Shown: positions 1-64,000 of the stretch, piece after piece
How positions within the stretch are numbered: position 1 is the stretch's first letter
Layout: every line of letters begins with the position of its first letter
Assembly (NCBI RefSeq): GCF_000740775.1
Contig: NZ_JFGS01000006.1
Coordinates: 92,769-156,768, forward strand
Length of the DNA: 64,000 nt
Reading direction: 5' to 3'
Origin: Haematobacter missouriensis
GTDB taxonomy: Bacteria > Pseudomonadota > Alphaproteobacteria > Rhodobacterales > Rhodobacteraceae
Translations under genes and position numbers: made by a program
The notes under the pieces: generated by a model
What the model was told of the DNA's origin: nothing
The model's input: only the letters and a program-made list of their open reading frames with translations
The model's database searches: none

Positions 1-1
1 G

Positions 2-409
2 CGCTCCGGGCGGATCATGCAGGGTGCCTCATACCCGGCGCTGGTCAACGGGCGGCACGTGATGACGCCGTCGCCCATCCCGCGCTGGGACGTGCCGAAG
101 CTCAACATGGCGCGGCACCTGACGCTGCTGTCGGCGGGGCGGGAAAAGCGCATCTTCGCGGTGCCGCCGTTTACGCCGGTGGAGCCGCTGGCGTTTTCCG
201 ACGTGCCCTACCGGGTGGAGGATCACGCCGGGCTCACCTGCGAGCGTACGGGCGTCAAGGGCTTTTTCATGAACGAAATTCCGCAGGCCGATGGCGGCTC
301 GATCCACGAGCTGTCGGACTCGGGCTATGCCGTCAAACACATCCGGGCGGCGGAGGGCGAAGGCGCCGCCCCGGGAGAAACATGGTATGTGAACGGGGTG
401 ATGAAATGA
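2..409 (+). CDS. phnJ: PhnJ-family C-P lyase core protein, C-terminal part, variant without the usual cysteines
   Basis: This is the last 135 codons of a PhnJ-family protein whose start lies left of the window. Family hallmarks are present: SGRIMQGASYPALVNGRHVM, TPSPIPRWD, AGREKRIFAVPPFTPVE and the FSDVPYRVE block. PhnJ of E. coli is a radical-SAM enzyme that cleaves the carbon-phosphorus bond of ribose-1-methylphosphonate 5-phosphate using a CX2CX21CX5C cysteine set near its C terminus. Here the corresponding stretch reads LTCERTG ... HELSDSGYAV. Only the first cysteine has a counterpart; the second is Thr, the third Leu and the last (the thiyl-radical Cys) Ala. The reading frame is intact and the gene overlaps phnK by ATGA, so this is not simple decay. 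Family membership is secure, but C-P lyase activity by the known mechanism is doubtful. Confidence 0.85.
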   Translation, partial: RSGRIMQGASYPALVNGRHVMTPSPIPRWDVPKLNMARHLTLLSAGREKRIFAVPPFTPVEPLAFSDVPYRVEDHAGLTCERTGVKGFFMNEIPQADGGSIHELSDSGYAVKHIRAAEGEGAAPGETWYVNGVMK

Positions 410-1218
410 CCCGGACTGCTGAAGGAATGCGTCGCGCCGCGCCGCGCCTGATGACGACGCCGCCGATCATGACGATGACCGGCATTTCCCGCCGCTTCGG
501 CAGGGTGACAGCGCTCGACGATGTGGATGTGACAGTCTATCCCGGCGAGGTTCTGGGCATCGTCGGCGAGAGCGGCTCTGGAAAATCCACGCTGCTGCGC
601 ATGATGAACCTTGAGGACACACCCGACACCGGTGACTACCGGCTGGCGATTCCGGGGGCGGAGGGCAATCTTTTCGACCTCGACCGTTACGGGCGGCGGA
701 TGCTCTGCGCGCGCCATGTGGGGATCGTCTATCAGAACCCGCATCTGGGGCTTCTGATGCGCAACTCCTCCTCCGGCAATGTCGCCGAACGGCTGCTGAT
801 CGCAGGGGAGCGTCGCTTCGCCACGCTGCGCGAGAAGGCGAAGGAGGCGTTGGCGGCATCTGAATTTCCGCTGGAGCGGATGGATGCGCGGCCGATCGAG
901 CTGTCGGGCGGGATGCAGCAACGGGTTCAGCTTGCCAAGGCCATCGCCCTGGAACCCGCGCTGCTGCTGCTGGACGAACCCACCACCGGGCTTGATGTCT
1001 CGGTGCAGGCGCTGGTGCTGGATACGCTGAAACGGCTGCAGCGCGACCGGTCGATCACCATGGTGCTGGTCAGCCATGATCTGGGCGTCATCCGCACCAT
1101 GGCGGACCGGGTGATGGTGATGCGCCGGGGGCGCGTGGTCGAGCAGGGGCTTGCCGATCAGATCTTCCAGGATCCGCAGCATGACTACACCCAGTCCCTC
1201 GTTCATGCCAAACTGTGA
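406..1218 (+). CDS. phnK: PhnK, ATPase subunit of the C-P lyase complex
   Basis: This 270-residue ABC-type ATPase has Walker A GESGSGKST near residue 46, signature LSGGMQQR and Walker B LLLLDEPTTGLD, then a D-loop/H-loop block ending SHDLGV. The pattern GEVLGIVGESGSGK, the N-terminal GNVAERLL region and DLGVIRTMADRVMVM match PhnK rather than transporter ATPases. In E. coli PhnK docks on the PhnGHIJ core and its ATPase is needed for phosphonate breakdown in vivo. The start at 406 is chosen because ATG overlaps the phnJ stop (ATGA), implying translational coupling. The N terminus carries about 20 extra residues before the ABC domain, so an internal Met near codon 16 is an alternative start. It belongs to a phnJKLM operon with overlapping or near-touching genes. 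Confidence 0.88.
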   Translation: MTRTAEGMRRAAPRLMTTPPIMTMTGISRRFGRVTALDDVDVTVYPGEVLGIVGESGSGKSTLLRMMNLEDTPDTGDYRLAIPGAEGNLFDLDRYGRRMLCARHVGIVYQNPHLGLLMRNSSSGNVAERLLIAGERRFATLREKAKEALAASEFPLERMDARPIELSGGMQQRVQLAKAIALEPALLLLDEPTTGLDVSVQALVLDTLKRLQRDRSITMVLVSHDLGVIRTMADRVMVMRRGRVVEQGLADQIFQDPQHDYTQSLVHAKL

Positions 1219-1222
1219 GGCG

Positions 1223-1942
1223 ATGATGATGCACCGCTCCCTCCCCGTGCTCGAAGTCGAAGGGCTCGCCAAGCATTTCGACATGCACCATCTCCACCAG
1301 CGCCTCCCGGCATTCGAGGGAGTGAGCTTCCGCCTGCACCCCGGGCAGTTCCTTCTCCTCAGCGGCCACAACGGCGCGGGCAAGTCCACGTTGCTGCGGA
1401 CGCTCTACCGGACCTATCTGCCGAAGGGCGGCCATATCTGGCTCAACACGGCGGAGGGGCGGATCGACCTTGCCACCGCGGCGGATGTCGATGTGGCGCT
1501 GCTCCGGCGGCGGGAGATCGGCTTCGTCACGCAATTTCTCATCGCCCGCCCCCGCGTCGCGGCAGAGGATATCGTGGCCGAACCGCTGCGCCTTGCCGGG
1601 CGCCCCGCAGCCGAGGCGCTGGAGGCCGCGCGCGCCGCCCTGGCGGAATTCGGGGTGAAGCGCGAGCTTTGGGCGGCCTATCCCTCCACCTTCTCGGGCG
1701 GAGAGCAGCAGAAGGTGAACCTCGCGCGCGCGCTCATCCTGCCGCAGCGGCTGCTGATGCTCGACGAGCCGACGGCCTCGCTCGACGCGGGCGCGCGGGG
1801 GGCGCTGGTGCGCCGGTTGCGGCAACTGAAAACCGAAGGCGTCGCGATGATCGGCGTCTTTCACCATCCCGGCGATGTGGCCGGGCTGATCGACGCAGAA
1901 CTCGACCTGTCCACGAAGGAGTTGGAACATGTGGCTCAGTGA
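1223..1942 (+). CDS. phnL: PhnL, second ABC-type ATPase of the C-P lyase system
   Basis: About 240 residues. Walker A GHNGAGKST, Q-loop GFVTQFL, signature FSGGEQQKVNLAR and Walker B LLMLDEPTASLD are all present, and the end of the domain reads GVFHHPGD, typical of PhnL. PhnL is needed with PhnGHI for making the phosphonate-ribose triphosphate intermediate and can form a dual-ATPase assembly with PhnK. Three consecutive ATG codons (1223, 1226, 1229) follow a GAGG at 1217-1220. The third has the best spacing (8 nt), so the true start may be 1229. The gene begins 4 nt after phnK and overlaps phnM by 14 nt. Confidence 0.87.
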   Translation: MMMHRSLPVLEVEGLAKHFDMHHLHQRLPAFEGVSFRLHPGQFLLLSGHNGAGKSTLLRTLYRTYLPKGGHIWLNTAEGRIDLATAADVDVALLRRREIGFVTQFLIARPRVAAEDIVAEPLRLAGRPAAEALEAARAALAEFGVKRELWAAYPSTFSGGEQQKVNLARALILPQRLLMLDEPTASLDAGARGALVRRLRQLKTEGVAMIGVFHHPGDVAGLIDAELDLSTKELEHVAQ

Positions 1943-3134
1943 TTTCCGGGTCGTCCTGCCGGACGACGTGCTGGAGAGCGGCTCCGTCCGTGTGGAAGAC
2001 GGCCGGATTGCCGATATCGTCGAAGGCCCCGTCGCGGGCGCGGCGGTCGTGGGTGACGGGCTTCTGCTCATGCCGGGCTTCATCGACATGCATGGCGACA
2101 TGATCGAGCGGGAGGTGGAGCCGCGCCCCTCCGTCCACATGCCGCTGGAGCTGGGCATCCGCGATCTGGACAGGAAGCTGGCCGGCTCGGGCTTCACCAC
2201 CGCCTATGCGGCGCTGTCCTTCAGCCCCGCCTCCACCTACGGGCACCTCAGGAGCTATGACCACACGACGGAGGTCATCCGCGCGCTTCGCCGGATGCGG
2301 GGCGATCTGCTCATCGAGCATCGCGTTCATGCCCGGTTCGAGATCACCTTTCCCAAGGCGCTCGACGTGGTGCATGAACTGATCTCCGAGGGGAGCGTTG
2401 AGCTTATCTCCCTCACCGATCATACGCCGGGGCAGGGCCAGTATCGCGACATCGAACGGGTGGTAGAGCGGACCATGGCGGAAAAGGGTCTCTCGGCGGA
2501 GGAAGCGGCTGCCGCCGTGGCAGAGCGCATTGCCGAACGCACCCGCCCGGAGGAGGAGCTGGCCGCCACTCTCTCCCGCATCTCCACCGCCTGTCACGCG
2601 CATGGCGTGGCGCTGGCGAGCCATGATGACGATACCGTGGCCAAGGTGGGAATCATGGCAGCGCTTGGCGTCTGCATCAGCGAATTCCCGGTGACGGAGG
2701 AAGCGGCGGTGGAGGCGCGCAGTCGCGGGCTGGCGACGGTGATGGGTGCGCCGAACGCGCTCCGCGGCCAAAGCTATTCCGGCAACCTATCGGCCCGCGC
2801 GGCGCATGCGGCGGGCCTGCTGGATATCCTTGCCTCCGACTATCACCCCTCCGCGATGCTGCCTGCCGTTCTGGAGCTGGCCAAGAGTGATCCGAACGGG
2901 CTGGCGGGTGCCGCACGACTGTCCGCCGGAAACGTGGCGGAGGCGCTGGGGCTGAAGGATCGCGGTGCCATCGCCATCGGGCGCCGCGCCGACCTGATCG
3001 CCGCCACGGACGAAGGGCTGGGCCATGTCGTCGCCACGTTGCGGGGCGGGCGGATGGTCTATTCCAACGGTCGTCTGGACAGCGGGGCCTTCCGTGCGGC
3101 GCGGCCGGTCAGGGCGGTCGCGGCGGTGTCGTGA
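1929..3134 (+). CDS. phnM: PhnM, alpha-D-ribose 1-methylphosphonate 5-triphosphate diphosphatase
   Basis: A 401-residue amidohydrolase-superfamily protein. In the pathway PhnM removes pyrophosphate from the ribosyl triphosphate phosphonate to give the PhnJ substrate. Visible landmarks are the first metal motif MPGFIDMHGDMIE, EHRVHARFEI, the LTDHTPGQGQY block, ALASHDDDT, MGAPNALRG and the late metal-binding ILASDYHPS, all at PhnM positions. The usual HTDN of the first motif is HGDM here, keeping His and Asp. The start codon at 1929 overlaps the end of phnL. It is the last gene of the operon and converges on glk with only 3 bp between the stop codons and no terminator hairpin visible. Confidence 0.87.
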   Translation: MWLSDFRVVLPDDVLESGSVRVEDGRIADIVEGPVAGAAVVGDGLLLMPGFIDMHGDMIEREVEPRPSVHMPLELGIRDLDRKLAGSGFTTAYAALSFSPASTYGHLRSYDHTTEVIRALRRMRGDLLIEHRVHARFEITFPKALDVVHELISEGSVELISLTDHTPGQGQYRDIERVVERTMAEKGLSAEEAAAAVAERIAERTRPEEELAATLSRISTACHAHGVALASHDDDTVAKVGIMAALGVCISEFPVTEEAAVEARSRGLATVMGAPNALRGQSYSGNLSARAAHAAGLLDILASDYHPSAMLPAVLELAKSDPNGLAGAARLSAGNVAEALGLKDRGAIAIGRRADLIAATDEGLGHVVATLRGGRMVYSNGRLDSGAFRAARPVRAVAAVS

Positions 3135-3137
3135 CGG

Positions 3138-4094
3138 TCAGGGCGCCGTGCAGGCAAGATAGGCGGCGCAGCCCGTGAGGGCTGCGAAGTCGTCCTCGAT
3201 CACCGACAGGCTGAAGTCGGCCATGAAGGGGCCGAAGCGCCCCTTCTCCCTGAAGGCGTCCGACAGGCCGAAGGTGTTGAACCACGGCAGGAAGGCGCGG
3301 GCTACCCCGCCGATCAGGTAGATCCCGCCAAACGGCAGGTGGATCAGCGCCAGATCACCGGCGACGGCGCCGAGCAGGCGAACGAAGATCCGACCCGCCT
3401 CCATCGCGCGCGGCTCACCGGCCTCCAGCGCGGCCATGACGGCGGCGGTATCGCGGGGCGGCGCGCCACCGTCGAGCCAGGCGTCTATCCGCGCCACGCC
3501 GCGCCCGGAAAGAATATCCTCCACCCCCACGAAGCCATGCACGCCTTCCAGCGCGCGCACGAGCGACAGCGCCTTTTCCGTGCGGATCGGTAAGGTGACA
3601 TGGCCCGCCTCGGACGGCAGGACGACCCGTCCCGCAGCGGTTTCGTGCACGGCGGCGGCATTGAAGCCGGTGCCCACCCCGATCACCAACCGGGTGGCAC
3701 CCGGCCCTGCGTTGCTCCCGGCAAAGACCGGCGTGATCTCCCCCTCCGGTATCGCGTCGAGCGCGTAGCCCTGCGCCACGAGATCGTTCAGCACTGCCGC
3801 CCTGTCCGCCCCCGTCGCGTCGCGGAGGAGGTCGCGATCAGCGGACCAGTCGAGATTGGTCAGCCGCCCGACATGGTCCCGCACCGGCCCGGCAATGGCC
3901 GCGCAGGCGCTGTCGCAACGCTGCAGCCCCATGTCCGCGCCGAACTGGCGCAACACTTCCGCCAGCGAGCCATGGCGGGTGTTGGCGAAGCGGCGGATGG
4001 TGGCCGCATCGACCTTGCCGCCCCGGGCGATGGCGACACGGGTATTGGTGCCGCCCACATCGGCAACCACATCGATCCGTTCGGGTGTCTGCAT
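3138..4094 (-). CDS. glk: Glucokinase
   Basis: 318 residues of the ROK-independent Glk family (EC 2.7.1.2), cytosolic, phosphorylating glucose with ATP. The N-terminal phosphate-binding motif is VADVGGTNTRVAI. The LNDLVAQGYAL block (catalytic-Asp region), VIGVGTGFNAAAV and PSEAGHVTLP are classical Glk signatures, and IYLIGGVARAF closes the C-terminal domain. It is the last gene of a LacI-regulated sugar operon and lies 92 bp after the GH63-type glycosidase gene, so it probably phosphorylates the glucose that enzyme releases. The 4095-4186 spacer contains a GC-rich dyad (CGCGCGG ... CCGCGCG). Confidence 0.9.
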   Translation of the reverse strand: MQTPERIDVVADVGGTNTRVAIARGGKVDAATIRRFANTRHGSLAEVLRQFGADMGLQRCDSACAAIAGPVRDHVGRLTNLDWSADRDLLRDATGADRAAVLNDLVAQGYALDAIPEGEITPVFAGSNAGPGATRLVIGVGTGFNAAAVHETAAGRVVLPSEAGHVTLPIRTEKALSLVRALEGVHGFVGVEDILSGRGVARIDAWLDGGAPPRDTAAVMAALEAGEPRAMEAGRIFVRLLGAVAGDLALIHLPFGGIYLIGGVARAFLPWFNTFGLSDAFREKGRFGPFMADFSLSVIEDDFAALTGCAAYLACTAP

Positions 4095-4186
4095 GTCTGG
4101 CCTCCGCTCGGTTTTCTCCTGTTTGCACTGAGCGAGCGCGCGGTTCCAGCCCGTCGGGCCGAAAGCCGCGCGGAAACGGAGCGGGA

Positions 4187-5446
4187 TCAGGCGGTCAGGG
4201 CGCGGAAATGCAGATAGGCGGCCGCGCTCCAGGAGAAACCCTGTCCGCCCAAGCCCTCTCCCGTGCCGGGGTGGAAATACTCGACGAAACCCGCGGTTTC
4301 CATCGCCCGGCTGACGGAATCGCGGAGCGTCCGGGCCAGGTCCGGCACCCCGTTCCGGTCAAGCCCGGCGGCGAGCAGCCAGTCGATGACGGGCCAGACC
4401 GGCCCCCGCCAGTAGCGGCGCGGCTCATAGGCCGGGCTGTCGGCGGGCGTCGTGGGGAAGGCCACGCGGAGCCCCTGCATCCACTGCCGCATCTCCGTAA
4501 CCGCCGCATCGCGGATGTCGACGGGCAGATCAAGTGCGAGCAGCGGGATGAAGCCGGCCTGCGTGGGCGTGGCCACATCGGTTCCGGCGATCAGGTCACG
4601 GATGAGAAAGCGGCGATGCTCCGGCGACCAGCGGGACAGAAGCGCCGCACGGGAGCGCGCTGTCATCGCGCGAAGCTCCTCTCCTGCTTCCGGCAGGGCC
4701 AGCGCCTCTGCTACCGTCAGCAGATCCTCCCCCGCTTTCAGCAGGATCGCGGTCGTCTGCACGCAGCCCATGCGGAAGGGCGCGGCCGCCCACTGCCGCG
4801 CCGGTTCCCAGCCGCACTCCGCGTAGGTGTCCACAAGGTGGATGAACCGCTGGTAATCTTCATCCCGCGGTCGCATGGCGGGATCCACATGGCCGGTGTC
4901 CTTGCGGCGCACCGGTTCCCGTGTGGTGGTGGGCACGCGGGAGAGCGCCTCATCCCATGCGGGTGAATTATCCGATCCGCTCTCCCACGGGTGGAGCAAG
5001 GCCACCAGGCCGGTCCCCTCCGGGTCGCGGGCCGAATACCACCAGCGATGCCAGCGGAGCGCCGCATCGAACAGCGGGCGGATGCGGGCCTCCGGCGCCC
5101 CCCGCTCATGCAGTACGCGCACCGCCATGCCGAAAACCGGCGGCTGGGTGATGCCGGACGTGGCCACAGCATTCTCCGTGCGCCAGACCTCGGGTCCGGG
5201 GTAGTAGCTGTCGCTTGGCTGGTGGAACACGATCTGCGGGATCATGCCGTCCGGCCACTGCCCCTCCGCGAGCCGCTCCAGCTCCCGGCAGCCGCGGTCG
5301 ACGTCATAGGTTGCGAACCCCATGGCGACAAAGGCAGAATCCCAGTTCCACTGAAACGGGTAGAGCCGATCGGTCGGCAGGGTATATCCGCCCCTGTCAT
5401 TGCGGGCGAGGACGGCCTTGGCGGCGGCGATGTGATCGGGTGTCAT
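4187..5446 (-). CDS. GH63-type glycosidase (trehalase / mannosylglycerate-glucosylglycerate hydrolase-like)
   Basis: 419 residues forming a predicted (alpha/alpha)6 toroid, with no signal peptide, so cytoplasmic. Clan GH-G features are WNWDSAF (residues 33-39), GMIPQIVFH, the acid motif HPWESGSDNSPAWD (152-165), WRGPVWPVIDWLL near 350 and EYFHPGTGEG with GFSWSAA near the C terminus. These fit GH63 and its small bacterial relatives that hydrolyse alpha-glucosides or glycosylglycerates. The precise substrate is not readable from sequence. It sits 12 bp after the ABC ATPase gene and before glucokinase, so a glucose-containing imported solute is likely. Glucosylglycerate or a short alpha-glucoside are reasonable guesses only. 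Confidence 0.8.
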   Translation of the reverse strand: MTPDHIAAAKAVLARNDRGGYTLPTDRLYPFQWNWDSAFVAMGFATYDVDRGCRELERLAEGQWPDGMIPQIVFHQPSDSYYPGPEVWRTENAVATSGITQPPVFGMAVRVLHERGAPEARIRPLFDAALRWHRWWYSARDPEGTGLVALLHPWESGSDNSPAWDEALSRVPTTTREPVRRKDTGHVDPAMRPRDEDYQRFIHLVDTYAECGWEPARQWAAAPFRMGCVQTTAILLKAGEDLLTVAEALALPEAGEELRAMTARSRAALLSRWSPEHRRFLIRDLIAGTDVATPTQAGFIPLLALDLPVDIRDAAVTEMRQWMQGLRVAFPTTPADSPAYEPRRYWRGPVWPVIDWLLAAGLDRNGVPDLARTLRDSVSRAMETAGFVEYFHPGTGEGLGGQGFSWSAAAYLHFRALTA

Positions 5447-5458
5447 GGGAATGTCCGG

Positions 5459-6508
5459 TCAGGCTGAAAGGCTGCGTCCGCTCTCGGGTGAGAGCCAGAC
5501 AAGGCGGGTAGTGTCCGGTGCAAGGGCGATCTCTTCCCCCGGTCGGATGACCTCTCCGGGCGGCAGGCTCACACGGACCGGCTCTCCGGCGATGGTGCCA
5601 GTGAGGAGGAGGTGGGAGCCCATCGGTTCGGCCACGCGGACGGTCATCGGCAGACCCTCGCCCGCAATCGCCCGCTGGACGGCTTCCCCGCGCAGGCCAA
5701 GCGTCACGGTCGCGCCTGATCCGGGCGGGGCGGCGACACGAAAACCACCGAGCGCCACTGCACCATTTTCCACGGGCAGCGTCAGGAAGTTCATGGGCGG
5801 ATTGCCGATGAAGCCGCCGACGAAGCGCGTCGTGGGCCGATCATAAATCTCCACGGGCGAACCGATCTGCTCCACCACGCCGTCGTGCATCACCGCGATC
5901 CTGTCGGACAGGCCCATCGCCTCCGTCTGGTCGTGGGTAACGTAGAGCGTGGTGGTTCCGGCCTCCGCCAGCACCTGCTTCAGCTCCGTCCGCATCTCCA
6001 GCCGCAGCAGCGCGTCGAGGTTGGAAAGCGGCTCGTCCATCAGGAGCACTGCCGGTTCGACGGCAAGCGCCCGCGCCACTGCTACCCGCTGCCGCTGGCC
6101 CCCGGAGAGCTTGTTCGGATAGCGGTCGAGATAGGGCTCGATATGCAAAAGCGCCGCGGCCCTTGCGACCTGCGCTGTCACGCGGGCCTCCTCCGCCTTC
6201 TGCATCCTGAGACCGAAGGCCACGTTCTCCCGCACGGTCATATGGGGAAAGACCGCGTAGTTCTGGAACACCATGGCCAGTCCGCGGTCCTTCGGTTCCA
6301 GACCGAGCACCGAGCGGGCGCCGATGCGGACATCCCCGGAGGTCGCCGTCTCCAGACCCGCGACGATGCGGAGCAGCGTGGTCTTGCCGCAGCCGGCGGG
6401 GCCGAGGAGGGAGACGAATTCTCCGTCCCGGACGGTGAGGGACACTTCCTTCAGCGCGTCGGTGGCGCCGAAACGCTTCCGTATGCGGTCAATGACGATA
6501 TCAGCCAT
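5459..6508 (-). CDS. Sugar ABC transporter ATP-binding protein (MalK/UgpC type)
   Basis: 349 residues. The ATPase half has Walker A GPAGCGKTT, the Q-loop MVFQNYAVFPHMTV, signature LSGGQRQRVAVARA, Walker B VLLMDEPLSNLD and a switch His in VTHDQTEAMG. A C-terminal MOP/TOBE-like regulatory region (about residues 235-349) contains RPTTRFVGGFIGNPPMNF, the signature of the MalK/UgpC subfamily that energises carbohydrate importers. It lies in a block with two permeases and a periplasmic binding protein and ends 12 bp before the glycosidase gene, consistent with one operon from 10864 leftwards. Confidence 0.9.
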   Translation of the reverse strand: MADIVIDRIRKRFGATDALKEVSLTVRDGEFVSLLGPAGCGKTTLLRIVAGLETATSGDVRIGARSVLGLEPKDRGLAMVFQNYAVFPHMTVRENVAFGLRMQKAEEARVTAQVARAAALLHIEPYLDRYPNKLSGGQRQRVAVARALAVEPAVLLMDEPLSNLDALLRLEMRTELKQVLAEAGTTTLYVTHDQTEAMGLSDRIAVMHDGVVEQIGSPVEIYDRPTTRFVGGFIGNPPMNFLTLPVENGAVALGGFRVAAPPGSGATVTLGLRGEAVQRAIAGEGLPMTVRVAEPMGSHLLLTGTIAGEPVRVSLPPGEVIRPGEEIALAPDTTRLVWLSPESGRSLSA

Positions 6509-6523
6509 GGATGGATCTTCCGG

Positions 6524-7366
6524 TCATTTCGACGAAACGCCCCATATCGCGAACAGGTAACGCCGAACGGCGAAGATGAACGCGACAGAGGGCACGATGA
6601 GCAGCAGCCCGCCTGCAAAGCGATAGTGGAGCGGGCTTTCCGACAGGACGGTGAGCAGATAGGCGGTGAGCGTCCGGTTGCGGACGGTCAGGACGGAGGC
6701 CGCGAACACCTCGTTCCACGAGATGACGAAGGCGAACACCGCCGTCGCCGCGAATCCGGGCAGCGCCAGCGGCACGACGATGCGGAAGAACGCCTTCAGC
6801 CGCGAGCAGCCGAAGACCCATGCGGCCTCCTCCAGCTCCCGCGGGACGCCCATGAAGATGCCCTGCGTCACCAGCGCCGCAAAGGGCAGCGCGAGGATGG
6901 TGTGGATCAGCCCGACGCCCAGCACCGTGTCATAAAGACCGAGCCGGATGTAGGACACCGTGAGCGGCAGGGCCAGAACCGCCAGCGGGAAGGCGCGGGT
7001 CAGAAGCACCATGACCCGGAACAGGTTCTTGCCGCGAAAGTCGTACCGGGCGAGCGCATAGCCGGCGGGCGCGCCCAGCAGCAGCGACAGCAGCACCGTG
7101 ATCCCCGCCGCCCAGAGCGAGTTCAGCAGGGCCGTGATCAGCCCCTCCGTCTGGAGAAAGACCATGAACGCATCGAGCGAGACATTGGTGGGCAGAATGG
7201 TCTTGGGCCATTGGTAAACTCCCTGCCTGCCCCCGAAGGCGCCAAGCGCAAGCAGATAGATCGGCACCAGAACCCAGGCGCAGAGCACGGCGATCCCGGC
7301 CCAGAACAGCAGGCGGCGCGCGGCGGGCACGCTGGGAGGGGCGGCGGTCACGGGTGTATCGCTCAT
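6524..7366 (-). CDS. Carbohydrate ABC transporter permease (MalG type)
   Basis: 280 residues with about six hydrophobic segments. The EAA loop for docking to the ATPase reads ELEEAAWVFGCSRLKAFFRIVVPLALPG, of which EAAWVFG...P.ALPG is the diagnostic pattern of CUT1 permeases. The N-terminal segment WAGIAVLCAWVLVPIYLLALG and the C-terminal IVPSVAFIFAVRRYLF are typical of the MalG-like partner. The start overlaps the stop of the preceding permease by 4 bp (ATGA), showing tight coupling. Substrate is unknown; the operon context suggests an alpha-glucoside-like compound. Confidence 0.9.
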   Translation of the reverse strand: MSDTPVTAAPPSVPAARRLLFWAGIAVLCAWVLVPIYLLALGAFGGRQGVYQWPKTILPTNVSLDAFMVFLQTEGLITALLNSLWAAGITVLLSLLLGAPAGYALARYDFRGKNLFRVMVLLTRAFPLAVLALPLTVSYIRLGLYDTVLGVGLIHTILALPFAALVTQGIFMGVPRELEEAAWVFGCSRLKAFFRIVVPLALPGFAATAVFAFVISWNEVFAASVLTVRNRTLTAYLLTVLSESPLHYRFAGGLLLIVPSVAFIFAVRRYLFAIWGVSSK

Positions 7367-8211
7367 GGCAGCCGCTCCGGATCGACCTTGATGGCTTTCA
7401 GGTAAACGAATGTCGCGGCGAGCGAGATCACCATGATCAGCACGGCATAGGCCCCTGCCACCGCATAGTTCTGGTTGTCATGCTGCCAGACGTAGGTTTC
7501 GCCCATCAGCACCGGGAAGTTCCGTCCGCCGAGCGCATAGACGACCGCAAACACCTCGAACGCCAGAACGGTGCGCAGGATGAGGGCGGATTGCAGCGCC
7601 GGGCGGATGAGGGGCAGGGTGATCTTGGTGAACCGTGTCCAGCGCGACGCGCCGAAGACCGCTGCCGCCTCGCCGAAATCCTTCGGCACCTGATTCAGCC
7701 CCGCGACGATCACGATGAGCACGATGGCGGTGGAACGCCAGATCTCCGCCGCGACCACGCCGAAGAACAGCGCGACCGGCGTCTGGTAGGTGAGCCAGGC
7801 CGTCTGCCGGGGGATCACGCCCAGCATGTAGAGCAGGCTGTTGAGATAACCCGAGTTCTGCAGGATGGAGAGCCAGACCAGCCCTGCCGCCAGATCGGAT
7901 ATCGCAAGCGGGATCGTCCAGATCCACAGGATCGTCTCCCGCCCCCGCCCGATCTTGGCCACCATCGTCCCCATGAGCAGCGACAACGCCACCTGCACGG
8001 GAACGACGATCGCCGTCAGCAGCAGCATATTGCGAAGCGCCGGGGCGAAATTCAGATCTCCCGCCATCCGCCGGACATGGTCGAGCGTCGGCTGCCCGCC
8101 GTCGGAGAAGGCCAGCCAGACCGTCTGCACCAGCGGGATGAGGAACAGCACCACCAGAAACACGCTGGCGGGCAGGATGAGCAGATAGGGCGTCCAGCGT
8201 CTTTCGGGCAT
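7363..8211 (-). CDS. Carbohydrate ABC transporter permease (MalF type)
   Basis: 282 residues, six predicted transmembrane helices, starting with LILPASVFLVVLFLIPLVQTVWLAF, a typical first helix of MalF/UgpA-like CUT1 permeases. The EAA loop is visible as DFGEAAAVFGASRWTRFTKITLPLIRP. A GGAT sequence lies just before the ATG. It is separated from the upstream binding-protein gene by 356 bp containing a strong hairpin, and overlaps the MalG-type gene by 4 bp. The two permeases form a heterodimer that would work with the ATPase at 5459-6508. Confidence 0.9.
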   Translation of the reverse strand: MPERRWTPYLLILPASVFLVVLFLIPLVQTVWLAFSDGGQPTLDHVRRMAGDLNFAPALRNMLLLTAIVVPVQVALSLLMGTMVAKIGRGRETILWIWTIPLAISDLAAGLVWLSILQNSGYLNSLLYMLGVIPRQTAWLTYQTPVALFFGVVAAEIWRSTAIVLIVIVAGLNQVPKDFGEAAAVFGASRWTRFTKITLPLIRPALQSALILRTVLAFEVFAVVYALGGRNFPVLMGETYVWQHDNQNYAVAGAYAVLIMVISLAATFVYLKAIKVDPERLP

Positions 8212-8433
8212 GGTATCCTGCGTGACTGGGGCTTCCGGGGCGACGTTTCCAGATCAGAAATGGCGCCCCGGGGACTGCGATGGTGGCGGTGGTGGATACC
8301 GGCCAGAGAAGCGGTGGGCCTCGACCGGCAGGTTTCCGGGAAGGGTTTTGCGGGTCACCGGGTCTCAGGGTCTTCGGGTTGCCGAGGGAAGCCGGTTATG
8401 GGGGCCGATATGGCCTGGCATGAAGGCCGGGTC

Positions 8434-8457
8434 CGGCGGGCGGCGAACCGCCCGCCG
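8434..8457 (-). other. Intercistronic GC hairpin after the binding-protein gene
   Basis: A perfect 10-bp stem (CGGCGGGCGG / CCGCCCGCCG) closed by a 4-nt loop, TTCG on the transcribed minus strand. There is no T-tract. It lies in the 356-bp spacer 8212-8567, in which I see no gene. Such hairpins between the binding-protein gene and the permease genes of ABC operons commonly stabilise the upstream message and allow more binding protein than permease. That role is inferred here. The same spacer also holds four 8-bp units of the type CGGGTCNN at 8351-8382. Confidence 0.55.
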
Positions 8458-8567
8458 TCCGTCTCTGACGGATCAGGGGGGAGGGATGATCCGCCGGGAC
8501 AGCGGTGCGCCGGGGAGGGCGGCGCGATCCGCCGGTGCCGTCATGTCAGTGGGCGCTCCTTCATCCC

Positions 8568-9845
8568 TCATTCCACGGGGCAGGGGCCGTCGCTTTTCGC
8601 GTCTGGTGCCCAGCAGGGTGCCTTTGTCGACTCCATGAGGCCGCTCAGCACCTTGGCCTCCGCGTCCAGCACGGTCTGGATATCCTCTCCGTTCAGGACG
8701 ATGCGCTGGAACGTGTCGGTGTAGATCTTGTTGAACTCACCCCCCTTGTCGCCCAGCCCGACCGGAAGGAGAGAGATCATCCCGTCGCTTGCCGTCTGTG
8801 TGGCGGTGACGGCTGCGGCCATCGCCGCGATGCCGGGATCGCCGCCTTCGGGCAGCGGTACGGAAAGGGTGGGGAAGAAGCCGACCTTCTCCGCCGTCAT
8901 GAGCTGCACCTCGGGCGTGACGAGATGCGCGATGACCTTCTCCGCGCCGGCCACATCGGGCGAGCCCTGCGGGATGGCCAGCCCCGCGACGACCGGCATG
9001 TAACCCCGGCCCTTCGGGCCCGCGGGTGCTGGGAAGACCTTCACCTGATCGGGCATGGAGACGACGGCCTCCTTCAGTCGCGCGACGTGATCCCATGCCA
9101 CCCATACCTCGTCGGCGAGAAGCGGCTCCTGCATGAACCCGTAATTGGTGGAGGAGGGATTGGTCACGGCCCAGAGCGCCTTCATCATCTCCCAGCCCTT
9201 CACGGCCTCCGGCGACTTGAAGGTCCGCACCACGCCACCGGTGTAGGAGGGGTAGAGATAGCCCTGGAAGAAGCGGGAGAAGAGACCCTTCGGCCCGGCA
9301 GGGAAGCCGATCCGCGCCTGCCCCGTCGCCTCCTGCATGGCCTTGCCCCAGGCGATGAGCTGCTCATAGGTCAGCGCATTCAGATCCGCGCCTTCGGGGA
9401 GGAATTCCAGCGCCTCCTGTTTCGCGACCATGACATAGGTCGCCTGCATCCACGGAATATACTGCTGGTGGTCATGTCCTAGCTTGCCCAGATCCATCAG
9501 CGCGGGGGTGATACCCCTGTCCTTCAGCGACGCGGCGATGTCGTCGAGCGGGCTGAGCATGTTCCGGTCCGCCAACGGGGCAAGCTCGCCATGCGTTGCG
9601 CCGACGAGGCTGATGGTGTGTTTTCCGGCTTCCGCCTCCGCAGCCATGCGGACGGCGAATTGCGGCGGCTCCTCCACCACGTAGTCCACACCGTCCAGGC
9701 CCTTCAACAACTCCTGCCGGACGGCCGTCGCTTCCTCGATCGGGCGGAGCTGGGTGGACAGGAATATCGTTTCCGCCCAAGCGGTGCTTGCCGTCGTCGC
9801 GGCGAGGATGGCAAGCGCCAGCCCCTTGCAGGTTGCAGTTGTCAT
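8568..9845 (-). CDS. Extracellular solute-binding protein of the sugar ABC importer
   Basis: About 425 residues with an N-terminal signal peptide (MTTATCKGLALAILAATTASTAWA), so periplasmic. The body matches family-1 (MalE-like) binding proteins: ALEFLPEGADLNALTYEQLIAWGKA and the PKGRGYMPVVAGLAIPQGS stretch. The start at 9845 is preferred over an upstream in-frame Met because it gives a proper signal sequence, overlaps the lacI-type stop codon as ATGA and is preceded by GGGAGGGAG. It is the first transport gene of the operon, directly coupled to the regulator. Confidence 0.88.
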   Translation of the reverse strand: MTTATCKGLALAILAATTASTAWAETIFLSTQLRPIEEATAVRQELLKGLDGVDYVVEEPPQFAVRMAAEAEAGKHTISLVGATHGELAPLADRNMLSPLDDIAASLKDRGITPALMDLGKLGHDHQQYIPWMQATYVMVAKQEALEFLPEGADLNALTYEQLIAWGKAMQEATGQARIGFPAGPKGLFSRFFQGYLYPSYTGGVVRTFKSPEAVKGWEMMKALWAVTNPSSTNYGFMQEPLLADEVWVAWDHVARLKEAVVSMPDQVKVFPAPAGPKGRGYMPVVAGLAIPQGSPDVAGAEKVIAHLVTPEVQLMTAEKVGFFPTLSVPLPEGGDPGIAAMAAAVTATQTASDGMISLLPVGLGDKGGEFNKIYTDTFQRIVLNGEDIQTVLDAEAKVLSGLMESTKAPCWAPDAKSDGPCPVE

Positions 9846-10864
9846 GATGTCTCCCTCCCTTGATTGGCCTTGCTCGGCCAAAGATGGCTTTCCCGGTCCA
9901 CGAAACTGACGGGGCGCAGATCCTGAAGTTCCGCAGCGGGGCGTCCGGCCATGGCGCCGATAATGAGCTCTGCCACCCGGTGCCCGAGCGCCTCGCCCTG
10001 CATGCGCATGGTGGAGAGCGACGGATGGCTGAAGGCGCCGAGGGGCAGGTTGTCATGCCCCACCACCGCCGCGGAACGTCCCGCGGCGCGCAATGCGCCA
10101 AGCGCGCCAATGGCCATTTCATCCGTCGTGCAGAGAAGCGCCGTCGGCGGATCCTGTGTGGCGAGCAGCGCCTGCGTCGCGTCGAAACCGCCCTGTTCGG
10201 ACAGCTCGCCCAACGCCAGCAGATCGGCGGGAAGACCCGCCGCCGCCATCGCGCCCCGCCAGCCCGTCGCGCGGGCATGGGCAAAGAAGAAATCCTGATT
10301 GCCGGCGACATGACCGATCCTGCGATGCCCGTCCGCGATGAACCGCTCCGTCGCGCGGCGAAAGCCATCTTCGCCATCACCGTCGAGCCATGGGTGCGGC
10401 TGGGCATTCTCCGTCCGTCCGTCCGTCACGAAGGGTACGCCGCGGGATTGCAGGAAGGTCACACGCTCATCCTGCCTGCGGGTGCGGACCAGCAGGATCG
10501 CATCCACCCGCCGCCCGTCCACGAAGCGGCGGCAGATGTCGATCTCGCTTTCCCCTTTCGGGACCGGCGCGATCATGAGGTTGAGCCGTTCCTGCGCCAG
10601 CCGCTCCGCGCAGCCGGACAGCAGGTCCAGCAGGTGCGGCGTCCCGATCCGGCCCGCAGCGATGGGAAGTGGAACGGCCACGAGTTCCGCCCGCTGACGA
10701 CGCAGCCGCCGGGCGGAGGCGTTGGGGCGGTAGCCCGCCGCATCCGCCGCCTGCCGCACGCGGTTCCGGGTCGCCTCTGCCACGTCGGAATAGCCGTCCA
10801 GCGCCCGTGACACCGTGGTGATCGACAGGTTGAGGGATTCGGCAAGTTCGCGCAGGTTTGTCAT
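9842..10864 (-). CDS. LacI-family transcriptional regulator of the sugar operon
   Basis: 340 residues. The N-terminal helix-turn-helix LRELAESLNLSITTVSRALDGY with the hinge RPNASARRLRR is diagnostic of LacI/GalR. The remaining periplasmic-binding-like domain carries the effector site, including GHRRIGHVAG, ARATGWRGAM and VVGHDNLPLG. It is the promoter-proximal gene of the sugar operon and overlaps the binding-protein start. A perfect 16-bp operator-like palindrome lies 24 bp upstream of its start, so autoregulation together with the transport genes is likely. Confidence 0.92.
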   Translation of the reverse strand: MTNLRELAESLNLSITTVSRALDGYSDVAEATRNRVRQAADAAGYRPNASARRLRRQRAELVAVPLPIAAGRIGTPHLLDLLSGCAERLAQERLNLMIAPVPKGESEIDICRRFVDGRRVDAILLVRTRRQDERVTFLQSRGVPFVTDGRTENAQPHPWLDGDGEDGFRRATERFIADGHRRIGHVAGNQDFFFAHARATGWRGAMAAAGLPADLLALGELSEQGGFDATQALLATQDPPTALLCTTDEMAIGALGALRAAGRSAAVVGHDNLPLGAFSHPSLSTMRMQGEALGHRVAELIIGAMAGRPAAELQDLRPVSFVDRESHLWPSKANQGRETS

Positions 10865-10887
10865 GTCTCCTCCGAGGCGAAGTCTCT

Positions 10888-10903
10888 CCCAAAACGTTTT
10901 GGG
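10888..10903. promoter_or_regulatory. Perfect LacI-type operator
   Basis: CCCAAAACGTTTTGGG is a perfect 16-bp palindrome with the central CG typical of LacI-family operators. It lies 24-39 bp upstream of the regulator start codon and is the only copy I noticed. It would control the whole operon down to glk. Confidence 0.8.
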
Positions 10904-10911
10904 CTGTCAAG

Positions 10912-10948
10912 GAATGCGTTGGGGAGAATGCGTTGCGGAGAATGCGTG
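10912..10948. repeat. 14-bp tandem duplication, about 2.6 units
   Basis: Units start at 10912, 10926 and 10940: GAATGCGTTGGGGA, GAATGCGTTGCGGA and a truncated GAATGCGTG. They lie between the LacI operator and the rplT terminator. This is one of a series of short spacer duplications in this window. Confidence 0.7.
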
Positions 10949-10960
10949 CAGAAAGACGAG

Positions 10961-10991
10961 AAAAAACCCCGGAGCGGGGCTCCGGGGTTTT
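10961..10991 (-). terminator. Rho-independent terminator after rplT
   Basis: A 9-bp stem (CCCCGGAGC / GCTCCGGGG) around a 3-nt loop, flanked by A6 on the left and T4 on the right, so on the minus strand it ends in a run of six U. It lies about 30 bp after the rplT stop. It is the only classical T-tract terminator I found in the window, and could also work on the opposite strand. Confidence 0.85.
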
Positions 10992-11018
10992 CATGACTGT
11001 CCGAACGTGCGGGTGGGA

Positions 11019-11384
11019 TCAGGCGGCCAGAGCGGCCTTGGCCTTTTCCACGATCGCACCGAAGGCTTCCGGCTCATGCACGGCGAGATCGGCGAGCACC
11101 TTGCGGTCCACCTCGATCCCCGATTTGGCAAGGCCGTTGATGAAGACCGAGTAGGTCATATCGGCATCGGCCAGCCGCACGGCGGCGTTGATGCGCTGGA
11201 TCCACAGCGCGCGGAAGTTCCGCTTGCGGACCTTCCGGTCGCGCGTCGCGTACTGGTTCGCCTTGTCCACCGCCTGCGTGGCGGTGCGGAAGTTGCGCGA
11301 ACGGGCGGAGTAGTAGCCCTTCGCGGCCTTCAGGATTTTCTTGTGAGCGGCGTGGGTGACCTTGCCGGATTTGACGCGTGCCAT
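11019..11384 (-). CDS. rplT: 50S ribosomal protein L20
   Basis: 121 residues, a normal length. It begins [19 protein letters not shown] and contains [33 protein letters not shown] and the late [19 protein letters not shown], all L20 signatures. L20 binds 23S rRNA early in assembly of the large subunit and can autoregulate its own operon. It is 13 bp downstream of rpmI; infC is not adjacent. Confidence 0.97.
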
Positions 11385-11397
11385 CTGTCAGCCTCCC

Positions 11398-11598
11398 TCA
11401 GCGATCGTACGGCATGTATTTCTTGACGATCTTCGCGTCCGAGTCGGACAGGATCATCGTCCCGGTCACTTCGCGGATGAATTTCGTCGAGCGTTTGATC
11501 ATGCCGTGGCGTTTCCCGGCGGGACCGGCTTTCACTTTGCCCGTCGCGGTCATCGAGAACCGCTTCTTGGCGGCAGACTTGGTCTTCATCTTGGGCAT
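11398..11598 (-). CDS. rpmI: 50S ribosomal protein L35
   Basis: 66 residues starting [20 protein letters not shown] and ending KKYMPYDR, the complete L35 family pattern. The ATG at 11598 is preceded by GAGGAGATGGAA, a strong ribosome-binding site. A longer in-frame reading upstream is excluded because L35 starts exactly here. It forms an operon with rplT. Confidence 0.97.
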
Positions 11599-11757
11599 TT
11601 CCATCTCCTCTTTCGAGTGGTCTTCCGCGCGACTCGGCATGCCACACCGGCCGGCCGCACGATTTCGGAAGGCGCCGCATACACGGGACCGGCGGGAGAG
11701 ACAAGGGTGATGCGGCATTTTCCCGAAATCCGTCGCGCCTTGCGGTGCTGGTGCCGT

Positions 11758-11914
11758 AACAGGCTGCTGAAAAGTCGGCAGCTGTCCGGGGTTCCATTGA
11801 AAGCCAGGAGCTGGTCCGCTTCCGAGCCAAAACTTGCGGCTCTCGTGGCGCTCTTCAACGATGTGGGGAAAGATCTCCGCCCCAGTGTAAAGCCCAGAAT
11901 GCTCTTTCGGCAGC
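11758..11914 (+). repeat. Dispersed repeat, copy A
   Basis: It begins AACAGGCTGCTGAAAAGTCG and contains CCATTGAAAGCCAGG, ACTTGCGGCTCTCG, GATCTCCGCCCC and a terminal TTCGGCAGC. The same blocks occur in the same order at 16499-16677 and, more diverged, at 54655-54806. It lies within the 440-bp spacer 11599-12038 between rpmI and pyk, where I see no gene. The AACAGG-CTGCTGAAAA start resembles transposon ends, but no transposase is attached. Confidence 0.65.
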
Positions 11915-12038
11915 CTGCCGGGAACACGTCGCGCCCCGCGTTCAGGATTCCCGTGCGGGAATTCATTCCTTCGGGAGAGGGCGCGACGGAAGCAAAGCCG
12001 CCTCGGCTCCGGGTTCAACCGGGCGGAAAGGGCGCGCC

Positions 12039-13490
12039 CTATTCGGCGTCCTCCTCCACCTTCATGATCTGGCGCACCTCGCAGGGCGCGATACGCAGGA
12101 TGTTGGTCGTGCCTTGCGTGTTGAAGGGCACGCCCGCGATGACGATGATGTTGTCCTGAGGGCTGGCGAAACCGTGGTTGATAGCTGCGCGCACCCCGTT
12201 CAGCACCGCCGTGCGGAACCGGTCAAGCTCCCCCGTCATCACGCAGTAGGTGCCCCAGGTGAGGCAAAGCTGCCGCGCGACCTCCGGCGTCATGGTCATG
12301 GCGATCTGCGGTATACGCGAGCGTTCGCGCGCCACCAGCCGCGCCGACCGCCCCGTCTGGGTGAAGCAGCAGATCGCCTGAAGCTCGGTGGATTCCGCCA
12401 CCTGGCGCGCGGCGGCGACGATGCTTTCCGCACGGCCTGGATGCGGCACCTTCCGGGAGCTTTCGATGATCTCGCGATAGGTCGGATCGGTTTCCACCTC
12501 CTCCGCCACGGCGTTCATCGTGCGGACCGCCTCGACCGGGTATTTTCCGGCAGCGCTTTCGGCGGAGAGCATGACGGCATCCGCACCCTCATAGATCGCG
12601 GCCGCGACGTCGGACACCTCCGCTCGCGTCGGCATGGGCGATTCGATCATGCTCTCGAGCATCTGGGTCGCGATGATGACCGGCTTGGCCGCAGCCCGGC
12701 ACTTCCGCCCGATACGCTTCTGGATCGGCGGTACGTTCTGGACGGGCAGTTCCACCCCCAGATCGCCGCGGGCGACCATGATCCCGTCCGATACCTCCAG
12801 GATCTCGTTCAGCGCCTTCACGGCAGCGGGCTTTTCGATCTTGGACAGAATCAGCGCCCGGCCTCTCGCCAGCTCCCGCGCCTCCGTCACGTCGGCAGCC
12901 CGCTGCACGAAGGAGAGCGCAAGCCAGTCCACGCCAAGCCCGCAGGCGAATTCCAGATCGGCCCGGTCCTTCTCGGACAGGGCGGCGAGCGGGAGTACCA
13001 CATCCGGCACGTTCACGCCCTTGCGGTTGGAGATGGTGCCCCCCGCGATCACCGTGCAATCGGCGTAATCCACGCCACAGGCGGTGACGGAGAGCCGTAT
13101 CTTTCCGTCATTGACCAGCAGTGTCGCGCCGGGTTCCAGCGCTGCAAAAATCTCGGGGTGAGGAAGGCACACCCGCTGCTGGTTCCCCGGGGCTGGATCG
13201 AGGTCGAAGCGGAATGCCGCGCCCTCCTCAAGCACTTCTGAGCCGTTCGCAAATACCCCGCAGCGGAGTTTGGGACCCTGAAGGTCGGCGAGAATGCCGA
13301 TCGGGCGGCCGATATCCGTTTCCACCTGCCGGATGATGGCGTGGCGCGCGGCCTGTTCTGCCTGACTGCCATGGCTCATGTTCAGGCGGAAGACGTCCGC
13401 ACCCGCCTCGAAAAGCGCGCGGATCGTCTCGTAATCGCTGGAGGAAGGGCCAAGCGTGGCCACGATTTTAACGTTGCGTTGGCGTCTCAT
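12039..13490 (-). CDS. pyk: Pyruvate kinase
   Basis: 483 residues (EC 2.7.1.40), making pyruvate and ATP from phosphoenolpyruvate and ADP. It begins with [16 protein letters not shown] and has FRLNMSHG, the catalytic-lysine region ILSKIEKP, the [15 protein letters not shown] motif (metal and substrate binding), [10 protein letters not shown] and [17 protein letters not shown]. Length and motif order are normal for a full enzyme with the C-terminal regulatory domain. It is transcribed away from the N-formylglutamate amidohydrolase gene across a 113-bp spacer. Confidence 0.96.
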
Positions 13491-13603
13491 CTGTCCTCGT
13501 TCGCGCTAACGGGCTTGTTCGGGCGCACTATTGCCCCATTGCGGCGTTGCGGCAACTGGTCGTTTGTCGGAAGCGGATCTATGGTCCGCTCGCGGAGGCC
13601 CGA

Positions 13604-14344
13604 ATGACATACCAGCCCTATCACATTCTTGGCGCGGATCGCCCGTCCCGATGGCTTGTAACGGTGGATCACGCGGCCAACACTGTGCCAGACGCGGTCA
13701 ACGGCGGTGATCTGGGCATCGCTGCCGCCGATATGCAGCGCCACATTGCCTACGATGTAGGGGCTGCGGGCGTGGGTGCGCGGCTGGGAGAGCTTCTGGA
13801 CGCGCCGGTGATCCTGTCGAACTTTTCCCGCCTCGTCATCGACCCGAACCGGGGGGAGGATGATCCCACCCTGCTGATGAAGCTCTACGACGGCACGATC
13901 ATTCCCGCGAACCGCCATGCCGACGCGGCTGAGGTGGAGCGTCGGCTCACCGCCTATCACCGGCCCTATCACGCGGCACTGGAGGAACTGGCGGCGCGGC
14001 GGGAGGATATCGTGATCCTTGCCATTCACAGCTTCACTCCCAGGCTTCAGGGGCGTGAGCCGCGGCCGTGGCATCTGGGGGTGCTCCATGCCGGAGAGGA
14101 TGCGTTTTCGCGGGCGGTGCTGGCCCGGCTTCGGCGGGAAAACGATCTCTGCATCGGCGATAATGAACCCTATGCGGGGCATCTGCCGGGGGATTCGATC
14201 GACCGCCATGCGCTTGCACAGGGGCGAGCCAATACGTTGATCGAAGTCCGCAACGATCTTGTCCGCGAGGCCGAGGGGCAACGCGGCTGGGCGGAGCGGC
14301 TGGCGCCGCTGCTCACCGACGCACTTGCCGACTCCGCTGTCTGA
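13604..14344 (+). CDS. N-formylglutamate amidohydrolase family protein
   Basis: About 246 residues of the HutG-type N-formylglutamate deformylase family (PF05013). Visible are TVDHAANTVPDAV near residue 22, NFSRLVIDPNRGEDDPTL, YHRPYHAAL, the AIHSFTPRLQG metal-region motif and the conserved end block HALAQGRANTLIEVRNDL. The family hydrolyses N-formyl-glutamate or similar amides. No other hut genes are near, so the physiological substrate is open. The start at 13604 has GGAGG just upstream; an earlier in-frame Met has no family similarity. Confidence 0.87.
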   Translation: MTYQPYHILGADRPSRWLVTVDHAANTVPDAVNGGDLGIAAADMQRHIAYDVGAAGVGARLGELLDAPVILSNFSRLVIDPNRGEDDPTLLMKLYDGTIIPANRHADAAEVERRLTAYHRPYHAALEELAARREDIVILAIHSFTPRLQGREPRPWHLGVLHAGEDAFSRAVLARLRRENDLCIGDNEPYAGHLPGDSIDRHALAQGRANTLIEVRNDLVREAEGQRGWAERLAPLLTDALADSAV

Positions 14345-14413
14345 GAGGACGATGCGAGCGGAGCCCCGACATGGGCTGCCGATCTGAAGGCAGCCGATAA
14401 AATCAGCTGGAGG

Positions 14414-14713
14414 ATGAACGTGGACGACCGGACCCGTATCGAACTGGAGGCTGCGGCCTTTCGCGCGCTTCGCGACCATCTTGCGGCGCATCCCGAAGTG
14501 CAGAACATCGATCTGATGACTCTTGCGGGGTTCTGCCGCAACTGCCTGTCGCGCTGGTATCAGGAAGCGGCGGAAGCGCGCGGCATCCCGATGGACAAGG
14601 AGCAGGCGCGCACAGCTTTCTACGGGATGCCTTACGAAGACTGGAAGCTGCAGCATCAGCAGGAGGCCGGTGCCGCGCAGCAGGCCGCCTTCGAGGCGGC
14701 GAAGCACGACTGA
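14414..14713 (+). CDS. DUF1244 family protein
   Basis: 99 residues, the usual size for this small family common in alpha- and gammaproteobacteria. Diagnostic stretches are VQNIDLMTLAGFCRNCLSRW with a CxxC pair and FYGMPYEDWK. Its function is unknown. It follows the amidohydrolase gene by 69 bp on the same strand and could be co-transcribed with it. Confidence 0.88.
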   Translation: MNVDDRTRIELEAAAFRALRDHLAAHPEVQNIDLMTLAGFCRNCLSRWYQEAAEARGIPMDKEQARTAFYGMPYEDWKLQHQQEAGAAQQAAFEAAKHD

Positions 14714-14858
14714 ACCTGCGCTGCGTGACCCAACGGAATACACCGAACCCCCCGCCCTGCGACGATGAAGTTCTGGTGGTTTTGCGGGCATTCGTGCCAC
14801 AAAATGGGGAATGAGGCGTCCGAAAGGGCGCATCCGGTCCAAGGGGGAGGATTACTGG

Positions 14859-16487
14859 ATGCTCGGCGGAATGATGTACAAGCCGCTCTTGATCAGCAGC
14901 CTGATCGAACATGCGGCGCGCTGGCACGGTGATACGGAGATCGTCTCGGTGGAGACGACGGGGGGGATCGACCGTTCCGACTGGGCAACGGTCGAGGCCA
15001 ATGCGCGGCGGCTCGCCTCGGCGCTGGAGGCGCGGGGATTCGAGCGCGGCGACCGGATCGCCACGCTCGCCTGGAATAACCGCCGGCATCTGGAGCTTTA
15101 CTACGGCATCGCGGGCGCGGGGATGGTCTGCCACACGCTGAACCCGCGCCTGCCGCCCGATCAGCTCATCTATATCATGAACCACGCCAGCGACCGGCTG
15201 ATCTTCGTGGACCGGACCTTCCTTCCGCTGATCGCCAAGGTGCTGCCGGAGCTTCAGACACTTCGGGGTGTCGTCCTGATGGGGCCACGGGAGGAAGAAG
15301 CGGCCGCGATGATCGACGGGCTGCTTTTCCATGACGATCTGGTGGCGGAAGGGGACGACGATTACACATGGCCGGAGTTCGATGAACTCAGCCCCTCCTC
15401 CCTTTGCTACACGTCCGGCACCACGGGCAATCCGAAGGGCGTGCTCTATACCCATCGCTCCACGGTGCTGCATTCCTATGGCGCGAACCAGCCGGACGGG
15501 CTGGCACTCAAGGGGTCCGACACGGTGATGCCGGTGGTGCCGATGTTCCATGTCAACGCCTGGGGCGTGCCCTATGTCGCGGCGGCGATGGGCTGCAAGA
15601 TGGCGCTGCCGGGGCCGGGGCTGGATGGCGAGAGCCTCGTCAGGCTCATCAATGCGGAGGAGGTGACCGTCGCGCTCGGTGTGCCGACGATCTGGATGGG
15701 GCTGCTCGGCGCTCTGGAAAAGGCGGGCGAGACCTCTCTCAGCCTGCAACGCACCATCGTCGGGGGATCGGCCCTGCCGCCCTCCATGATAAAGATATTC
15801 CGCGACCGCTACGGGGTGGAACTGATCCACGCGTGGGGAATGACGGAGACGAGTCCGATCGGCTCGCTCAACCAGTTGAAGCAGAAGCACCAGCATCTGA
15901 GCGACGCAGAGAAGGAGGCGATCCGGCAGGGGCAGGGTCGTCCGCCCTTCGGCGTGGATCTGCGCGTCGTGGATGCGGAGGGGCATATTCTCCCAAACGA
16001 CGGGGAGGAGCAGGGCCAGCTTCAGATCCGCGGTCACTGGATCATCCAGAACTACTTCGGGCAGGAGAAATCCGCGCTGACCTTCGACGGCTGGTTCGAT
16101 ACTGGCGATATCGCCACGCTGGACGCGGATGGCTACATGATCATCCGGGACCGGGCGAAGGACATCATCAAGTCGGGGGGAGAGTGGATCTCCACCGTGG
16201 AGCTGGAGAACATCGCCATCGCCCATCCGCTCGTGGCCAATGCCGCAGCCATCGCGGCACGTCATGAGAAATGGGACGAACGGCCGGTGCTGATCGTGCA
16301 GAAGCGGCCCGCCGTCGAGTTGACGGAGGCAGAGCTGCTGGCCTTCTACGAAGGCAAAGTGGCGAAATGGCAGGTGCCGGACCGGGTGATCTTCGTCGAA
16401 AGCCTGCCGCTCGGCGCGACGGGCAAGGTGGTGAAGGCGAAGCTTCGGGAGCTTTATGGAGATATCCTGCTCGGTCAGGTGGCCTGA
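14859..16487 (+). CDS. dmdB: Acyl-CoA synthetase, 3-methylthiopropionyl-CoA ligase (DmdB) type
   Basis: 542 residues of the adenylate-forming (ANL) family. It has the P-loop motif YTSGTTGNPKGVLYTHRS, the aromatic/Gly stretch HAWGMTETSPIG, FDGWFDTGDIATLD, the hinge region IIRDRAKDIIKSGGEWIS and the C-terminal catalytic lysine in ATGKVVKAKL. The N terminus MLGGMMYKPLLISSLIEHAA is close to marine DmdB proteins, which activate methylthiopropionate during DMSP demethylation. Medium-chain fatty acids are also accepted by this group, so the in vivo substrate is not certain. The start at 14859 has GGGGGAGG 8 bp upstream. A dispersed repeat begins 11 bp after the stop codon. Confidence 0.88.
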   Translation: MLGGMMYKPLLISSLIEHAARWHGDTEIVSVETTGGIDRSDWATVEANARRLASALEARGFERGDRIATLAWNNRRHLELYYGIAGAGMVCHTLNPRLPPDQLIYIMNHASDRLIFVDRTFLPLIAKVLPELQTLRGVVLMGPREEEAAAMIDGLLFHDDLVAEGDDDYTWPEFDELSPSSLCYTSGTTGNPKGVLYTHRSTVLHSYGANQPDGLALKGSDTVMPVVPMFHVNAWGVPYVAAAMGCKMALPGPGLDGESLVRLINAEEVTVALGVPTIWMGLLGALEKAGETSLSLQRTIVGGSALPPSMIKIFRDRYGVELIHAWGMTETSPIGSLNQLKQKHQHLSDAEKEAIRQGQGRPPFGVDLRVVDAEGHILPNDGEEQGQLQIRGHWIIQNYFGQEKSALTFDGWFDTGDIATLDADGYMIIRDRAKDIIKSGGEWISTVELENIAIAHPLVANAAAIAARHEKWDERPVLIVQKRPAVELTEAELLAFYEGKVAKWQVPDRVIFVESLPLGATGKVVKAKLRELYGDILLGQVA

Positions 16488-16498
16488 CGGTCGGCATT

Positions 16499-16677
16499 AA
16501 CAGGCCGCTGAAAAAGTCGTGGTTCTATCCGGCCTTGCATTGAAACCCAGGTGTTCGGCCGGTCAGGAGACAAGACCTGCGGTTTCCGGAGAGTTCCTCA
16601 GCCATGTAGGCAGAGATTTCCGCCCCGGAGCAACCTCGGAATAATTTTCAAGCGCCCTGTTGAGGGCGTTCGGCAGC
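16499..16677 (+). repeat. Dispersed repeat, copy B
   Basis: It begins AACAGGCCGCTGAAAAAGTC, followed by GCATTGAAACCCAGG, GACCTGCGGTTTCCGG, GAGATTTCCGCCCC and CGTTCGGCAGC, matching copy A block by block over about 180 bp. It starts 11 bp after the dmdB stop codon. The surrounding 16488-16810 spacer has no gene that I can support. Confidence 0.68.
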
Positions 16678-16810
16678 TTGGCGGTGGAGGGTGCCCCTGA
16701 CAGGGCGCCTGTTCCACCGCAGCTCTCCGACTTGCCACCTGATCCCCGGACTTGCCAGCTCTGATTTCCTGGATCTGGGCTGGCCGCGAACGTGTTTCGC
16801 GGGCAGCCTG

Positions 16811-17593
16811 CTAGGCTTTCCGGCGGATCAGGGCCGTTGCGGCGAAGATCAGCGTCGCGGCGGTCACGATGGAGGGTCCGGCGGGCGTGTCCAGCCGGAA
16901 GGAGGCCCAAAGCCCCGCAAGCGTCGCCACGGCACCTGCCGTGACGGCGGTCAGTGCCGCAGACTCCGGCGTCCGCGCAATTCCGCGGGCAGTCGCGGCG
17001 GGGATGAGCAGCATCGCCGCGATCAGCAGGGCGCCCACCACCTTGATCGCCAGCGCCACCACCACGGCAAGTGCGACGGTCAGCACCAGCCGCTCCCTGT
17101 CCGGGCGGATCCCGGAAGCCACTGCGAGATCGCCGGACAGCGTGGTCAGCACCAGCGCGTTCCAGCGCAGACCGATCAGAGCCAGTGTCAACGCCGCGCC
17201 GATCCAGATCGTCGCCACATCACCCCAGCTTACGGCGAGGATATCGCCGAACAGATAGGCGTCGAGACTGACGCGCACCGGCAGGAACGACACCGCGACC
17301 AGCCCGAAGGCCAGAGCCGAATGCGCGATGACGCCAAGCGTCGTGTCCAGCGCCCAGCCCCGCGCCGCCAGTGTGGAGACGACGAGCGCGGCGAGCAGCG
17401 CCACCAAAAGGATCCCCGCCTGCACGGGCAGCATCAACGCCAGAGACAGCGCCACGCCGAGGATCGCGGCATGGGAAGTCGCGTCGCCAAAATAGGCCAT
17501 CCGCCGCCAGACGACGAAGCAGCCGAGCGGCCCCGCCGCCGCCGCGACGCCCAGCCCCGCAAGGGCCGCGCGGATCAGGAAGGGGTCAAGCAT
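16811..17593 (-). CDS. znuB: Zinc ABC transporter permease ZnuB
   Basis: 260 residues, mostly hydrophobic, of the ABC-3 metal permease family: MLDPFLIRAALAGLGVAAAA at the start, GCFVVWRRMAYFGDATSHAA (the classic family signature) near residue 28, and LIAAMLLIPAATARGIART late. It forms the membrane channel for Zn(II) with ZnuC and ZnuA. The start at 17593 is set by homology and overlaps the end of znuC by 8 bp; longer readings upstream would run into the His-rich tail of znuC. Confidence 0.93.
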   Translation of the reverse strand: MLDPFLIRAALAGLGVAAAAGPLGCFVVWRRMAYFGDATSHAAILGVALSLALMLPVQAGILLVALLAALVVSTLAARGWALDTTLGVIAHSALAFGLVAVSFLPVRVSLDAYLFGDILAVSWGDVATIWIGAALTLALIGLRWNALVLTTLSGDLAVASGIRPDRERLVLTVALAVVVALAIKVVGALLIAAMLLIPAATARGIARTPESAALTAVTAGAVATLAGLWASFRLDTPAGPSIVTAATLIFAATALIRRKA

Positions 17594-18368
17594 GTTTCCT
17601 CTCGCCGTCATGATGGCCATGGTCATGCGGGTGACCGTGACCTTGGCCATCATCGCCGCCGTGGTCATGGTCGTGGTCGTGATGGTGACGATAAAGCGCC
17701 ATGGTGCCGCCCGTGCCATCTCCGAACAGCGCCCGGTACTCCGGCGCGGTGGAGACGTGTCGGGGCGCCCCCTCGCAGCAGACATGCCCGTTCAGGCAGA
17801 TCACCCGGTCGGAGGCCGCCATGACGACGTGCAGGTCGTGGCTGACCATCAGCACCGCCGCGCCGGTTTCCTGCCGGACCGTTTCGATCAGCCGGTAGAA
17901 GGCGCCCGTTCCCGGTTGGTCCAGCCCCTGTGTCGGCTCGTCGAGCATCAGCAGGTTCGGGCGTGACAGCAGGGCGCGGGCCAGCAGCACCCGCTGAAAC
18001 TGCCCTCCCGAGAGACCGGAAAGCTGCCGATCACCAAGGCCGGGCACGCCCACCCGCTCCAGCATCGCTGCAGCCTCGGTATCGGTGACGGGGCGGGGAA
18101 GCGACAGAAACCGCCGCACCGTCATGGGCATGCCGGTATCGACATGCAGCTTCTGCGGCACATAGCCGATAGCAAGGTCAGGCGCTCGGATGACCCGCCC
18201 AGTAGAGGGGATCGCGCCGAGCAGCGCCTTGAGCAGCGTGGACTTGCCCGAGCCGTTCGGGCCGATCACGGTCACGATCTCCCCCGGCTCGATGGCGAAA
18301 TCCACCCCGATCAGCACGGGCGCGCCGCCGTAGCTTACATTCAGGGATCGCGCTGTGAGGAGGCTCAT
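17586..18368 (-). CDS. znuC: Zinc ABC transporter ATPase ZnuC
   Basis: 260 residues. Walker A is GPNGSGKST at about 36-44, then signature LSGLSGGQFQRVLLARA, Walker B LLMLDEPTQGLD and switch VSHDLHVV. Length and the GYVPQKLHVD Q-loop match ZnuC. From about residue 227 the protein ends in a tail of alternating His and Asp/Gly that could bind or buffer zinc. It overlaps zur by 4 bp and znuB by 8 bp, giving a compact zur-znuC-znuB operon. Confidence 0.94.
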   Translation of the reverse strand: MSLLTARSLNVSYGGAPVLIGVDFAIEPGEIVTVIGPNGSGKSTLLKALLGAIPSTGRVIRAPDLAIGYVPQKLHVDTGMPMTVRRFLSLPRPVTDTEAAAMLERVGVPGLGDRQLSGLSGGQFQRVLLARALLSRPNLLMLDEPTQGLDQPGTGAFYRLIETVRQETGAAVLMVSHDLHVVMAASDRVICLNGHVCCEGAPRHVSTAPEYRALFGDGTGGTMALYRHHHDHDHDHGGDDGQGHGHPHDHGHHDGERKHA

Positions 18369-18853
18369 GCCGCGCTCCGGCAGGCGGGGCAGAGGCCGAC
18401 CGCCTCGATGCTGGACCGCTGGACGACGAAATCCCCGGCGGCGGCTTCCAATGCGGCGCGAACCGTCTCGCCGGGCGTTTCCGCGACCGTGCCGCAGCCC
18501 TCGCAGATCAGAAAGACCGGCGCGTGGGCCTTGCCGGGGCTCATGCAGGCGGTGAAGGCGTTCAGGCGGCGCACACGGTGGGCAAGCCCGTTCTCCACCA
18601 GGAATTCCAGCGCGCGATACGCCACCGGAGGCTGCTTGCCGAATCCCTCCGCCGCCAGCCGCTCCAGCACGTCATACGCTCCCATGGCGCGATGGGCTTC
18701 GAGCAGGATTTCGAGCGTTCTCCGGCGCACCGGGGTAAGCCGCACGCCGTGTTCAAGCGCAAGCATCTCCGCCCGGGCGAGGAGATCGCCGGTGCAGTGG
18801 GAGTGGTCATGATCCGCAAAGGCGCGCGGCCCGGGCGTTTCTGTGCTTGACAT
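18365..18853 (-). CDS. zur: Fur-family zinc uptake regulator Zur
   Basis: 162 residues. A winged helix (RLTPVRRRTLEILLEAHRAMGAYDVLERL) is followed by the dimerisation domain with the structural zinc site: CEGCG near residue 117 and CPAC at the C terminus. An N-terminal DHDHSHC stretch may add metal binding. Its ATG at 18853 directly abuts a Zur box, with no room for a Shine-Dalgarno sequence. A TATAAT lies 5 bp upstream of the ATG on the coding strand, so a leaderless transcript is likely. Confidence 0.93.
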   Translation of the reverse strand: MSSTETPGPRAFADHDHSHCTGDLLARAEMLALEHGVRLTPVRRRTLEILLEAHRAMGAYDVLERLAAEGFGKQPPVAYRALEFLVENGLAHRVRRLNAFTACMSPGKAHAPVFLICEGCGTVAETPGETVRAALEAAAGDFVVQRSSIEAVGLCPACRSAA

Positions 18854-18891
18854 GTTATATTATAACTCAATACGAAACGTTACAGAATAAC
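18847..18891. promoter_or_regulatory. Two Zur boxes and divergent zur/znuA promoters
   Basis: Box 1 at 18854-18866, GTTATATTATAAC, is a perfect 6+1+6 inverted repeat. Box 2 at 18879-18891, GTTACAGAATAAC, keeps the GTTA/TAAC arms. Their centres are 25 bp apart. A consensus -35 TTGACA for znuA lies at 18847-18852. On the other strand TATAAT inside box 1 can serve as the zur -10. Binding of Zur-Zn would shut both promoters. Confidence 0.82.
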
Positions 18892-18927
18892 ATATGCACT
18901 TGCAGAGCGACCGCAAGGAGAAACCGG

Positions 18928-19845
18928 ATGCGCTACCTCATACCTTTGTTGACCACCCTTGCAGCACCCGCCACCGCCGCGCCCACCGTGGTCACGGATA
19001 TCCCACCCGTGCATTCGCTGGCCGCGCAGGTGATGGAGGGCGTGGCGGAGCCGGTGCTGCTTCTGGACCGTGGGGCGGATGCCCATGACTTCCAGCTTCG
19101 CCCCTCGCAGGCGCGGGCGCTGGGATCCGCGGATCTCGTGGTCTGGATCGGGCCGGAGATGTCGCCTTGGATGGAGCGGGGCATAGGCAAGACGCCCGCT
19201 CTTGCGTTGCTGCGCACGCCCGGAACCGAAGTGCGGAGTTTCGGGGAAGAAGATCACGCCGACGACCACGACCACGATCATGACCACGATCATGACGGCA
19301 ATGAGAAAGATCATGCGGGCCACCATCATCATGCGGGCCTTGACCCCCACGCGTGGCTCGACCCTGCGAATGCCGCGCATTGGCTGGAGGCGATCGCGGC
19401 GGAACTGTCGCGCCTCGACCCCGAGCATGCGGCAACCTATGCGCGCAACGCCGCCTCCGCGACGGAGCGTGTCTCCGCGCTGGACGCGCGGCTGAGGGCG
19501 GAACTGGCCGTGGCGAAGGATCGCCCCATCGTGCTGTTCCATGACGCTTACGGCTATTTCGCGGCCCATTACGGGCTCGACATCCTCGCCACGGTCTCGG
19601 ACGGAGAGGCGGCGACGCCCGGCGCCCAGAGGTTGAGCGCGCTGCGCGGAGAGATCGCGGATGCGGCCTGCATCTTCCCGGAGGCCAACCACGACCCCGC
19701 CTATCTCAGACTGCTGACCGAAGGCACGACCGTGAAGATAGGCGGCGCGCTGGACCCGGAGGGTAGCCGGCTGGAGCCGGGGGCCGGGCTTTACGCCGAC
19801 CTGATGACGGGTCTGGCGGATACGGTTTCGGCCTGCCTTAAGTAA
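18928..19845 (+). CDS. znuA: Zinc ABC transporter substrate-binding protein ZnuA
   Basis: 305 residues with a signal peptide (MRYLIPLLTTLAAPATAA). It is a cluster 9 metal-binding protein: TDIPPVHSLAAQVM at the mature N terminus, GADAHDFQLRPSQ (first His ligand), a charged His/Asp loop at about 113-135, DPHAWLDPANA, FHDAYGYFAAHYGL (further ligand His) and the late FPEANHDP. The His-rich loop is the hallmark of ZnuA against manganese proteins. The start at 18928 follows AAGGAG; an earlier in-frame Met would spoil the signal peptide. It is divergent from zur. Confidence 0.94.
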   Translation: MRYLIPLLTTLAAPATAAPTVVTDIPPVHSLAAQVMEGVAEPVLLLDRGADAHDFQLRPSQARALGSADLVVWIGPEMSPWMERGIGKTPALALLRTPGTEVRSFGEEDHADDHDHDHDHDHDGNEKDHAGHHHHAGLDPHAWLDPANAAHWLEAIAAELSRLDPEHAATYARNAASATERVSALDARLRAELAVAKDRPIVLFHDAYGYFAAHYGLDILATVSDGEAATPGAQRLSALRGEIADAACIFPEANHDPAYLRLLTEGTTVKIGGALDPEGSRLEPGAGLYADLMTGLADTVSACLK

Positions 19846-19848
19846 GCT

Positions 19849-19902
19849 GGCCTGAAGTAGTGCGGCCTGAAATAGTCTGGCTAGGAGTAACCTAGAAGTA
19901 AC
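19849..19902. repeat. Two short tandem duplications after znuA
   Basis: A 15-bp pair (GGCCTGAAGTAGTGC at 19849, GGCCTGAAATAGTCT at 19864) is followed by an 11-bp pair (CTAGGAGTAAC at 19881, CTAGAAGTAAC at 19892). They fill most of the 68-bp spacer between znuA and the end of puuD. Confidence 0.65.
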
Positions 19903-19913
19903 TTAGCCTGAAG

Positions 19914-21143
19914 TCAGGACCCGTTTGCGGCGCGATACCAGGCGATGATCCGGGCGCGTTCCTCAGGCTCCATGAAAGAGACGTTGGCGGGCGGCATGGC
20001 ATGGGTGATGCCCGCCTGCAGGTAGATGTCCTTGGCCTGCCGCGCGATATGGCCGGGCGTGTCCAGCCGCACGCCGCGCGGCGCCCACAGGATGCCCTCA
20101 TAGCCCGGCTCCGCCGCGTGGCACATGGAGCAGCGCCCCATCACGATGTCGGAGACTTGCTGAAACCCCTCCGCCTGCGCGAATTTCGCGGCCCCGCCCT
20201 GCAACAACACCTCGTCCGGCGGATCGGTGCGGAACATGGGCGCGGTGGAGAGCCAGGCGATGATGAGGAAGATCACCGCCGTCACCGCCCAGGTCCAGTT
20301 GGGCTGGCCCTTCCGCGCATGCATCGTGTTGAAATAGTGCCGGATCGTCACCCCCATGAGGAACACCAGGCTTGCGATCAGCCAGTTGTATTTCGTGGCG
20401 AAGGCGAGCGGATAGTGGTTCGACAGCATCAGGAAGATGACCGGCAGTGTCAGGTAATTGTTGTGGGTCGAACGCTGCTTGGCGATCTTGCCGTATTTCG
20501 GATCGGGTGTGCGCCCGGCCTTCAGATCCGCGACCACGATCTTCTGATTCGGAATGATGATCATGAACACGTTGGCCGACATGATCGTCGCGGTGAAGGC
20601 GCCCAGATGCAGCAGCGCCGCGCGGCCCGAAAACACCTGTGTGTACCCCCAGGCCATGCAGACCAGCAGCACGTAGAGCAGGATCATCAGCCGCGTGTTG
20701 TCATCGCCGAATTTCGATTTGCAGATCATGTCATAGGCCAGCCACCCGAAGCCGAGCGAGCCGAGCGAGATCAGGATCGCCCCCCAAGCCGGGATATCCG
20801 CCACCGACGGATCGACGAGGAACAGCGATGCGCCATGATAATAGACGACCGCCAGCAGCGCGAAACCCGACATCCAGGTAAAGTAGCTCTCCCATTTGAA
20901 CCAGGTGAGATGTTCAGGCAGCCGCTCCGGCGCCACGAGATATTTCTGGATGTGGTAAAAGCCGCCGCCGTGGACCTGCCATTCCTCCCCATGCGCGCCT
21001 TCCGGCATGCCCGGCGCCTTCTGCAGGCCGAGGTCGAGCGCGATGAAATAGAAGGACGATCCGATCCATGCGATCGCCGTCACCACGTGAAGCCAGCGGA
21101 TGGCAAATTCCAGCCATTCCCCGAGGACGGTTAGATCGAACAT
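19914..21143 (-). CDS. puuD: Membrane-bound urate oxidase PuuD with C-terminal cytochrome c domain
   Basis: About 409 residues. The N-terminal part is an eight-helix membrane domain (urate oxidase N-terminal domain, DUF989) starting LEFAIRWLHVVTAIAWIGSS and including FKWESYFTWMSGFALL and STHNNYLTLPVIFLMLSNHY. The C terminus holds a c-type cytochrome with haem motif CSMCH and the Met region HAMPPANVSFM. PuuD oxidises urate and passes electrons to the respiratory chain instead of making hydrogen peroxide. The ATG at 21143 has GGGAG 7 bp upstream; two codons further up is only a TTG. It is divergent from a LysR regulator. Confidence 0.92.
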   Translation of the reverse strand: MFDLTVLGEWLEFAIRWLHVVTAIAWIGSSFYFIALDLGLQKAPGMPEGAHGEEWQVHGGGFYHIQKYLVAPERLPEHLTWFKWESYFTWMSGFALLAVVYYHGASLFLVDPSVADIPAWGAILISLGSLGFGWLAYDMICKSKFGDDNTRLMILLYVLLVCMAWGYTQVFSGRAALLHLGAFTATIMSANVFMIIIPNQKIVVADLKAGRTPDPKYGKIAKQRSTHNNYLTLPVIFLMLSNHYPLAFATKYNWLIASLVFLMGVTIRHYFNTMHARKGQPNWTWAVTAVIFLIIAWLSTAPMFRTDPPDEVLLQGGAAKFAQAEGFQQVSDIVMGRCSMCHAAEPGYEGILWAPRGVRLDTPGHIARQAKDIYLQAGITHAMPPANVSFMEPEERARIIAWYRAANGS

Positions 21144-21246
21144 TGGCAAACTCCCGGCTATGCGCCGGGCAGGCTATACCGGGGACGACCTTCCTGTTAA
21201 TTCGATAAATCTCCCAGCACTTTCAAAATCCGGCGCAAAATCACCC

Positions 21247-22191
21247 ATGGCCTATGTCGAGAACGTCCGCATGTTTGTCCGTGTCTATGAATTGGGCAGC
21301 ATGAGTGCGGCCGCGCGGGATCAGCGCACTTCCCCCGCCGTCGCATCGGCGCGGATTTCCGATCTGGAGCGACATCTCGACACCCGCCTGTTCAACCGCA
21401 CGACACGGACCCTGACGCCGACCGAGTCGGGGCGGATCTTTTACGAAGGGGCGATTCGACTTCTTGAGGCGATGGAGGCGGCAGAGGCGGAGGTGCGGGA
21501 TGCCGCCAACACGCCTCAGGGCACGGTGTTCGTCGCGGCCCCGCTGGGGGTGGGACGTCGGCTGATCGCGCCATTCGTGCCGGAATTCCACGACATGCAC
21601 CCCCGGATCGACATCCGCATGCGGTTGAGCGACCGGGGTGTGGATATGGCGGGGGAGGGGCTGGATGTGGCCTTTCATCTCGGGCGGCTGGAGGACAGCG
21701 AGCTGAAGGTGCGGGTGATCGCCGAATGTCCCCGGCTTCTTTGTGCGGCGCCGGCCTATGTCGCGGCGCGGGGAAACCCGGCGGATGGTGCGGCGCTGGT
21801 CCGGGATCGCCATGCCTGCCTCAACCTGCGGTTTCCCGGTGCACGGGAGTTTCGGTGGACACTGATGACTCCGGAGGGACCGGAGCGGTTCCAGGTCTCC
21901 GGGCCCTATGAGAGCGATGACGGCGATGTGCTGACGGGCTGGGCACTGGCGGGACGGGGGATCGTGATGAAACCGGTGTTCGAGGTTGCCCGGCATCTTG
22001 CCTCCGGTGCGCTGGTCGCGGTGGCGGAGGCGACGCCTCCGCTCGCCATCCAGCTTTCCTGTCTGACGCCGCATCGTCGTCTTCGCGATCCGAAAATCCG
22101 CTTGTTCGTAGACTTCATGGTCCAGCGCTGCCGTGAAGGTCTCAGCCAGCGGATGGAACTTCTGGGAAAGGGAGCAGTCTTCGGCCCATGA
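21247..22191 (+). CDS. LysR-family transcriptional regulator
   Basis: 314 residues. The N-terminal helix-turn-helix is VRMFVRVYELGSMSAAARD ... SPAVASARISDLERHL, then RLFNRTTRTLTPTESG, and the rest is the periplasmic-binding-like effector domain of the CrgA-like LysR group. The start at 21247 gives the standard N terminus; upstream codons show no family similarity. Its divergent position to puuD across about 100 bp makes urate metabolism a candidate target, which is inference. The last 40 bp of the gene are imperfectly duplicated just downstream (TTCTGGGAAAG...TCTTCGGC against TCTTGGGAAAG...TCTTCGGC). Confidence 0.88.
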   Translation: MAYVENVRMFVRVYELGSMSAAARDQRTSPAVASARISDLERHLDTRLFNRTTRTLTPTESGRIFYEGAIRLLEAMEAAEAEVRDAANTPQGTVFVAAPLGVGRRLIAPFVPEFHDMHPRIDIRMRLSDRGVDMAGEGLDVAFHLGRLEDSELKVRVIAECPRLLCAAPAYVAARGNPADGAALVRDRHACLNLRFPGAREFRWTLMTPEGPERFQVSGPYESDDGDVLTGWALAGRGIVMKPVFEVARHLASGALVAVAEATPPLAIQLSCLTPHRRLRDPKIRLFVDFMVQRCREGLSQRMELLGKGAVFGP

Positions 22192-22357
22192 TGCGCTGAG
22201 GGCCGCTCGGCCAGTGGACGTCTTGGGAAAGCGGCCTCTTCGGCAGCCGATACCTCGCGGCGGCCGGCGGAGAGGGTGTTACCAGCTTGCTGCTTTATTC
22301 ATACGGTGCCCCAGTAGCCACCGTTGTTGTCTAGACATGGTCGGCGCGGTACGCCCC

Positions 22358-22413
22358 GCTGCCCGCTGCCCGCTGCCCGCTGCCCGCTGCCCGCTGCCCG
22401 CTGCCCGCTGCCC
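22358..22413. repeat. 7-bp tandem array, GCTGCCC x 8
   Basis: Eight perfect head-to-tail copies of GCTGCCC. The array lies in the gene-poor stretch 22192-23693, about 430 bp before a much larger 9-bp array. Confidence 0.9.
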
Positions 22414-22483
22414 CGGTCATGCAGGTCGCCGACCGTCTGTCTCGGGATTGTCGTTCAGCCGCTTCCCCCCTTGGGCCAGATGC

Positions 22484-22648
22484 TCAGTCTCGCATGTGGT
22501 GGATCGGGCTCGGGATGAATCTGTCGGGCTCTGTTGTCCAGATCTTGCAGATGTAGTCGTAGGGGTGAGGCCGCAGAGGGTCTTCAGCCTTCGTGCGAAG
22601 TTGTGGGCCGTTATGCACCATCAAACCGTGGGACCAAACAGCGAGGCC
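22484..22648 (-). pseudogene. C-terminal remnant of an IS481/IS3-like transposase
   Basis: The minus strand reads [35 protein letters not shown] and SPIHHM before a stop. Full-length IS481-type transposases end in a very similar block (a [10 protein letters not shown]...TPYEYICKIW...PIHQM pattern). Only about 55 residues remain, without the DDE catalytic core, so it is a dead fragment. The 9-bp minisatellite begins about 200 bp upstream in the reading direction, so the element may have been split or deleted there. Confidence 0.6.
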
Positions 22649-22844
22649 ATCCACCGCCGGATGGATTCTCATGGTGCACCCGCCCGCGGGAGCGCCCCGT
22701 GCACAAGTGACCGGACTCCTTTTCCTGACCATTGGTGGTGCGCTGACGCACCCGGGGTTCGACGACGATGGGTCATCGGATTTCGCGCCGGCAGCCTCCG
22801 ATACCCCCTTGCGGAATACGTTCCTGGATGATCCGCAACGCGTC

Positions 22845-23303
22845 AGCGGCTGTGGCGGCTGTGGCGGCTGTGGCGGCTGTGGCGGCTGTGGCGGCTGTGG
22901 CGGCTGTGGCGGCTGTGGCGGCTGTGGCGGCTGTGGCGGCTGTGGCGGCTGTGGCGGCTGTGGCGGCTGTGGCGGCTGTGGCGGCTGTGGCGGCTGTGGC
23001 GGCTGTGGCGGCTGTGGCGGCTGTGGCGGCTGTGGCGGCTGTGGCGGCTGTGGCGGCTGTGGCGGCTGTGGCGGCTGTGGCGGCTGTGGCGGCTGTGGCG
23101 GCTGTGGCGGCTGTGGCGGCTGTGGCGGCTGTGGCGGCTGTGGCGGCTGTGGCGGCTGTGGCGGCTGTGGCGGCTGTGGCGGCTGTGGCGGCTGTGGCGG
23201 CTGTGGCGGCTGTGGCGGCTGTGGCGGCTGTGGCGGCTGTGGCGGCTGTGGCGGCTGTGGCGGCTGTGGCGGCTGTGGCGGCTGTGGCGGCTGTGGCGGC
23301 TGT
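22845..23303. repeat. 9-bp minisatellite, GGCGGCTGT, 51 units
   Basis: Fifty perfect consecutive copies of GGCGGCTGT (22854-23303), preceded by one variant AGCGGCTGT at 22845-22853. I saw no interruption. The unit has no stop in any frame and is divisible by three, so all six frames stay open through it (Gly-Gly-Cys, Ala-Val-Ala and Gln-Pro-Pro type repeats). None of these readings has the look of a real protein. The flanks 22649-22844 and 23304-23654 hold nothing else I recognise. Confidence 0.95.
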
Positions 23304-23654
23304 CGGAGCGCGCGGAAATGTTCGCCCACGGTGCCCTGTCCGTTTTGCAATGGCAGCCTGCTCCACACGCGGCGATCCTCTACCTACCTTTGCCAGAAGC
23401 AAGCAAAGGCTACGGGAGCAGGCCTAAGAGGAACTGTTTTCGCCCGCATCAGCCGGGGGCGAGGCCTGGATCGCGATCCAGCCCGAAATCGGTCAGATCG
23501 ACCCGCCCTATCCTGGCCTTCATTAACGTGAACCAGGTTGCTCTCCCCGGGAGAAACCCCTGCGGGACGTGACGCGAGAGGCGGGACGGTGCGCAGGGGG
23601 CGGGGGACCTGGCGCAAAAGGCGGATATCGCGCCCTGTCTCTCCGCCCGGGGGT

Positions 23655-23674
23655 CGCGGGGGGCGTCCCCCGCG
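23655..23674 (-). terminator. GC-rich hairpin after the aldehyde dehydrogenase gene
   Basis: A perfect 8-bp stem CGCGGGGG / CCCCCGCG with a 4-nt loop, 20 bp after the aldehyde dehydrogenase stop on the minus strand. No U-tract follows, so termination may need Rho, or the hairpin may protect the 3' end. Confidence 0.45.
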
Positions 23675-23693
23675 CCTTGTTCAACGTTCGTGC

Positions 23694-25127
23694 TTACCCA
23701 AGACGCGTGATGAAGCGGGTTTCCACATAGGCATCCAGCGCTTCCGAGCCGCCTTCCGTGCCATAGCCCGAATCCTTGATGCCGCCGAACGGAACTTCCG
23801 GCAGGGCGAGGCCAAGATGGTTGATCGCCAGCATACCCGATTCCACCTCGCGCGAGAGGCGGTCCGCCGTGGCGGAGGCGCGGGTGAAGGCATAGGCGGC
23901 AAGCCCGTAGGGCAGGCGGTTGGCTTCCGCGATCGCCTCGTCCAGATCGCCGAACCGGTTCACGACCGCGACGGGGCCGAAAGGCTCCTCGTTCATGATC
24001 CGTGCCTCGGTCGGCACATCGGCCAGCACGGTCGGCTCGAAGAAGTAGCCCTTGTTGCCGATCCGCTGGCCGCCCGTGGTCAACCGCGCGCCGTGCTCCA
24101 CGGCATCGCCGATCAGCGCCTGAAGGGCCGGAATACGGCGCTCATTGGCGAGCGGACCCATGTCCATGCCCATTTCCAGCCCGTTGCCGACCTTCACGGC
24201 CTTCGCCGCTTCGGTGAAACCGTCGATGAAGGCATCTGCCACCTTCTCCTGAACGAGGAAGCGGGTGGGCGAGACGCAGACCTGCCCCGCATTGCGGAAC
24301 TTGTGCACGGACATCAGCGAGATCGCCTTCTCGATATCCGCGTCCTCCGCCACGATGACCGGCGCATGACCACCAAGCTCCATCGTTGCGCGTTTCATGC
24401 TCTGCGCGGCGAGCGCCGCGAGCTGTTTGCCGACGGGGGTGGAGCCGGTGAAGGTCACCTTGCGGATGGTCGGATGCGGGATGAGGTATTCGGAGATCTC
24501 GGCGGGCACCCCGTAAACAAGGTTGATGACGCCCGCAGGCGCGCCCGCATCGATGAAGCAGCGGATCAGTTCGGCGGGAGAGGAGGGCGTCTCCTCCGGC
24601 GCCTTCACGATGATGGAGCAGCCCGTCGCCACGGCGGCGGAGAGCTTGCGCACCACCTGGTTGATCGGGAAGTTCCAGGGCGTGAAGGCCGCGACCGGCC
24701 CGACGGGAAGCTTCATGGTGATCTGCATCACCCCCGGCTGGCGGGAGGGGATGACCTGACCATAGGTGCGGCGGCCTTCCTCGGCGAACCATTCGATGGT
24801 TTCCGCGCCGGCGAGGATCTCACCCTTGGCCTGGGCAAGCGGCTTGCCCTGTTCGCGGGTCATCTTCCAGGCGATGTCGTCGGCCCGCTCACGCAGCAGT
24901 GCCGCGGCCTTGCGCATGACCTTCACCCGGTCCATGACGCCGGTGTTCTTCCAGATCTCGAAACCCTTCTCCGCGGCGACAAGCGCGCGGTCCAGATCCG
25001 CCTGTTTGGCCCAGGCGACGCGGCCGATCTCCTCTTCCGTCGCGGGATCGACGACGGGGATCCACCCGCCCGAGCCATCGCACCAGGCGCCGTCGATGTG
25101 GAGCTGGACGTCTGTATAGGCAGGCAT
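23694..25127 (-). CDS. NAD(P)-dependent aldehyde dehydrogenase, succinate-semialdehyde type
   Basis: 477 residues. The ALDH landmarks are [23 protein letters not shown] (cofactor region), [11 protein letters not shown], the catalytic Glu motif [11 protein letters not shown], the catalytic Cys in [13 protein letters not shown] and [11 protein letters not shown] near the C terminus. The TPWNFP, ELGGHAP and CVSPTRF combination is typical of the GabD-like NAD-dependent branch, which oxidises succinate semialdehyde and related aldehydes. The start at 25127 follows GAGAGGAA. There is no gabT beside it, so the substrate is uncertain. Confidence 0.88.
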
Positions 25128-25340
25128 GATGGTTCCTCTCATCCGAATGAAGGTCAGCGATGCGCCGCAGGCAGCGGCCCCGCGCAGTCTTGGCGCTGCT
25201 CTCCGTCAGGGTCAAGGGCGGGTTGCCCGTCGGGCGGGCAGATGCCTGACAGACGTCCGCCCGCCGCGTGTCGGTTGCGGTCCTGCCGTCGGCAACGACG
25301 CCATGGATCTGATGATCGCCCTTTTCCGGGTGCAGTCCCC

Positions 25341-25682
25341 GTGCTCGACGCGCTCACAAAGGCTTGTCAGGGCCGCACCGTAGTGACCGATATAACCGCC
25401 AGTTTTGCCTCGGGTACGATCACGGCGATTGTCGGAACCTCAGGCTCGGGCAAGACGACGCTGTTGCGGATGATCAACCGGTTGATCGAGCCTACGTCGG
25501 GCGCCGTGCGGATCAACGGCACCGACGTGAAGGATCTGCCAGCGGTGGAACTGCGACGGAGTATCGGCTATGTCATTCAGGGCAATGGCCTCTTCCCTCA
25601 TTGGACCGCGGCGCGCAATATCGCTACCGTCCCGGCACTGCTCGGTTGGCCGGAGGACAAGATCGCCGCGCGGGTGCGCGGT
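25341..25682 (+). pseudogene. Truncated osmoprotectant-type ABC ATPase
   Basis: The frame reads a near-complete N terminus of a quaternary-amine (OpuCA/OsmV-like) transporter ATPase: LDALTKACQGRTVVTDI, TAIVGTSGSGKTTLLRMINR (Walker A), LIEPTSGAVRINGTDV and RRSIGYVIQGNGLFPHWT (Q-loop). Similarity ends after about 115 residues, before the LSGGQ signature and Walker B. The frame then runs through unrelated sequence into gltS. A full protein would exceed 300 residues. Only a GTG at 25341 could start it. It is a 5' gene fragment, probably left by a deletion that brought gltS next to it. Confidence 0.75.
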
Positions 25683-25757
25683 TCGGCGACGGCTCGCTTG
25701 CCAGCTTCCCGTTCAGGTCCTACGCTTTCCCGAACGGCGGTTAGCGGAGATACCTTC

Positions 25758-26975
25758 ATGCAACTTCAGGTGTTGCAGGTCGATGCGCATCTCTCGTTCA
25801 CGCTGGCGGTGTTCCTGCTCATCGTCGGGAAGATACTCACTTTGCGCTGGTCGCTGCTGCGCCGGTATTCCATCCCGGAGGCGGTTGCGGGCGGGCTGGC
25901 CTTCATCGCTATCGTCACGATCCTTCACATGTTCTGGGGGATCGACGTGGAGATGGAGCTTGGCGCGCGGGATTTCCTTCTGCTCGTGTTCTTTGCCGGG
26001 ATCGGGCTGAACGCCGATATCCGGGCGTTGCGGGAGGGCGGTCGCCCCTTGCTGGTGCTGACAGGCATTTCGGTGGCCTTCATGGTCATGCAGAACATCG
26101 CGGGGGTCGCGGTTGCACGGGCCTTCGGGCGTCCCGCGCTGGAGGGGCTGCTGGTCGGCTCCATCCCGCTGACAGGCGGCGTAGGAACGACGCTTGCCTG
26201 GGCGCCGATTCTGGAGACGCAACATGGCATCGCCACTGCGATGGAGCTGGGTGTCGCCTCCAACACGGTCGGGCTGATAGCGGCCTGTCTCATCGGGGGG
26301 CCGATGGCCGCCTTTCTGATGACCCGCTACCGGGTGCGCCCCTCCGGGGACAGACGTCTGGAAATCGGCGCCACGCATCAGAATCCGCCGCCGCTCGACT
26401 ATATGTCGGTGTTGTGGGCGGTCCTTCTGCTGGATGTAACGGTTATGGCCGGGCGGGCGCTGCATGGCGTGATCTCGCTCACAGGCGTCACGCTTCCCGC
26501 GTTTGTCAGCTGTCTTCTCGCCGGTATTCTTGTCCGGGCGCTGCTTCCGGGCAGGCTTCGGGGCCGGGTGAGCCGCCAGTGGCCCGGAATGCGTCGCGCG
26601 ATGGCGCTTCTGTCGGAACTGGCGCTGGGCCTGTTCCTGGTCATGGCGCTCATGGGGTTGAAGCCTTGGGCGCTCGCGGAGGTTCTGGGTTTCGTGACGG
26701 TTGCGCTGGCGGTGCAGATCGCGCTGACGCTGATCTATACGGTCTTCGTCGTGTTCCGAACGATGGGGCGGGACTATGAGAGCGTGGTGATTTCCTCTGG
26801 CTTCGGCGGCATCACGCTCGGCTCCACCGCCACCGCCATCGCCAACATGACGGCGGTAGCGCAGCAATACGGAGCTGCCCATGCGGCCTTCGTCGTAGTC
26901 CCGCTGGTCTGCGGTTTTTTCATCGACCTCGCGAATGCGGCCATCATTTCGGCCTTCGTGCGAGTGCTGGCATAG
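25758..26975 (+). CDS. gltS: Sodium/glutamate symporter GltS
   Basis: 405 residues, about ten hydrophobic helices in two inverted halves, normal for GltS. Family signatures are GLAFIAIVTILHMFWGI, LLLVFFAGIGLNADIRAL, GGVGTTLAWAPI with MELGVASNTVGLIAACLIGGP, and the second-half SSGFGGITLGSTATAIANM. GltS imports glutamate with sodium across the inner membrane. The start at 25758 has GGAG 9 bp upstream. The same frame is open far upstream through the truncated ATPase, but the family begins at this Met (MQLQVLQVDAH). Confidence 0.93.
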   Translation: MQLQVLQVDAHLSFTLAVFLLIVGKILTLRWSLLRRYSIPEAVAGGLAFIAIVTILHMFWGIDVEMELGARDFLLLVFFAGIGLNADIRALREGGRPLLVLTGISVAFMVMQNIAGVAVARAFGRPALEGLLVGSIPLTGGVGTTLAWAPILETQHGIATAMELGVASNTVGLIAACLIGGPMAAFLMTRYRVRPSGDRRLEIGATHQNPPPLDYMSVLWAVLLLDVTVMAGRALHGVISLTGVTLPAFVSCLLAGILVRALLPGRLRGRVSRQWPGMRRAMALLSELALGLFLVMALMGLKPWALAEVLGFVTVALAVQIALTLIYTVFVVFRTMGRDYESVVISSGFGGITLGSTATAIANMTAVAQQYGAAHAAFVVVPLVCGFFIDLANAAIISAFVRVLA

Positions 26976-26980
26976 AGGCG

Positions 26981-27000
26981 TTCAAATAGATTGAATTCAA
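26981..27000. promoter_or_regulatory. Inverted repeats before the MarR gene (candidate operator)
   Basis: TTCAA-ATAGA-TTGAA at 26981-26995 overlaps the perfect palindrome TTGAATTCAA at 26991-27000. Both lie in the AT-rich 50-bp leader just before the MarR start, where such regulators usually bind their own operon. Confidence 0.5.
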
Positions 27001-27025
27001 ATTAATTGCATACCATATTGTTGGC

Positions 27026-27478
27026 ATGCGTCATGATACACCGCTCTCCCGTTTCGGTTTCGTCTTTTCCCGCACCGCACGCCGCTGGCGGCGTGAGCTT
27101 GACCTGCGTCTGGCAGGGATCGGCATGGCCGATGCCACCTGGCCACCCCTCGTGCACCTCAGCCTGTCGGGAGGCGGGATCAGCCAGAAAGATCTGGCGG
27201 AACGTGTGGGTATCGACGGGTCGAGCCTGGTGCGGCTGCTTGATATCCTGTCGGAGCGGGGCCTGCTCGAGCGCCGGCCCGATCCCGGGGACCGTCGCTC
27301 CCGCCAGCTCTATCTCACCCCAGCTGGGAAGGCGGCGGTCCGGAGGATCGAGGAGGTTCTGGAGCGGACCGAGCATGAGATGCTCGAAGATCTGGGCCAC
27401 GATGACCTGATGCGTCTTCTGGAGGCGATGGATCGCATCGACCGGCGAATCGCCCGCATGCAGCAGGAGGAACGGTAA
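27026..27478 (+). CDS. MarR-family transcriptional regulator
   Basis: 150 residues. The winged helix is ISQKDLAERVGIDGSSLVRLLDILSERGLLERRPDPGDRRSRQLYLT, the wing DPGDRRSR being the MarR hallmark. Flanking helices form the dimer interface. Its stop overlaps the start of the FUSC exporter gene, so it very likely controls that exporter in response to an aromatic or phenolic ligand; the ligand type is inferred from the partner. Confidence 0.9.
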   Translation: MRHDTPLSRFGFVFSRTARRWRRELDLRLAGIGMADATWPPLVHLSLSGGGISQKDLAERVGIDGSSLVRLLDILSERGLLERRPDPGDRRSRQLYLTPAGKAAVRRIEEVLERTEHEMLEDLGHDDLMRLLEAMDRIDRRIARMQQEER

Positions 27479-29412
27479 TGGCGAGCCTTCTTTCCCGTCT
27501 GGGCATTGACGCGGCCCGCCTGCGCTTTACCGGACTGACGGCGCTTGCAGCCTGTCTGTCGCTGGTTGCGGCCTGGGCATTGGGGCTGGAGCATCCGCAA
27601 TGGTCGGCCATGTCGGTCTGGGCGGCAGCGCTGCCGGTGCGCGGCCAGCTTGTGGAAAAAGCCGCCAACCGGTTTCTGGGCACCGTGGTCGGCGCGCTGT
27701 TCGGCATGGGGCTGATGGTTGTCTCCGGCGGCGACATGGTGGTTCTGGTCGTGGGAATCGCGCTGTGGCTGGGGCTTTGCGCCGGGATCGGGAACGTCAT
27801 CCGGGGGTTCGCGGCCTACGGCGCCATGCTGGCGGGCTATTCCGCGGCCATGGTCGCGCTTCTTGATACCGGACATCCTGAGAACGTACTGGACCTTGGG
27901 CTGGACAGGATGGCGACGGTGCTTGTCGGCGTCGCCATCGCGCTGGCCGTCGGCTGGGTCTTTGGTCGCGCCGCCGACCGGTCGGAGCCTTACGCCCGCG
28001 TCAGGGTGCTGACCCGTAGCCTGCTGACCGCGGCTGCCGCCACGCTCCGCGGCGTGCCTGCCGACGCGCGGGAGGCGACGGCCCTCCTCTCCGAAATGGC
28101 GTCGATCGAGGATACTCTGGACACCGCCACCGCCGGCTCCCGCCGCGCCCGCAGGAGCGCGCGGGCGACCCGCTGGCTTCTGTCGGGGCAGGTCGGGCTG
28201 ATGCTCTGGCTCCGGTCGGAACGGGAGGGCCGCGTGCCGCGCACGGGGGATGCGCACACGGCGGCAGCGCTGGACACCGCTGCCGCCGCCATCGACCGGG
28301 GGGACGACATCTCGCCGGTGTTGCGCGCCGCGGCGGCCGAGGCCGGTCCCGCGCTCGCCCGCGCCCTCACCGCCCTGGCCGATGCGCCGTGGCAGGAGGC
28401 GGGGCGCGCCGATCCGGCGCCCGTCCACCGCGACTGGCGGGGGGGCCGTGAGGCGGCAATCCGGGCCGTCGTGACCATGCTGGTCGTGGGCGGCATCTGG
28501 ATCGTCACGGGCTGGTCCTTTGGGGCCTACATGATGCTGGGTGCATCAATCATGACCTCGGTCTTTTCGAGCTTCGACAACCCGTCGGTGACAATCCGTA
28601 CCGTGCTGCTCGGGCAGGCGCTTGGGGCACTTGGGGCGCTGGCGGTGCGATGGCTGCTCTGGCCGCTCGCATCCGGCGAGTTCGGTCTCATCCTCCTCAT
28701 GATGCCCGCGATTCTCATCGGCGCCCTGCTGATGGCGCAGCGGCGGATGGGACAGGCGGCCTATGACTACAATATGGTCGTCATGCTGATGCTGCAGCCC
28801 GTCTGGCCGCTCACGATGAGCCTGTCCACCTCGATCACGGCCGCTGTGGCCGTGGTGCTGGGTCCGCTCGCCGGGCTGGTGGCGTTCCGGCTGATCTATC
28901 CGGTGGATGGCGTCCGGCGGCTGACAATGCTGCGCGAAACCATGGTGACGGAGTTGACCCACCTCGCACGGGAGCCGCAGGCGGCGCATCGGGCTTCGGT
29001 CTGGCGGGCACGGCTTCATCACCGGGTGCTGCGGCTGGTCCGCTGGTCGGAAAAGCTTGACCGCGCGCCTGTCCGGGCGGCGGACGGGGGGCTGGCGGTG
29101 CTGACGCTCGGACGGGCGATCCTTCATCTCCACGATCTCTCTGCCCTGCCGCTCTCGCCGCCGCAGACCCGGCGCGTTCGCGCGGTTCTGGAACGCCTGT
29201 CCCGGCTGGACCGGGAGCCTCGCAAGGCTGCCCGCGCGCTGCGGAAGGGCGCAGATGCGCTTGCCGCCGTGCCATCGGCGGATGTCCGGCTGCTCCGCGC
29301 CGCCGCGGACGGGCTGGAGCAGAACATCGACTTCTTCCAGCTTGGGACCGGTGTCACCCCCTCCGGCGGCGCATCAGGTGATCCGGTCAGCGCCGGGCCC
29401 GCCCCTGCATGA
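27478..29412 (+). CDS. FUSC-family membrane protein (aromatic acid exporter-like)
   Basis: 644 residues with two hydrophobic blocks of about five to six helices each (residues 15-165 and 325-475), separated by a long soluble domain. This is the duplicated architecture of FUSC/AaeB-like exporters. Recognisable stretches are LEHPQWSAMSVWAAALPVRG, with NRFLGTVVGALFG in the first half, and GWSFGAYMMLGASIMTSVFSS in the second. AaeB relatives export hydroxylated aromatic acids through the inner membrane. Start and MarR stop overlap by one base (TAATG). The last 26 bp overlap the convergent permease gene. Confidence 0.86.
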   Translation: MASLLSRLGIDAARLRFTGLTALAACLSLVAAWALGLEHPQWSAMSVWAAALPVRGQLVEKAANRFLGTVVGALFGMGLMVVSGGDMVVLVVGIALWLGLCAGIGNVIRGFAAYGAMLAGYSAAMVALLDTGHPENVLDLGLDRMATVLVGVAIALAVGWVFGRAADRSEPYARVRVLTRSLLTAAAATLRGVPADAREATALLSEMASIEDTLDTATAGSRRARRSARATRWLLSGQVGLMLWLRSEREGRVPRTGDAHTAAALDTAAAAIDRGDDISPVLRAAAAEAGPALARALTALADAPWQEAGRADPAPVHRDWRGGREAAIRAVVTMLVVGGIWIVTGWSFGAYMMLGASIMTSVFSSFDNPSVTIRTVLLGQALGALGALAVRWLLWPLASGEFGLILLMMPAILIGALLMAQRRMGQAAYDYNMVVMLMLQPVWPLTMSLSTSITAAVAVVLGPLAGLVAFRLIYPVDGVRRLTMLRETMVTELTHLAREPQAAHRASVWRARLHHRVLRLVRWSEKLDRAPVRAADGGLAVLTLGRAILHLHDLSALPLSPPQTRRVRAVLERLSRLDREPRKAARALRKGADALAAVPSADVRLLRAAADGLEQNIDFFQLGTGVTPSGGASGDPVSAGPAPA

Positions 29413-31165
29413 GTTCCATTACCAGGAACAGCAGCGCCACGATCACCGTCACCACCACGGAGGCCGCGGCAAGCGTGGGGTTCACCTGAAAGAGAATGTC
29501 GTCCCACATCTGCTTGGGCAAAGTGGTGACCAGACCGCCGCCGACGAACATGGCGATGGTGAGTTCCTCGAACGACTGCAGGAAGCCGGTGATGAATCCC
29601 ACGACAAGCCCACTCGCCACCAGCGGCAGGGTGATCCGCCGGGCGATGGCAAGCGGAGGCGCCCCCAGCGTCGCTGCCGCTTGATCCAGCCGCCAGTCGT
29701 GGCCCTTGAAGGTGCCGAGGAGGACGACGAACACGATGGGCAGCGCGATGACCGAATGCCCGACGATCAGCGCGGCATTCGTTGCGACCATCTGGAACTG
29801 TGCGAAGACGTAGAAGAGCGACATGGCGATGACGATGGTGGGCACGACCATGGGCGCCATGAACAGCAGGAACAGTGGTCCCGACAGACGGCTGTCGCCC
29901 CGCACCACCGCCAGCGCGGCAAGGCCCGCCAGCACCACCGTGACCACCGCCGTCGCAAGGCCCACGGCGAAGGAGCGCGTCATTGCCGCCAGCCAGAGGG
30001 GGGAGCTAAAGAAGGTTTCAAACCAACGCAGGCTGAAACCTTCGGGCGGAAAGGTCATGAAGTCGCCCGCTGTGAAGGCCATCGGGAAGAACCCTACCAC
30101 CGGAAACAGCAGCACGAGGATCAGCCCCCAGGCATAGAGATCGAGCAGTCGTGCGCCCGGCAGGCCCCGGAGATGGCTTGCCCAGAGCTGCTCCACCTTC
30201 GCGAAGCTCTCGCCCAGACCCGTCGCCACGCCCAGACCCAGACGGCGGAACAGGCTCTCAGGCGGACGCGGGCGCGCCCCGCCTCCGGCGATGGAGGAAA
30301 TGCCGAACACCCGGTCGAACAACAAGATGGCGAGCAGGGTGCTCCCCATAAGCACCAGCGCCAGCACCGCGCCGAACTGCCAGTTCTGAAGCTGGTTGAT
30401 CTGCGAGATGATCATCTGGCCGATCAGCGTTTCCTTGGGTGAGCCGATGAGCGCGGGAGTGATGAAGAATCCCAGCGACATGACGAAGATCAACAGCGCC
30501 GCCGTTGCGACCCCGCGCATGGAAAGCGGCAGGTAGATGCGCCAGAACGCCTGCGCCCCCGTCGCGCCGAGCGTGGCGGCGGCGGGCGTCAGGCGCCTGT
30601 CGATCTGGTTGAGCACCGGCATCATCGTGACCACGCCGAGGGGCAGCATCGTATGCGCCATCCCGAGCATTACCGTCGGGCGGGAGAACAGCAGCCCGTC
30701 GCCGCCCGGTAGCCCGAGCGCATTCATCGCGGCCGCCACCACGCCGTTCCGGCCCAGCAGCACCAGCCAGGAGAAGTTCTTGACCAGCGCGCTCGTCCAG
30801 AAGGCCAGAAGCACCAACATCAGCACTATCCGCTGCCGCCGTGGCGGTTGCTTTGCAAGCCAGTAGGCCAGCGGATAGCCCAACAGGATGCAGATTACCG
30901 TCACCTGAAAGGCGATGGCGAAGGTGGTCTGCAGCACCCGCTGATACAGGGGGGAGGAGACGAGCTTTCGGAAGCCTTCGAGGCTGAACGCTCCATGCTT
31001 GTCCTGGAACGCCACAGTCATCATCTGGCCTACGGGCCAGAGGAACCACACGGCAAGGAACAGCAGAGCCGGCAGCGCCAGCCAGAGAAGCGATACCCGC
31101 CGTTGCCGCCGGACGGGCCGCGGGGCGGGTGAGGTCATCGCGGGCGCGAGGGTCTGATCGGTCAT
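29387..31165 (-). CDS. Fused PotB-PotC type ABC permease
   Basis: About 592 residues holding two complete binding-protein-dependent permease domains in one chain. The first (residues 20-280) resembles PotB: WLALPALLFLAVWFLWP at the start and the ATLGATGAQAFWRIYLPLSM coupling loop. The second (about 330-590) resembles PotC: FSLRWFETFFSSPLW and a second loop AATLGAPPLAIARRITLPL. Polyamine-type importers normally use two separate permeases. The start at 31165 follows GGAAGCCGAGAG. It works with the binding protein at 31356 and the ATPase at 32460, and its 3' end overlaps the convergent FUSC gene. Confidence 0.88.
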   Translation of the reverse strand: MTDQTLAPAMTSPAPRPVRRQRRVSLLWLALPALLFLAVWFLWPVGQMMTVAFQDKHGAFSLEGFRKLVSSPLYQRVLQTTFAIAFQVTVICILLGYPLAYWLAKQPPRRQRIVLMLVLLAFWTSALVKNFSWLVLLGRNGVVAAAMNALGLPGGDGLLFSRPTVMLGMAHTMLPLGVVTMMPVLNQIDRRLTPAAATLGATGAQAFWRIYLPLSMRGVATAALLIFVMSLGFFITPALIGSPKETLIGQMIISQINQLQNWQFGAVLALVLMGSTLLAILLFDRVFGISSIAGGGARPRPPESLFRRLGLGVATGLGESFAKVEQLWASHLRGLPGARLLDLYAWGLILVLLFPVVGFFPMAFTAGDFMTFPPEGFSLRWFETFFSSPLWLAAMTRSFAVGLATAVVTVVLAGLAALAVVRGDSRLSGPLFLLFMAPMVVPTIVIAMSLFYVFAQFQMVATNAALIVGHSVIALPIVFVVLLGTFKGHDWRLDQAAATLGAPPLAIARRITLPLVASGLVVGFITGFLQSFEELTIAMFVGGGLVTTLPKQMWDDILFQVNPTLAAASVVVTVIVALLFLVMELMQGRARR

Positions 31166-31180
31166 CTCTCGGCTTCCTTC

Positions 31181-31204
31181 GGTCTTCGATCCGGTCTTCG
31201 ATCC
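31181..31204. repeat. 12-bp tandem duplication
   Basis: GGTCTTCGATCC occurs twice in direct succession (31181 and 31193), just upstream of the fused permease gene. Confidence 0.8.
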
Positions 31205-31303
31205 AGTTCCGGGCCGCTCTGCGGCCGGCAATCGCCGTGTTCCCGAGCGCCGCCGGTATGTTCAGCTCCGGCAGGCCATGAATGCAGCAGGCCGGACAGG
31301 GGT

Positions 31304-31334
31304 GCCGCTCACCCCGGCGGTCGCGGTGAGCGGC
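31304..31334 (-). other. Intercistronic hairpin after the binding-protein gene
   Basis: A perfect 10-bp stem GCCGCTCACC / GGTGAGCGGC with an 11-nt loop, 21 bp after the stop of the polyamine-type binding protein on the minus strand. There is no U-tract. Its position matches the hairpin at 8434-8457 in the sugar operon, suggesting the same job of favouring binding-protein mRNA. Confidence 0.55.
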
Positions 31335-31355
31335 GGCATGTGCCTGCCTCTCCGG

Positions 31356-32426
31356 TCAGAGCAGCAGCCATTCCTCCATCCGCTCCACCACCTTATCGTT
31401 GTTCGCCGTCCACCATTCGGAGTTCAGCATGGTCAGGTTCTTGATGTTGTCGGGGAAGGTCGGCATCCGGTGGGCACGGTCCGCGTCCATGTGTTCAAAG
31501 GCGCCGTTGTTGGTCGGGCCATTCGCCACGATGCTGGAATAATGGCCCTGCCGGTCCGGGCGGAGGCAGAAGCGGCAGAATTCGCGCACCTCCTCCAGAT
31601 GCGGCGTGCCCTTCACCACGGACCAGCCGTCCACGTTGTAAAGCCCGTTCCAGACCGGGGTGACGGGTGCGCCCGCGTCGATGGCGGCAAAGGTGCGCCC
31701 GGCCCAGGAGTCGGACATGTCCACTTCGCCGTTCTGGAGGATCTGGGTGTTCTGCGCGCCGCTTGCCCACCAGACGGAGACATGCTCCTTGATCTGGTCG
31801 AGCTTGGCAAAGGCCCGGTCCATGTCGATCGGATACAGGTCCTGGGGCGCCACGCCATCCGCCAGCAGCGCCAGTTCCAGCATCCCGGAAGCCCCGCGGT
31901 AAAGACCGCGCCGTCCGGGATATTTCTCGACATCCCAGAAATCGGCCCAGGTCTTGGGGCCGTTTTCGCCGAACTTGTCGTTCCGGTAGGCCATGATGAT
32001 GCCATAGACGGAAAAACCGGCCCAGTCGGCGGTAAGTGTGCCGGGGATCATGCCGTCAACGCTTTCGGGCGCGAAGCCAAGCGTCTCGATATAGTCCCCC
32101 GCCTCGTGCAGGCGGGCGACGTGATCGGGCGTCACCATGCAGGCGTCCCACAGGAAGGTCTTGGTATCGACCAGCATCTTGAACTGGCTGACCGGATCCG
32201 CGTCATGGGCGACGTTGACGACCTCGATCCCGGTTTCCTGCTGGAAGGGGTCGCAGAACGCCGTCTTGATGGCCGCTGCGGGAGCGCCGCCGACATCTGC
32301 GATGGTGATCCGCTTGGTTTGGGCGAGAGCGCCGCGCGGCAGGATTGCCGGGGCGGCAAGGCCTACCGCGCCGATGGCCGCAGTCTTGAGAAGTCCACGG
32401 CGGGTCGGCCTCATCAGTGTAGTCAT
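31356..32426 (-). CDS. Polyamine-type ABC transporter substrate-binding protein (PotD family), Tat-exported
   Basis: 356 residues. The N terminus MTTLMRPTRRGLLKTAAIGA with a following Ala-rich stretch and AQT cleavage site is a twin-arginine signal, so the protein is exported folded to the periplasm. The mature part is a PotD/family-1-like binding protein: TIADVGGAPAAAIKTAFCDP, WADFWDVEKYPGRRGLYRG, GEVDMSDSWAGR and NGLYNVDGWSVVKGTPH. Substrate is probably a small amine or betaine-like solute, but the binding pocket cannot be read safely. It lies 33 bp after the ATPase gene. Confidence 0.88.
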   Translation of the reverse strand: MTTLMRPTRRGLLKTAAIGAVGLAAPAILPRGALAQTKRITIADVGGAPAAAIKTAFCDPFQQETGIEVVNVAHDADPVSQFKMLVDTKTFLWDACMVTPDHVARLHEAGDYIETLGFAPESVDGMIPGTLTADWAGFSVYGIIMAYRNDKFGENGPKTWADFWDVEKYPGRRGLYRGASGMLELALLADGVAPQDLYPIDMDRAFAKLDQIKEHVSVWWASGAQNTQILQNGEVDMSDSWAGRTFAAIDAGAPVTPVWNGLYNVDGWSVVKGTPHLEEVREFCRFCLRPDRQGHYSSIVANGPTNNGAFEHMDADRAHRMPTFPDNIKNLTMLNSEWWTANNDKVVERMEEWLLL

Positions 32427-32459
32427 GGAGAACTCCTGTTGGGTCGGTTTTTATGGGTC

Positions 32460-33533
<1,074 letters not shown>

Positions 33534-33589
33534 CTCTCGCTCCCGTCGTGGCTGATCCTCTGGTGATGGGCGCGAGGGGCGACGGCGTA

Positions 33590-33628
33590 AATTAAGAAAA
33601 CCGGCGGGTTTGGTTAGGGAAGTCCTAT
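33590..33628 (-). promoter_or_regulatory. Shared composite promoter/operator, copy 1 (importer operon)
   Basis: Plus strand: AATTAA (33590-33595), 18 bp, TTAGG (33614-33618), 5 bp, CCTAT (33624-33628). On the transcribed strand the AT-rich block lies at a -10 position 57 bp before the ATPase ATG, and the TAGG/CCTA dyad would cover the -35. Two more copies with identical spacing lie at 38352-38390 and 41687-41725. Confidence 0.65.
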
Positions 33629-33671
33629 CCATTGAGCGTCCGGCCCGGAGAAAGTGGCAATATGGCGGTCA

Positions 33672-33701
33672 ACTGGCGTGGCGACATGTCCCCACGCCAG
33701 T
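33672..33701 (-). other. Hairpin between LysR and the importer operon
   Basis: A perfect 10-bp stem ACTGGCGTGG / CCACGCCAGT with a 10-nt loop, about 80 bp after the LysR stop on the minus strand. It may end the lysR transcript. No U-tract follows. Confidence 0.45.
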
Positions 33702-33782
33702 GGCCATGATAGCGCTAAATGCTGCGCTGCCGCAAAATGGGCGCTGGTGCCTATTTTCGCGGCACTCCCGTAAGCGCGGGGG

Positions 33783-34730
33783 TCAGGCGCGGACCCGCCG
33801 CTCCATCAGCGGCGCGACCATTCCGGGGATATAGGAATCGGAGATATGCGTGCGGCAATGTTCCGCGAAAGCCTCCACCAGCCGGGATTTCCGCCTTTCC
33901 TTGAGCGTGGCGAGGCCGAGGATCATCGGTCGCGGTTCCCCCGCGATGCGGACGCGGACCACCTTCCGCCCATCCATCGCAAGGTCTGACCGGGGCAGGA
34001 CATTGGCGAGCGTGTAACCATAGCCGTTCGCCACCATCGTCCGCAGGATCTCAGGGTAGGGGGAGCGCCCGCCGATCACCGGATCGAGTCCCGCCTGAAG
34101 GAAGATCGAGAGAAAGTACTCCCGGCTGGAGGGCAGATCCAGCAGCAGCAGCGGCTCGCCTGCCAATTCGCGGACCGTGATCGCGGGCAGAGTGGCGAAG
34201 GGATGCACCTCTCCCACCACCGCATGCAGCGGCAATGATGCAAGGGGCGTAAATTCGAAACCATCTGGGACAAGAAGGTCATAAGTGATGGCGATGTCCG
34301 ATTCCCCGTCGACCAGCGCCCGGAGAAGTTGATCATGATCGCCGATCAGTGGTGCGATGGCAGTGGTCGGGAAGGCCCGTGTGAAGGAATGACTGAGTTC
34401 GGGCAGCACCATGGACGCGAGCGTCGCCATGCAGCCAAGGCTCAATTGACCGCGCACCATGTCGGTTGCCTCGGAAGCGGCGGCGTAGAGCTGCTGTGCC
34501 TGCTCCACGAGCCGCTTCGCCTCCGCCAGCACCGCCCGTCCGGCCGGGGTGAGAGAAAGGCCCTGCGCATGGCGACGGATGAACAACTGGGTGCCCAGCT
34601 CCTCCTCCAGATGTGCGATGGCGGTGGAGATGGAGGGCTGCGAGATGTTCACCCGCTCCGAGGCAAGGGTGATCGACCCGGTCTCGGCGGTGGCGATGAA
34701 ATACTCGATCTGGCGAAGAGTGTAGCGCAT
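33783..34730 (-). CDS. LysR-family transcriptional regulator
   Basis: 315 residues. The N-terminal DNA-binding domain is LRQIEYFIATAETGSITLASERVNISQPSISTAIAHLEEELG and the effector domain begins about residue 90 (GQLSLGCMATLASMVLPELSHSF). It resembles the NAC/Cbl/OxyR-like side of the family. It is upstream of, and co-oriented with, the polyamine-type importer, separated by 250 bp that hold a hairpin and the shared operator, so it is a candidate regulator of the importer or of the catabolic genes to its right. Confidence 0.88.
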   Translation of the reverse strand: MRYTLRQIEYFIATAETGSITLASERVNISQPSISTAIAHLEEELGTQLFIRRHAQGLSLTPAGRAVLAEAKRLVEQAQQLYAAASEATDMVRGQLSLGCMATLASMVLPELSHSFTRAFPTTAIAPLIGDHDQLLRALVDGESDIAITYDLLVPDGFEFTPLASLPLHAVVGEVHPFATLPAITVRELAGEPLLLLDLPSSREYFLSIFLQAGLDPVIGGRSPYPEILRTMVANGYGYTLANVLPRSDLAMDGRKVVRVRIAGEPRPMILGLATLKERRKSRLVEAFAEHCRTHISDSYIPGMVAPLMERRVRA

Positions 34731-35370
34731 GGGGAATTATCGCCCTCCTACCGGCAAGCGCAACAGCGCGCGCCTGCAGCCGGGATCGGTTGGGGCGCAA
34801 CGGCAGGCCGGTCCTGTGCCATCTATTCCGCCAGGGCGATACCGGCAACGGGACGCCTGCCGCCGAGGCGGTCCCAAACGCGGCGCTAAGGGCGTGCCGC
34901 CGGCTCTTGTCCCCCTTCGTGAGCCTTCATCTCCGCTGCGCGCTGATGGTCTGAAACTGGCCTTATGAGGGAACTTTATTCCAGATCCCTGCTGAAAGAT
35001 GAGTTCTGACACGGCCTCCGCCGCGAGCAGTCGCCCTAATCGCGCGCTCCCGCGACCGGCGCTTGCACGTGACGCTGTTTCCATCGGTCATGCCCCGACA
35101 AGCGAGGTGGAGCAGCGTGCGGCCGCCTCAGGGTCAGATCGCCGCCACATCCATAGGCGAGTGGAGCGGAATGCCGGCAAGGAGACGATGGCAGAGAGCG
35201 CCCTTGGAGGCAGGAACGCCTCCATGCTCCTGCGTCACCGCTTGTCTCCGGAAATTCCCCGTAGCGCGCGGGATCGAAGCCGCTCGGCAACAGGACGATG
35301 GCGGGATCGCTGCAATGGACTGCGCCGTCGCAGGCGTTGGAACCGCTCCCATGGCGCGCTCTGCCTGGCG

Positions 35371-35697
35371 ATGACCCGAAGGATGGGCGGCGCACCAGGC
35401 CGTCGCATGCGCCGGGATCCTTCCCGCAGGGCAATCTGCCATAGATGACCCGTGAGATGAGCAGGTGGGCGGCCCGCCACGCCGTTGCGGAGGGCCGGAA
35501 GCCCCCCCAGACGGGTGTCTCCATGGATGAGCTGCAGGATGATCAGGCGGCGGGGGCGCCTGCTGCGGTATCGCAGGCATCGGCCTTCCCCACGCGGGCA
35601 CTCTGCTCGGCGATGACCCGTGAGGCGAGCAGGCAGGCGGCCGCCGCGCCGTTGCGGAGCCGAAGGCCCTCCAGACGGGTGCCCCATGGATGACCCG
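35371..35697. repeat. Diverged tandem duplication, unit about 242 bp
   Basis: The gene-free stretch 34731-35864 contains the word ATGACCCG at 35371, 35445, 35612 and 35689. The first and third share CTCTGC..GGCGATGACCCG context, and the second and fourth share GGATGAC/AGATGACC context with GCCGTTGCGGAG and CCAGACGGGTG blocks, giving a period of about 241-244 bp. Overlapping minus-strand frames only translate this repeat and do not look like a protein. I see nothing else in the 1.1 kb. Confidence 0.55.
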
Positions 35698-35864
35698 CAA
35701 TATTGGCGGGCGGCGGAAGGTGCCTGCCGCGCCGCCGCTGAGCGGGCGGGTGGAGCAGGTGCAGGCCCTCCCGGTGGCCAGATGGGACGCAGTTCGCGGC
35801 CTGCATGCTCGCTGTCGCCGGACGCCATGGGCGCGGGCGGCATTGCTTTCGCCTGCAGGCCTGG

Positions 35865-36539
35865 TCAGAGATCGCCCGGCACGCCGTAGCTCGGGGCGGC
35901 TTCGGGCGCGACGGCACGCCTGACGTAATCCTCAAGCTGTGGCGCGTAGATTTCCCACAATGCGCGCAGCCGCCCGATGGGATCGGTATCGTCCCAGTCC
36001 ACGCGCAGATCGGCGATGGGCCATGTGACATCGCGTACCACCAGCAACCCGGCGGAATGGACCGGCCCTGCCTCGCCCCCGGCTCCTTGCCCGGCCTCCA
36101 GCGCGGCAAGGAGCCGTTCCGGAAGCGTACCCTCGGCTGCCTCGAAGCCGCGGACCATCGCGTCGGGCACGTTCTCGCTGGCCAGAAGGTTGCCCGCAGC
36201 GGCGCAGAACCGCCCCCGCGCCGTGCCGAAAGTTCCGAGAACACGGGCACCGGAATGAATGGCACTCTGACCGGTGGCGTCCACGATCACCACTTGCCGC
36301 CAATCGGCGGTGGCGTAACCGTCCAGCAGCGCCGCGAGCGCCTCTTCCGCCCCCACACCACGCGCCATGAGGTCGAGCGCGCGGGGACCGAGTGACGGAT
36401 CAGTCACGTTCTGGCTGGCGACCACGCCGACCCCCGCACGGGAATGGGAACAGCGCGCCGCAACCGCCGGAGAGGAAGAACTGATCGCGATGCCGAACGC
36501 CCCGGTGTCGGGACAGGTGGCGGAGATGGAGAAGGTCAT
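35865..36539 (-). CDS. DUF1028 family protein
   Basis: 224 residues. The start TFSISATCPDTGAFGIAISSSSPAVAARC and the GVGVVASQNVTDPSLGPRAL and GFEAAEGTLPERLLAALEAG blocks are typical of DUF1028, an Ntn-hydrolase-like family whose enzymatic role is unknown and which often neighbours RidA and amidases. It is the last gene of the six-gene minus-strand operon starting at 41499. Confidence 0.85.
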   Translation of the reverse strand: MTFSISATCPDTGAFGIAISSSSPAVAARCSHSRAGVGVVASQNVTDPSLGPRALDLMARGVGAEEALAALLDGYATADWRQVVIVDATGQSAIHSGARVLGTFGTARGRFCAAAGNLLASENVPDAMVRGFEAAEGTLPERLLAALEAGQGAGGEAGPVHSAGLLVVRDVTWPIADLRVDWDDTDPIGRLRALWEIYAPQLEDYVRRAVAPEAAPSYGVPGDL

Positions 36540-36629
36540 CCGTGCAGGCTCTTTACTGGCTCAGGGGCTGTGTCAGGAGTTGTCCCGGACGGGCGGGTGC
36601 CGCTGGAGGGTGCCCGCCCCGTCCGGCGC

Positions 36630-37046
36630 TCAGTCCGGGATCACGGCGGTCGCGTCGATCTCCACCAGCCATTCGGGGCGGGCAAGGGCGGAGACGACGA
36701 TGCCGGTGGAGACGGGATAGACCCCCTTCAGCCACTTGCCGACGATGCGATAGACAGGTTCGCGGTAGCGCGGGTCGATCAGATAGATGACGATCTTGGT
36801 AATATGCTCAAGCTCGCCGCCCGCTTCCTCGAGCAGCATCTTGATATTGGCCATCGCCTGTTCCGCCTGCGCCGCCGGATCGCCGATCCCGACGTTTTCG
36901 GCCGTGTCCAGATTCTGGCCGATCTGGCCGCGCAGGAACACAGTCTGCCCCCGTGCCACGACGGCCTGACAGAGATCGTTGTCGAGGTTCTGCTCGGGAT
37001 AGGTGTCCTTGGTGTTGAACATGCGGATGCGCTTGTGCACGGGCAT
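36630..37046 (-). CDS. RidA/YjgF/YER057c family protein
   Basis: 138 residues, the usual length. It has VFLRGQIGQNLDTA near residue 37, AQAEQAMANIKMLLEEAG, HITKIVIYLIDPRYREPVYRIVGKWL and the end block VSALARPEWLVEIDATAVI. The last part contains the Arg-Pro-Glu context of the RidA active site. RidA proteins hydrolyse reactive enamine/imine intermediates; relatives serve in pyrimidine or aminophenol breakdown. Its place beside oxygenases suggests the pathway yields an imine. AAAGG precedes the ATG. Confidence 0.88.
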   Translation of the reverse strand: MPVHKRIRMFNTKDTYPEQNLDNDLCQAVVARGQTVFLRGQIGQNLDTAENVGIGDPAAQAEQAMANIKMLLEEAGGELEHITKIVIYLIDPRYREPVYRIVGKWLKGVYPVSTGIVVSALARPEWLVEIDATAVIPD

Positions 37047-37083
37047 CTTGGGGGCCTTTCAGGCGTTGTGCCGGGGTTCGGTT

Positions 37084-37136
37084 GGTCGAAAACCGGGGGT
37101 CGTGAATCGGGGTTCGAGAATCGGTGGGTCGAAATC
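37084..37136. repeat. 14-bp tandem repeat, about 3.8 units
   Basis: GGTCGAAAACCGGG, GGTCGTGAATCGGG and GTTCGAGAATCGGT lie head to tail, followed by a partial GGGTCGAAATC. They fill most of the spacer between the Rieske oxygenase and ridA genes. Confidence 0.75.
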
Positions 37137-38286
37137 AGCTTTCGGCGGAAAGCGCGCCCACGCGGCGGGCGATGTAGCGGGCGAACTCGAAATTCGGCCG
37201 CTCCAGATGCGACAGATGCCCCGGGGCGCCGAACCGGGAGGAGACGCCGCGGAACACGCGCTCGGTGCACCCTTTGTCTTCCTCGTTCACTTCGTCGAGC
37301 AGGGTCTTCAGAGCGGCGAAATGCGCTTCTGCTTCCGGATCGGCCATGAACTCGGGCGAGAGGCCGCCGCCATAGAGGATCTTCACGTGATCCGGCCCGT
37401 CGGGGTGCAGGCAGAGATACCAGAAATACCCCGGCGTCAGCGTGATGAGCAGCGCGGGATAGAGGGCGAGCAGCCAGGTGATCCGCCGCTCATCCCCTTG
37501 CAGCCGGGTGTTTGTCGGATGGGCAAGCGCCAGCGGCACCGAATCGTTCTTGACGATGAAATGGTAGTTGAAGGCATCCGTCCCCTCGGGGCAGGTCATC
37601 TTCATCAGGTTCACCGAGCCGCCGATCGTGTCCGAATGGCAGACCGGCAGGTGGTAGCTCTCCATGAAGTTCTCCGCCAGCACCTTCCAGTTGGTGTTCC
37701 AGCGGTGCTCCTCCCGGAAGGTCTCCACATAGGATCCCATGTCGAGATAACCGACCAGCTTCTCCACATCCGCGAGCCGCTCGGCCGGGGCGGGGGCGTC
37801 CGGGTTCAGCGTGACCAGGATCCAGCCCAGCCACTCCTCGCAGCGGATCTGCGGAAGCGCGACATCGGTCTTGCAGAAGCTCTCGTTCAGCCCCATCGCA
37901 GGCGCGCCGCGCAGCGAGCCGTCAAGGTTGTAGGTCCAGGCGTGATAGGGACAGACAATGGCGCGCGTCTGGCCGCGGCCCTCCAGCAGCGTCGACATCC
38001 GGTGGCGGCAGACGTTGGACATGGCGCGGAGCTTTCCCTCCCGGTCGCGCAGCACGATGATCGGCTCGCCCGCGATGTCCATGGTCAGGTAGTCGCCTGG
38101 TTCCTTCAATGCGTCCGCCCGCCCTGCACAGAGCCAGTCGCGGGCGAAAATCGTCTCCAGCTCCCGCGCCACGAACGCCTCGGACGTGTAAACGGATTTC
38201 GGCATGGCGCGGGCCTTTTCAAAAGGCTGGCTCACGTTCTGCGCAAGTTCCTCAATGGGCTGGAGTGCGGGATCGTGCTGCGTCAT
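37135..38286 (-). CDS. Rieske non-haem iron oxygenase, alpha subunit
   Basis: 383 residues. The Rieske [2Fe-2S] ligands are in SNVCRHRMS and IVCPYHAWTY (CxH ... CxxH, residues 90-112). The mononuclear iron site is in NWKVLAENFMESYHLPVCH (about residues 195-214). Overall similarity is to the choline/glycine-betaine monooxygenase-like group that hydroxylates or demethylates small amines. No reductase gene is beside it. The start at 38286 follows AAAGGCGGA. A copy of the composite promoter/operator lies 66 bp upstream, so it can be transcribed separately from the genes before it. Confidence 0.9.
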   Translation of the reverse strand: MTQHDPALQPIEELAQNVSQPFEKARAMPKSVYTSEAFVARELETIFARDWLCAGRADALKEPGDYLTMDIAGEPIIVLRDREGKLRAMSNVCRHRMSTLLEGRGQTRAIVCPYHAWTYNLDGSLRGAPAMGLNESFCKTDVALPQIRCEEWLGWILVTLNPDAPAPAERLADVEKLVGYLDMGSYVETFREEHRWNTNWKVLAENFMESYHLPVCHSDTIGGSVNLMKMTCPEGTDAFNYHFIVKNDSVPLALAHPTNTRLQGDERRITWLLALYPALLITLTPGYFWYLCLHPDGPDHVKILYGGGLSPEFMADPEAEAHFAALKTLLDEVNEEDKGCTERVFRGVSSRFGAPGHLSHLERPNFEFARYIARRVGALSAES

Positions 38287-38351
38287 GGGTGTCCGCCTTT
38301 CACAAAGGGCCTGCCTCTATGCGAAGACTACTCCGCCCGGGGAGAGTGAAG

Positions 38352-38404
38352 AATTATCAACTTCTGCACCCCTGCTTAGGCTTTGCCTAATCCGGGGTGC
38401 AGAA
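38352..38404 (-). promoter_or_regulatory. Shared promoter/operator, copy 3, nested in a strong hairpin
   Basis: AATTAT (38352-38357), 18 bp, then the perfect palindrome TTAGG-CTTTG-CCTAA (38376-38390). The palindrome is enclosed by 11-bp perfect arms TTCTGCACCCC (38362-38372) and GGGGTGCAGAA (38394-38404), so the same bases can form an RNA hairpin directly after the dehydrogenase stop codon. Terminator and operator functions may be combined. Confidence 0.65.
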
Positions 38405-39346
38405 TCAACATGCCACGCCGCGCGGCACGCAGCCTATCATCACCTCTCCCCGCTCCGAGCGGCGGATGTTTTCCGCGATTGTCAGTGCGGCGCTGGCTGC
38501 GCGGGTCTGACTGGCGATATGCGGCGTGAGAATCACGCGCGGATGCGACCAGAGCGGATCGTCCTGCGGAAGCGGTTCCGGGTCGGTCACGTCGAGCACG
38601 GCAGCTGACAGATGCCCTTCGTCAAGCGCGGCAAGCAGGGCACGCCCGTCGAGCTGAGGCCCGCGTCCGGCATGGACGAGACCTGCGCCTTCGGGAAGAG
38701 CCGCCAGAAGCTCCGCGTCGAGGATCCCCCGGGTTTCGTCTGTCAGCGGCAGGAGGCAGACGAGGATGTCGCTTTTCCGCACCATCTGTTCCAGGCCCGC
38801 CGCCCCTGTGAAGGAGGCAACGCCCGGCACGTCCCGCGGTGTCCTGCTCCATCCTGCCAGCCGGAAGCCGAAAGGTCGCAGCCGTTCCGCCGCCGCGCGG
38901 CCCAGCTCTCCGAGGCCGAGGATACCCACCTGCCGTTCGGAGGGCGGCGGATTCGGCAGTTGCCGCCACTGTCGCCGTGCCTTCTGCACCATGTAGGCAG
39001 GCAGGTCGCGGTGGAGAAGCAGCACCGACATGGCCACGTAATCCGCCACCGAGGCTGCCACCGCAGGATCCACCAGGCGGACGAGGTCGGTCTGCCCGGG
39101 GAAATCCTCCTGCCGGAACTGGTCGATCCCGGCGGAGAGCGAGAAGACGCAGCGCAGCGCCGGGAGCAGTCGGTGAAGACCGGCGGGCGCGCGATAGGTG
39201 ACGAGGTAGCGCACTTCCTCTGCGGCCATGTCTCCGGGCATCACGCCCTCAGGCGCGGCCAGTACGCGACGGCCCGGAAATTCGCGCCGGAGGATGTCGG
39301 AGAGCGTCGCCACCCGCTCCGCATCAGCGCTGATGAGAATGGTCAT
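38405..39346 (-). CDS. D-2-hydroxyacid dehydrogenase (glyoxylate/hydroxypyruvate reductase A-like)
   Basis: 313 residues. The NAD(P)-binding motif is VGILGLGELGRAAAERL. The catalytic Arg is in LVHAGRGPQLD, Glu in VTDPEPLPQDD and His in RVILTPHIAS, all in the right order. The short N-terminal domain and SLSAGIDQF stretch fit the GhrA-like subgroup, which reduces 2-keto acids such as glyoxylate. The start codon touches the stop of the aldolase gene, so the two are co-translated. Confidence 0.88.
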   Translation of the reverse strand: MTILISADAERVATLSDILRREFPGRRVLAAPEGVMPGDMAAEEVRYLVTYRAPAGLHRLLPALRCVFSLSAGIDQFRQEDFPGQTDLVRLVDPAVAASVADYVAMSVLLLHRDLPAYMVQKARRQWRQLPNPPPSERQVGILGLGELGRAAAERLRPFGFRLAGWSRTPRDVPGVASFTGAAGLEQMVRKSDILVCLLPLTDETRGILDAELLAALPEGAGLVHAGRGPQLDGRALLAALDEGHLSAAVLDVTDPEPLPQDDPLWSHPRVILTPHIASQTRAASAALTIAENIRRSERGEVMIGCVPRGVAC

Positions 39347-40089
39347 CAGTCGGCGTAATCCGGCTCTTCGCGATCGAGAATCCGCTTCATTTCCTCGAAA
39401 TGCGCGATGGAAAAATCGCGGATGCCTTCCCAGTCGACCGCCGTGGCCTCCGCCACCTCGTCCGACAGCACGGAAAGTGGTTGGCCCGTGGCATAGGCGG
39501 TGGTGAGAATCTGGCAGGCGCGCTCCATCGTGTAGATGTCGTCAAAGGCCACACCGATATTGTCGGAAGCGACGAGGATCCCGTGGTTGCCCATCATAAG
39601 CCGTGAATGATTGCCGAGCAGCCCTGCCAGCCGCGCGCCTTCCTCCACCGAATCGGCCATGCCGCCATAGTGCAGATCCACGGCCACGCGGTTGAAATAG
39701 CGGGCGGTGTTCTGGTCGATGGGCAGGATCGCGGGGTTTTGCAGGCAGGCGATCGCAGTGGCGTGGATCGGGTGCAGATGCATCACCACACGCGCCGAGG
39801 GGTTCGACTTGTGGATCTGGCCGTGGATCGCCCAGGCTGTAGGGTCCACCAGACCACCCCTCGCCGTCGCCGGGTCATCGGCATCAAGCAGGAGCAGGTC
39901 GCTGGCCCGGATGGTGGAGAAATGCTTCCACTTGGGGTTCAGCAGGAACTGGCGGCCGTCGGGGGAAACGGCGGCGCTGAAGTGGTTCGCGACGGCTTCG
40001 TGCATGCCCAGCCGCGCGACGATGCGGAAGGTCGCGGCAAGGTCGATGCGGAGCTGCCGTTCATCCGCCGATGTGGTGACATCTTTCAT
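39346..40089 (-). CDS. Class II aldolase/adducin family protein
   Basis: 247 residues. Zinc-site histidines are visible in VVMHLHPIHATAIA (HxHP motif) near residue 101 and in LMMGNHGILVAS. MHEAVANHFSAAVSPDG at the start is typical of the group. Members cleave or decarboxylate hydroxylated keto acids, or act as epimerases, so the reaction is not fixed by sequence. The ATG follows AGGACCTCCCC. Confidence 0.87.
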   Translation of the reverse strand: MKDVTTSADERQLRIDLAATFRIVARLGMHEAVANHFSAAVSPDGRQFLLNPKWKHFSTIRASDLLLLDADDPATARGGLVDPTAWAIHGQIHKSNPSARVVMHLHPIHATAIACLQNPAILPIDQNTARYFNRVAVDLHYGGMADSVEEGARLAGLLGNHSRLMMGNHGILVASDNIGVAFDDIYTMERACQILTTAYATGQPLSVLSDEVAEATAVDWEGIRDFSIAHFEEMKRILDREEPDYAD

Positions 40090-40146
40090 GGGGAGGTCCT
40101 GTCGGTATGTGGCGGGCGTCTGCTGGCCCGCCTGAGGGGGGAGGGC

Positions 40147-41499
40147 TTATTCCGCGGCGAGGCTGGCGCTCGCCGTCGCATGGCGGTTCGGCGGGCGTTT
40201 CAGCCCCAGATTCTCGCGCAGCGTGGTGCCGGTGTATTCGGTGCGGAACAGCCCGCGGCGCTGAAGTTCGGGCACCACCTTCGTCGTGAAGTCGGTCAGG
40301 CTCTCCGGCAGCACCGGGAAGGCGATCATGAAGCCATCTGAGGCGCCCGAGGTGACCCAGTCCTCCATCTTGTCGGCCACCTGTGCACCGGTGCCGAAGA
40401 AGATCGCCTTGGAACGGTTGTATTTGCGCATCACTTCCCGGAGCGTCAGGCCCTGGCGGATGAGGCCGACGATCTCGTCGAAATAGACCTGATGGAAGTT
40501 CGATTTCTCCGGGATGCGATGTTCCGGGACCGGCTCGTCCAGCGGCAGGTCCGACAGGTCGGTTTCCAGATCGGTCTTCATGTACATCAGACTGATGTCC
40601 GTGTGGACGAGGCTTTGCCAGTAGTCCCACTTGCGGCGGGCGTCCTCCTCGTCCTCTCCCACGACGATGGAGACGCCGGAGAGTACCTTCAGCTCGTCCC
40701 GGTCGCGGCCGAATTTCGCCATGCGGCCCTTCAGGTCTTCGTAGAAGCGGATGGCCTGCGCCTTGTTGGCTCCCGTGCCGAACACCACTTCGGCCGTTTC
40801 GGCGGCGAGCTCCTTGCCCGCTTCCGAAGCGCCCGCCTGGAAGATCACCGGGTGTCCCTGCGGTGGCCGCGCCATGTTGAGGCCGCCGTGCACCTTGAAG
40901 AAGGGCCCCTCGTGATCCGTGACATGGAACTTCGCCGGATCGAACATCCGTACGCCGTCGCGGTCATAGACAAAGGCGTCGTCCTCCCATGTGTCCCAGA
41001 GGGAGGTGACGATCTTGAAGAATTCCTGCGCCTTCTCATAGCGGCGATCATGCGGTGGTAGCTTGTCCAGCCCGAAGTTGCGCGCCGCGAAATCGTTCGC
41101 GGAGGTCACGACGTTCCACGCTGCGCGCCCGTGGCTGATATGGTCGAGCGAGGCGAAGAGCCGCGCCACGTTGTAGGGCTCGTAAAAGCTGGTGGACGCC
41201 GTCGCGCCCAGCCCGATATGCGAGGTGCACCCCGCCAGTGCCGTCAGCAGGGTGATCGGCTCCAGCATGTTCATGTAGAGCGGCCCGCGCGTCCACGCAT
41301 CGAGCTTCTCCGTCCGCGCGGCGGGCGTATCAGCCAGGAAGAAGAAATCGAGCTTCCCGTCCTCGGCCTTCCGCACGATGTCCTTGAAGTAATCGACATC
41401 GGTGGCAGCCCCATCTGTCGCTCCCGGCACCAGCCAGGCGGAGGAATGGTAGCCGTTCGCTTCGAAAAGCCCGCCCAAGACCATGGGTTTTTGTGTCAT
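40147..41499 (-). CDS. LLM-class FMN-dependent monooxygenase (NtaA/SnaA/DszA family)
   Basis: About 450 residues of the group C flavin monooxygenases that use FMNH2 from a separate reductase. Typical stretches are LDFFFLADTPA, EPITLLTALAGCTSHIGLGATASTS, HISHGRAAWNVVTS, RYEKAQEFFKIVTSLWDTW and GHPVIFQAGASEAGKELAA. Relatives attack nitrilotriacetate, EDTA, sulfones, sulfonates and pyrimidines (RutA is a distant cousin). The start MTQKPMVLGG at 41499 follows AAAGGAA. It is the first gene of the operon reaching to DUF1028. No flavin reductase is encoded nearby. Confidence 0.9.
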   Translation of the reverse strand: MTQKPMVLGGLFEANGYHSSAWLVPGATDGAATDVDYFKDIVRKAEDGKLDFFFLADTPAARTEKLDAWTRGPLYMNMLEPITLLTALAGCTSHIGLGATASTSFYEPYNVARLFASLDHISHGRAAWNVVTSANDFAARNFGLDKLPPHDRRYEKAQEFFKIVTSLWDTWEDDAFVYDRDGVRMFDPAKFHVTDHEGPFFKVHGGLNMARPPQGHPVIFQAGASEAGKELAAETAEVVFGTGANKAQAIRFYEDLKGRMAKFGRDRDELKVLSGVSIVVGEDEEDARRKWDYWQSLVHTDISLMYMKTDLETDLSDLPLDEPVPEHRIPEKSNFHQVYFDEIVGLIRQGLTLREVMRKYNRSKAIFFGTGAQVADKMEDWVTSGASDGFMIAFPVLPESLTDFTTKVVPELQRRGLFRTEYTGTTLRENLGLKRPPNRHATASASLAAE

Positions 41500-41686
41500 A
41501 TCGATTCCTTTCGCGGCGATACCGGATCGCGGAATGTGGGCCAGCCGGCGTGGCGTGCCGGATGGCGGGAGCGGTTGGCCATCGAGCAGAGCGAACCGGA
41601 CATGCGGCACCCGGCGGGCCGCGCCCGGCCCTTGCTCTGTCCGTGCGGGCCTCGGGTTACTTTCTCTGCCAGAGGTGACGGCTGTA

Positions 41687-41725
41687 AATTATGAAAATCG
41701 AGTGCGTTCCATAGGGACGACCTAA
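41687..41725 (-). promoter_or_regulatory. Shared composite promoter/operator, copy 2 (catabolic operon)
   Basis: AATTAT (41687-41692), 18 bp, ATAGG (41711-41715), 5 bp, CCTAA (41721-41725). It has the same geometry as copies 1 and 3, and the wider words GTAAATTAWGAAAAYCG match copy 1 over 17 bp. It lies in the spacer between the divergent monooxygenase and TetR genes. A separate dyad TTAC-N6-GTAA is at 41781-41794, just before the TetR start. Confidence 0.68.
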
Positions 41726-41806
41726 CCATACGGAAGTCTCGGGGTGCTTGACCGGAGCGGAGCGGCGTGGCTCTATCGTGTTACCGATAAGTAAACGCGC
41801 GGTCCC

Positions 41807-42442
41807 ATGTCGAAACCAGCCCTCTCCCCCTGGAGCCATTTCCGCCAGCGCTCGGGAGAGCGAAGCCGCAAGCAGGATGCCGTGCTCCGAACCGCCGCGC
41901 GGTTCTTCAACGAACGTGGTTACCATGCGACCTCGCTCGACGATGTGGCGGAGGCGCTGGGCGTGACCAAGCCGACGATCTATCGCTACTTCGCCAACAA
42001 GGACGAGATTCTCTTTGAATGTACCCGGCGCGGGCTGAACGCCATCGCGGCTTCCGCACGGGATGCCGCGGTGATGGGGGATCCCGCCCCGAAGCGGCTC
42101 CGCGCCATGCTGATGGCCTATGCGCGGATCATGCTGGACGATTTCGGCATCTGCGTGGCGCGGACGCAGGACCACCTGCTCTCCCCGGAAAGCCGTGCCG
42201 CCTTCCGCTCCCTGAAGCGGGAGATCGACCTGCTCATCCGCACCGTGGTGGCGGAGGGAGCGGCGGAGGGAAGCCTCATCGCGCCCGATCCGCGCCTTGT
42301 CACCTTTGCCTTCGCCGGGGCGCTGAACAGTCTCGGCACCTGGTTCGACCCCGCGGGGCCGATGACCGCGGAGGAGGTCGCGACGCGCACGGTGGATGGT
42401 CTCATGCGGGGCGTCATGCCCGGGAAGGACGTCGCACAATGA
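41807..42442 (+). CDS. TetR-family transcriptional regulator
   Basis: 211 residues. The helix-turn-helix reads RTAARFFNERGYHATSLDDVAEALGVTKPTIYRYFANKDEIL (about residues 28-70), the canonical TetR/AcrR domain; the C-terminal ligand domain is not informative. No Shine-Dalgarno is evident before the ATG. It is divergent from the catabolic operon and next to copy 2 of the shared operator, so it is the leading candidate for the regulon's repressor. Its stop overlaps (ATGA) the start of a decayed nitronate monooxygenase gene, which was once co-transcribed. Confidence 0.88.
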   Translation: MSKPALSPWSHFRQRSGERSRKQDAVLRTAARFFNERGYHATSLDDVAEALGVTKPTIYRYFANKDEILFECTRRGLNAIAASARDAAVMGDPAPKRLRAMLMAYARIMLDDFGICVARTQDHLLSPESRAAFRSLKREIDLLIRTVVAEGAAEGSLIAPDPRLVTFAFAGALNSLGTWFDPAGPMTAEEVATRTVDGLMRGVMPGKDVAQ

Positions 42443-43377
42443 CGCTGCCGAAAGCGTTCGAGGCCCTGCGCCTGCCCGCCGTCGCCGCACCGAGTTCCTG
42501 ACCTCCGGCCCTGATCTGGCGGTGGAGATGTGTCGTTCGGGCTTGGTGGGCACCTTTCCGGCGTTGAACCAGCGCAGCACCGAAGGCTTCGTCGCCTGAC
42601 TCGAGGAGATATAAAGACTCTTCTGCGAGCCTTCGATGCCGCTGCCCCTATGGGGTGAACCTCGTCGTCCACCGCTCCAATCCCAGTCTGCGCGCCGTTC
42701 TGGAAGAGGTGGTCCGGCATCGCGTGCCGCTGGTTTCACCTCGCTGGGCGCGGTCGCGGATGTGGGGGATGCGGTGCGTCCCTATGGCGGGTTGGTGTTC
42801 CATGATGTCATCAGCCGCCGCCATGCGGAAAAGGCCGTGGAGGCGGGGGTGGACGGGATCATCCCCGCGGCGGCAGGGGCCGGGGACATGCGGGCCAGAT
42901 CAGCCCCTTGCCCTGGTGTCGGAGATCCGCCCCCTCTTCGACGGGGCCATCGCGCTTTCGGGGGCCATGTCCACCAGCGCGCATATCGCCGCGGCGCGGG
43001 CGATGGGGGCGGACCTCGCCTATCTCGGCACCCGTTTCCTTACCACGCGCGAGGCGATGGTGAGCCTTGCGCAGAAGGAGATGACCGTGGCCGCGCGTGC
43101 GGCCGATATCCTCTACACACCGGCGATTTCCGGGGTGGGGGCGAATTTTCTTGCGCAGAGCGTCGTTGCCGCAGGCATGGATCCGGCGAACCTGCAAAGC
43201 CGCGGCGAGCTTGACATGGACAACGAGGCGAAGGTCTGGCGGGACGTGTGGCCTGCCGGTCACGGCGTGAGTTCGCTCGACGTCATTCCGGCCGCAGCGG
43301 AACTCTGCGACCGGCTGGCCTTGCAATATTCGGAGGCAATGACGCGACTGGCGCGCGATCCCTTTGTAGGGCGGTAA
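42439..43377 (+). pseudogene. Nitronate monooxygenase, decayed by frameshifts and a nonsense codon
   Basis: Pieces of one 2-nitropropane-dioxygenase-like protein appear in successive frames. Frame 1 gives MTLPKAFEALRLPAVAAP from 42439. Frame 0 gives FLTSGPDLAVEMCRSGLVGTF up to an in-frame TGA at 42597, where relatives have Trp. Frame 1 then gives VNLVVHRSNPSLRAVLEEV, frame 0 gives SLGAVADVGDAVRPYGGLVFHDV, and frame 1 from about 42890 to 43377 gives LVSEIRPLFDGAIALSGAMS and LGTRFLTTREAMV. At least four frameshifts are needed to join them. An intact protein would be about 320 residues and oxidise alkyl nitronates. Confidence 0.85.
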
Positions 43378-43380
43378 CGG

Positions 43381-43881
43381 CTACTCCAGCCGTTTCCAGC
43401 TCAGATACATGCCGATATCTCCAGGCATCCCGTCGGGCCAGTCGATGACCATCGCCTTGAGCTGATAGTCTGCGGCTTTGAGGTGATCGCGCCAGATTTC
43501 GTAGAACTGCCGGGGTCGCCCGGTCAACGTATCGGGCCAGTCCGGCTCCTCGTTGTTGATAGCACGGCCATGATCGGTGCAGAGCGCATTCGGGAAGCGG
43601 AGCATGAGCACTTCCGTCTCCCCCCGCTCGGCGGCGGTGGTCAGACGCATCTTGAGATTGTCCACAAGGTCATGGACCATCTGGTGATCGAGCTTCAAAG
43701 GCTCCGAAAGCTGGGCGATCAGCTCATCCCGGGCCTTGTTGGCCTCCGTTTTGGCGGCGCTGTCATCGGCGTCCATGTTAGCGCGGCGGCGATCCATGTA
43801 GGCTTGGAGATCTTCCGCCGTCATGAAGCTCTCGTCTCCCAGACGAGTCGTCTCAGCGGGTTTGTCCTCATTCGCAGGCAT
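43381..43881 (-). CDS. Hypothetical protein, 166 residues
   Basis: I do not recognise a family. The protein is hydrophilic, acidic and without a signal peptide or membrane segment. The N-terminal 60 residues are rich in Asp, Glu and Ala. The middle (QMVHDLVDNLKMRLTTAAERGETEVLMLRFP) looks like a helix followed by a strand, and FPNALCTDHGRAINNEEPDW and RPRQFYEIWRDHLKAADYQL look like conserved structural segments. Coding use is normal and the ATG at 43881 follows a GGATGA. It stands alone between the decayed monooxygenase gene and an ABC operon. Confidence 0.7.
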   Translation of the reverse strand: MPANEDKPAETTRLGDESFMTAEDLQAYMDRRRANMDADDSAAKTEANKARDELIAQLSEPLKLDHQMVHDLVDNLKMRLTTAAERGETEVLMLRFPNALCTDHGRAINNEEPDWPDTLTGRPRQFYEIWRDHLKAADYQLKAMVIDWPDGMPGDIGMYLSWKRLE

Positions 43882-43938
43882 TATGTCATCCTGATCCGAA
43901 GGGCTCTCATAGGCAATGTGCGGCAGGATCGGGGCGCG

Positions 43939-44733
43939 TCAACCGCAAGCGTGCAGGCGGGTGACCGCCGCGATCAGTGCGCGGAGCGTGGCAGAACCGG
44001 GTGTTGCCAGCACTTCCTCCGTCTCTCCGGTCTCCACGATCTGGCCTTGGTCCATCACGGCGAGCCGGTGGGAGATCGCACGCACCACCGCGATGTCATG
44101 CGAGATGAAAAGGTAGGAAACCCCCGTTTCCTGCTGAAGATCGACCAGAAGCCGAAGGATTCTCCCCCGGATGGAGATGTCGAGCGCCGAGACCGCTTCG
44201 TCCAGCACGATGAGACGCGGCTCCGTCGCGATGGCGCGGGCGATGGCCACGCGCTGCCGCTGGCCCCCGGAGAGTGCGTGGATGGGCCGGGTCGCCAGAT
44301 CGGGCGAAAGCCCCGTCCGCGCCAGAAGCCGAGCAATGCGGGCGGGACGCTCACCCACGGGAAGCGTGGTCTGAAGCCGCAGTGCATCGGCGATGGCGGA
44401 GCCGGCCGTGGCTCGGGGGCTGAAGGCGGCGAGCGGGTCCTGAAAGACGAGCTGCATCTGCCCGCGCCGCCGGCGGAGCGCGTTTCCGCTCAGCGCAAGC
44501 CAGTCCTCCCCCAGCAGCGCAACCCGGCCCGTATCTGGCCTGACCAGCCGGAGGAGCACCCGTCCGAGCGTGGTCTTGCCGCAGCCGGAGGGACCCACAA
44601 GGCCCAGCGTCTCCCCCGCGGCAAGGGTCAGCGAAACGTCCTTGAGCGCAGGGTCGCTGCGGCCCGGATAGGTGAGCGACAGTCCCTCCGCCGCAAGCAG
44701 CGGCGGGGGAGTGGAGGGCGCGCGCGATGTCAT
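43939..44733 (-). CDS. Peptide/nickel-type ABC transporter ATPase (DppF type)
   Basis: 264 residues. Walker A GPSGCGKTT, Q-loop QLVFQDPLAAFSPRA, signature LSGGQRQRVAIARAIA, Walker B LIVLDEAVSALD and switch FISHDIAVV. The QDP.A...P pattern is typical of oligopeptide/nickel importer ATPases. It overlaps the DppD-type gene by 4 bp and is the last gene of a five-gene operon. Confidence 0.9.
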   Translation of the reverse strand: MTSRAPSTPPPLLAAEGLSLTYPGRSDPALKDVSLTLAAGETLGLVGPSGCGKTTLGRVLLRLVRPDTGRVALLGEDWLALSGNALRRRRGQMQLVFQDPLAAFSPRATAGSAIADALRLQTTLPVGERPARIARLLARTGLSPDLATRPIHALSGGQRQRVAIARAIATEPRLIVLDEAVSALDISIRGRILRLLVDLQQETGVSYLFISHDIAVVRAISHRLAVMDQGQIVETGETEEVLATPGSATLRALIAAVTRLHACG

Positions 44734-45500
44734 GGATACCTCGACACCAGCCGGGGGCTGTCAAGATCCAGATGCGCGGCCAGCAGGCGCGCAGTATAAG
44801 GCAGCGGCGCGGCCAGCACCTCCACCGCCGATCCCACCTGTATGATGCGGCCCGCCTCCATCACGGCGATCCGGTCGGCAAGACCGGAGGCGAGGGCGAT
44901 GTCATGAGTGATGAAAAGCAGCGTCATCCCCGAGTCCGGTGCGGTCAGCGTGCGGAGCAGCGCCACGATACGTGCCTGAACCATGGTGTCCAGCGCGCTC
45001 GTCGCCTCGTCCGCGATGAGCACATTCGGCTCCGCCGCTATGGCAGTGGCGATCGCGATCCGCTGCAGCTGCCCGCCGGAGAACTGATGGGGAAACCGGC
45101 GGAGCGCGGCGGAGGGCTCCGGTATGCCCACGCGGGCCAACAGTTCCGCCGCCCGCCCACACACGGCTTCCGGCGCCAGTTTCAGGTGGTGGCGGAGCAC
45201 TTCCGTCATCTGGTTTCCGATGGAGAGGACAGGATCGAAACTTGCCGCCGGCTGTTGAAAGACAAATCCGTAATCTCGCCCCGGCCGGACCGGACCTGAC
45301 GCCCAGTCGATCTGCCCCGTCATTCGCGCGGAAACGGGCAGCAGCCCTGCGAGCGCCAGTGCCAGCGTGGATTTGCCCGATCCACTTTCCCCGATCAGCG
45401 CCAGACGCTCCCCCGCCCGCAGATCGAGATCCACCCCGTGCAGCACCGGCGTCCCGCCATAGGCGACGCTCAGCCCCCGGAGCGAGGCGAGCACGCTCAA
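44730..45500 (-). CDS. Peptide/nickel-type ABC transporter ATPase (DppD type)
   Basis: About 256 residues. Walker A GESGSGKST, Q-loop GFVFQQPAASFDPVLSIGNQM, signature FSGGQLQRIAIATAIA, Walker B VLIADEATSALD and switch FITHDIALASGLADRI. No ATG is available at the N terminus: a TTG at 45500 overlaps the permease stop codon and a GTG lies at 45494, either giving the expected start before LASLRGLSVAYGG. It pairs with the DppF-type ATPase. Confidence 0.88.
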   Translation of the reverse strand: MSVLASLRGLSVAYGGTPVLHGVDLDLRAGERLALIGESGSGKSTLALALAGLLPVSARMTGQIDWASGPVRPGRDYGFVFQQPAASFDPVLSIGNQMTEVLRHHLKLAPEAVCGRAAELLARVGIPEPSAALRRFPHQFSGGQLQRIAIATAIAAEPNVLIADEATSALDTMVQARIVALLRTLTAPDSGMTLLFITHDIALASGLADRIAVMEAGRIIQVGSAVEVLAAPLPYTARLLAAHLDLDSPRLVSRYP

Positions 45501-46318
45501 GTCTGCCGATCCCGGCGGGAAAGCGTCTCCACCAGCGCCTCCGAAAACAGATAGACCCCGACGACGGTCAGCATCAGCGCGATCCCCGGCAGGATGGAAA
45601 GCCAGGGAGCGGTGCGCAGCACGGTCCGTCCTTCCGCGATCATGCCGCCCCATGTCACCACATTCGGATCGCCAAGGCCAAGGAAGGACAGCGCCGCCTC
45701 GGTCAGGATCGCGCCCGCGGTAATGACCGAGGACAAGGCAAGAACCGGTGGCAGGGCGAGCGGAAGCACCTCCCTCAGGGCGATCTCTACCGGATGCATC
45801 CCCAGAACCCGCGCGGCCGAGACGAAATCGCGGGAACGGATGGAAAGCACTTCCGCCCGCGCCACCCGTGCAGGAGCCGTCCATGCGCCAAGCGCGATGG
45901 CCAGAACCACGACCGCAACCGAAGGCCCCGCGACGGAGACGAAGGCCAAGGCCAGCAGGAACCCCGGCACGATCTGAAAGGCATCGACAAGGCGCATCAA
46001 CACCTCGTCTCCGATGCCGCCCGCGAAACCGGCAAGCGTGCCCACCAGCGCGCCCAGCGTGACCGCCACCGCCGCGGCAGTCACGCCGACCAGCAGCGAC
46101 GTCCGCGCTCCATGCGCAAGGCCCGCCGCGACGTCCCGGCCCAGCCTGTCGGTGCCAAGGAGGTGGCCCGCATCGGTGAAGGGCGGCAGGAGCGGCGGCC
46201 CGGCAATGGCCAGCGGATCACCGGGATAAAGGAGCGGCGCCAGCAGGGCGAGGGTCAGAACCGCCGCGAGCAGGACAATCCCGGACCGCCCGCCCGGCAC
46301 CGCGAGAAGCCGCCTCAT
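45497..46318 (-). CDS. Peptide/nickel-type ABC permease (DppC type)
   Basis: 273 residues, about six helices. Signatures of the second permease of this importer class are GHLLGTDRLGRDVAAGLAHGAR (residues 52-73), the coupling loop VSAARVLGMHPVEIALREVLP and LTEAALSFLGLGDPN. The start at 46318 overlaps the DppB-type stop as ATGA. Confidence 0.92.
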   Translation of the reverse strand: MRRLLAVPGGRSGIVLLAAVLTLALLAPLLYPGDPLAIAGPPLLPPFTDAGHLLGTDRLGRDVAAGLAHGARTSLLVGVTAAAVAVTLGALVGTLAGFAGGIGDEVLMRLVDAFQIVPGFLLALAFVSVAGPSVAVVVLAIALGAWTAPARVARAEVLSIRSRDFVSAARVLGMHPVEIALREVLPLALPPVLALSSVITAGAILTEAALSFLGLGDPNVVTWGGMIAEGRTVLRTAPWLSILPGIALMLTVVGVYLFSEALVETLSRRDRQT

Positions 46319-47295
46319 GCATCGCTCCCGATGCGGGGGTCGAGCCAGGCATAGGCCATGTCCACCAGCAGGTTGGCCAGCAGCACCGCGACTGCCGAGG
46401 TGAGGATGACACCCGCCAGAAGGGGTGCGTCGCGGCCGGCGACGGCCTCCTGTGCCAGACGCCCGAAGCCCGGAATGGCAAAGACGCTCTCGATCACCAC
46501 CGAGCCGCCGAGCATCGCCCCCGCCTGATAGCCCAGCATGGTGACGAGGGGCAGGAGAGCGTTCCGGGCGACATGGCCCACGACGATGCTCCGCCTCGGC
46601 AGGCCGCGGGCGCGGAGGGCGGTGACGAAATCCTGCCGCCAGACCTCCGCCATTCCGGCGCGCATGAGCCGCAGGAAAAGGGCCAGATAGATGACGCCGA
46701 GCGCCGTGACCGGCAGCACCAGATGCTCGGCGATATCGACGGCCCTGGACAGCCCCGTCCGCCCCGAGGCGATCGTCTCCAGCCCTGAAACCGGCAGCCA
46801 GCGCAGGTTGACGGCGAACACCGTGACCAGCACCAGCCCCAGCCAGAACCCCGGAACGGCATAAAGCGCGAGCGAGCCGGTGGACAGCAGCCTGTCCGCC
46901 AGCGAACCCGGACGCGCCCCCGCGACGATGCCCAGCAGGGAGCCAAGTGTGAAGGCTAGCGCCGTCGCGCTCCCCATCAGAAGAAGCGTGGTCGGGAGCC
47001 GCTCTCCGATCAGCGCGGCGATGGGCCGGTCGAAAGCCACGGAACGCCCCATATCCCCGTGCGCAAGCGCCGCGAGATAGGTGCCCAGCCGCCTTGCCCC
47101 CGAAATGTCCAGCCCGTAGCGCGCACGCAACTCCGCCCCGAGTGCTGCATCCCCGCCCCCGATGCCCGCCAGATAGGCGTCCACCGCGTCGCCGGGGGCG
47201 GCCTCCAGCATCAGGAAGGTGCCCAGTACCACGATCAGCAGGACGGGAATCGCGGTCAGCACCCGACGACGCAGGAGGCGGAGGAGGCGGGCCAT
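46315..47295 (-). CDS. Peptide/nickel-type ABC permease (DppB type)
   Basis: 326 residues. It begins RRRVLTAIPVLLIVVLGTFLMLEAAPGD, the usual first helix with the PGD motif. ALAHGDMGRSV, the LPTTLLLMGSATALAF block, the coupling loop ALRARGLPRRSIVVGHVARNALLP and VIESVFAIPGFGRLAQEAV all fit DppB/NikB. It lies 6 bp after the binding-protein gene. Confidence 0.92.
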   Translation of the reverse strand: MARLLRLLRRRVLTAIPVLLIVVLGTFLMLEAAPGDAVDAYLAGIGGGDAALGAELRARYGLDISGARRLGTYLAALAHGDMGRSVAFDRPIAALIGERLPTTLLLMGSATALAFTLGSLLGIVAGARPGSLADRLLSTGSLALYAVPGFWLGLVLVTVFAVNLRWLPVSGLETIASGRTGLSRAVDIAEHLVLPVTALGVIYLALFLRLMRAGMAEVWRQDFVTALRARGLPRRSIVVGHVARNALLPLVTMLGYQAGAMLGGSVVIESVFAIPGFGRLAQEAVAGRDAPLLAGVILTSAVAVLLANLLVDMAYAWLDPRIGSDA

Positions 47296-47301
47296 CCGCT
47301 G

Positions 47302-48900
47302 TCAGGGCGTGAGTGAAGCGTCCGCCCAGCCGGAAACGGCCCAGCGGGGATTGTTGGCGATATTCTCCAGCCGGTCGCTCGCAACGCTGGTGAAGCTCCA
47401 TTCCGCCACGTTGATGAGCGGCAGGTCAGCCGCGACATCGCGCTGAAAATCCTTGTAGAGCGCGATCCGCTCCGCCGTGTCCAGCGTAACCGCGGCTTTG
47501 TCGATCAGAGCGTCGAGCGAGGGGTTCGCATAGCCGCCCTGGTTGGAGAAGGGCACGCCGTCCGGCACGCCCGACCGCACGAGGATGGTGGTGGAGATCG
47601 CCGGATCCCCGCGGAACACCGGCGGCGCGATGGCGAGGTCGAAGGCATGGTCGGTATAGACCGCCTTCTGGTGCGCGGCGGAATCATTGTTTACCACTCG
47701 CGCGTCGATTCCCACGACAGCCAGAGCCTGCCGCAGATAGTCTCCGAACTGCCGGGTTTCGTTGAAATAGGGGGCGGGCAGCAGGTTCAGGCTGAACCGG
47801 ATGCCATTGGCGCCCTTGGGGTAGCCCGCTTCGTCCAGCAGCGCTTCTGCCCGCGCCGGGTCGAAGTCATAAATCGGAACGTCTGCTGTATAGAACTCCG
47901 TCGCATTCTGCGGCACGGGGCCGGTAGCGACGGTGGCATAGCCGAGAAAGATCGTGTTCACCACGAAGGTTTTGTCGATCGCATGAGCGATGGCCTGCCT
48001 GACTTTCACATCGGCCAGCTCCTTGCGGCGATGATTGATCTCCACGACAAGCTGATAGGTCAGTGCCTCGTAGCCGCGGGTGACGACCTGAAGCCCGGGC
48101 ACCTTGCCGATCCGTGCAAGATCGGCGAGCGGCACGGCGGAAAAGGCGGCGAGCTGGATGTCGCCCGCCTCCAGCGCCGCGGCGGCGGAGGCGCGATCGG
48201 GCAACACCTGGAACACGATCTCGTCCAGGAAAGGCTTGCCCCTGTCCCAGTACTCCGGGTTCTTCTTCAGCAGATAGTATTGCCCCGGACGGTAATCGGC
48301 AAAGACGAAAGGACCGGTTCCAACGGGCCGCACATTTGCTGGGTTGTCGGCGATCGGCCCGTCTTCATAGATATGCTTGGGCACGACGCTCGAAACGACA
48401 GGCAGGGCATTGCGGACAAGCTGTAGCGGCGTGGGTGCCGAGAACCGGAAAACGGCCGTATGGGCGTCCGGCGTGTCCACGGCGGCGAGATTGGCGAAGA
48501 CAGACCGTCCGAGGTTCTGGAGCGGCTTCCAGATCTGCATGGCGGAGAAGGCCACATCGGCAGAAGTGAAGGGCGCGCCGTCATGCCATTTCACCCCTTC
48601 CCTGAGCCGGAAGGTGACGGTCAACCCGTCGTCCGACCCTTCCCAGCCGGTCGCCAGAAGTGGGCGAAGGCCATCGGGGGCGGAATAATCCGCCTCCGCC
48701 AGCGCCTCGACAACCTTGCTGGCCACGAAGAAAACGCCGTTCGATGCGACGATGGCCGGATTGAGGTTCTTCGGCTCCGAATCCGCCGCGACCGTCAGGC
48801 GACCGCCCGCCGCCGCCCAGGACAGGCGCGGCAGGGCCGTGGAGGCCAGAAGCAGGGCGATGCCCTGAAGCACGAAGCGGCGGGTGGGCAGGAAGGGCAT
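47302..48900 (-). CDS. Peptide/nickel-type ABC substrate-binding protein (family 5)
   Basis: 532 residues with an N-terminal export signal, RRFVLQGIALLLASTALPRLSWA, of possible Tat type. Family-5 marks are LRPLLATGWEGSDDGLTVTFRLREGVKWHDGAPFTSADVAFS (the KWHDGAPFTADD signature), PVGTGPFVFADYRPG, VRQAIAHAIDK and FDPARAEALLDEAGYPKG. It delivers peptides or similar solutes to the permeases downstream; the ligand cannot be told. GGAGG precedes the ATG by 7 bp, and it is the first gene of the operon. Confidence 0.92.
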   Translation of the reverse strand: MPFLPTRRFVLQGIALLLASTALPRLSWAAAGGRLTVAADSEPKNLNPAIVASNGVFFVASKVVEALAEADYSAPDGLRPLLATGWEGSDDGLTVTFRLREGVKWHDGAPFTSADVAFSAMQIWKPLQNLGRSVFANLAAVDTPDAHTAVFRFSAPTPLQLVRNALPVVSSVVPKHIYEDGPIADNPANVRPVGTGPFVFADYRPGQYYLLKKNPEYWDRGKPFLDEIVFQVLPDRASAAAALEAGDIQLAAFSAVPLADLARIGKVPGLQVVTRGYEALTYQLVVEINHRRKELADVKVRQAIAHAIDKTFVVNTIFLGYATVATGPVPQNATEFYTADVPIYDFDPARAEALLDEAGYPKGANGIRFSLNLLPAPYFNETRQFGDYLRQALAVVGIDARVVNNDSAAHQKAVYTDHAFDLAIAPPVFRGDPAISTTILVRSGVPDGVPFSNQGGYANPSLDALIDKAAVTLDTAERIALYKDFQRDVAADLPLINVAEWSFTSVASDRLENIANNPRWAVSGWADASLTP

Positions 48901-49010
48901 TCTCGGCCTCCGGGACTGGACTGGCTCGACAATACTCCCCTCCCGCGCGTTCTCAAGCGTCAGTCAGGCAAGGTGGCATGCGTTTTCCACCCCTTTCGGA
49001 GAACGCCGTT

Positions 49011-49358
49011 TCACTCGGCCGTGCAGGAGACGGAGGGTTTGCTTTCGTCCAGAGTATCGCTGAACACCGCGTCGTCGCCCTTGGTGAACCACTGGTAACG
49101 GTTCCCGGTGTAGCGTGCGCCGGAACCGGAAACGACAGCCACCAGAATGTAAGGCTCGCCGTCTATCGTCATGATGGCGAGCGAGTTCGGCCCCGCATTG
49201 ACATACTGGACCACACGCTTCGTGCCGTTCGCGCAGCTGTACTGCTGCTTCGTCTGCGTGCCGCTGACGCCGGGGAGGGTGATTGTCGTGCCGCTTGCCG
49301 CCATCGCATGGGCTGGCAGGACCAACGACAGCGCCGCCGCACAGAGGATTTTCCGCAT
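49011..49358 (-). CDS. Secreted MliC-like protein (putative C-type lysozyme inhibitor)
   Basis: About 115 residues with a signal peptide (MRKILCAAALSLVLPAHAMA). The mature part has the MliC/PliC pattern: QYSCANGTKRVVQYVN, a middle MTIDGEPYILVAVVSGSGARY and NRYQWFTKGDDAVFSD, with two cysteines (YSC and SVSC) likely forming the disulfide. Such proteins protect the cell wall from host-type lysozyme. The N terminus lacks an evident lipobox, so it would be soluble and periplasmic. The start at 49358 is preceded by GGAGAG. Confidence 0.75.
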   Translation of the reverse strand: MRKILCAAALSLVLPAHAMAASGTTITLPGVSGTQTKQQYSCANGTKRVVQYVNAGPNSLAIMTIDGEPYILVAVVSGSGARYTGNRYQWFTKGDDAVFSDTLDESKPSVSCTAE

Positions 49359-49513
49359 GGTGCTCTCCATATTGATTGTTGTTCGTGGCAGGTAGCATGA
49401 GTTGCTATCCCGGCCAGTGGGCCGAGCATTGCCGTATCTTTGACGTTGGTTTTACGCCTGTGCGTCAGAAGTGTTCCTGTCGCTGATGGCGATGGGGTCG
49501 GTGCGGTTTGACG

Positions 49514-50167
49514 ATGGGATATTTTTCAGAACCAGTGCATTTTTCGTGTGTTGCGGGTGGGAATCGCTTTGCTGTGAACGGTCGTTTGCGACCAGCCGGC
49601 AATGATCTCAATTTCGCTCTCATCGGCACACCGCGCCGATCCTTTTCCGAGCATGGACAGGAGCCCGACGACCCGGCTTTCCTGTCGCTGATCGCCACGG
49701 CAGACTTCGGACCGTTCCGGGCCACCGGTCTGCGTCCGGCGCTCAAGGCGCTTACCCGCGTGATGGAGGAGGTGGCTTTCCACAACGCCGACCTGCATCG
49801 CCGGCTCTCCACCTCCGCCATGCTCTGCTGCCGGATGGCGCGGGGCGACAGGGGAGTGTCCAACCATAGCTGGGGGGTCGCCATCGACCTGAAGATAGAC
49901 GGCATTGCAGATACGCGGGGCGATGACTGCGTTCAGCGCGGCTTGCTGGAGATCGCCCCCATCTTTGCCCGGCATATGTTCTATTGGGGTGCCGCCTTCC
50001 AGATGGAGGAGGCGATGCATTTCGAAGCATCCGAGCAGCTCGTCCGCTTATGGGCCGCGCGGGGGGAGCTTGCGCCCGCCGCCGGACTGGACGCGACGGT
50101 TCCCGCCGATGCCGCCCGCTATCGGGCTGATCGCTTCATCGAGACGCGCGCGCGGTTCACCGGTTGA
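49514..50167 (+). CDS. M15 (VanY/DacY-like) peptidase-domain protein
   Basis: About 217 residues. SNHSWGVAIDLKIDG near residue 115 carries the first zinc His and Asp of the M15 family, and EEAMHFEASEQLV near 170 carries the catalytic Glu and last zinc His. These enzymes cleave D-Ala-D-Ala or related cell-wall bonds. I see no clear signal peptide. The start is uncertain: an ATG at 49514 and a TTG two codons earlier are both possible. It is followed by the PLP-like gene 87 bp on. Confidence 0.72.
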   Translation: MGYFSEPVHFSCVAGGNRFAVNGRLRPAGNDLNFALIGTPRRSFSEHGQEPDDPAFLSLIATADFGPFRATGLRPALKALTRVMEEVAFHNADLHRRLSTSAMLCCRMARGDRGVSNHSWGVAIDLKIDGIADTRGDDCVQRGLLEIAPIFARHMFYWGAAFQMEEAMHFEASEQLVRLWAARGELAPAAGLDATVPADAARYRADRFIETRARFTG

Positions 50168-50254
50168 AGTGTCGTGCTGCCAGGAAAAGGTGTAGAATGC
50201 ATTGCCTGCCCGCTCTCGCGCCCTTCCGGGCCAGACCATTAGGTGAGTGAGATC

Positions 50255-51529
50255 ATGTCGCCCTTCCTGCCCGACAGTCTGACAGGCATTGCCAGCGATT
50301 TTCACGATGGGACCAACCGCAATCTGCTGGATCGGTGGCAGCCGCTGTGCGACTGGCTGGACACACGGCTCCGCGACGGGTTCGATCCGGCATGCAAGGT
50401 CAACATGGTGCGCATCGGTGCGCGGGCGCTGGCGCAAGACCGGCGGGGGCGCGTGCTTTCGGGTGTCAATCTCGCCTCGCTCGATCCGCTGAACATCTCC
50501 ACCCATCCTAAAGTACTGGCGGCAACGCAGGACGCCGCGGCGCGGTTCGGCATTCATTCGGCAGGCTCCGCTGCGATGATGGGCGTGACATCGCTTGTCG
50601 TCACGCTGGAGCAGAGGATGGCCACCTTCCTGTCCATGCGGGACGCACTGGTGTTCCCCACGGGGGCGGATGCCCTTCATGCATTGTTGCGCACGCTGGT
50701 GCAGCCGGGAGACCATATCATCCTCGACAGCCTTGTGGCCCCCGGTCTCCGCGATCTCGCGGAGACCGCGACCCGCAAGGTGCATCTCGCGCATCACCTC
50801 TCCCCGGCCTCTGTCCTCGACCATCTTGAGAAGATCCGTGCGCAGGAACCGGATGCCGGCATTCTGGTGATGATGGAGGCGATGTCCTACGCCGATTGCC
50901 AGTCCCCGGATCTCGCTACGCTGCGGGACATGTGCCGCCTGCATGAGGCGACGCTGCTCGTCGATACCGCGCTCGATCTTGGCTCCACCGGTCCGGGCGG
51001 GCGCGGGGTGCTGGCGCTGCAGGGGATGCTGGGAGAGGTCGATCTGGTCAGCGGAACCTTTGCGCGGGCCTTCGCCTCGAACGGCGGCTTCGTGGCCTGC
51101 AACCATCCCGCGCTCCGCACCGCGATCGTGCAGGGCAGCCTTGTCCACTGGAACAGTTGTGCGATTTCACCGCTTCAGGCGGCGGCGATTCTCGCTGCAT
51201 TGGACCTGATCGACGGGACGGAGGGCGACTGGAAGCGTCGCTGTCTGTTGCGGAACTGCCGCGCTTTCCGGCAGGGCCTTGCCAAACAGGGCTACCATGT
51301 GCTGGGCAATCCGGGGAGCGCTGTTCCTGTCCTTCTCGGTGCCGCCGCCGCTGCACGGCGGATGACCGCAGAAGTGCTGTATCATGGCGCGGTGGTCAAC
51401 CTTCTGGAGTACCCGATCGTCCCGCAGGGCGGCGCGCGCTGGATGCTTCATCCGATGGCCGATCACAGCGCGGAGGATGTGGATACCTTTCTGGCGCTTA
51501 CCGAACGGGCGCGCCGGTTTGCCGCCTGA
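50255..51529 (+). CDS. Alpha-oxoamine-synthase-like fold-type I protein lacking the PLP lysine
   Basis: 424 residues resembling serine palmitoyltransferase / 5-aminolevulinate synthase / AONS proteins: a glycine-rich SAGSAAMMGVTS region, LEQRMATFLSMRDALVFPTGADAL, the Asp of DTALDLGSTGPGGRGV and VDLVSGTFARAFASNGGFVA. In active enzymes the last motif reads GTFSK-type, with a lysine binding pyridoxal phosphate. Here that residue is Arg271. The His after DEA (DEAH) is Leu and the substrate/PLP-stacking HxxLE His is Val. Three cofactor contacts are therefore lost while the fold is intact. It probably has a non-catalytic or altered role. It converges on the regulator gene. Confidence 0.75.
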   Translation: MSPFLPDSLTGIASDFHDGTNRNLLDRWQPLCDWLDTRLRDGFDPACKVNMVRIGARALAQDRRGRVLSGVNLASLDPLNISTHPKVLAATQDAAARFGIHSAGSAAMMGVTSLVVTLEQRMATFLSMRDALVFPTGADALHALLRTLVQPGDHIILDSLVAPGLRDLAETATRKVHLAHHLSPASVLDHLEKIRAQEPDAGILVMMEAMSYADCQSPDLATLRDMCRLHEATLLVDTALDLGSTGPGGRGVLALQGMLGEVDLVSGTFARAFASNGGFVACNHPALRTAIVQGSLVHWNSCAISPLQAAAILAALDLIDGTEGDWKRRCLLRNCRAFRQGLAKQGYHVLGNPGSAVPVLLGAAAAARRMTAEVLYHGAVVNLLEYPIVPQGGARWMLHPMADHSAEDVDTFLALTERARRFAA

Positions 51530-51533
51530 GCTT

Positions 51534-53207
51534 TCACAGCCCGGCGCGGACCAGGTCGGCGGCGATGACGTCATGATGGGAAGGGTCGCGAAAAAAGACA
51601 CGCGACCGCCAGTTCTCGGCGGTGAACCCAGGTTGAAGGCTGCGTATCCGTTCCGCCACCTGGTGGGCCTCGGCCATCCTGTCGGCCCGGATGAGGTGCA
51701 CGACCTTGCAGATATGGGCGCGGATATTGCCGGGATCGCCTTCCAGAATCTCGTCGATCTGCGGGCCGACGCCGTTCCTTCCGAGCATCAGGCAGTCGAG
51801 GATCAGGTTGGTGCGGATCCAGACCGGCGGATGCGGTGTGAGCGTGAGAGCATGGCGGTAGAGATCGATGGAATGCGCGAGATCGCCGCAATAGCCAAAG
51901 ATCGCGGCAAGATAGGACAGCATTTCCGGGCTTTCCGGCGCTTCGGCGACGACGGCGGTCATTCGGGCAAGCGCGTCCTCGAAATGCCCCTGCGAGCAGA
52001 GCCAGAAGGCGTGAAGCGCGCGCCCATGCAGATGGCTTGGCGAGAGAACGAAGATCTCGGCCACGATGCGGGCGACACCCTCTTCGGCGTCGCGCGGATT
52101 GTCATGCCAGCCAAGGCGCAGGCCGTCGAGCAGACAAAAGCCCAGCGACACCCGCGCCTGGAGAAACGAAGGGTCGATCGCGATGGCCTGACGGTAGAAC
52201 TCCATCGCACGCGCCAGTGCCGTGCGGCTGACGGCATTTTCCTGCACCCGGCCTTTCTGAAAAAGCTCCCATGCGCGGATATCCGTTTCGGACCCGGCCC
52301 AGTATTCCGCCCAGCGACCATCCGACAGGGCCGTCTGAATCGCCTCCACGATGCGGCGCGACAGGCGCTCCTGCGCGCCGAAGCCCAGAGCGCGAAGGTC
52401 GAAGCGGTCATTCCAGACAATGGCCCCGCCCCGCGCGTCCACGATGCGCGCACTAAGGCGGATGCGCTCCCCCTCCATGCGCAAGCTGCCCTGCAGGAGG
52501 TAGTCCACGTCATCCCCGGCAAGACTTGGGTCTATGATCCGGTAGGTTCCCACCACGGCCCCGATGACGGTGGACAGCTCCTCCCGGAGGCCGCTGGCGA
52601 GATAGGCGAGTTGGACATCCGCGCCAATCACGGCGAACGGTTCGATGGCAAGATGCGGAAACAGCGTCCGTGCGGCCAGTTGCGGCGGCTCCGGCCCTTG
52701 TGGCACTGCCTGCGGTGGGGCGGTCAGCACGGCAGGTCCGTCGAGCTTGCCGTACCAGTGTGCCCGCTCCTCGCTCAACCATGTCTCGAACTCCGGGTCT
52801 GGAAGATCCATCCCTTCGAGCAGGTCGAGATGAGCCGCGGGAACAGAGATGAAGGCATCCACCCGCAACGCCTCCAGATGAAGGACGACATCGTCGCCGG
52901 GGGTTGAGATGATCTCAAGTCCATGCCGGGAGAGGTGATGACGGAGCGCGCTCAGTTCCTGCCGCAGACTAGCACGCCCCTTTGGGGGGTCGCGGTCGCT
53001 CCACAGACGATCCTGCAACCAGCCACGGGTCCGGCGCCCGCCGGGGGCAAGCGCCAGCATCGCCAGAAGCGCCTTGGCCCGTTTCCCAGGCGGGGTTGCG
53101 TCCTGTCCGTCGGGTGCGGTGAGCCGGAAGGCGCCAAAGACGCTGACGGCTGCCATCCCGACAGGGATACTGCGGGCGCGGCGGGGAATGTGCGTCAGGG
53201 GCGTCAT
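51534..53207 (-). CDS. Winged-helix (SARP/BTAD-like) regulator with TPR domain
   Basis: 557 residues in three parts. An N-terminal OmpR/SARP-type winged helix (about 20-110: FGAFRLTAPDGQ, KRAKALLAMLALAPGG, LQDRLWSDRDPPKGRASLRQ) binds DNA. A middle FlgO-like domain (about 180-290) has LAYLASGLREELSTVIG, VDYLLQGSLRMEG and IVDARGGAIVWNDRFD. A C-terminal series of TPR helices runs from about 310 (AMEFYRQAIAIDPSFLQARVSLGFCL onwards). It starts 12 bp after the small protein gene on the same strand, so both form one transcript, and is likely the local regulator of the divergent YcaO gene. Confidence 0.83.
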   Translation of the reverse strand: MTPLTHIPRRARSIPVGMAAVSVFGAFRLTAPDGQDATPPGKRAKALLAMLALAPGGRRTRGWLQDRLWSDRDPPKGRASLRQELSALRHHLSRHGLEIISTPGDDVVLHLEALRVDAFISVPAAHLDLLEGMDLPDPEFETWLSEERAHWYGKLDGPAVLTAPPQAVPQGPEPPQLAARTLFPHLAIEPFAVIGADVQLAYLASGLREELSTVIGAVVGTYRIIDPSLAGDDVDYLLQGSLRMEGERIRLSARIVDARGGAIVWNDRFDLRALGFGAQERLSRRIVEAIQTALSDGRWAEYWAGSETDIRAWELFQKGRVQENAVSRTALARAMEFYRQAIAIDPSFLQARVSLGFCLLDGLRLGWHDNPRDAEEGVARIVAEIFVLSPSHLHGRALHAFWLCSQGHFEDALARMTAVVAEAPESPEMLSYLAAIFGYCGDLAHSIDLYRHALTLTPHPPVWIRTNLILDCLMLGRNGVGPQIDEILEGDPGNIRAHICKVVHLIRADRMAEAHQVAERIRSLQPGFTAENWRSRVFFRDPSHHDVIAADLVRAGL

Positions 53208-53219
53208 CCGGGCGGCGCT

Positions 53220-53618
53220 CTACCCTGCGCAGCCGCAGATGGTGATGAAGCCGATCGCCTCCTCCGCTATGCCGGACAAGCCGGTGTCCCGGTCGATCCG
53301 GCCCTTGCCGGTGAGGTCGGGAACGGCGACATTGACGATCCGCATCGTCTTGCCGCCTTCCGACACCGTCCGATCAAAATGCAGCACGAGGCGGACGCCA
53401 TCTTCGACCGGGCCTTCGTCCCCGGTCGCACGCAGGGTGGGCGGGCCATCGACGAAACGTTCGTCGAAGAGAGATTTGAACCTTTCGGACAGCTCCATTC
53501 CGCCATCGGGCGAAAACCGCTGCTCCGGCGTGTCGCGACGAACGGCCTCTGCCATCTCAAGCAAAGCCGTACCGACCGATCTATAGCTTTCACCGGTTCT
53601 CAGTTTGAGACGCGCCAT
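53220..53618 (-). CDS. Small protein with Cys/Thr/Gly C-terminal tail beside YcaO (candidate modified peptide)
   Basis: 132 residues, no family recognised. It is charged and hydrophilic with no signal peptide or membrane segment; a helical first 70 residues is followed by a beta-like part (VRLVLHFDRTVSEGGKTMRI, VNVAVPDLTGKGRIDRDTG). It ends abruptly in FITICGCAG, which concentrates Thr, two Cys and Gly in the last eight positions, the kind of residues YcaO enzymes modify in peptides. It is divergent from the YcaO gene across 86 bp and co-transcribed with the regulator. The precursor role is a hypothesis only. Confidence 0.65.
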   Translation of the reverse strand: MARLKLRTGESYRSVGTALLEMAEAVRRDTPEQRFSPDGGMELSERFKSLFDERFVDGPPTLRATGDEGPVEDGVRLVLHFDRTVSEGGKTMRIVNVAVPDLTGKGRIDRDTGLSGIAEEAIGFITICGCAG

Positions 53619-53653
53619 GCCATACCCTCCCCGGAGTAACGCATATGGATTGA

Positions 53654-53669
53654 ATCACAGCATAGTGAT
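53654..53669. promoter_or_regulatory. Dyad between the divergent small-protein and YcaO genes
   Basis: ATCAC-AGCATA-GTGAT, a 5+6+5 inverted repeat in the 86-bp shared promoter region 53619-53704. It is a candidate operator for both directions, perhaps bound by the winged-helix regulator at 51534-53207. Confidence 0.45.
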
Positions 53670-53704
53670 AATCCAGCGAAGAGCGGCGGTTTGCAATCGG
53701 AAGG

Positions 53705-54655
53705 ATGATGGAAAAGCTTCTCCTTCGCGCTTGTTCCGACGATCTGCTTTCCGCGCCGCATTTTCCCGCTCTGCCGTCCGGCTGGCCGTTTCACATGGCA
53801 GTCGTTGCAGTGGCGTTGCCTGTAGGCTGCGCTCCGCCGGAGGGTTTGGCGGCACGGGTGGCTTCCGGGGCGGGGGTGTCCCGCGCAGAGGCAGCGTTCC
53901 GGGCGTTAATGGAAGGGGCGGAGCGATACGCGCTGCAGTATTCCGCCACGAGGCCTGCCCGTCTTGGGCCGCTGGCCACAGCCGGGGGGCCACCGGAGGA
54001 TGAGTCGGTGACACGGCTGACGCTTGGCGCTCCAGGGGGCGAGGGCGTCACCTCCCGTGGTACTGCGGCGGGCGAGAAGCTGCGGGACGCCGGTGATCGC
54101 GCCTGTCTCGAGACGCTGGAGCACCTCGCCCTTGATCGGCTGGCCGAAGGCGACGGTGCCACATTCCATAGCGTGCAGCTGCCCGAGCTCATGCCCTATC
54201 GCGGGTATCTCGACGGGCAGCTTCGCCGGCTGTCGCTCTGGATGGCCGCCGGGCCCCAGCATGTTGTGGCGATCGCGCTGACGGCGGACCGGAACGGAGG
54301 TCGCCCGACCGTCGGCTCCGCCGCTGGACAGGAGCCCCGTCAGACGGCTATGCGCGCGGTGGAGGAGGCGATGTTTCTCTGGCGCAATATGGTGGAGATG
54401 GAGCGGCGTGGCGCACCTGTTCCCATGGGGCCCGGCGGCGATGCAGCCCGGCTCTACCGGGGAGCGGTACCGACGCCCGGCTGGCTCGACGCGCTGACGG
54501 CGCGTGGCGGAGAGGGGCGGGCACCGCCGCAGCCTGTCGCGGACTCGGCCCCCCTTATAGAAACGGTGGCGCGCCTCGCAGGCCGGAGAGTACGGCTTTT
54601 CGACATGACCGTTTCCCCGCTGCCTGTCCCTGTCGCGCGGGTGGTTCTGGGCTAG
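53705..54655 (+). CDS. YcaO-domain protein
   Basis: 316 residues. The three YcaO ATP-site regions are recognisable: SGAGVSRAEAAFRALMEGAER (54-74, Glu70 and Glu73), GTAAGEKLRDAGDRACLETLEH (119-140, Glu136 and Glu139) and GSAAGQEPRQTAMRAVEEAM (204-223). The end, FDMTVSPLPVPVARVV, matches the usual DxT..D.GIPVVRV strand, but the chain stops there, shorter than the roughly 400 residues of many relatives. The first motif has Ala where most have Lys (GKG). YcaO proteins use ATP to activate peptide backbone amides (azoline, thioamide or amidine formation). No E1-like or TfuA partner gene is adjacent. Confidence 0.7.
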   Translation: MMEKLLLRACSDDLLSAPHFPALPSGWPFHMAVVAVALPVGCAPPEGLAARVASGAGVSRAEAAFRALMEGAERYALQYSATRPARLGPLATAGGPPEDESVTRLTLGAPGGEGVTSRGTAAGEKLRDAGDRACLETLEHLALDRLAEGDGATFHSVQLPELMPYRGYLDGQLRRLSLWMAAGPQHVVAIALTADRNGGRPTVGSAAGQEPRQTAMRAVEEAMFLWRNMVEMERRGAPVPMGPGGDAARLYRGAVPTPGWLDALTARGGEGRAPPQPVADSAPLIETVARLAGRRVRLFDMTVSPLPVPVARVVLG

Positions 54656-54806
54656 CAGGCCGCTGAAAAGTTCGGGAGCGTCATGTCCCGGGTCTGGAAA
54701 CCGGGAAATCAGCTTTGGAGTGATCCGAAAAGGCTGAATTCCGCCAGATTGCAAACGATTTCCCCTCCGGCATGGATCTGCAAAGGCTCGCTCGCGGCCT
54801 GTCAGA
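54655..54806 (+). repeat. Dispersed repeat, copy C (diverged)
   Basis: GCAGGCCGCTGAAAAGTTCG begins at the last base of the YcaO stop codon. Further on, GGTCTGGAAACCGGG, ACGATTTCCCCTCCGG and CCTGTCAGAG correspond in order to blocks of copies A and B. It fills most of the spacer 54656-54877. Confidence 0.5.
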
Positions 54807-54877
54807 GTTGTGCCACCAGCGATGCAACCGGCTCGCCTGCTCTGCGTTGGTTCATGGCTAAAGAGGACGGGAACGGA

Positions 54878-55792
54878 ATGCAGGCGAAGGCCCTCGGCGT
54901 GGTGGCGAATGCGGGATCGGGACGAAATTCGCGCGAGAAGGAAGCGGTTGAACACGCGATGAAGGTCTTCGGCCCCAACGCGCGGCTGGTTTACTGGGAG
55001 CCGGAAACCGACCGAATGGCCGATCTCATTGATGAGCTGGAAGCCGAGGGGCGCGATCTGATCGTGGCCGCCGGCGGAGACGGCACGATCATGGCTGTCG
55101 CCTCCGAGATGAGGGACCGCAAGGCCGCGATGGGTGTATTGCCGCTCGGCACGTTCAACTTCTTCGCGCGCGGGCTGGGTCTGCCGCAGGAGCCGCAGGA
55201 AGCGGCGGAGGCGATACTCGCAGGCCGGGCGGAGAAGATGTCACTCGGGACCGTGAACGGACAGGTATTCCTGAACAATGCGAGCCTTGGCATCTACCCC
55301 TCGATTCTGAAGCAGCGCGAGGACGTGTATGAACGCTGGGGGCGATACCGGTTGCTGGCCCACTGGTCTGTCATCAAGACCTTTCTTGGCTTTCAGCGAC
55401 CCATGAGCCTGTCCATCGTCGCGGATGGAGAACGGCGGGACTTTCGCACGCCGCTGCTGTTCGTGGCTCGCTCCGCCTATCAGATCGAGCACTACGGTCT
55501 TGAGGGGGCGGAAGCGATCAACGGAGATCGGTTCGCCATGTTCGTGGCCAAGGCCGAGGGTCGGACCGGCCTGTTCCGTCTTGCATGGCGGCTGGTGAGC
55601 AGGCGGCTTGAAGTCGGGCGTGACGTGACGCTCATCGATGCGGCGGAGATAGAAGTGGAACTGCGGCAAAAGACCCCTCTCGTCGCCTTCGATGGCGAGA
55701 AGGCACGGATGCGCGCGCCACTTCGCTTCAAAATCCTGAAGGACGCGATCAGCGTCGTCATGCCCCGCCCCGAAGACGAGGTGTCCGCATGA
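54878..55792 (+). CDS. Diacylglycerol/sphingosine kinase-like lipid kinase
   Basis: About 304 residues of the DAGK catalytic (LCB5) family. It has GVVANAGSGRNSREKE at the N terminus, the nucleotide motif IVAAGGDGTIMAVASEM, the LPLGTFNFFARGLGLP block and FLNNASLGIYPSI, with FDGEK near the C terminus. These enzymes phosphorylate diacylglycerol or related lipids at the membrane. The start at 54878 is favoured by a GGGA spacing; an ATG 24 bp earlier is possible. It overlaps the phosphoesterase gene by 4 bp, hinting at a common pathway. Confidence 0.86.
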   Translation: MQAKALGVVANAGSGRNSREKEAVEHAMKVFGPNARLVYWEPETDRMADLIDELEAEGRDLIVAAGGDGTIMAVASEMRDRKAAMGVLPLGTFNFFARGLGLPQEPQEAAEAILAGRAEKMSLGTVNGQVFLNNASLGIYPSILKQREDVYERWGRYRLLAHWSVIKTFLGFQRPMSLSIVADGERRDFRTPLLFVARSAYQIEHYGLEGAEAINGDRFAMFVAKAEGRTGLFRLAWRLVSRRLEVGRDVTLIDAAEIEVELRQKTPLVAFDGEKARMRAPLRFKILKDAISVVMPRPEDEVSA

Positions 55793-56781
55793 GTCGCATC
55801 GTCCACCTTTCCGATCTGCATTTCGGACGGACCGACCCCGCGCTGTTTGCCCCGCTCGTGGAGGTGGTGAACGATCTCAAGCCGGATCTCATTGTCATTT
55901 CCGGCGATTTCACCCAGCGTGCCCGTGTCTGGCAGTTCGAGGAAGCGCGTGCGTTCCTGAACCGGCTGTCCGGGCCGGTGCTGTCGGTTCCCGGCAATCA
56001 CGACACGCCGCTCGACAATCCCTTTGCGCGGTTCCTGATGCCGTGGAAGCGCTACCGCCGTTTCATCAGCCGGGAGCTGGAGCCGGAGTTCCGCAGCGAC
56101 GACATGGTGGTCGTGGGGGTCAACACGGTGAACCGCTTCGCCTGGCAGCAGGGAAGAATGCCGAAACACGCGCTGGGCCGCGCGAAAAAGGCCTTTGCCG
56201 AGGCAGGAGACGCGGCGCGTATCGTCGTGTTGCACCACCCGCTCGAGCAGCTGCCGGGTGCGCGGAAGCCGGTGATGCGGGGGGCGTCGAAAGCCGTCGA
56301 AGGCTTTGCCGGAGCGGGGGCGGAGATCGTGCTGTCGGGGCATATCCACAGCACCCACATCGCCCCGTTCACCCACTATCCGCATGTGCTGTTCGTGCAG
56401 GCGGGGACGGTCCTGTCCACCCGTCTCCGGGGAGAGAAGAACAGCTTCAACCTGATCGACATCAGTCACGACCAGGTGGAGATCGCGGCCATCGCCGTGG
56501 ATGAGGCGGGCCGCTTCGCCTCCACGCCGCCTCATGTCTTCCGGAAGGGCGAGGAAGGCTGGATCGCGGCGGACACCGACACTTCTGCCGAACCTGCCGC
56601 CAAACCTGTCCGCGCGGACATACCACCCACCCTGTCGGGCGAGGCGGAACATGTCCCTGTCCGGCCTGCGGGGGAGTTTGACTCACCGGCCGGGCAAGCC
56701 GGGCCGGAACAGGGCCAGCAGGGTATGCGGGATCCGATGGACATGCCGCCCGCCAGCATCCAAACGGCCCGGGGCCGCTAG
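55789..56781 (+). CDS. Calcineurin-like metallophosphoesterase
   Basis: 330 residues. Metal-binding motifs are in order: IVHLSDLHFGRTD (DxH), LIVISGDFTQRA (GDxxxR-like), VPGNHDTPL (GNHD), VVLHHPLEQ and LSGHIHSTHIA (GHxH). No signal peptide. The last 100 residues, rich in Pro, Ala and Glu, lie outside the domain and look unstructured. The substrate may be a phospholipid head group or nucleotide. The coupled lipid kinase favours lipid, which is inference. Confidence 0.88.
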   Translation: MSRIVHLSDLHFGRTDPALFAPLVEVVNDLKPDLIVISGDFTQRARVWQFEEARAFLNRLSGPVLSVPGNHDTPLDNPFARFLMPWKRYRRFISRELEPEFRSDDMVVVGVNTVNRFAWQQGRMPKHALGRAKKAFAEAGDAARIVVLHHPLEQLPGARKPVMRGASKAVEGFAGAGAEIVLSGHIHSTHIAPFTHYPHVLFVQAGTVLSTRLRGEKNSFNLIDISHDQVEIAAIAVDEAGRFASTPPHVFRKGEEGWIAADTDTSAEPAAKPVRADIPPTLSGEAEHVPVRPAGEFDSPAGQAGPEQGQQGMRDPMDMPPASIQTARGR

Positions 56782-56935
56782 TCATCGTTCTGTTCCTTGC
56801 GCTACCGGACACGCCGGTTTGACAATTTGCGCCTGCCGCGCCCGCTGCGGATGGGTTAGGCAGAGAGCAACCGCTTCCCTCAGGAGCCACTTCCCCCGCC
56901 CGCCGACGGCCGGACCAAGACAGAAAGGACAGTGC

Positions 56936-58732
56936 ATGTCGCGACCCGCCTCCCCTTCGCTCGACCTCGGTGTCATCGGAAACTGCTCCTCCGCCGCGCT
57001 CATCGACAGAGAGGCTTCCCTCGTCTGGATGTGCGCCCCGCGCCTTGACGGAGATCCCGTGTTCTGCCGCCTTCTGGACCGGGAGAAGGCAGAGGGGGGG
57101 GACTGGTCGATCCGGCTGGTGGATCAGGCAGGCTCCACCCAGCGCTATCGCCGCAACACCGCGATCATCGAGACGGAACTGGTCGACGGCGAGGGCAACC
57201 GCCTCCGCATCACCGATTTCTGTCCCCGCTTCCGGGCACATGGCCGGATGTTCCGCGGCCAGACGGTCGTGCGGCTGGTGGAGCCGGTTCAGGGGTCGCC
57301 CCGGATGCAGATGCTGATCCGTCCCCGTCATGACTATGGCAATGCCCGGCCGGAGACGACACGGGGCACGAACCACCTCCGCTTCCTTCTGGGAGAGCAG
57401 GTGCTGCGGCTGACCACCGATGCGCCGGTGGAATACATCGCGCATGAGACGCCCTTTATCGTGGACAGGCCCTATGCCTTCCTCCTCGGCCCGGACGAGC
57501 GGCTGACGGATTCGCCCCGCTCCATCGCGCGCTCCTTCCTGAGGGAGACGGAGCAGTACTGGCTCGAATGGGTACGCAGCCTGTCGATCCCGCCCGATTA
57601 CCAGGATGTGGTCATCCGCTCCGCCATCACGCTGAAACTCTGCTCGACGGAGGAGACGGGGGCGATCGTCGCCGCGCTGACGACCTCCATCCCGGAATAC
57701 GGCGACAGCGGGCGGAACTGGGATTACCGCTTCTGCTGGCTGAGGGATTCCTATTTCACCGTCAAGGCGCTGAACAGCCTGTCGGCCACGCGTACGATGG
57801 AGGACTATCTCTCCTACGTCTCCAACATCGCGATGGGGTCGGAGGGAGGATATCTTCAGCCGCTGTTCGGCCTGGGGCTGGAACGGGAAATCGACGAGCA
57901 CATCGTGCCGTCGCTTCCCGGCTATCGCGGACACGGCCCGGTGCGGCGGGGCAATGCCGCCTATACCCAGATCCAGAACGACGGCTACGGCTCCGTCATC
58001 CTGTCGATCATCCAGTGCTTCTTTGACGAACGCCTGCCCGTGATGGGGGGCGAGGCGCTGTTCCGCCAGTTGGAGGTTCTGGGTGCACAGGCGGAGAGCC
58101 GCTGGGACCAGCCCGACGCCGGGATCTGGGAATTCCGCACGCGGAACGGCGTGCATACCCATTCCTCCATGATGTGCTGGGCGGCCTGCGACCGGCTGGC
58201 GCGGATCGCGGCGCGGATCGGCTTGACGGAGCGTGCCCGCTACTGGCGGGAGGTGGCCGACCGCATCCGGGAAGGTGTGCTGAGCCGGGCATGGAATGCG
58301 GAACTGCAGAGCTTTGTCGCGACCTTCGGAGGCGGCGATCTGGACGCGAGCCTGCTGCTCATGCCGGAAATCGGCATTCTGGAGGCAGCCGACCCACGCT
58401 TCCTTTCCACCCTCGCGGCCTGCGAGAAGTGGCTCCGCTTCGGCAACCACCTTTACCGTTACCGCGCGCCGGATGATTTCGGAGAGCCGGAAACCGCCTT
58501 CACCGCCTGCACCTTCTGGCTCATTGATGCGCTGATCCGCGTGGGCCGGCGGGAGGAGGCGCGGGAGATCTTCCTCGACATCCTGTCACACCGCAATCCG
58601 ATGGGGCTGCTGTCCGAAGGGGTGCATGTGGAGAGCGGGGAGCTCTGGGGCAATTTCCCGCAGACCTATTCGATGGTCGGGCTGATCAACGCGGCGGCCC
58701 GGCTGTCGAGGAGCTGGGACGAGGTGCTCTGA
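56936..58732 (+). CDS. Glycoside hydrolase family 15 protein (glucoamylase/trehalase-like)
   Basis: 598 residues. The N-terminal beta domain begins LDLGVIGNCSSAALIDREASLVWMCAPRLDGDPVF, characteristic of bacterial GH15. The (alpha/alpha)6 domain has NWDYRFCWLRDSYF at about 263-276, EGGYLQPLFGLG, WEFRTRNGVHTHSSMMCWAA (general-acid Glu region) and GLLSEGVHVESGELWGNFPQTYSMVGLI (catalytic-base Glu). There is no signal peptide, so it is intracellular. Substrates of this group are maltodextrins or trehalose. AAAGGAC precedes the ATG at 56936; the open frame upstream overlaps the phosphoesterase gene and is not used. Confidence 0.92.
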   Translation: MSRPASPSLDLGVIGNCSSAALIDREASLVWMCAPRLDGDPVFCRLLDREKAEGGDWSIRLVDQAGSTQRYRRNTAIIETELVDGEGNRLRITDFCPRFRAHGRMFRGQTVVRLVEPVQGSPRMQMLIRPRHDYGNARPETTRGTNHLRFLLGEQVLRLTTDAPVEYIAHETPFIVDRPYAFLLGPDERLTDSPRSIARSFLRETEQYWLEWVRSLSIPPDYQDVVIRSAITLKLCSTEETGAIVAALTTSIPEYGDSGRNWDYRFCWLRDSYFTVKALNSLSATRTMEDYLSYVSNIAMGSEGGYLQPLFGLGLEREIDEHIVPSLPGYRGHGPVRRGNAAYTQIQNDGYGSVILSIIQCFFDERLPVMGGEALFRQLEVLGAQAESRWDQPDAGIWEFRTRNGVHTHSSMMCWAACDRLARIAARIGLTERARYWREVADRIREGVLSRAWNAELQSFVATFGGGDLDASLLLMPEIGILEAADPRFLSTLAACEKWLRFGNHLYRYRAPDDFGEPETAFTACTFWLIDALIRVGRREEAREIFLDILSHRNPMGLLSEGVHVESGELWGNFPQTYSMVGLINAAARLSRSWDEVL

Positions 58733-58931
58733 AGAAGCGGAGCATGCGTGAAGGCCGCACTGCGCCCCACGCCTTCACCACCCGGCGATCACACAGTTGT
58801 CATCGGGCAAACCTCTTCCTATCCTGACCCCGACCGCGCAGGCGGCCCCGGCCAAGGGGAGGGCCGGGGAAGGACATTCCCCGGGGAAGGAGGCGCTTTT
58901 CAAGGGAAGCGCTGTTGGAGGAGGACCATCC

Positions 58932-59876
58932 ATGAAACACTTCGCACTGGCGTCGCTGATTGCTGGCGCGCTTTCGCTACCCGCGATGGCTGCGGATTAC
59001 ACGATCATCGCCCCTGCCAATCCCGGCGGAGGTTGGGACCAGACGGCCCGCACCATGCAGACCGTGCTTCAGGAGGCGGGCATCTCGCGCAGCGTTCAGG
59101 TCCAGAACGTGCCGGGGGCGGGCGGTACCATCGGACTTGCGCAATTCGTCAGCCAGAAGAAGGGTGATCCCTCCGCGCTGATCGTGGGCGGCTACGTGAT
59201 GGTCGGGGCGATCCTGACCAACAAGTCGCCCGTCGGGCTGGACGACGTGACGCCCATCGCCCGGCTGACCGGGGAATATGAGGCCGTGGTCGTTCCCGCC
59301 TCCTCTCCGTTCCAGTCGATCGGCGACCTGATCGCCGCGTTGAAGGAGAAGCCCGGCGCGGTAAGCTGGGCGGGTGGCTCCGCCGGCGGGACGGATCACA
59401 TCGCGGTCGGCCTCATCGCCAAGGCAGCGGGCGTGGATCCGACAAAGATCAACTACATCGCCTATTCCGGGGGTGGCGAGGCGCTGGCTGCGATCCTTGG
59501 TGCGCAGGTTTCGGCGGGCGTTTCTTCGCTGGGCGAGTTCGAGGGGCAGATCAAGGCGGGCACGCTACGGCTTCTCGCGGTTTCCTCCGATGAGCGGGTG
59601 GCGGGCTTCGACGCGCCCACGCTGAAGGAGTCGGGACTGGACGTGGTGTTGGAGAACTGGCGCATGGTCGCTGCCGCGCCGGGCCTGACGCCGGAGCAGA
59701 AGGCCGCCGTCTCCGCCGATATCGAGAAGATGGTGAAATCGGCGGAGTGGCAGAAGCAGCTTTCCGACAAGGGCTGGGCAGATACCTATCTCGCGGGTGA
59801 CGCCTTCGACGCACAGTTGAAGGAAGACATCGCAGCGACGGACGCCGTGCTCAAAGACATCGGTCTGGTGAAATGA
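58932..59876 (+). CDS. tctC: Tripartite tricarboxylate transporter substrate-binding protein (TctC)
   Basis: About 314 residues with a signal peptide (MKHFALASLIAGALSLPAMA). Family marks are TIIAPANPGGGWDQTARTMQ, VQNVPGAGGTIGL, the pocket stretch VSWAGGSAGGTDHIAV and NYIAYSGGGEALAAILG. TctC proteins deliver citrate-like carboxylates to TctBA. GGAGGAGGACC precedes the ATG. It overlaps tctB by 4 bp. Confidence 0.93.
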   Translation: MKHFALASLIAGALSLPAMAADYTIIAPANPGGGWDQTARTMQTVLQEAGISRSVQVQNVPGAGGTIGLAQFVSQKKGDPSALIVGGYVMVGAILTNKSPVGLDDVTPIARLTGEYEAVVVPASSPFQSIGDLIAALKEKPGAVSWAGGSAGGTDHIAVGLIAKAAGVDPTKINYIAYSGGGEALAAILGAQVSAGVSSLGEFEGQIKAGTLRLLAVSSDERVAGFDAPTLKESGLDVVLENWRMVAAAPGLTPEQKAAVSADIEKMVKSAEWQKQLSDKGWADTYLAGDAFDAQLKEDIAATDAVLKDIGLVK

Positions 59877-60481
59877 GCGACGGCCCGGTGAACGGGCGGC
59901 ATCACGCTGAACCGCGCCACGGTGACCTGAGGCCCGGTGACCTGAGACCCGGTGCACGCAAGCATGGCGAACTGGGCCACGGTGAGCCGGGTCACGGCGA
60001 GAGGGACGCGCGGCGCGCCGATATCGGTGCGCTCGCCATCGCGGCAGGGCTGTTCTGCTTCGGCGCCGTCATCATCGTCGATGCGATGCAGCTCGCAGAT
60101 CTCGGTGGTTACTCGCAGGTCGGGCCCGGGACTGTCCCGGAAATCGTCGGCGGGGTGCTGATCCTGCTGGCAATCTGGACGGTCGTGGCGGCCTTCCGGC
60201 ACGATTTTCCCGAACGGGAGCGGGTGGAGGCCCCGCCACTTCTGTGGGTGGTGGGTGGACTGGTCGCCCAGATCCTTCTGCTGATCCCCGCAGGTTTCTC
60301 CATCGCCACGGGAGTGATGTTCGGCGCGACGGCGCGCGGCTTCGGCTATCGCAACCTCATTTTTGCCGTGATTGTGGGGGTCGTCCTGTCCTTCGCTGTC
60401 TGGCTGCTGTTTTCGCAGCTGCTGCAACTGCACCTGCCGGAAGGCGTGCTTGAAAACCTCTTTCTGAGGGCGATCCGGTGA
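59873..60481 (+). CDS. tctB: Tripartite tricarboxylate transporter small membrane subunit (TctB)
   Basis: 202 residues. From about residue 50 it has four hydrophobic helices ([87 protein letters not shown]) typical of TctB. The first 48 residues are a hydrophilic extension with repeats ([11 protein letters not shown]), encoded by an in-frame 15-bp duplication at 59921-59950. Start and tctC stop overlap (ATGA), which supports keeping this N terminus. Confidence 0.9.
59921..59950. repeat. 15-bp in-frame tandem duplication inside tctB
   Basis: GGTGACCTGAGGCCC (59921) is followed directly by GGTGACCTGAGACCC (59936), giving GDLRP twice in the N-terminal extension of TctB. Confidence 0.85.
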
Positions 60482-61995
60482 CGACATTCGAATTCCTGCT
60501 GCAGGGCCTCGCCATCGCAATGCAGCCGATGAACCTGCTCTACGCGCTGATCGGGGTGACGCTGGGCACGGCGGTCGGCGTGCTGCCGGGGATCGGCCCC
60601 GCGCTGACCGTGGCGCTCCTGCTGCCGGTGACCTACAAGCTCGACCCGGCCGGATCGCTCATCATGTTCGCGGGCATCTACTACGGCGGCATGTATGGCG
60701 GCTCGACCACCTCCATCCTGCTGAACACGCCGGGGGAGAGTGCCTCCATCATCACCGCGCTGGAGGGCAACCGGATGGCGAGAAAGGGGCGGGGTGGCCC
60801 CGCGCTCGCCACGGCGGCCATCGGCTCTTTCGTGGCGGGGCTGATCGCGACGCTGCTGCTCGCCTTCATCGCGCCGCTCATCGTGAAGCTCGCGCTGGTG
60901 TTCGGCCCGCGGGAGTATTTCGCGCTGATGGTGCTGGCCTTCGTCACCGTTTCCTCCGCCTTCGGGGAATCGGCGCTGCGCGGGCTGACGTCGCTGTTTC
61001 TGGGGCTGGGGCTGGCCGTCATCGGGATCGACCAGCTTTCGGGGCAGGCGCGGCTTTCGTTCGGCATGCCCGAATTGCTCGACGGGGTGGAGGTGACGAC
61101 GCTGGCCGTCGCGATGTTCGCCATAGGGGAGGCGCTCTATCTCGCCTCGCAGCGGTGGTCGGGCAAGGACGAGGTGATCGCGGTCAAGGGGTCGCTCTGG
61201 ATGAACCGGCAGGACTGGAAACGGTCGTGGAAGCCCTGGCTCCGTGGCACAGCCATCGGCTTTCCCATCGGCGCCATGCCGGCAGGCGGCGCGGAGATCG
61301 GCACTTTCCTGTCCTATGCCGTCGAAAAGAAGATGACGAAGCATCCAGAGGAGTTCGGAGAGGGCGCCATCGAGGGGGTCGCCGGGCCGGAAGCCGCGAA
61401 CAATGCCTCCGCCGCAGGCACGCTGGTGCCGCTACTCACGCTCGGCCTGCCGACGACGGCGACGGCAGCGATCATGCTGGCCGGGTTCCAGCAGTTCGGC
61501 CTGCAGCCCGGGCCGCTGCTCTTCGCCACCAATCCCACGCTGGTCTGGGGGCTGGTGGCCTCGCTGCTGATCGCGAATGCCATGCTGCTCGTGCTGAACC
61601 TGCCGCTGATCGGGCTGTGGGTGAAGCTGCTTACTATCCCGCGGCCATGGCTTTACGCGGGCATCCTGCTCTTTGCGACGCTGGGCACCATCGGGGCCAA
61701 CCCCTCGGTGTTCGAGCTGGCGATGCTGCTGGCTTTTGGCCTTCTGGGCTTTGTGATGCGGCTTTTCGGCTATCCGATTGCGCCGATCGTGGTGGGGCTT
61801 ATCCTCGGCCCGCTGGCGGAGCAGCAGCTGCGCCGGGCGCTGGCGATCAGTCAGGGGGACTGGACGGTGCTTGTCTCCTCACCGGTCTCGGCGGGGCTGA
61901 TGACGGTGGCGGCGCTTGCCTTTGTCGTGCCGATGATCCTGCGTCTGCGTGGGCGCGGCAAAGTGTTGGGCCAGCTCGCCGCAGACGAGGACTGA
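60478..61995 (+). CDS. tctA: Tripartite tricarboxylate transporter large membrane subunit (TctA)
   Basis: 505 residues, about eleven to twelve helices. TctA signatures are [48 protein letters not shown] (the most conserved segment), [22 protein letters not shown] and [27 protein letters not shown]. It forms the transport channel and overlaps tctB by 4 bp. A strong hairpin follows the stop. Confidence 0.95.
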
Positions 61996-61997
61996 CG

Positions 61998-62021
61998 GGA
62001 AGGGGCGTTCGCGCCCCTTCC
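61998..62021. terminator. Hairpin between convergent tctA and aminopeptidase genes
   Basis: A perfect 10-bp stem GGAAGGGGCG / CGCCCCTTCC closed by TTCG (plus strand), 3 bp after the tctA stop and 8 bp before the aminopeptidase stop. It lies where both transcripts end, but has no T-tract on either side. Confidence 0.6.
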
Positions 62022-62029
62022 GCCATGGC

Positions 62030-63310
62030 TCAGCGGGTGGCCCATTCCCCCTTGCGGAACACGGGCACCCGTGTGCCATCCGCGCCGATCCCGTCGATGT
62101 CTATCTCACCGGAGCCGATCATCCAGTCCACGTGGATGAGGCTGGAATTGCCGCCCTGCGCGGCGATCTGCTCCGGCGTGAGCGTCGCCCCGTCGATGAA
62201 GCACTTGGAGTAGCACTGGCCCAGGGCGATGTGGCAGGCCGCGTTCTCGTCAAAAAGCGTGTTGTAGAACAGTAATCCCGACTGCGAGATGGGAGAGGAG
62301 TGCGGCACCAGCGCCACCTCTCCCAGCCGCCGCGCGCCCTCGTCCGTATCCAGCACTTTGAGCAGTACGGCCTCCCCCTTGGTCGCGCGCGCCTCCGTGA
62401 TGCGGCCGCCCTCGAACCGCACTTCGATATTGTCGATCAGCGTGCCCTGATGGGCGAGCGGCTTGGTGGAGCGGACATATCCCTCCACCCGCCGGGAGTG
62501 CGGCGTGGTGAACACCTCCTCCGTCGGGATATTGGGGTTGCAGATGACGCCGTTCTTCGCCGGTGAGGCGCCGCCCATCCACTCATGCCCGTCGGCGAGG
62601 CCCACCGTCAGGTCGGTGCCGGGCCCGGTGAAGTGGAGCGCCGCGAAACGGTGCCCGTTCAGCCAGCCGGCGCGGGTCTTCAGCGCGGCATTGTGTGCCG
62701 CCCAGGCAGCGACCGGATCCGGCCCGTCAACACGGGAGGCAGCGAAGATCGCGTCTGCCAGCTGCGCCACAGCCTCCTCTTCCGGCAGGTCGGGAAAGAC
62801 GAGCCGCGCCCAGGATGGGTTGGGATAGGAGACGATGTTCCAGTTGATATCGAAATTGGAGATCTTCTCCAGCGCGGGTTTGTAGGCGGCGGAATTGGCC
62901 CTGTTGGCGCGGGCCACTCTGGCCGGGTCCTGTTCGGCCAGCAGCATGGGATTGTCGCCCGAAACGGCAAGCCGCGCGGCATTCCCGTCATAGGCGGCCG
63001 CCATGCCGCGATAGAGCCAGTCCGGCGCGCGGTCGAACGAGGCATCCCGGCCATGCTGGAACCGGGACAGCGTCACCCCTTCATCCGACAGGATCGGTGT
63101 CACCACGCCCGCACCGGCAGCATAGGCCCGCGCGGCGATCCGGCGGACGAGAGGCAAGGCGGCGACCGGCGCGGTCAGCACCAGGTCCTGCCCGGGCTGG
63201 AGGTTCAGACCGACCTTCACGGCAACTTCCGCGAGACGGTCGAGCCGTTCCTCGCTCACGGGCCCACTCATTGGTTCGTTCGGGGGATCGACGGGGGATG
63301 GCTTGTTCAT
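62030..63310 (-). CDS. M29-family aminopeptidase (AmpS/PepS/aminopeptidase T-like)
   Basis: 426 residues. M29 features are the N-terminal ERLDRLAEVAVKVGLNLQPGQDLVLTAPV, AARLAVSGDNPMLLA, the metal Glu regions NIPTEEVFTTPHSRRVEGYVRSTKP and GARRLGEVALVPHSSPISQSG, and DENAACHIALGQCYSKC with HVDWMIGSGEIDIDG at the C terminus. These are cytosolic cobalt/zinc aminopeptidases with broad specificity. The ATG at 63310 is chosen over a GTG one codon earlier because GGAG lies 6 bp upstream of it. Confidence 0.92.
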   Translation of the reverse strand: MNKPSPVDPPNEPMSGPVSEERLDRLAEVAVKVGLNLQPGQDLVLTAPVAALPLVRRIAARAYAAGAGVVTPILSDEGVTLSRFQHGRDASFDRAPDWLYRGMAAAYDGNAARLAVSGDNPMLLAEQDPARVARANRANSAAYKPALEKISNFDINWNIVSYPNPSWARLVFPDLPEEEAVAQLADAIFAASRVDGPDPVAAWAAHNAALKTRAGWLNGHRFAALHFTGPGTDLTVGLADGHEWMGGASPAKNGVICNPNIPTEEVFTTPHSRRVEGYVRSTKPLAHQGTLIDNIEVRFEGGRITEARATKGEAVLLKVLDTDEGARRLGEVALVPHSSPISQSGLLFYNTLFDENAACHIALGQCYSKCFIDGATLTPEQIAAQGGNSSLIHVDWMIGSGEIDIDGIGADGTRVPVFRKGEWATR

Positions 63311-63411
63311 CACGCGCTCCTTGGCTTCGCGTAAAGCATAGTCCGCGCAGGGGCCGCGTCAAAGGACCGGTCTGCGCGAACGCTCTCTCTGGCTTCGGCC
63401 AGCCGGAAGGT

Positions 63412-63441
63412 CCGTTGGCCCGTCTTCCGTTGGCCCGTCTC
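63412..63441. repeat. 15-bp tandem duplication
   Basis: CCGTTGGCCCGTCTT (63412) is followed by CCGTTGGCCCGTCTC (63427). The spacer 63311-63955 otherwise holds nothing I can support as a gene. Confidence 0.8.
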
Positions 63442-63955
63442 TGTCGGTAGAGCAGCTTAGACGGCGCGGATGGAGCACAGGCAATCTGCGCCGCCCGAAA
63501 AAGACGGTGTACGAGCGGCCTACGGCGGATATTTCGTCACCACGCACCGCTGCCCGCTTTTGGCCCCGAGTTCCGTTGGTGCTGCCGCTGTGTCGCGCAG
63601 TGGGGCTTCCCGAAGAATATCGGGATCACCGGCAGGTGGCGCGCCGTCGGGGCGGCGCGCGATGCCGCATGTGGGCCGGGGTGTGACGGCTCTGCGGCCC
63701 TGCCGGATAGGGCGCTGATCTACCACCCATTCGGATGGGTCGCCACGCGCGAACGCTATCTGGAAAAAATGCTGGCAGAGCGTCGCATATGCGCGGCTTT
63801 TGGGCAGTCCTTCCTGTGATGGCGGGCGAAGGAGCTCCGCCTTCCCGCGCTGACTGTCTTCCGGCGATGACTGCCTCCCTGCGGTCCTCCTGTAAGAGGC
63901 TCTATTGTGTATCCGCGAGGCGGGTGACGACCCTCGCCCATTCTGGTTATGCTCC

Positions 63956-64000
63956 TCAGGCAGGGTCACCGAGCCGTCCGATGGCGGCTGCGGTATCGGC
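63956..64000 (-). CDS. Possible C terminus of a gene entering from the right
   Basis: The minus strand reads ADTAAAIGRLGDPA followed by TGA, an ordinary-looking protein end with good codon use. Only 14 codons are in the window, so neither family nor reality can be settled. Confidence 0.3.
   Translation of the reverse strand, partial: ADTAAAIGRLGDPA

Follow-up and report, generated by a model that had tools for sequence, protein, structure and literature searches.

Three copies of the element AATTAW-N18-WTAGG-N5-CCTAW lie in one gene cluster of the window, the whole 64,000-nucleotide stretch of DNA analyzed here. Judged from sequence, they are probably the recognition boxes of promoters switched on by the LysR-type regulator encoded at 33783-34730. 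The earlier note had proposed that the copies define an undescribed regulon, with a TetR regulator as the best candidate binder and this LysR as an alternative. Linkage and conservation across genomes bear out a common regulatory element of three promoters, and they favor the LysR over the TetR; the pattern recurs next to genes for relatives of this LysR throughout the Rhodobacteraceae.

The element in the window and the genome

The three copies, described in the earlier note as exactly spaced and pointing the same way, were all recovered with 0 mismatches and with common orientation and spacing (Table 1). The window contained these 3 composite matches even when 2 mismatches were permitted, compared to a mean of 0.00 over 100 shuffles. 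The 3.96-Mb genome held 3 exact matches, all within the one cluster, and 0 further matches with 1 or 2 mismatches; with 3 mismatches there were 15 versus 13 for the reversed control. The dyad alone, WTAGG-N5-CCTAW, occurred at 4 genomic places, 3 of them in the cluster. The fourth (C12:110529) lacked the downstream half and was taken as chance; no profile score of at least 8 was found in the surrounding 9 kb. All three sites were retained in Haematobacter genomosp. 1 (L031), where the third has one change in the dyad, and in H. massiliensis (L032). Sequence outside the conserved positions differed among the three window copies. With 0 matches expected by shuffling, 0 reversed-control matches in 394 genomes, and conservation in two other Haematobacter species, it is exceedingly improbable that the sites arose by chance or through copying of a mobile repeat.

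A large inverted repeat around site 2 (38362-38404) was rejected as part of the operator because its upstream-side arm is changed in both L031 and L032. The 1.1-kb stretch 34731-35864 was searched for a tandem array; none was found there, only imperfect direct repeats, and the stretch showed no link to the three sites.

Table 1. Coordinates of the sites, predicted promoter elements and genes of the cluster
Feature	Coordinates	Strand	Basis
Site 1, dyad (33614-33628) and AT block, before importer ATPase	33590..33628	-	Exact match; profile score 28.6; conserved in L031 and L032
Predicted -35 of promoter 1, TTTACG	33586..33591	-	Positions 38-43 of family logo
Predicted -10 of promoter 1, CATCAC, weak match; predicted transcription start ~33556	33563..33568	-	Positions 61-66 of family logo
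Site 2, dyad (38376-38390) and AT block, before Rieske oxygenase	38352..38390	-	Exact match; profile score 40.0; conserved
Predicted -35 of promoter 2, TTCTTC, weak	38348-38353	-	Profile of element
Predicted -10 of promoter 2, TAGTCT, 17 bp from predicted -35; predicted start ~38318	38325..38330	-	Profile of element
Site 3, dyad (41711-41725) and AT block, before flavin monooxygenase operon	41687..41725	-	Exact match; profile score 27.0; conserved blocks
Predicted -35 of promoter 3, TTTACA; predicted start ~41653	41683..41688	-	Profile of element
Nearest -10-like hexamer of promoter 3, GAAAGT	41659-41664	-	Profile of element
Importer fused permease, two BPD_transp_1 stretches	29387..31231	-	Profile search
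Importer substrate-binding protein	31356..32426	-	Profile search
Importer ATPase (polyamine type), first gene of unit 1, likely start ATG 33533	32460..33533	-	Domain and family profile search
LysR-type regulator, proposed binder and activator	33783..34730	-	Pfam HTH_1, LysR_substrate; linkage to element across genomes
DUF1028 protein (unit 2)	35865..36539	-	Profile search
RidA family enamine/imine deaminase (unit 2)	36630..37046	-	Profile search
Rieske oxygenase, first gene of unit 2	37135..38286	-	Profile search; nearest solved relative by sequence is carnitine monooxygenase
2-Hydroxyacid dehydrogenase (unit 3)	38405..39346	-	Profile search
Class II aldolase family protein (unit 3)	39346..40089	-	NF005689 above cut-off
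NtaA/DmoA-family flavin monooxygenase, first gene of unit 3	40147..41499	-	TIGR03860 above cut-off; nearest solved relatives MoxC/YtnJ
TTACCGATAAGTAA, likely operator of the TetR protein itself	41781..41794	+	1 match, shuffle mean 0.02; related palindrome upstream of 19/25 TetR relatives
TetR regulator, not binder of the dyads by present evidence	41807..42442	+	Loci of relatives

Linkage of the element to the LysR gene

The LysR protein scored above cut-off for PF00126 and PF03466, which gives it the N-terminal HTH_1 and the LysR substrate-binding domain. None of the best 25 of 55 NCBIfam LysR equivalog families was above its curated cut-off, the best being TIGR03339 (125.7 versus 341.1 bits). 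Relatives averaged 64% identity to the window's protein over residues 1-60 and 40% over the rest (n = 104).

A LysR homolog, defined as a match at E <= 1e-50, was present in 97 of 394 family genomes. The exact composite was found at 10 places in 7 of the 394 (reversed control, 0), and 6 of those 7 genomes were among the 97. Outside the genus it occurred at 5 places, 3 of them within 8 kb of a LysR homolog. In G174, 92 kb separate the copy from the LysR gene, and a RidA/DUF1028 pair follows 1.4 kb downstream of it. The copy in G013 scored 41.9 bits and had neither a LysR homolog nor a RidA/DUF1028 pair as partner; the sole LysR match at 1e-25 in that genome was 26% identical and 2.9 Mb away. 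A degenerate consensus, drawn from the profile trained on LysR loci, matched 21 places in the 394 genomes (reversed control, 1), of which 20 were within 10 kb of a LysR homolog. Consensus matches were found in 20 of 97 LysR-positive compared to 1 of 297 LysR-negative genomes (Fisher p 2e-12).

We also applied the profile to 106 loci, nearly all picked for a relative of the window's LysR; L152 and L155 were picked for the pattern itself. At 13.5 bits, four rounds gave 169-203 hits in 89-94 of the 106 loci, compared to a mean of 2.4-12.1 and a largest count of 6-26 for permuted profiles, these counts being partly circular because training and iteration of the profile both took place in LysR loci. 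At 26 bits or more there were 158 sites in 87 loci. The best score in 78 control loci was 25.9 bits, and L097, L110 and L068 reached 20-26 bits. No hit at 13.5 bits was found in 12 of the 106 loci. L156, which carries the nearest LysR outside the genus, had no hit because the importer promoter lies beyond the edge of the fetched region; the extended sequence contains the element, and the first impression that L156 lacks it was dropped. In G239, with the nearest LysR outside the genus (67% identical), the element lies 79 bp before the importer ATPase match (21.1 bits) and has the same TTAATTTAC block as the window; a weaker element (14.6 bits) precedes an aldolase family gene. RidA with DUF1028 was found beside the LysR homolog in 81 of 100 fetched loci.

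A divergent, autoregulated lysR is a common, not universal, arrangement. The window's lysR is in line with the importer genes, and no profile site of at least 6 bits was found upstream of it. In relatives L187 and L198, the dyad lies directly before lysR.

Could a different regulator, encoded elsewhere, bind the element, with the LysR as a mere neighbor? The strong G013 site without a close LysR would fit such a regulator, and several clusters carry a second LysR-like match at 28-35% identity. However, the position of 20 of the 21 consensus matches within 10 kb of a LysR homolog, together with the LysR geometry of the element (T-N11-A, predicted -65), makes this explanation highly unlikely. 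The same linkage supports the LysR, the alternative binder of the earlier note.

Predicted promoter layout

The dyad has the form of a LysR-type box, with T-N11-A inside TTAGG-N5-CCTAA; T2 and A14 were each present in 98% of the 158 sites. Outside the profiled positions, the -10-like pattern xAxxxT peaked at 61-66 (73 of 158 sites), compared to 16-17% at 60 and 62 and 0-8% at 41-59 and 63-105. A was enriched at 73-74 (42-47% of the sites). From the peak and the enriched A, the dyad center is predicted at about -65 and the AT block over the -35, as is usual for LysR activators. The earlier note had put the AT block at -10, with the dyad covering the -35 in the manner of a repressor site. This did not hold as a rule for the family. 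The -10-like peak is 28 bp downstream of that -10 position, where WTAAT was found in 7 of 36 orientable dyads; 2 of these are in the window and 5 are in L151-L155, which were fetched as matches to the earlier note's own composite.

A test freer of profile circularity than the hit counts used 41 exact dyads whose selection drew on no tail information. Of these, 36 had TT at 38-39 in exactly one orientation; xAxxxT was present at 61-66 in 17 of 36 in that orientation versus 3 of 36 in the other. When the window and L151-L155 were left out, the values were 14 of 27 versus 3 of 27, and WTAAT at 34-38 was present in 0 of 27. Profile sites were inside ORFs in 30 of 158 cases, compared to 665 of 790 random positions. 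Downstream of position 73, a start codon accompanied by a ribosome site came within 250 nt in 143 of 158 (median 31 nt), compared to 251 of 790 random positions (median 106).

TATAAT-like hexamers (at least 4 of 6) were more common at 33-38 than at 61-66 (37 versus 15 of 158); with starts 59-62 all permitted, they numbered 51 of 158, versus 7 for 75-78. A -10 at the AT block is thus possible at some promoters, the three of the window among them. These hexamers, and the WTAAT of the window sites and of 5 dyads in L151-L155, would suit a LysR acting chiefly as a repressor at the dyads: the AT block would then serve as the -10, the -35 would lie beneath the dyad, and the effector would relieve the repression. 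Repression is within the range of LysR-type proteins. Nevertheless, both peaks, xAxxxT and A, fall 28 bp farther downstream, WTAAT is missing from all 27 orientable dyads outside the window and L151-L155, and a -65/-35 geometry is that of activation; we consider mainly repressive binding unlikely.

For activation by the LysR, we infer binding, activation, an effector and a substrate as follows. The LysR protein would sense a small-molecule effector and switch on the three promoters. The predicted center of each box, TTAGG-N5-CCTAA, is at about -65. The AT block, 18 bp farther down, would coincide in part with both the -35 and the LysR activation site, and the -10 is predicted 17-18 bp after the -35. 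A LysR tetramer may contact the box and the -35 edge together, in register with RNA polymerase, and the 24-bp offset would be fixed because the tetramer must touch both at once. The putative targets are the importer ATPase, binding protein and permease (unit 1), the Rieske oxygenase, RidA and DUF1028 (unit 2), and the flavin monooxygenase, aldolase family protein and 2-hydroxyacid dehydrogenase (unit 3). Sites 1 and 3 match the family downstream half less well than site 2 (28.6 and 27.0 versus 40.0 bits), and the -10 matches of promoters 1 and 3 are poor (CATCAC; GAAAGT at 18 bp).

The neighboring TetR regulator

The TetR adjoins and diverges from unit 3, site 3 lies in its intergenic region, and a -10-like WTAATT is present in the three window sites. 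With such an arrangement, the TetR could repress by occupying the dyads across the -35, the AT block being the -10. However, the exact dyad was in none of 27 loci of TetR relatives (L033-L059), and the profile had 0 hits there. Instead, the palindrome TACT-N4-AGTA was upstream of 19 of 25 relatives (L055 and L056 print identical sequence). The TetR was present in 1 of 100 LysR-side loci, a locus of the same genus. In the three Haematobacter species, the dyad and the predicted tetR promoter were 27, 31 and 32 bp apart; the spacing between the dyad and the AT block was constant. The TetR was rejected as binder of the dyads on these grounds, and the repressor role given to it is scarcely credible. 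The window has the palindrome variant TTACCGATAAGTAA at 41781-41794, likely the TetR's own operator.

The gene cluster and related systems

The earlier note placed each site before a minus-strand gene. The genes stand, and two starts were corrected. The ATPase ORF as listed from 33632 overlaps site 1; its start is likely ATG 33533. The flavin monooxygenase likely starts at ATG 41499, not GTG 41610, since residue 49 of the long ORF is the first that the family profile covers. Together, the three units are predicted to import and oxidize an organic nitrogen compound.

BenM/CatM and CbbR act at LysR-type promoters with a recognition site at -65 and an activation site at -35. The OxyR site is ATAG-N7-CTAT, with half-site spacing equal to that of WTAGG-N5-CCTAW; unlike it, the element has one dyad only, followed by a promoter half. 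The window's LysR matched OxyR chains weakly (67 bits), and it resembles 3fzv / 6m5f ("Probable transcriptional regulator") with a full-length match of 213.9 bits, a similar helix-turn-helix and QPSIST in common. By the convention given in PMC8407307, the recognition site of LysR-type promoters has T-N11-A near -65 and the activation site is at -35/-10. The element agrees with the promoters described there in its T-N11-A dyad and, as far as predicted, in a dyad position near -65 of the start, an activation region over the -35, and catabolic operons as targets. It differs in its half-site TTAGG, its long conserved downstream half GCT-N5-A-N5-T-N2-TTT, and the presence of three units in one cluster.

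Like Rut and NtaA/DmoA-type clusters, this one combines a luciferase-like monooxygenase with a RidA protein, but it has in addition a Rieske oxygenase, DUF1028 and a polyamine-type importer. The Rut models were far below their cut-offs (RutA 80.4/498.3, RutC 34.7/169.1, RutR 32.6/368 bits), and the cluster was not assigned to Rut.

In the papers searched, neither the cluster nor the motif nor any Haematobacter regulon was described, in agreement with the earlier note's view of the regulon as undescribed, and no paper naming DUF1028, PF06267 or COG3342 turned up. A likely regulator, operator and predicted transcription starts are now available for a widespread alphaproteobacterial catabolic cluster. 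Sequence is enough for the operator profile to assign new members, and an effector established for one purified LysR would indicate the substrate of the entire group. The chances are about even that, in Rhodobacteraceae and Rhizobiaceae alike, one LysR keeps its 74-bp promoter grammar unchanged and swaps the enzymes beneath it, as a plug-in amine-oxidation regulon to which Haematobacter added a third, flavin-monooxygenase operon.

The swapped enzymes in such a regulon would be a Rieske oxygenase, a luciferase-like monooxygenase, a histamine-dehydrogenase-like amine dehydrogenase, a flavin monooxygenase and an HpaB-like hydroxylase, with RidA, DUF1028 and a polyamine-type importer usually as neighbors. 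Among the scanned genes of the window's cluster, none resembled histamine dehydrogenase 6de6, and the oxygenases were the Rieske and flavin enzymes. In relative L225, the first gene downstream of the element matches 6de6 with 643 bits over 330 residues.

Occurrence of the element and its flanking genes

The earlier note had described three exact copies of AATTAW-N18-WTAGG-N5-CCTAW in one orientation. All three were confirmed, and a scan of the whole Haematobacter missouriensis genome (3.96 Mb, 136 contigs) gave no other exact match. The scan found no composite with one or two mismatches, and those with three numbered 15 compared to 13 for the reversed control. Scanned by itself, without requiring the AT block (AATTAW), the dyad (WTAGG-N5-CCTAW) occurs in four places in this genome, three of them in the window. 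H. massiliensis has all three sites, and so does Haematobacter genomosp. 1, there with one change in the dyad of the third. Units 2 and 1 are separated by lysR, whose stop falls approximately 155 bp upstream of site 1, and tetR is divergent from unit 3. The solved sequence nearest to the Rieske protein is carnitine monooxygenase; those nearest to the flavin monooxygenase are MoxC/YtnJ.

Features around the three sites in the window
Feature	Position	Strand or orientation	Description
Site 1	33590-33628	same as sites 2 and 3	exact pattern match
Site 2	38352-38390	same as sites 1 and 3	exact pattern match
Site 3	41687-41725	same as sites 1 and 2	exact pattern match
Unit 1, after site 1		minus	importer ATPase, binding protein, fused permease
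Unit 2, after site 2		minus	Rieske oxygenase, RidA, DUF1028
Unit 3, after site 3		minus	NtaA/DmoA-family flavin monooxygenase, class II aldolase family protein, 2-hydroxyacid dehydrogenase
lysR	33783-34730	minus	
Repeat region	34731-35864		approximately 1.1 kb separating lysR from the DUF1028 gene; imperfect direct repeats, several spaced 82-86 bp
Inverted repeat	38362-38404		TTCTGCACCCC / GGGGTGCAGAA, perfect 11-bp arms, symmetric about site 2
Palindrome	41781-41794		TTACCGATAAGTAA, just before tetR
tetR	41807-42442	plus	
Nitronate-monooxygenase-like gene	42439-43377		after tetR; fragmentary, open frame only in the later part (42655-43377)

The inverted repeat directly follows the 2-hydroxyacid dehydrogenase stop, and one arm is altered in both other Haematobacter species. 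In the repeat region, TRF reported no tandem array and no gene was recognised.

Linkage of the element to LysR

At E <= 1e-50, 97 of the 394 family genomes had relatives of the LysR, at 107 places in all. Flanked stretches for 98 of these places, plus two picked for the pattern itself (L152 and L155), made 100. RidA and DUF1028 were nearby in 81, and TetR in only one, the same-genus stretch. Exact dyads numbered 41, spread over 33 of the 100 stretches, compared to an average of 4.9 for 59 permuted half-sites, the top one of which, TWAGG (sharing TTAGG), occurred 39 times. A 43-position profile was seeded from 41 exact dyads in 106 loci, comprising the window, 99 of the 100 stretches and six plasmid regions, one of them chosen via its flavin monooxygenase. 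At 13.5 bits, it gave 169 hits in 89 loci in round one and 203 in 94 after four rounds; permuted profiles gave means of 2.4 to 12.1 and maxima of 6 to 26. At 26 bits there were 158 sites in 87 loci. The top score in 78 control loci (L033-L110, 1.38 Mb) was 25.9 bits, and 13 reached 13.5 bits, none of them among the 27 TetR loci (L033-L059). Twelve of the 106 loci had no hit at 13.5 bits; in one, L156, the stretch ended just inside the importer gene. That genome (G239) has the nearest LysR outside the genus (67% identical), and its adjoining stretch carries an element with TTAATTTAC 79 bp before an importer ATPase match (21.1 bits) and another before an aldolase family gene (14.6 bits).

Plasmids of Rhizobium sp. 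ACO-34A (with a 74%-identical LysR), Neorhizobium sp. NCHU2750, Rhizobium jaguaris, Rhizobium sp. CC-CFT758 and Thioclava sp. GXIMD2076 carry the element too, with best scores of 32-37 bits; in Pantoea dispersa it is weak, reaching 25.3 bits. Among the 394 family genomes, the exact composite was present in 7 (10 places; reversed control, 0), and a degenerate consensus taken from the profile in 21 (control, 1). Of the 21 consensus places, 20 had a LysR match no more than 10 kb away (Fisher p 2e-12, by genomes); in the exception, G013, the LysR match is only 26% identical and far off. Residues 1-60 of LysR, the helix-turn-helix region, average 64% identity to the window's protein across 104 loci, compared to 40% for the remainder. 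This linkage favors LysR, previously named only as the alternative binder.

The G013 site (L155, G013:C1:690000-709500, position 9833) scores 41.9 bits; its genome lacks a close LysR, and a gene that looks GntR-like by eye (10597-11250) lies nearby. The site may be an orphan or be bound by another protein. A second H. missouriensis LysR (45% identical) accompanies a 29.5-bit site at position 7902 of L258 (G000:C19:14600-30000), likely a paralog of the switch. In Thioclava sp. GXIMD2076 (L253:7638-7694), the region separating divergent importer genes holds two exact dyads at a distance of 42 bp; they score both ways and are likely a double switch.

TetR as candidate binder

TetR, the binder favored in the earlier note, was followed through 80 loci of its relatives, many of which are distant; at E <= 1e-15, 98 of 295 genomes have a match. 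Their gene surroundings differ from the window's cluster. Close relatives of its Rieske, flavin monooxygenase or LysR were absent from all 27 loci L033-L059, where the sole matches were 28-31% identical (L047, L048 and L053). The exact dyad was absent from L033-L060 and present in L061-L110 only in L068; the 27 TetR loci had no profile hits at 13.5 bits. TACT-N4-AGTA was common to 19 of 25 regions upstream of TetR relatives, and its variant TTACCGATAAGTAA (one match, 0.02 expected) is likely the family's own operator. The site 3 dyad is 34 bp from the AT block, between chosen marks, in all three Haematobacter species, whereas its distance to the tetR promoter is 27, 31 and 32 bp. Because of these surroundings, the missing dyads, the other palindrome and the unkept spacing, TetR most likely has its own operator, distinct from the dyad, and is no longer the best candidate.

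A promoter-like pair, TTGACC / CTCTAT, lies upstream of TTACCGATAAGTAA. Viewed on the plus strand (41711-41786), the offset from the site 3 dyad to the tetR promoter equals that from the LysR element to its -35; this spacing is 4-5 bp longer in the other two species. LysR could touch tetR too in H. missouriensis. A nitronate-monooxygenase-like gene directly follows tetR in 7 of the 27 loci (L040-L043, L049, L050 and L052); in Haematobacter genomosp. 1 it is in pieces, as in the window.

Promoter layout

Numbered from dyad position 1, the 158 sites conserve TTAG-N7-CTAA (1-15), C17, G21-C22-T23, A29, T35 and TTT (38-40). Outside the 43 profiled positions, a second peak appears at A62 (70%) and T66 (58%), with A at 73-74 (42-47%). 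The xAxxxT pattern starts at 61 in 73 of 158 sites (61-66), compared to 16-17% at 60 and 62 and 0-8% at 41-59 and 63-105. With the -35 placed at 38-43 and a spacer of 17 bp, the predicted start falls at 73-74 and the dyad center at approximately -65, where LysR recognition sites usually lie (PMC8407307). Among the 41 exact dyads, chosen without downstream information, TT at 38-39 picks one orientation in 36; xAxxxT at 61-66 followed in 17 of 36 in that orientation versus 3 of 36 in the opposite one (14 versus 3 of 27 without the window and L151-L155). The sites are mainly intergenic, with 30 of 158 inside ORFs versus 665 of 790 random positions. Downstream of 143 of the 158 there is a ribosome site and start codon (median distance 31 nt).

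Alternatively, the AT block could be a -10 with a start just downstream at the three window sites, which is possible. At least four of six TATAAT positions match at 33-38 in 37 of 158 sites versus 15 at 61-66 alone; however, 59-62 pooled as starts gives 51 versus 7 for 75-78, and the signal at 33-38 comes partly from T35 and T38, which the profile itself selects. Sites 1 and 3 have poor -10 matches, and the window sites (40.0 bits for site 2, 28.6 for site 1, 27.0 for site 3) are not the best examples of the element. Because of the -10-like peak, the dyad near -65, the orientation test and the intergenic placement, the AT block most likely corresponds to the -35 and the margin of the activation site, and the layout to that of an activator. 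The proposed shared promoter element is retained; reading its AT block as a -10 beneath a repressor dyad is not supported as the rule for the family, given the peak at 61-66. We consider it probable that the window's LysR activates the three units through dyads at the predicted -65.

The regulon is probably of LysR type, with the ordinary layout of such regulons. No description of the regulator, operator or target cluster was found in the open-access literature.

Downstream genes

First genes after the 158 sites were grouped by single-linkage BLAST clustering, with one member of each group examined. They include a flavin oxidoreductase group (57), an amine dehydrogenase group (28), Rieske oxygenases (17), importer ATPases (16), RidA (9), HpaB-like hydroxylases (6), deacetylases labeled ArgE-like by eye (6) and binding proteins (2); 13 sites had no first gene under the rule used. 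The members searched (each cut to 330 residues) were nearest TIGR04046 for the flavin group and TIGR02309 for the HpaB-like group, both below cut-off, and the amine dehydrogenase member matched histamine dehydrogenase 6de6 with 643 bits over 330 residues. The cluster may take up and oxidize an amine or some other nitrogen compound, and RidA may remove the imine. The commonest first genes in LysR loci (L225, L178 and others) are histamine-dehydrogenase-like and MSMEG_0569-like flavin oxidoreductase genes, which offer a lead to the LysR effector.
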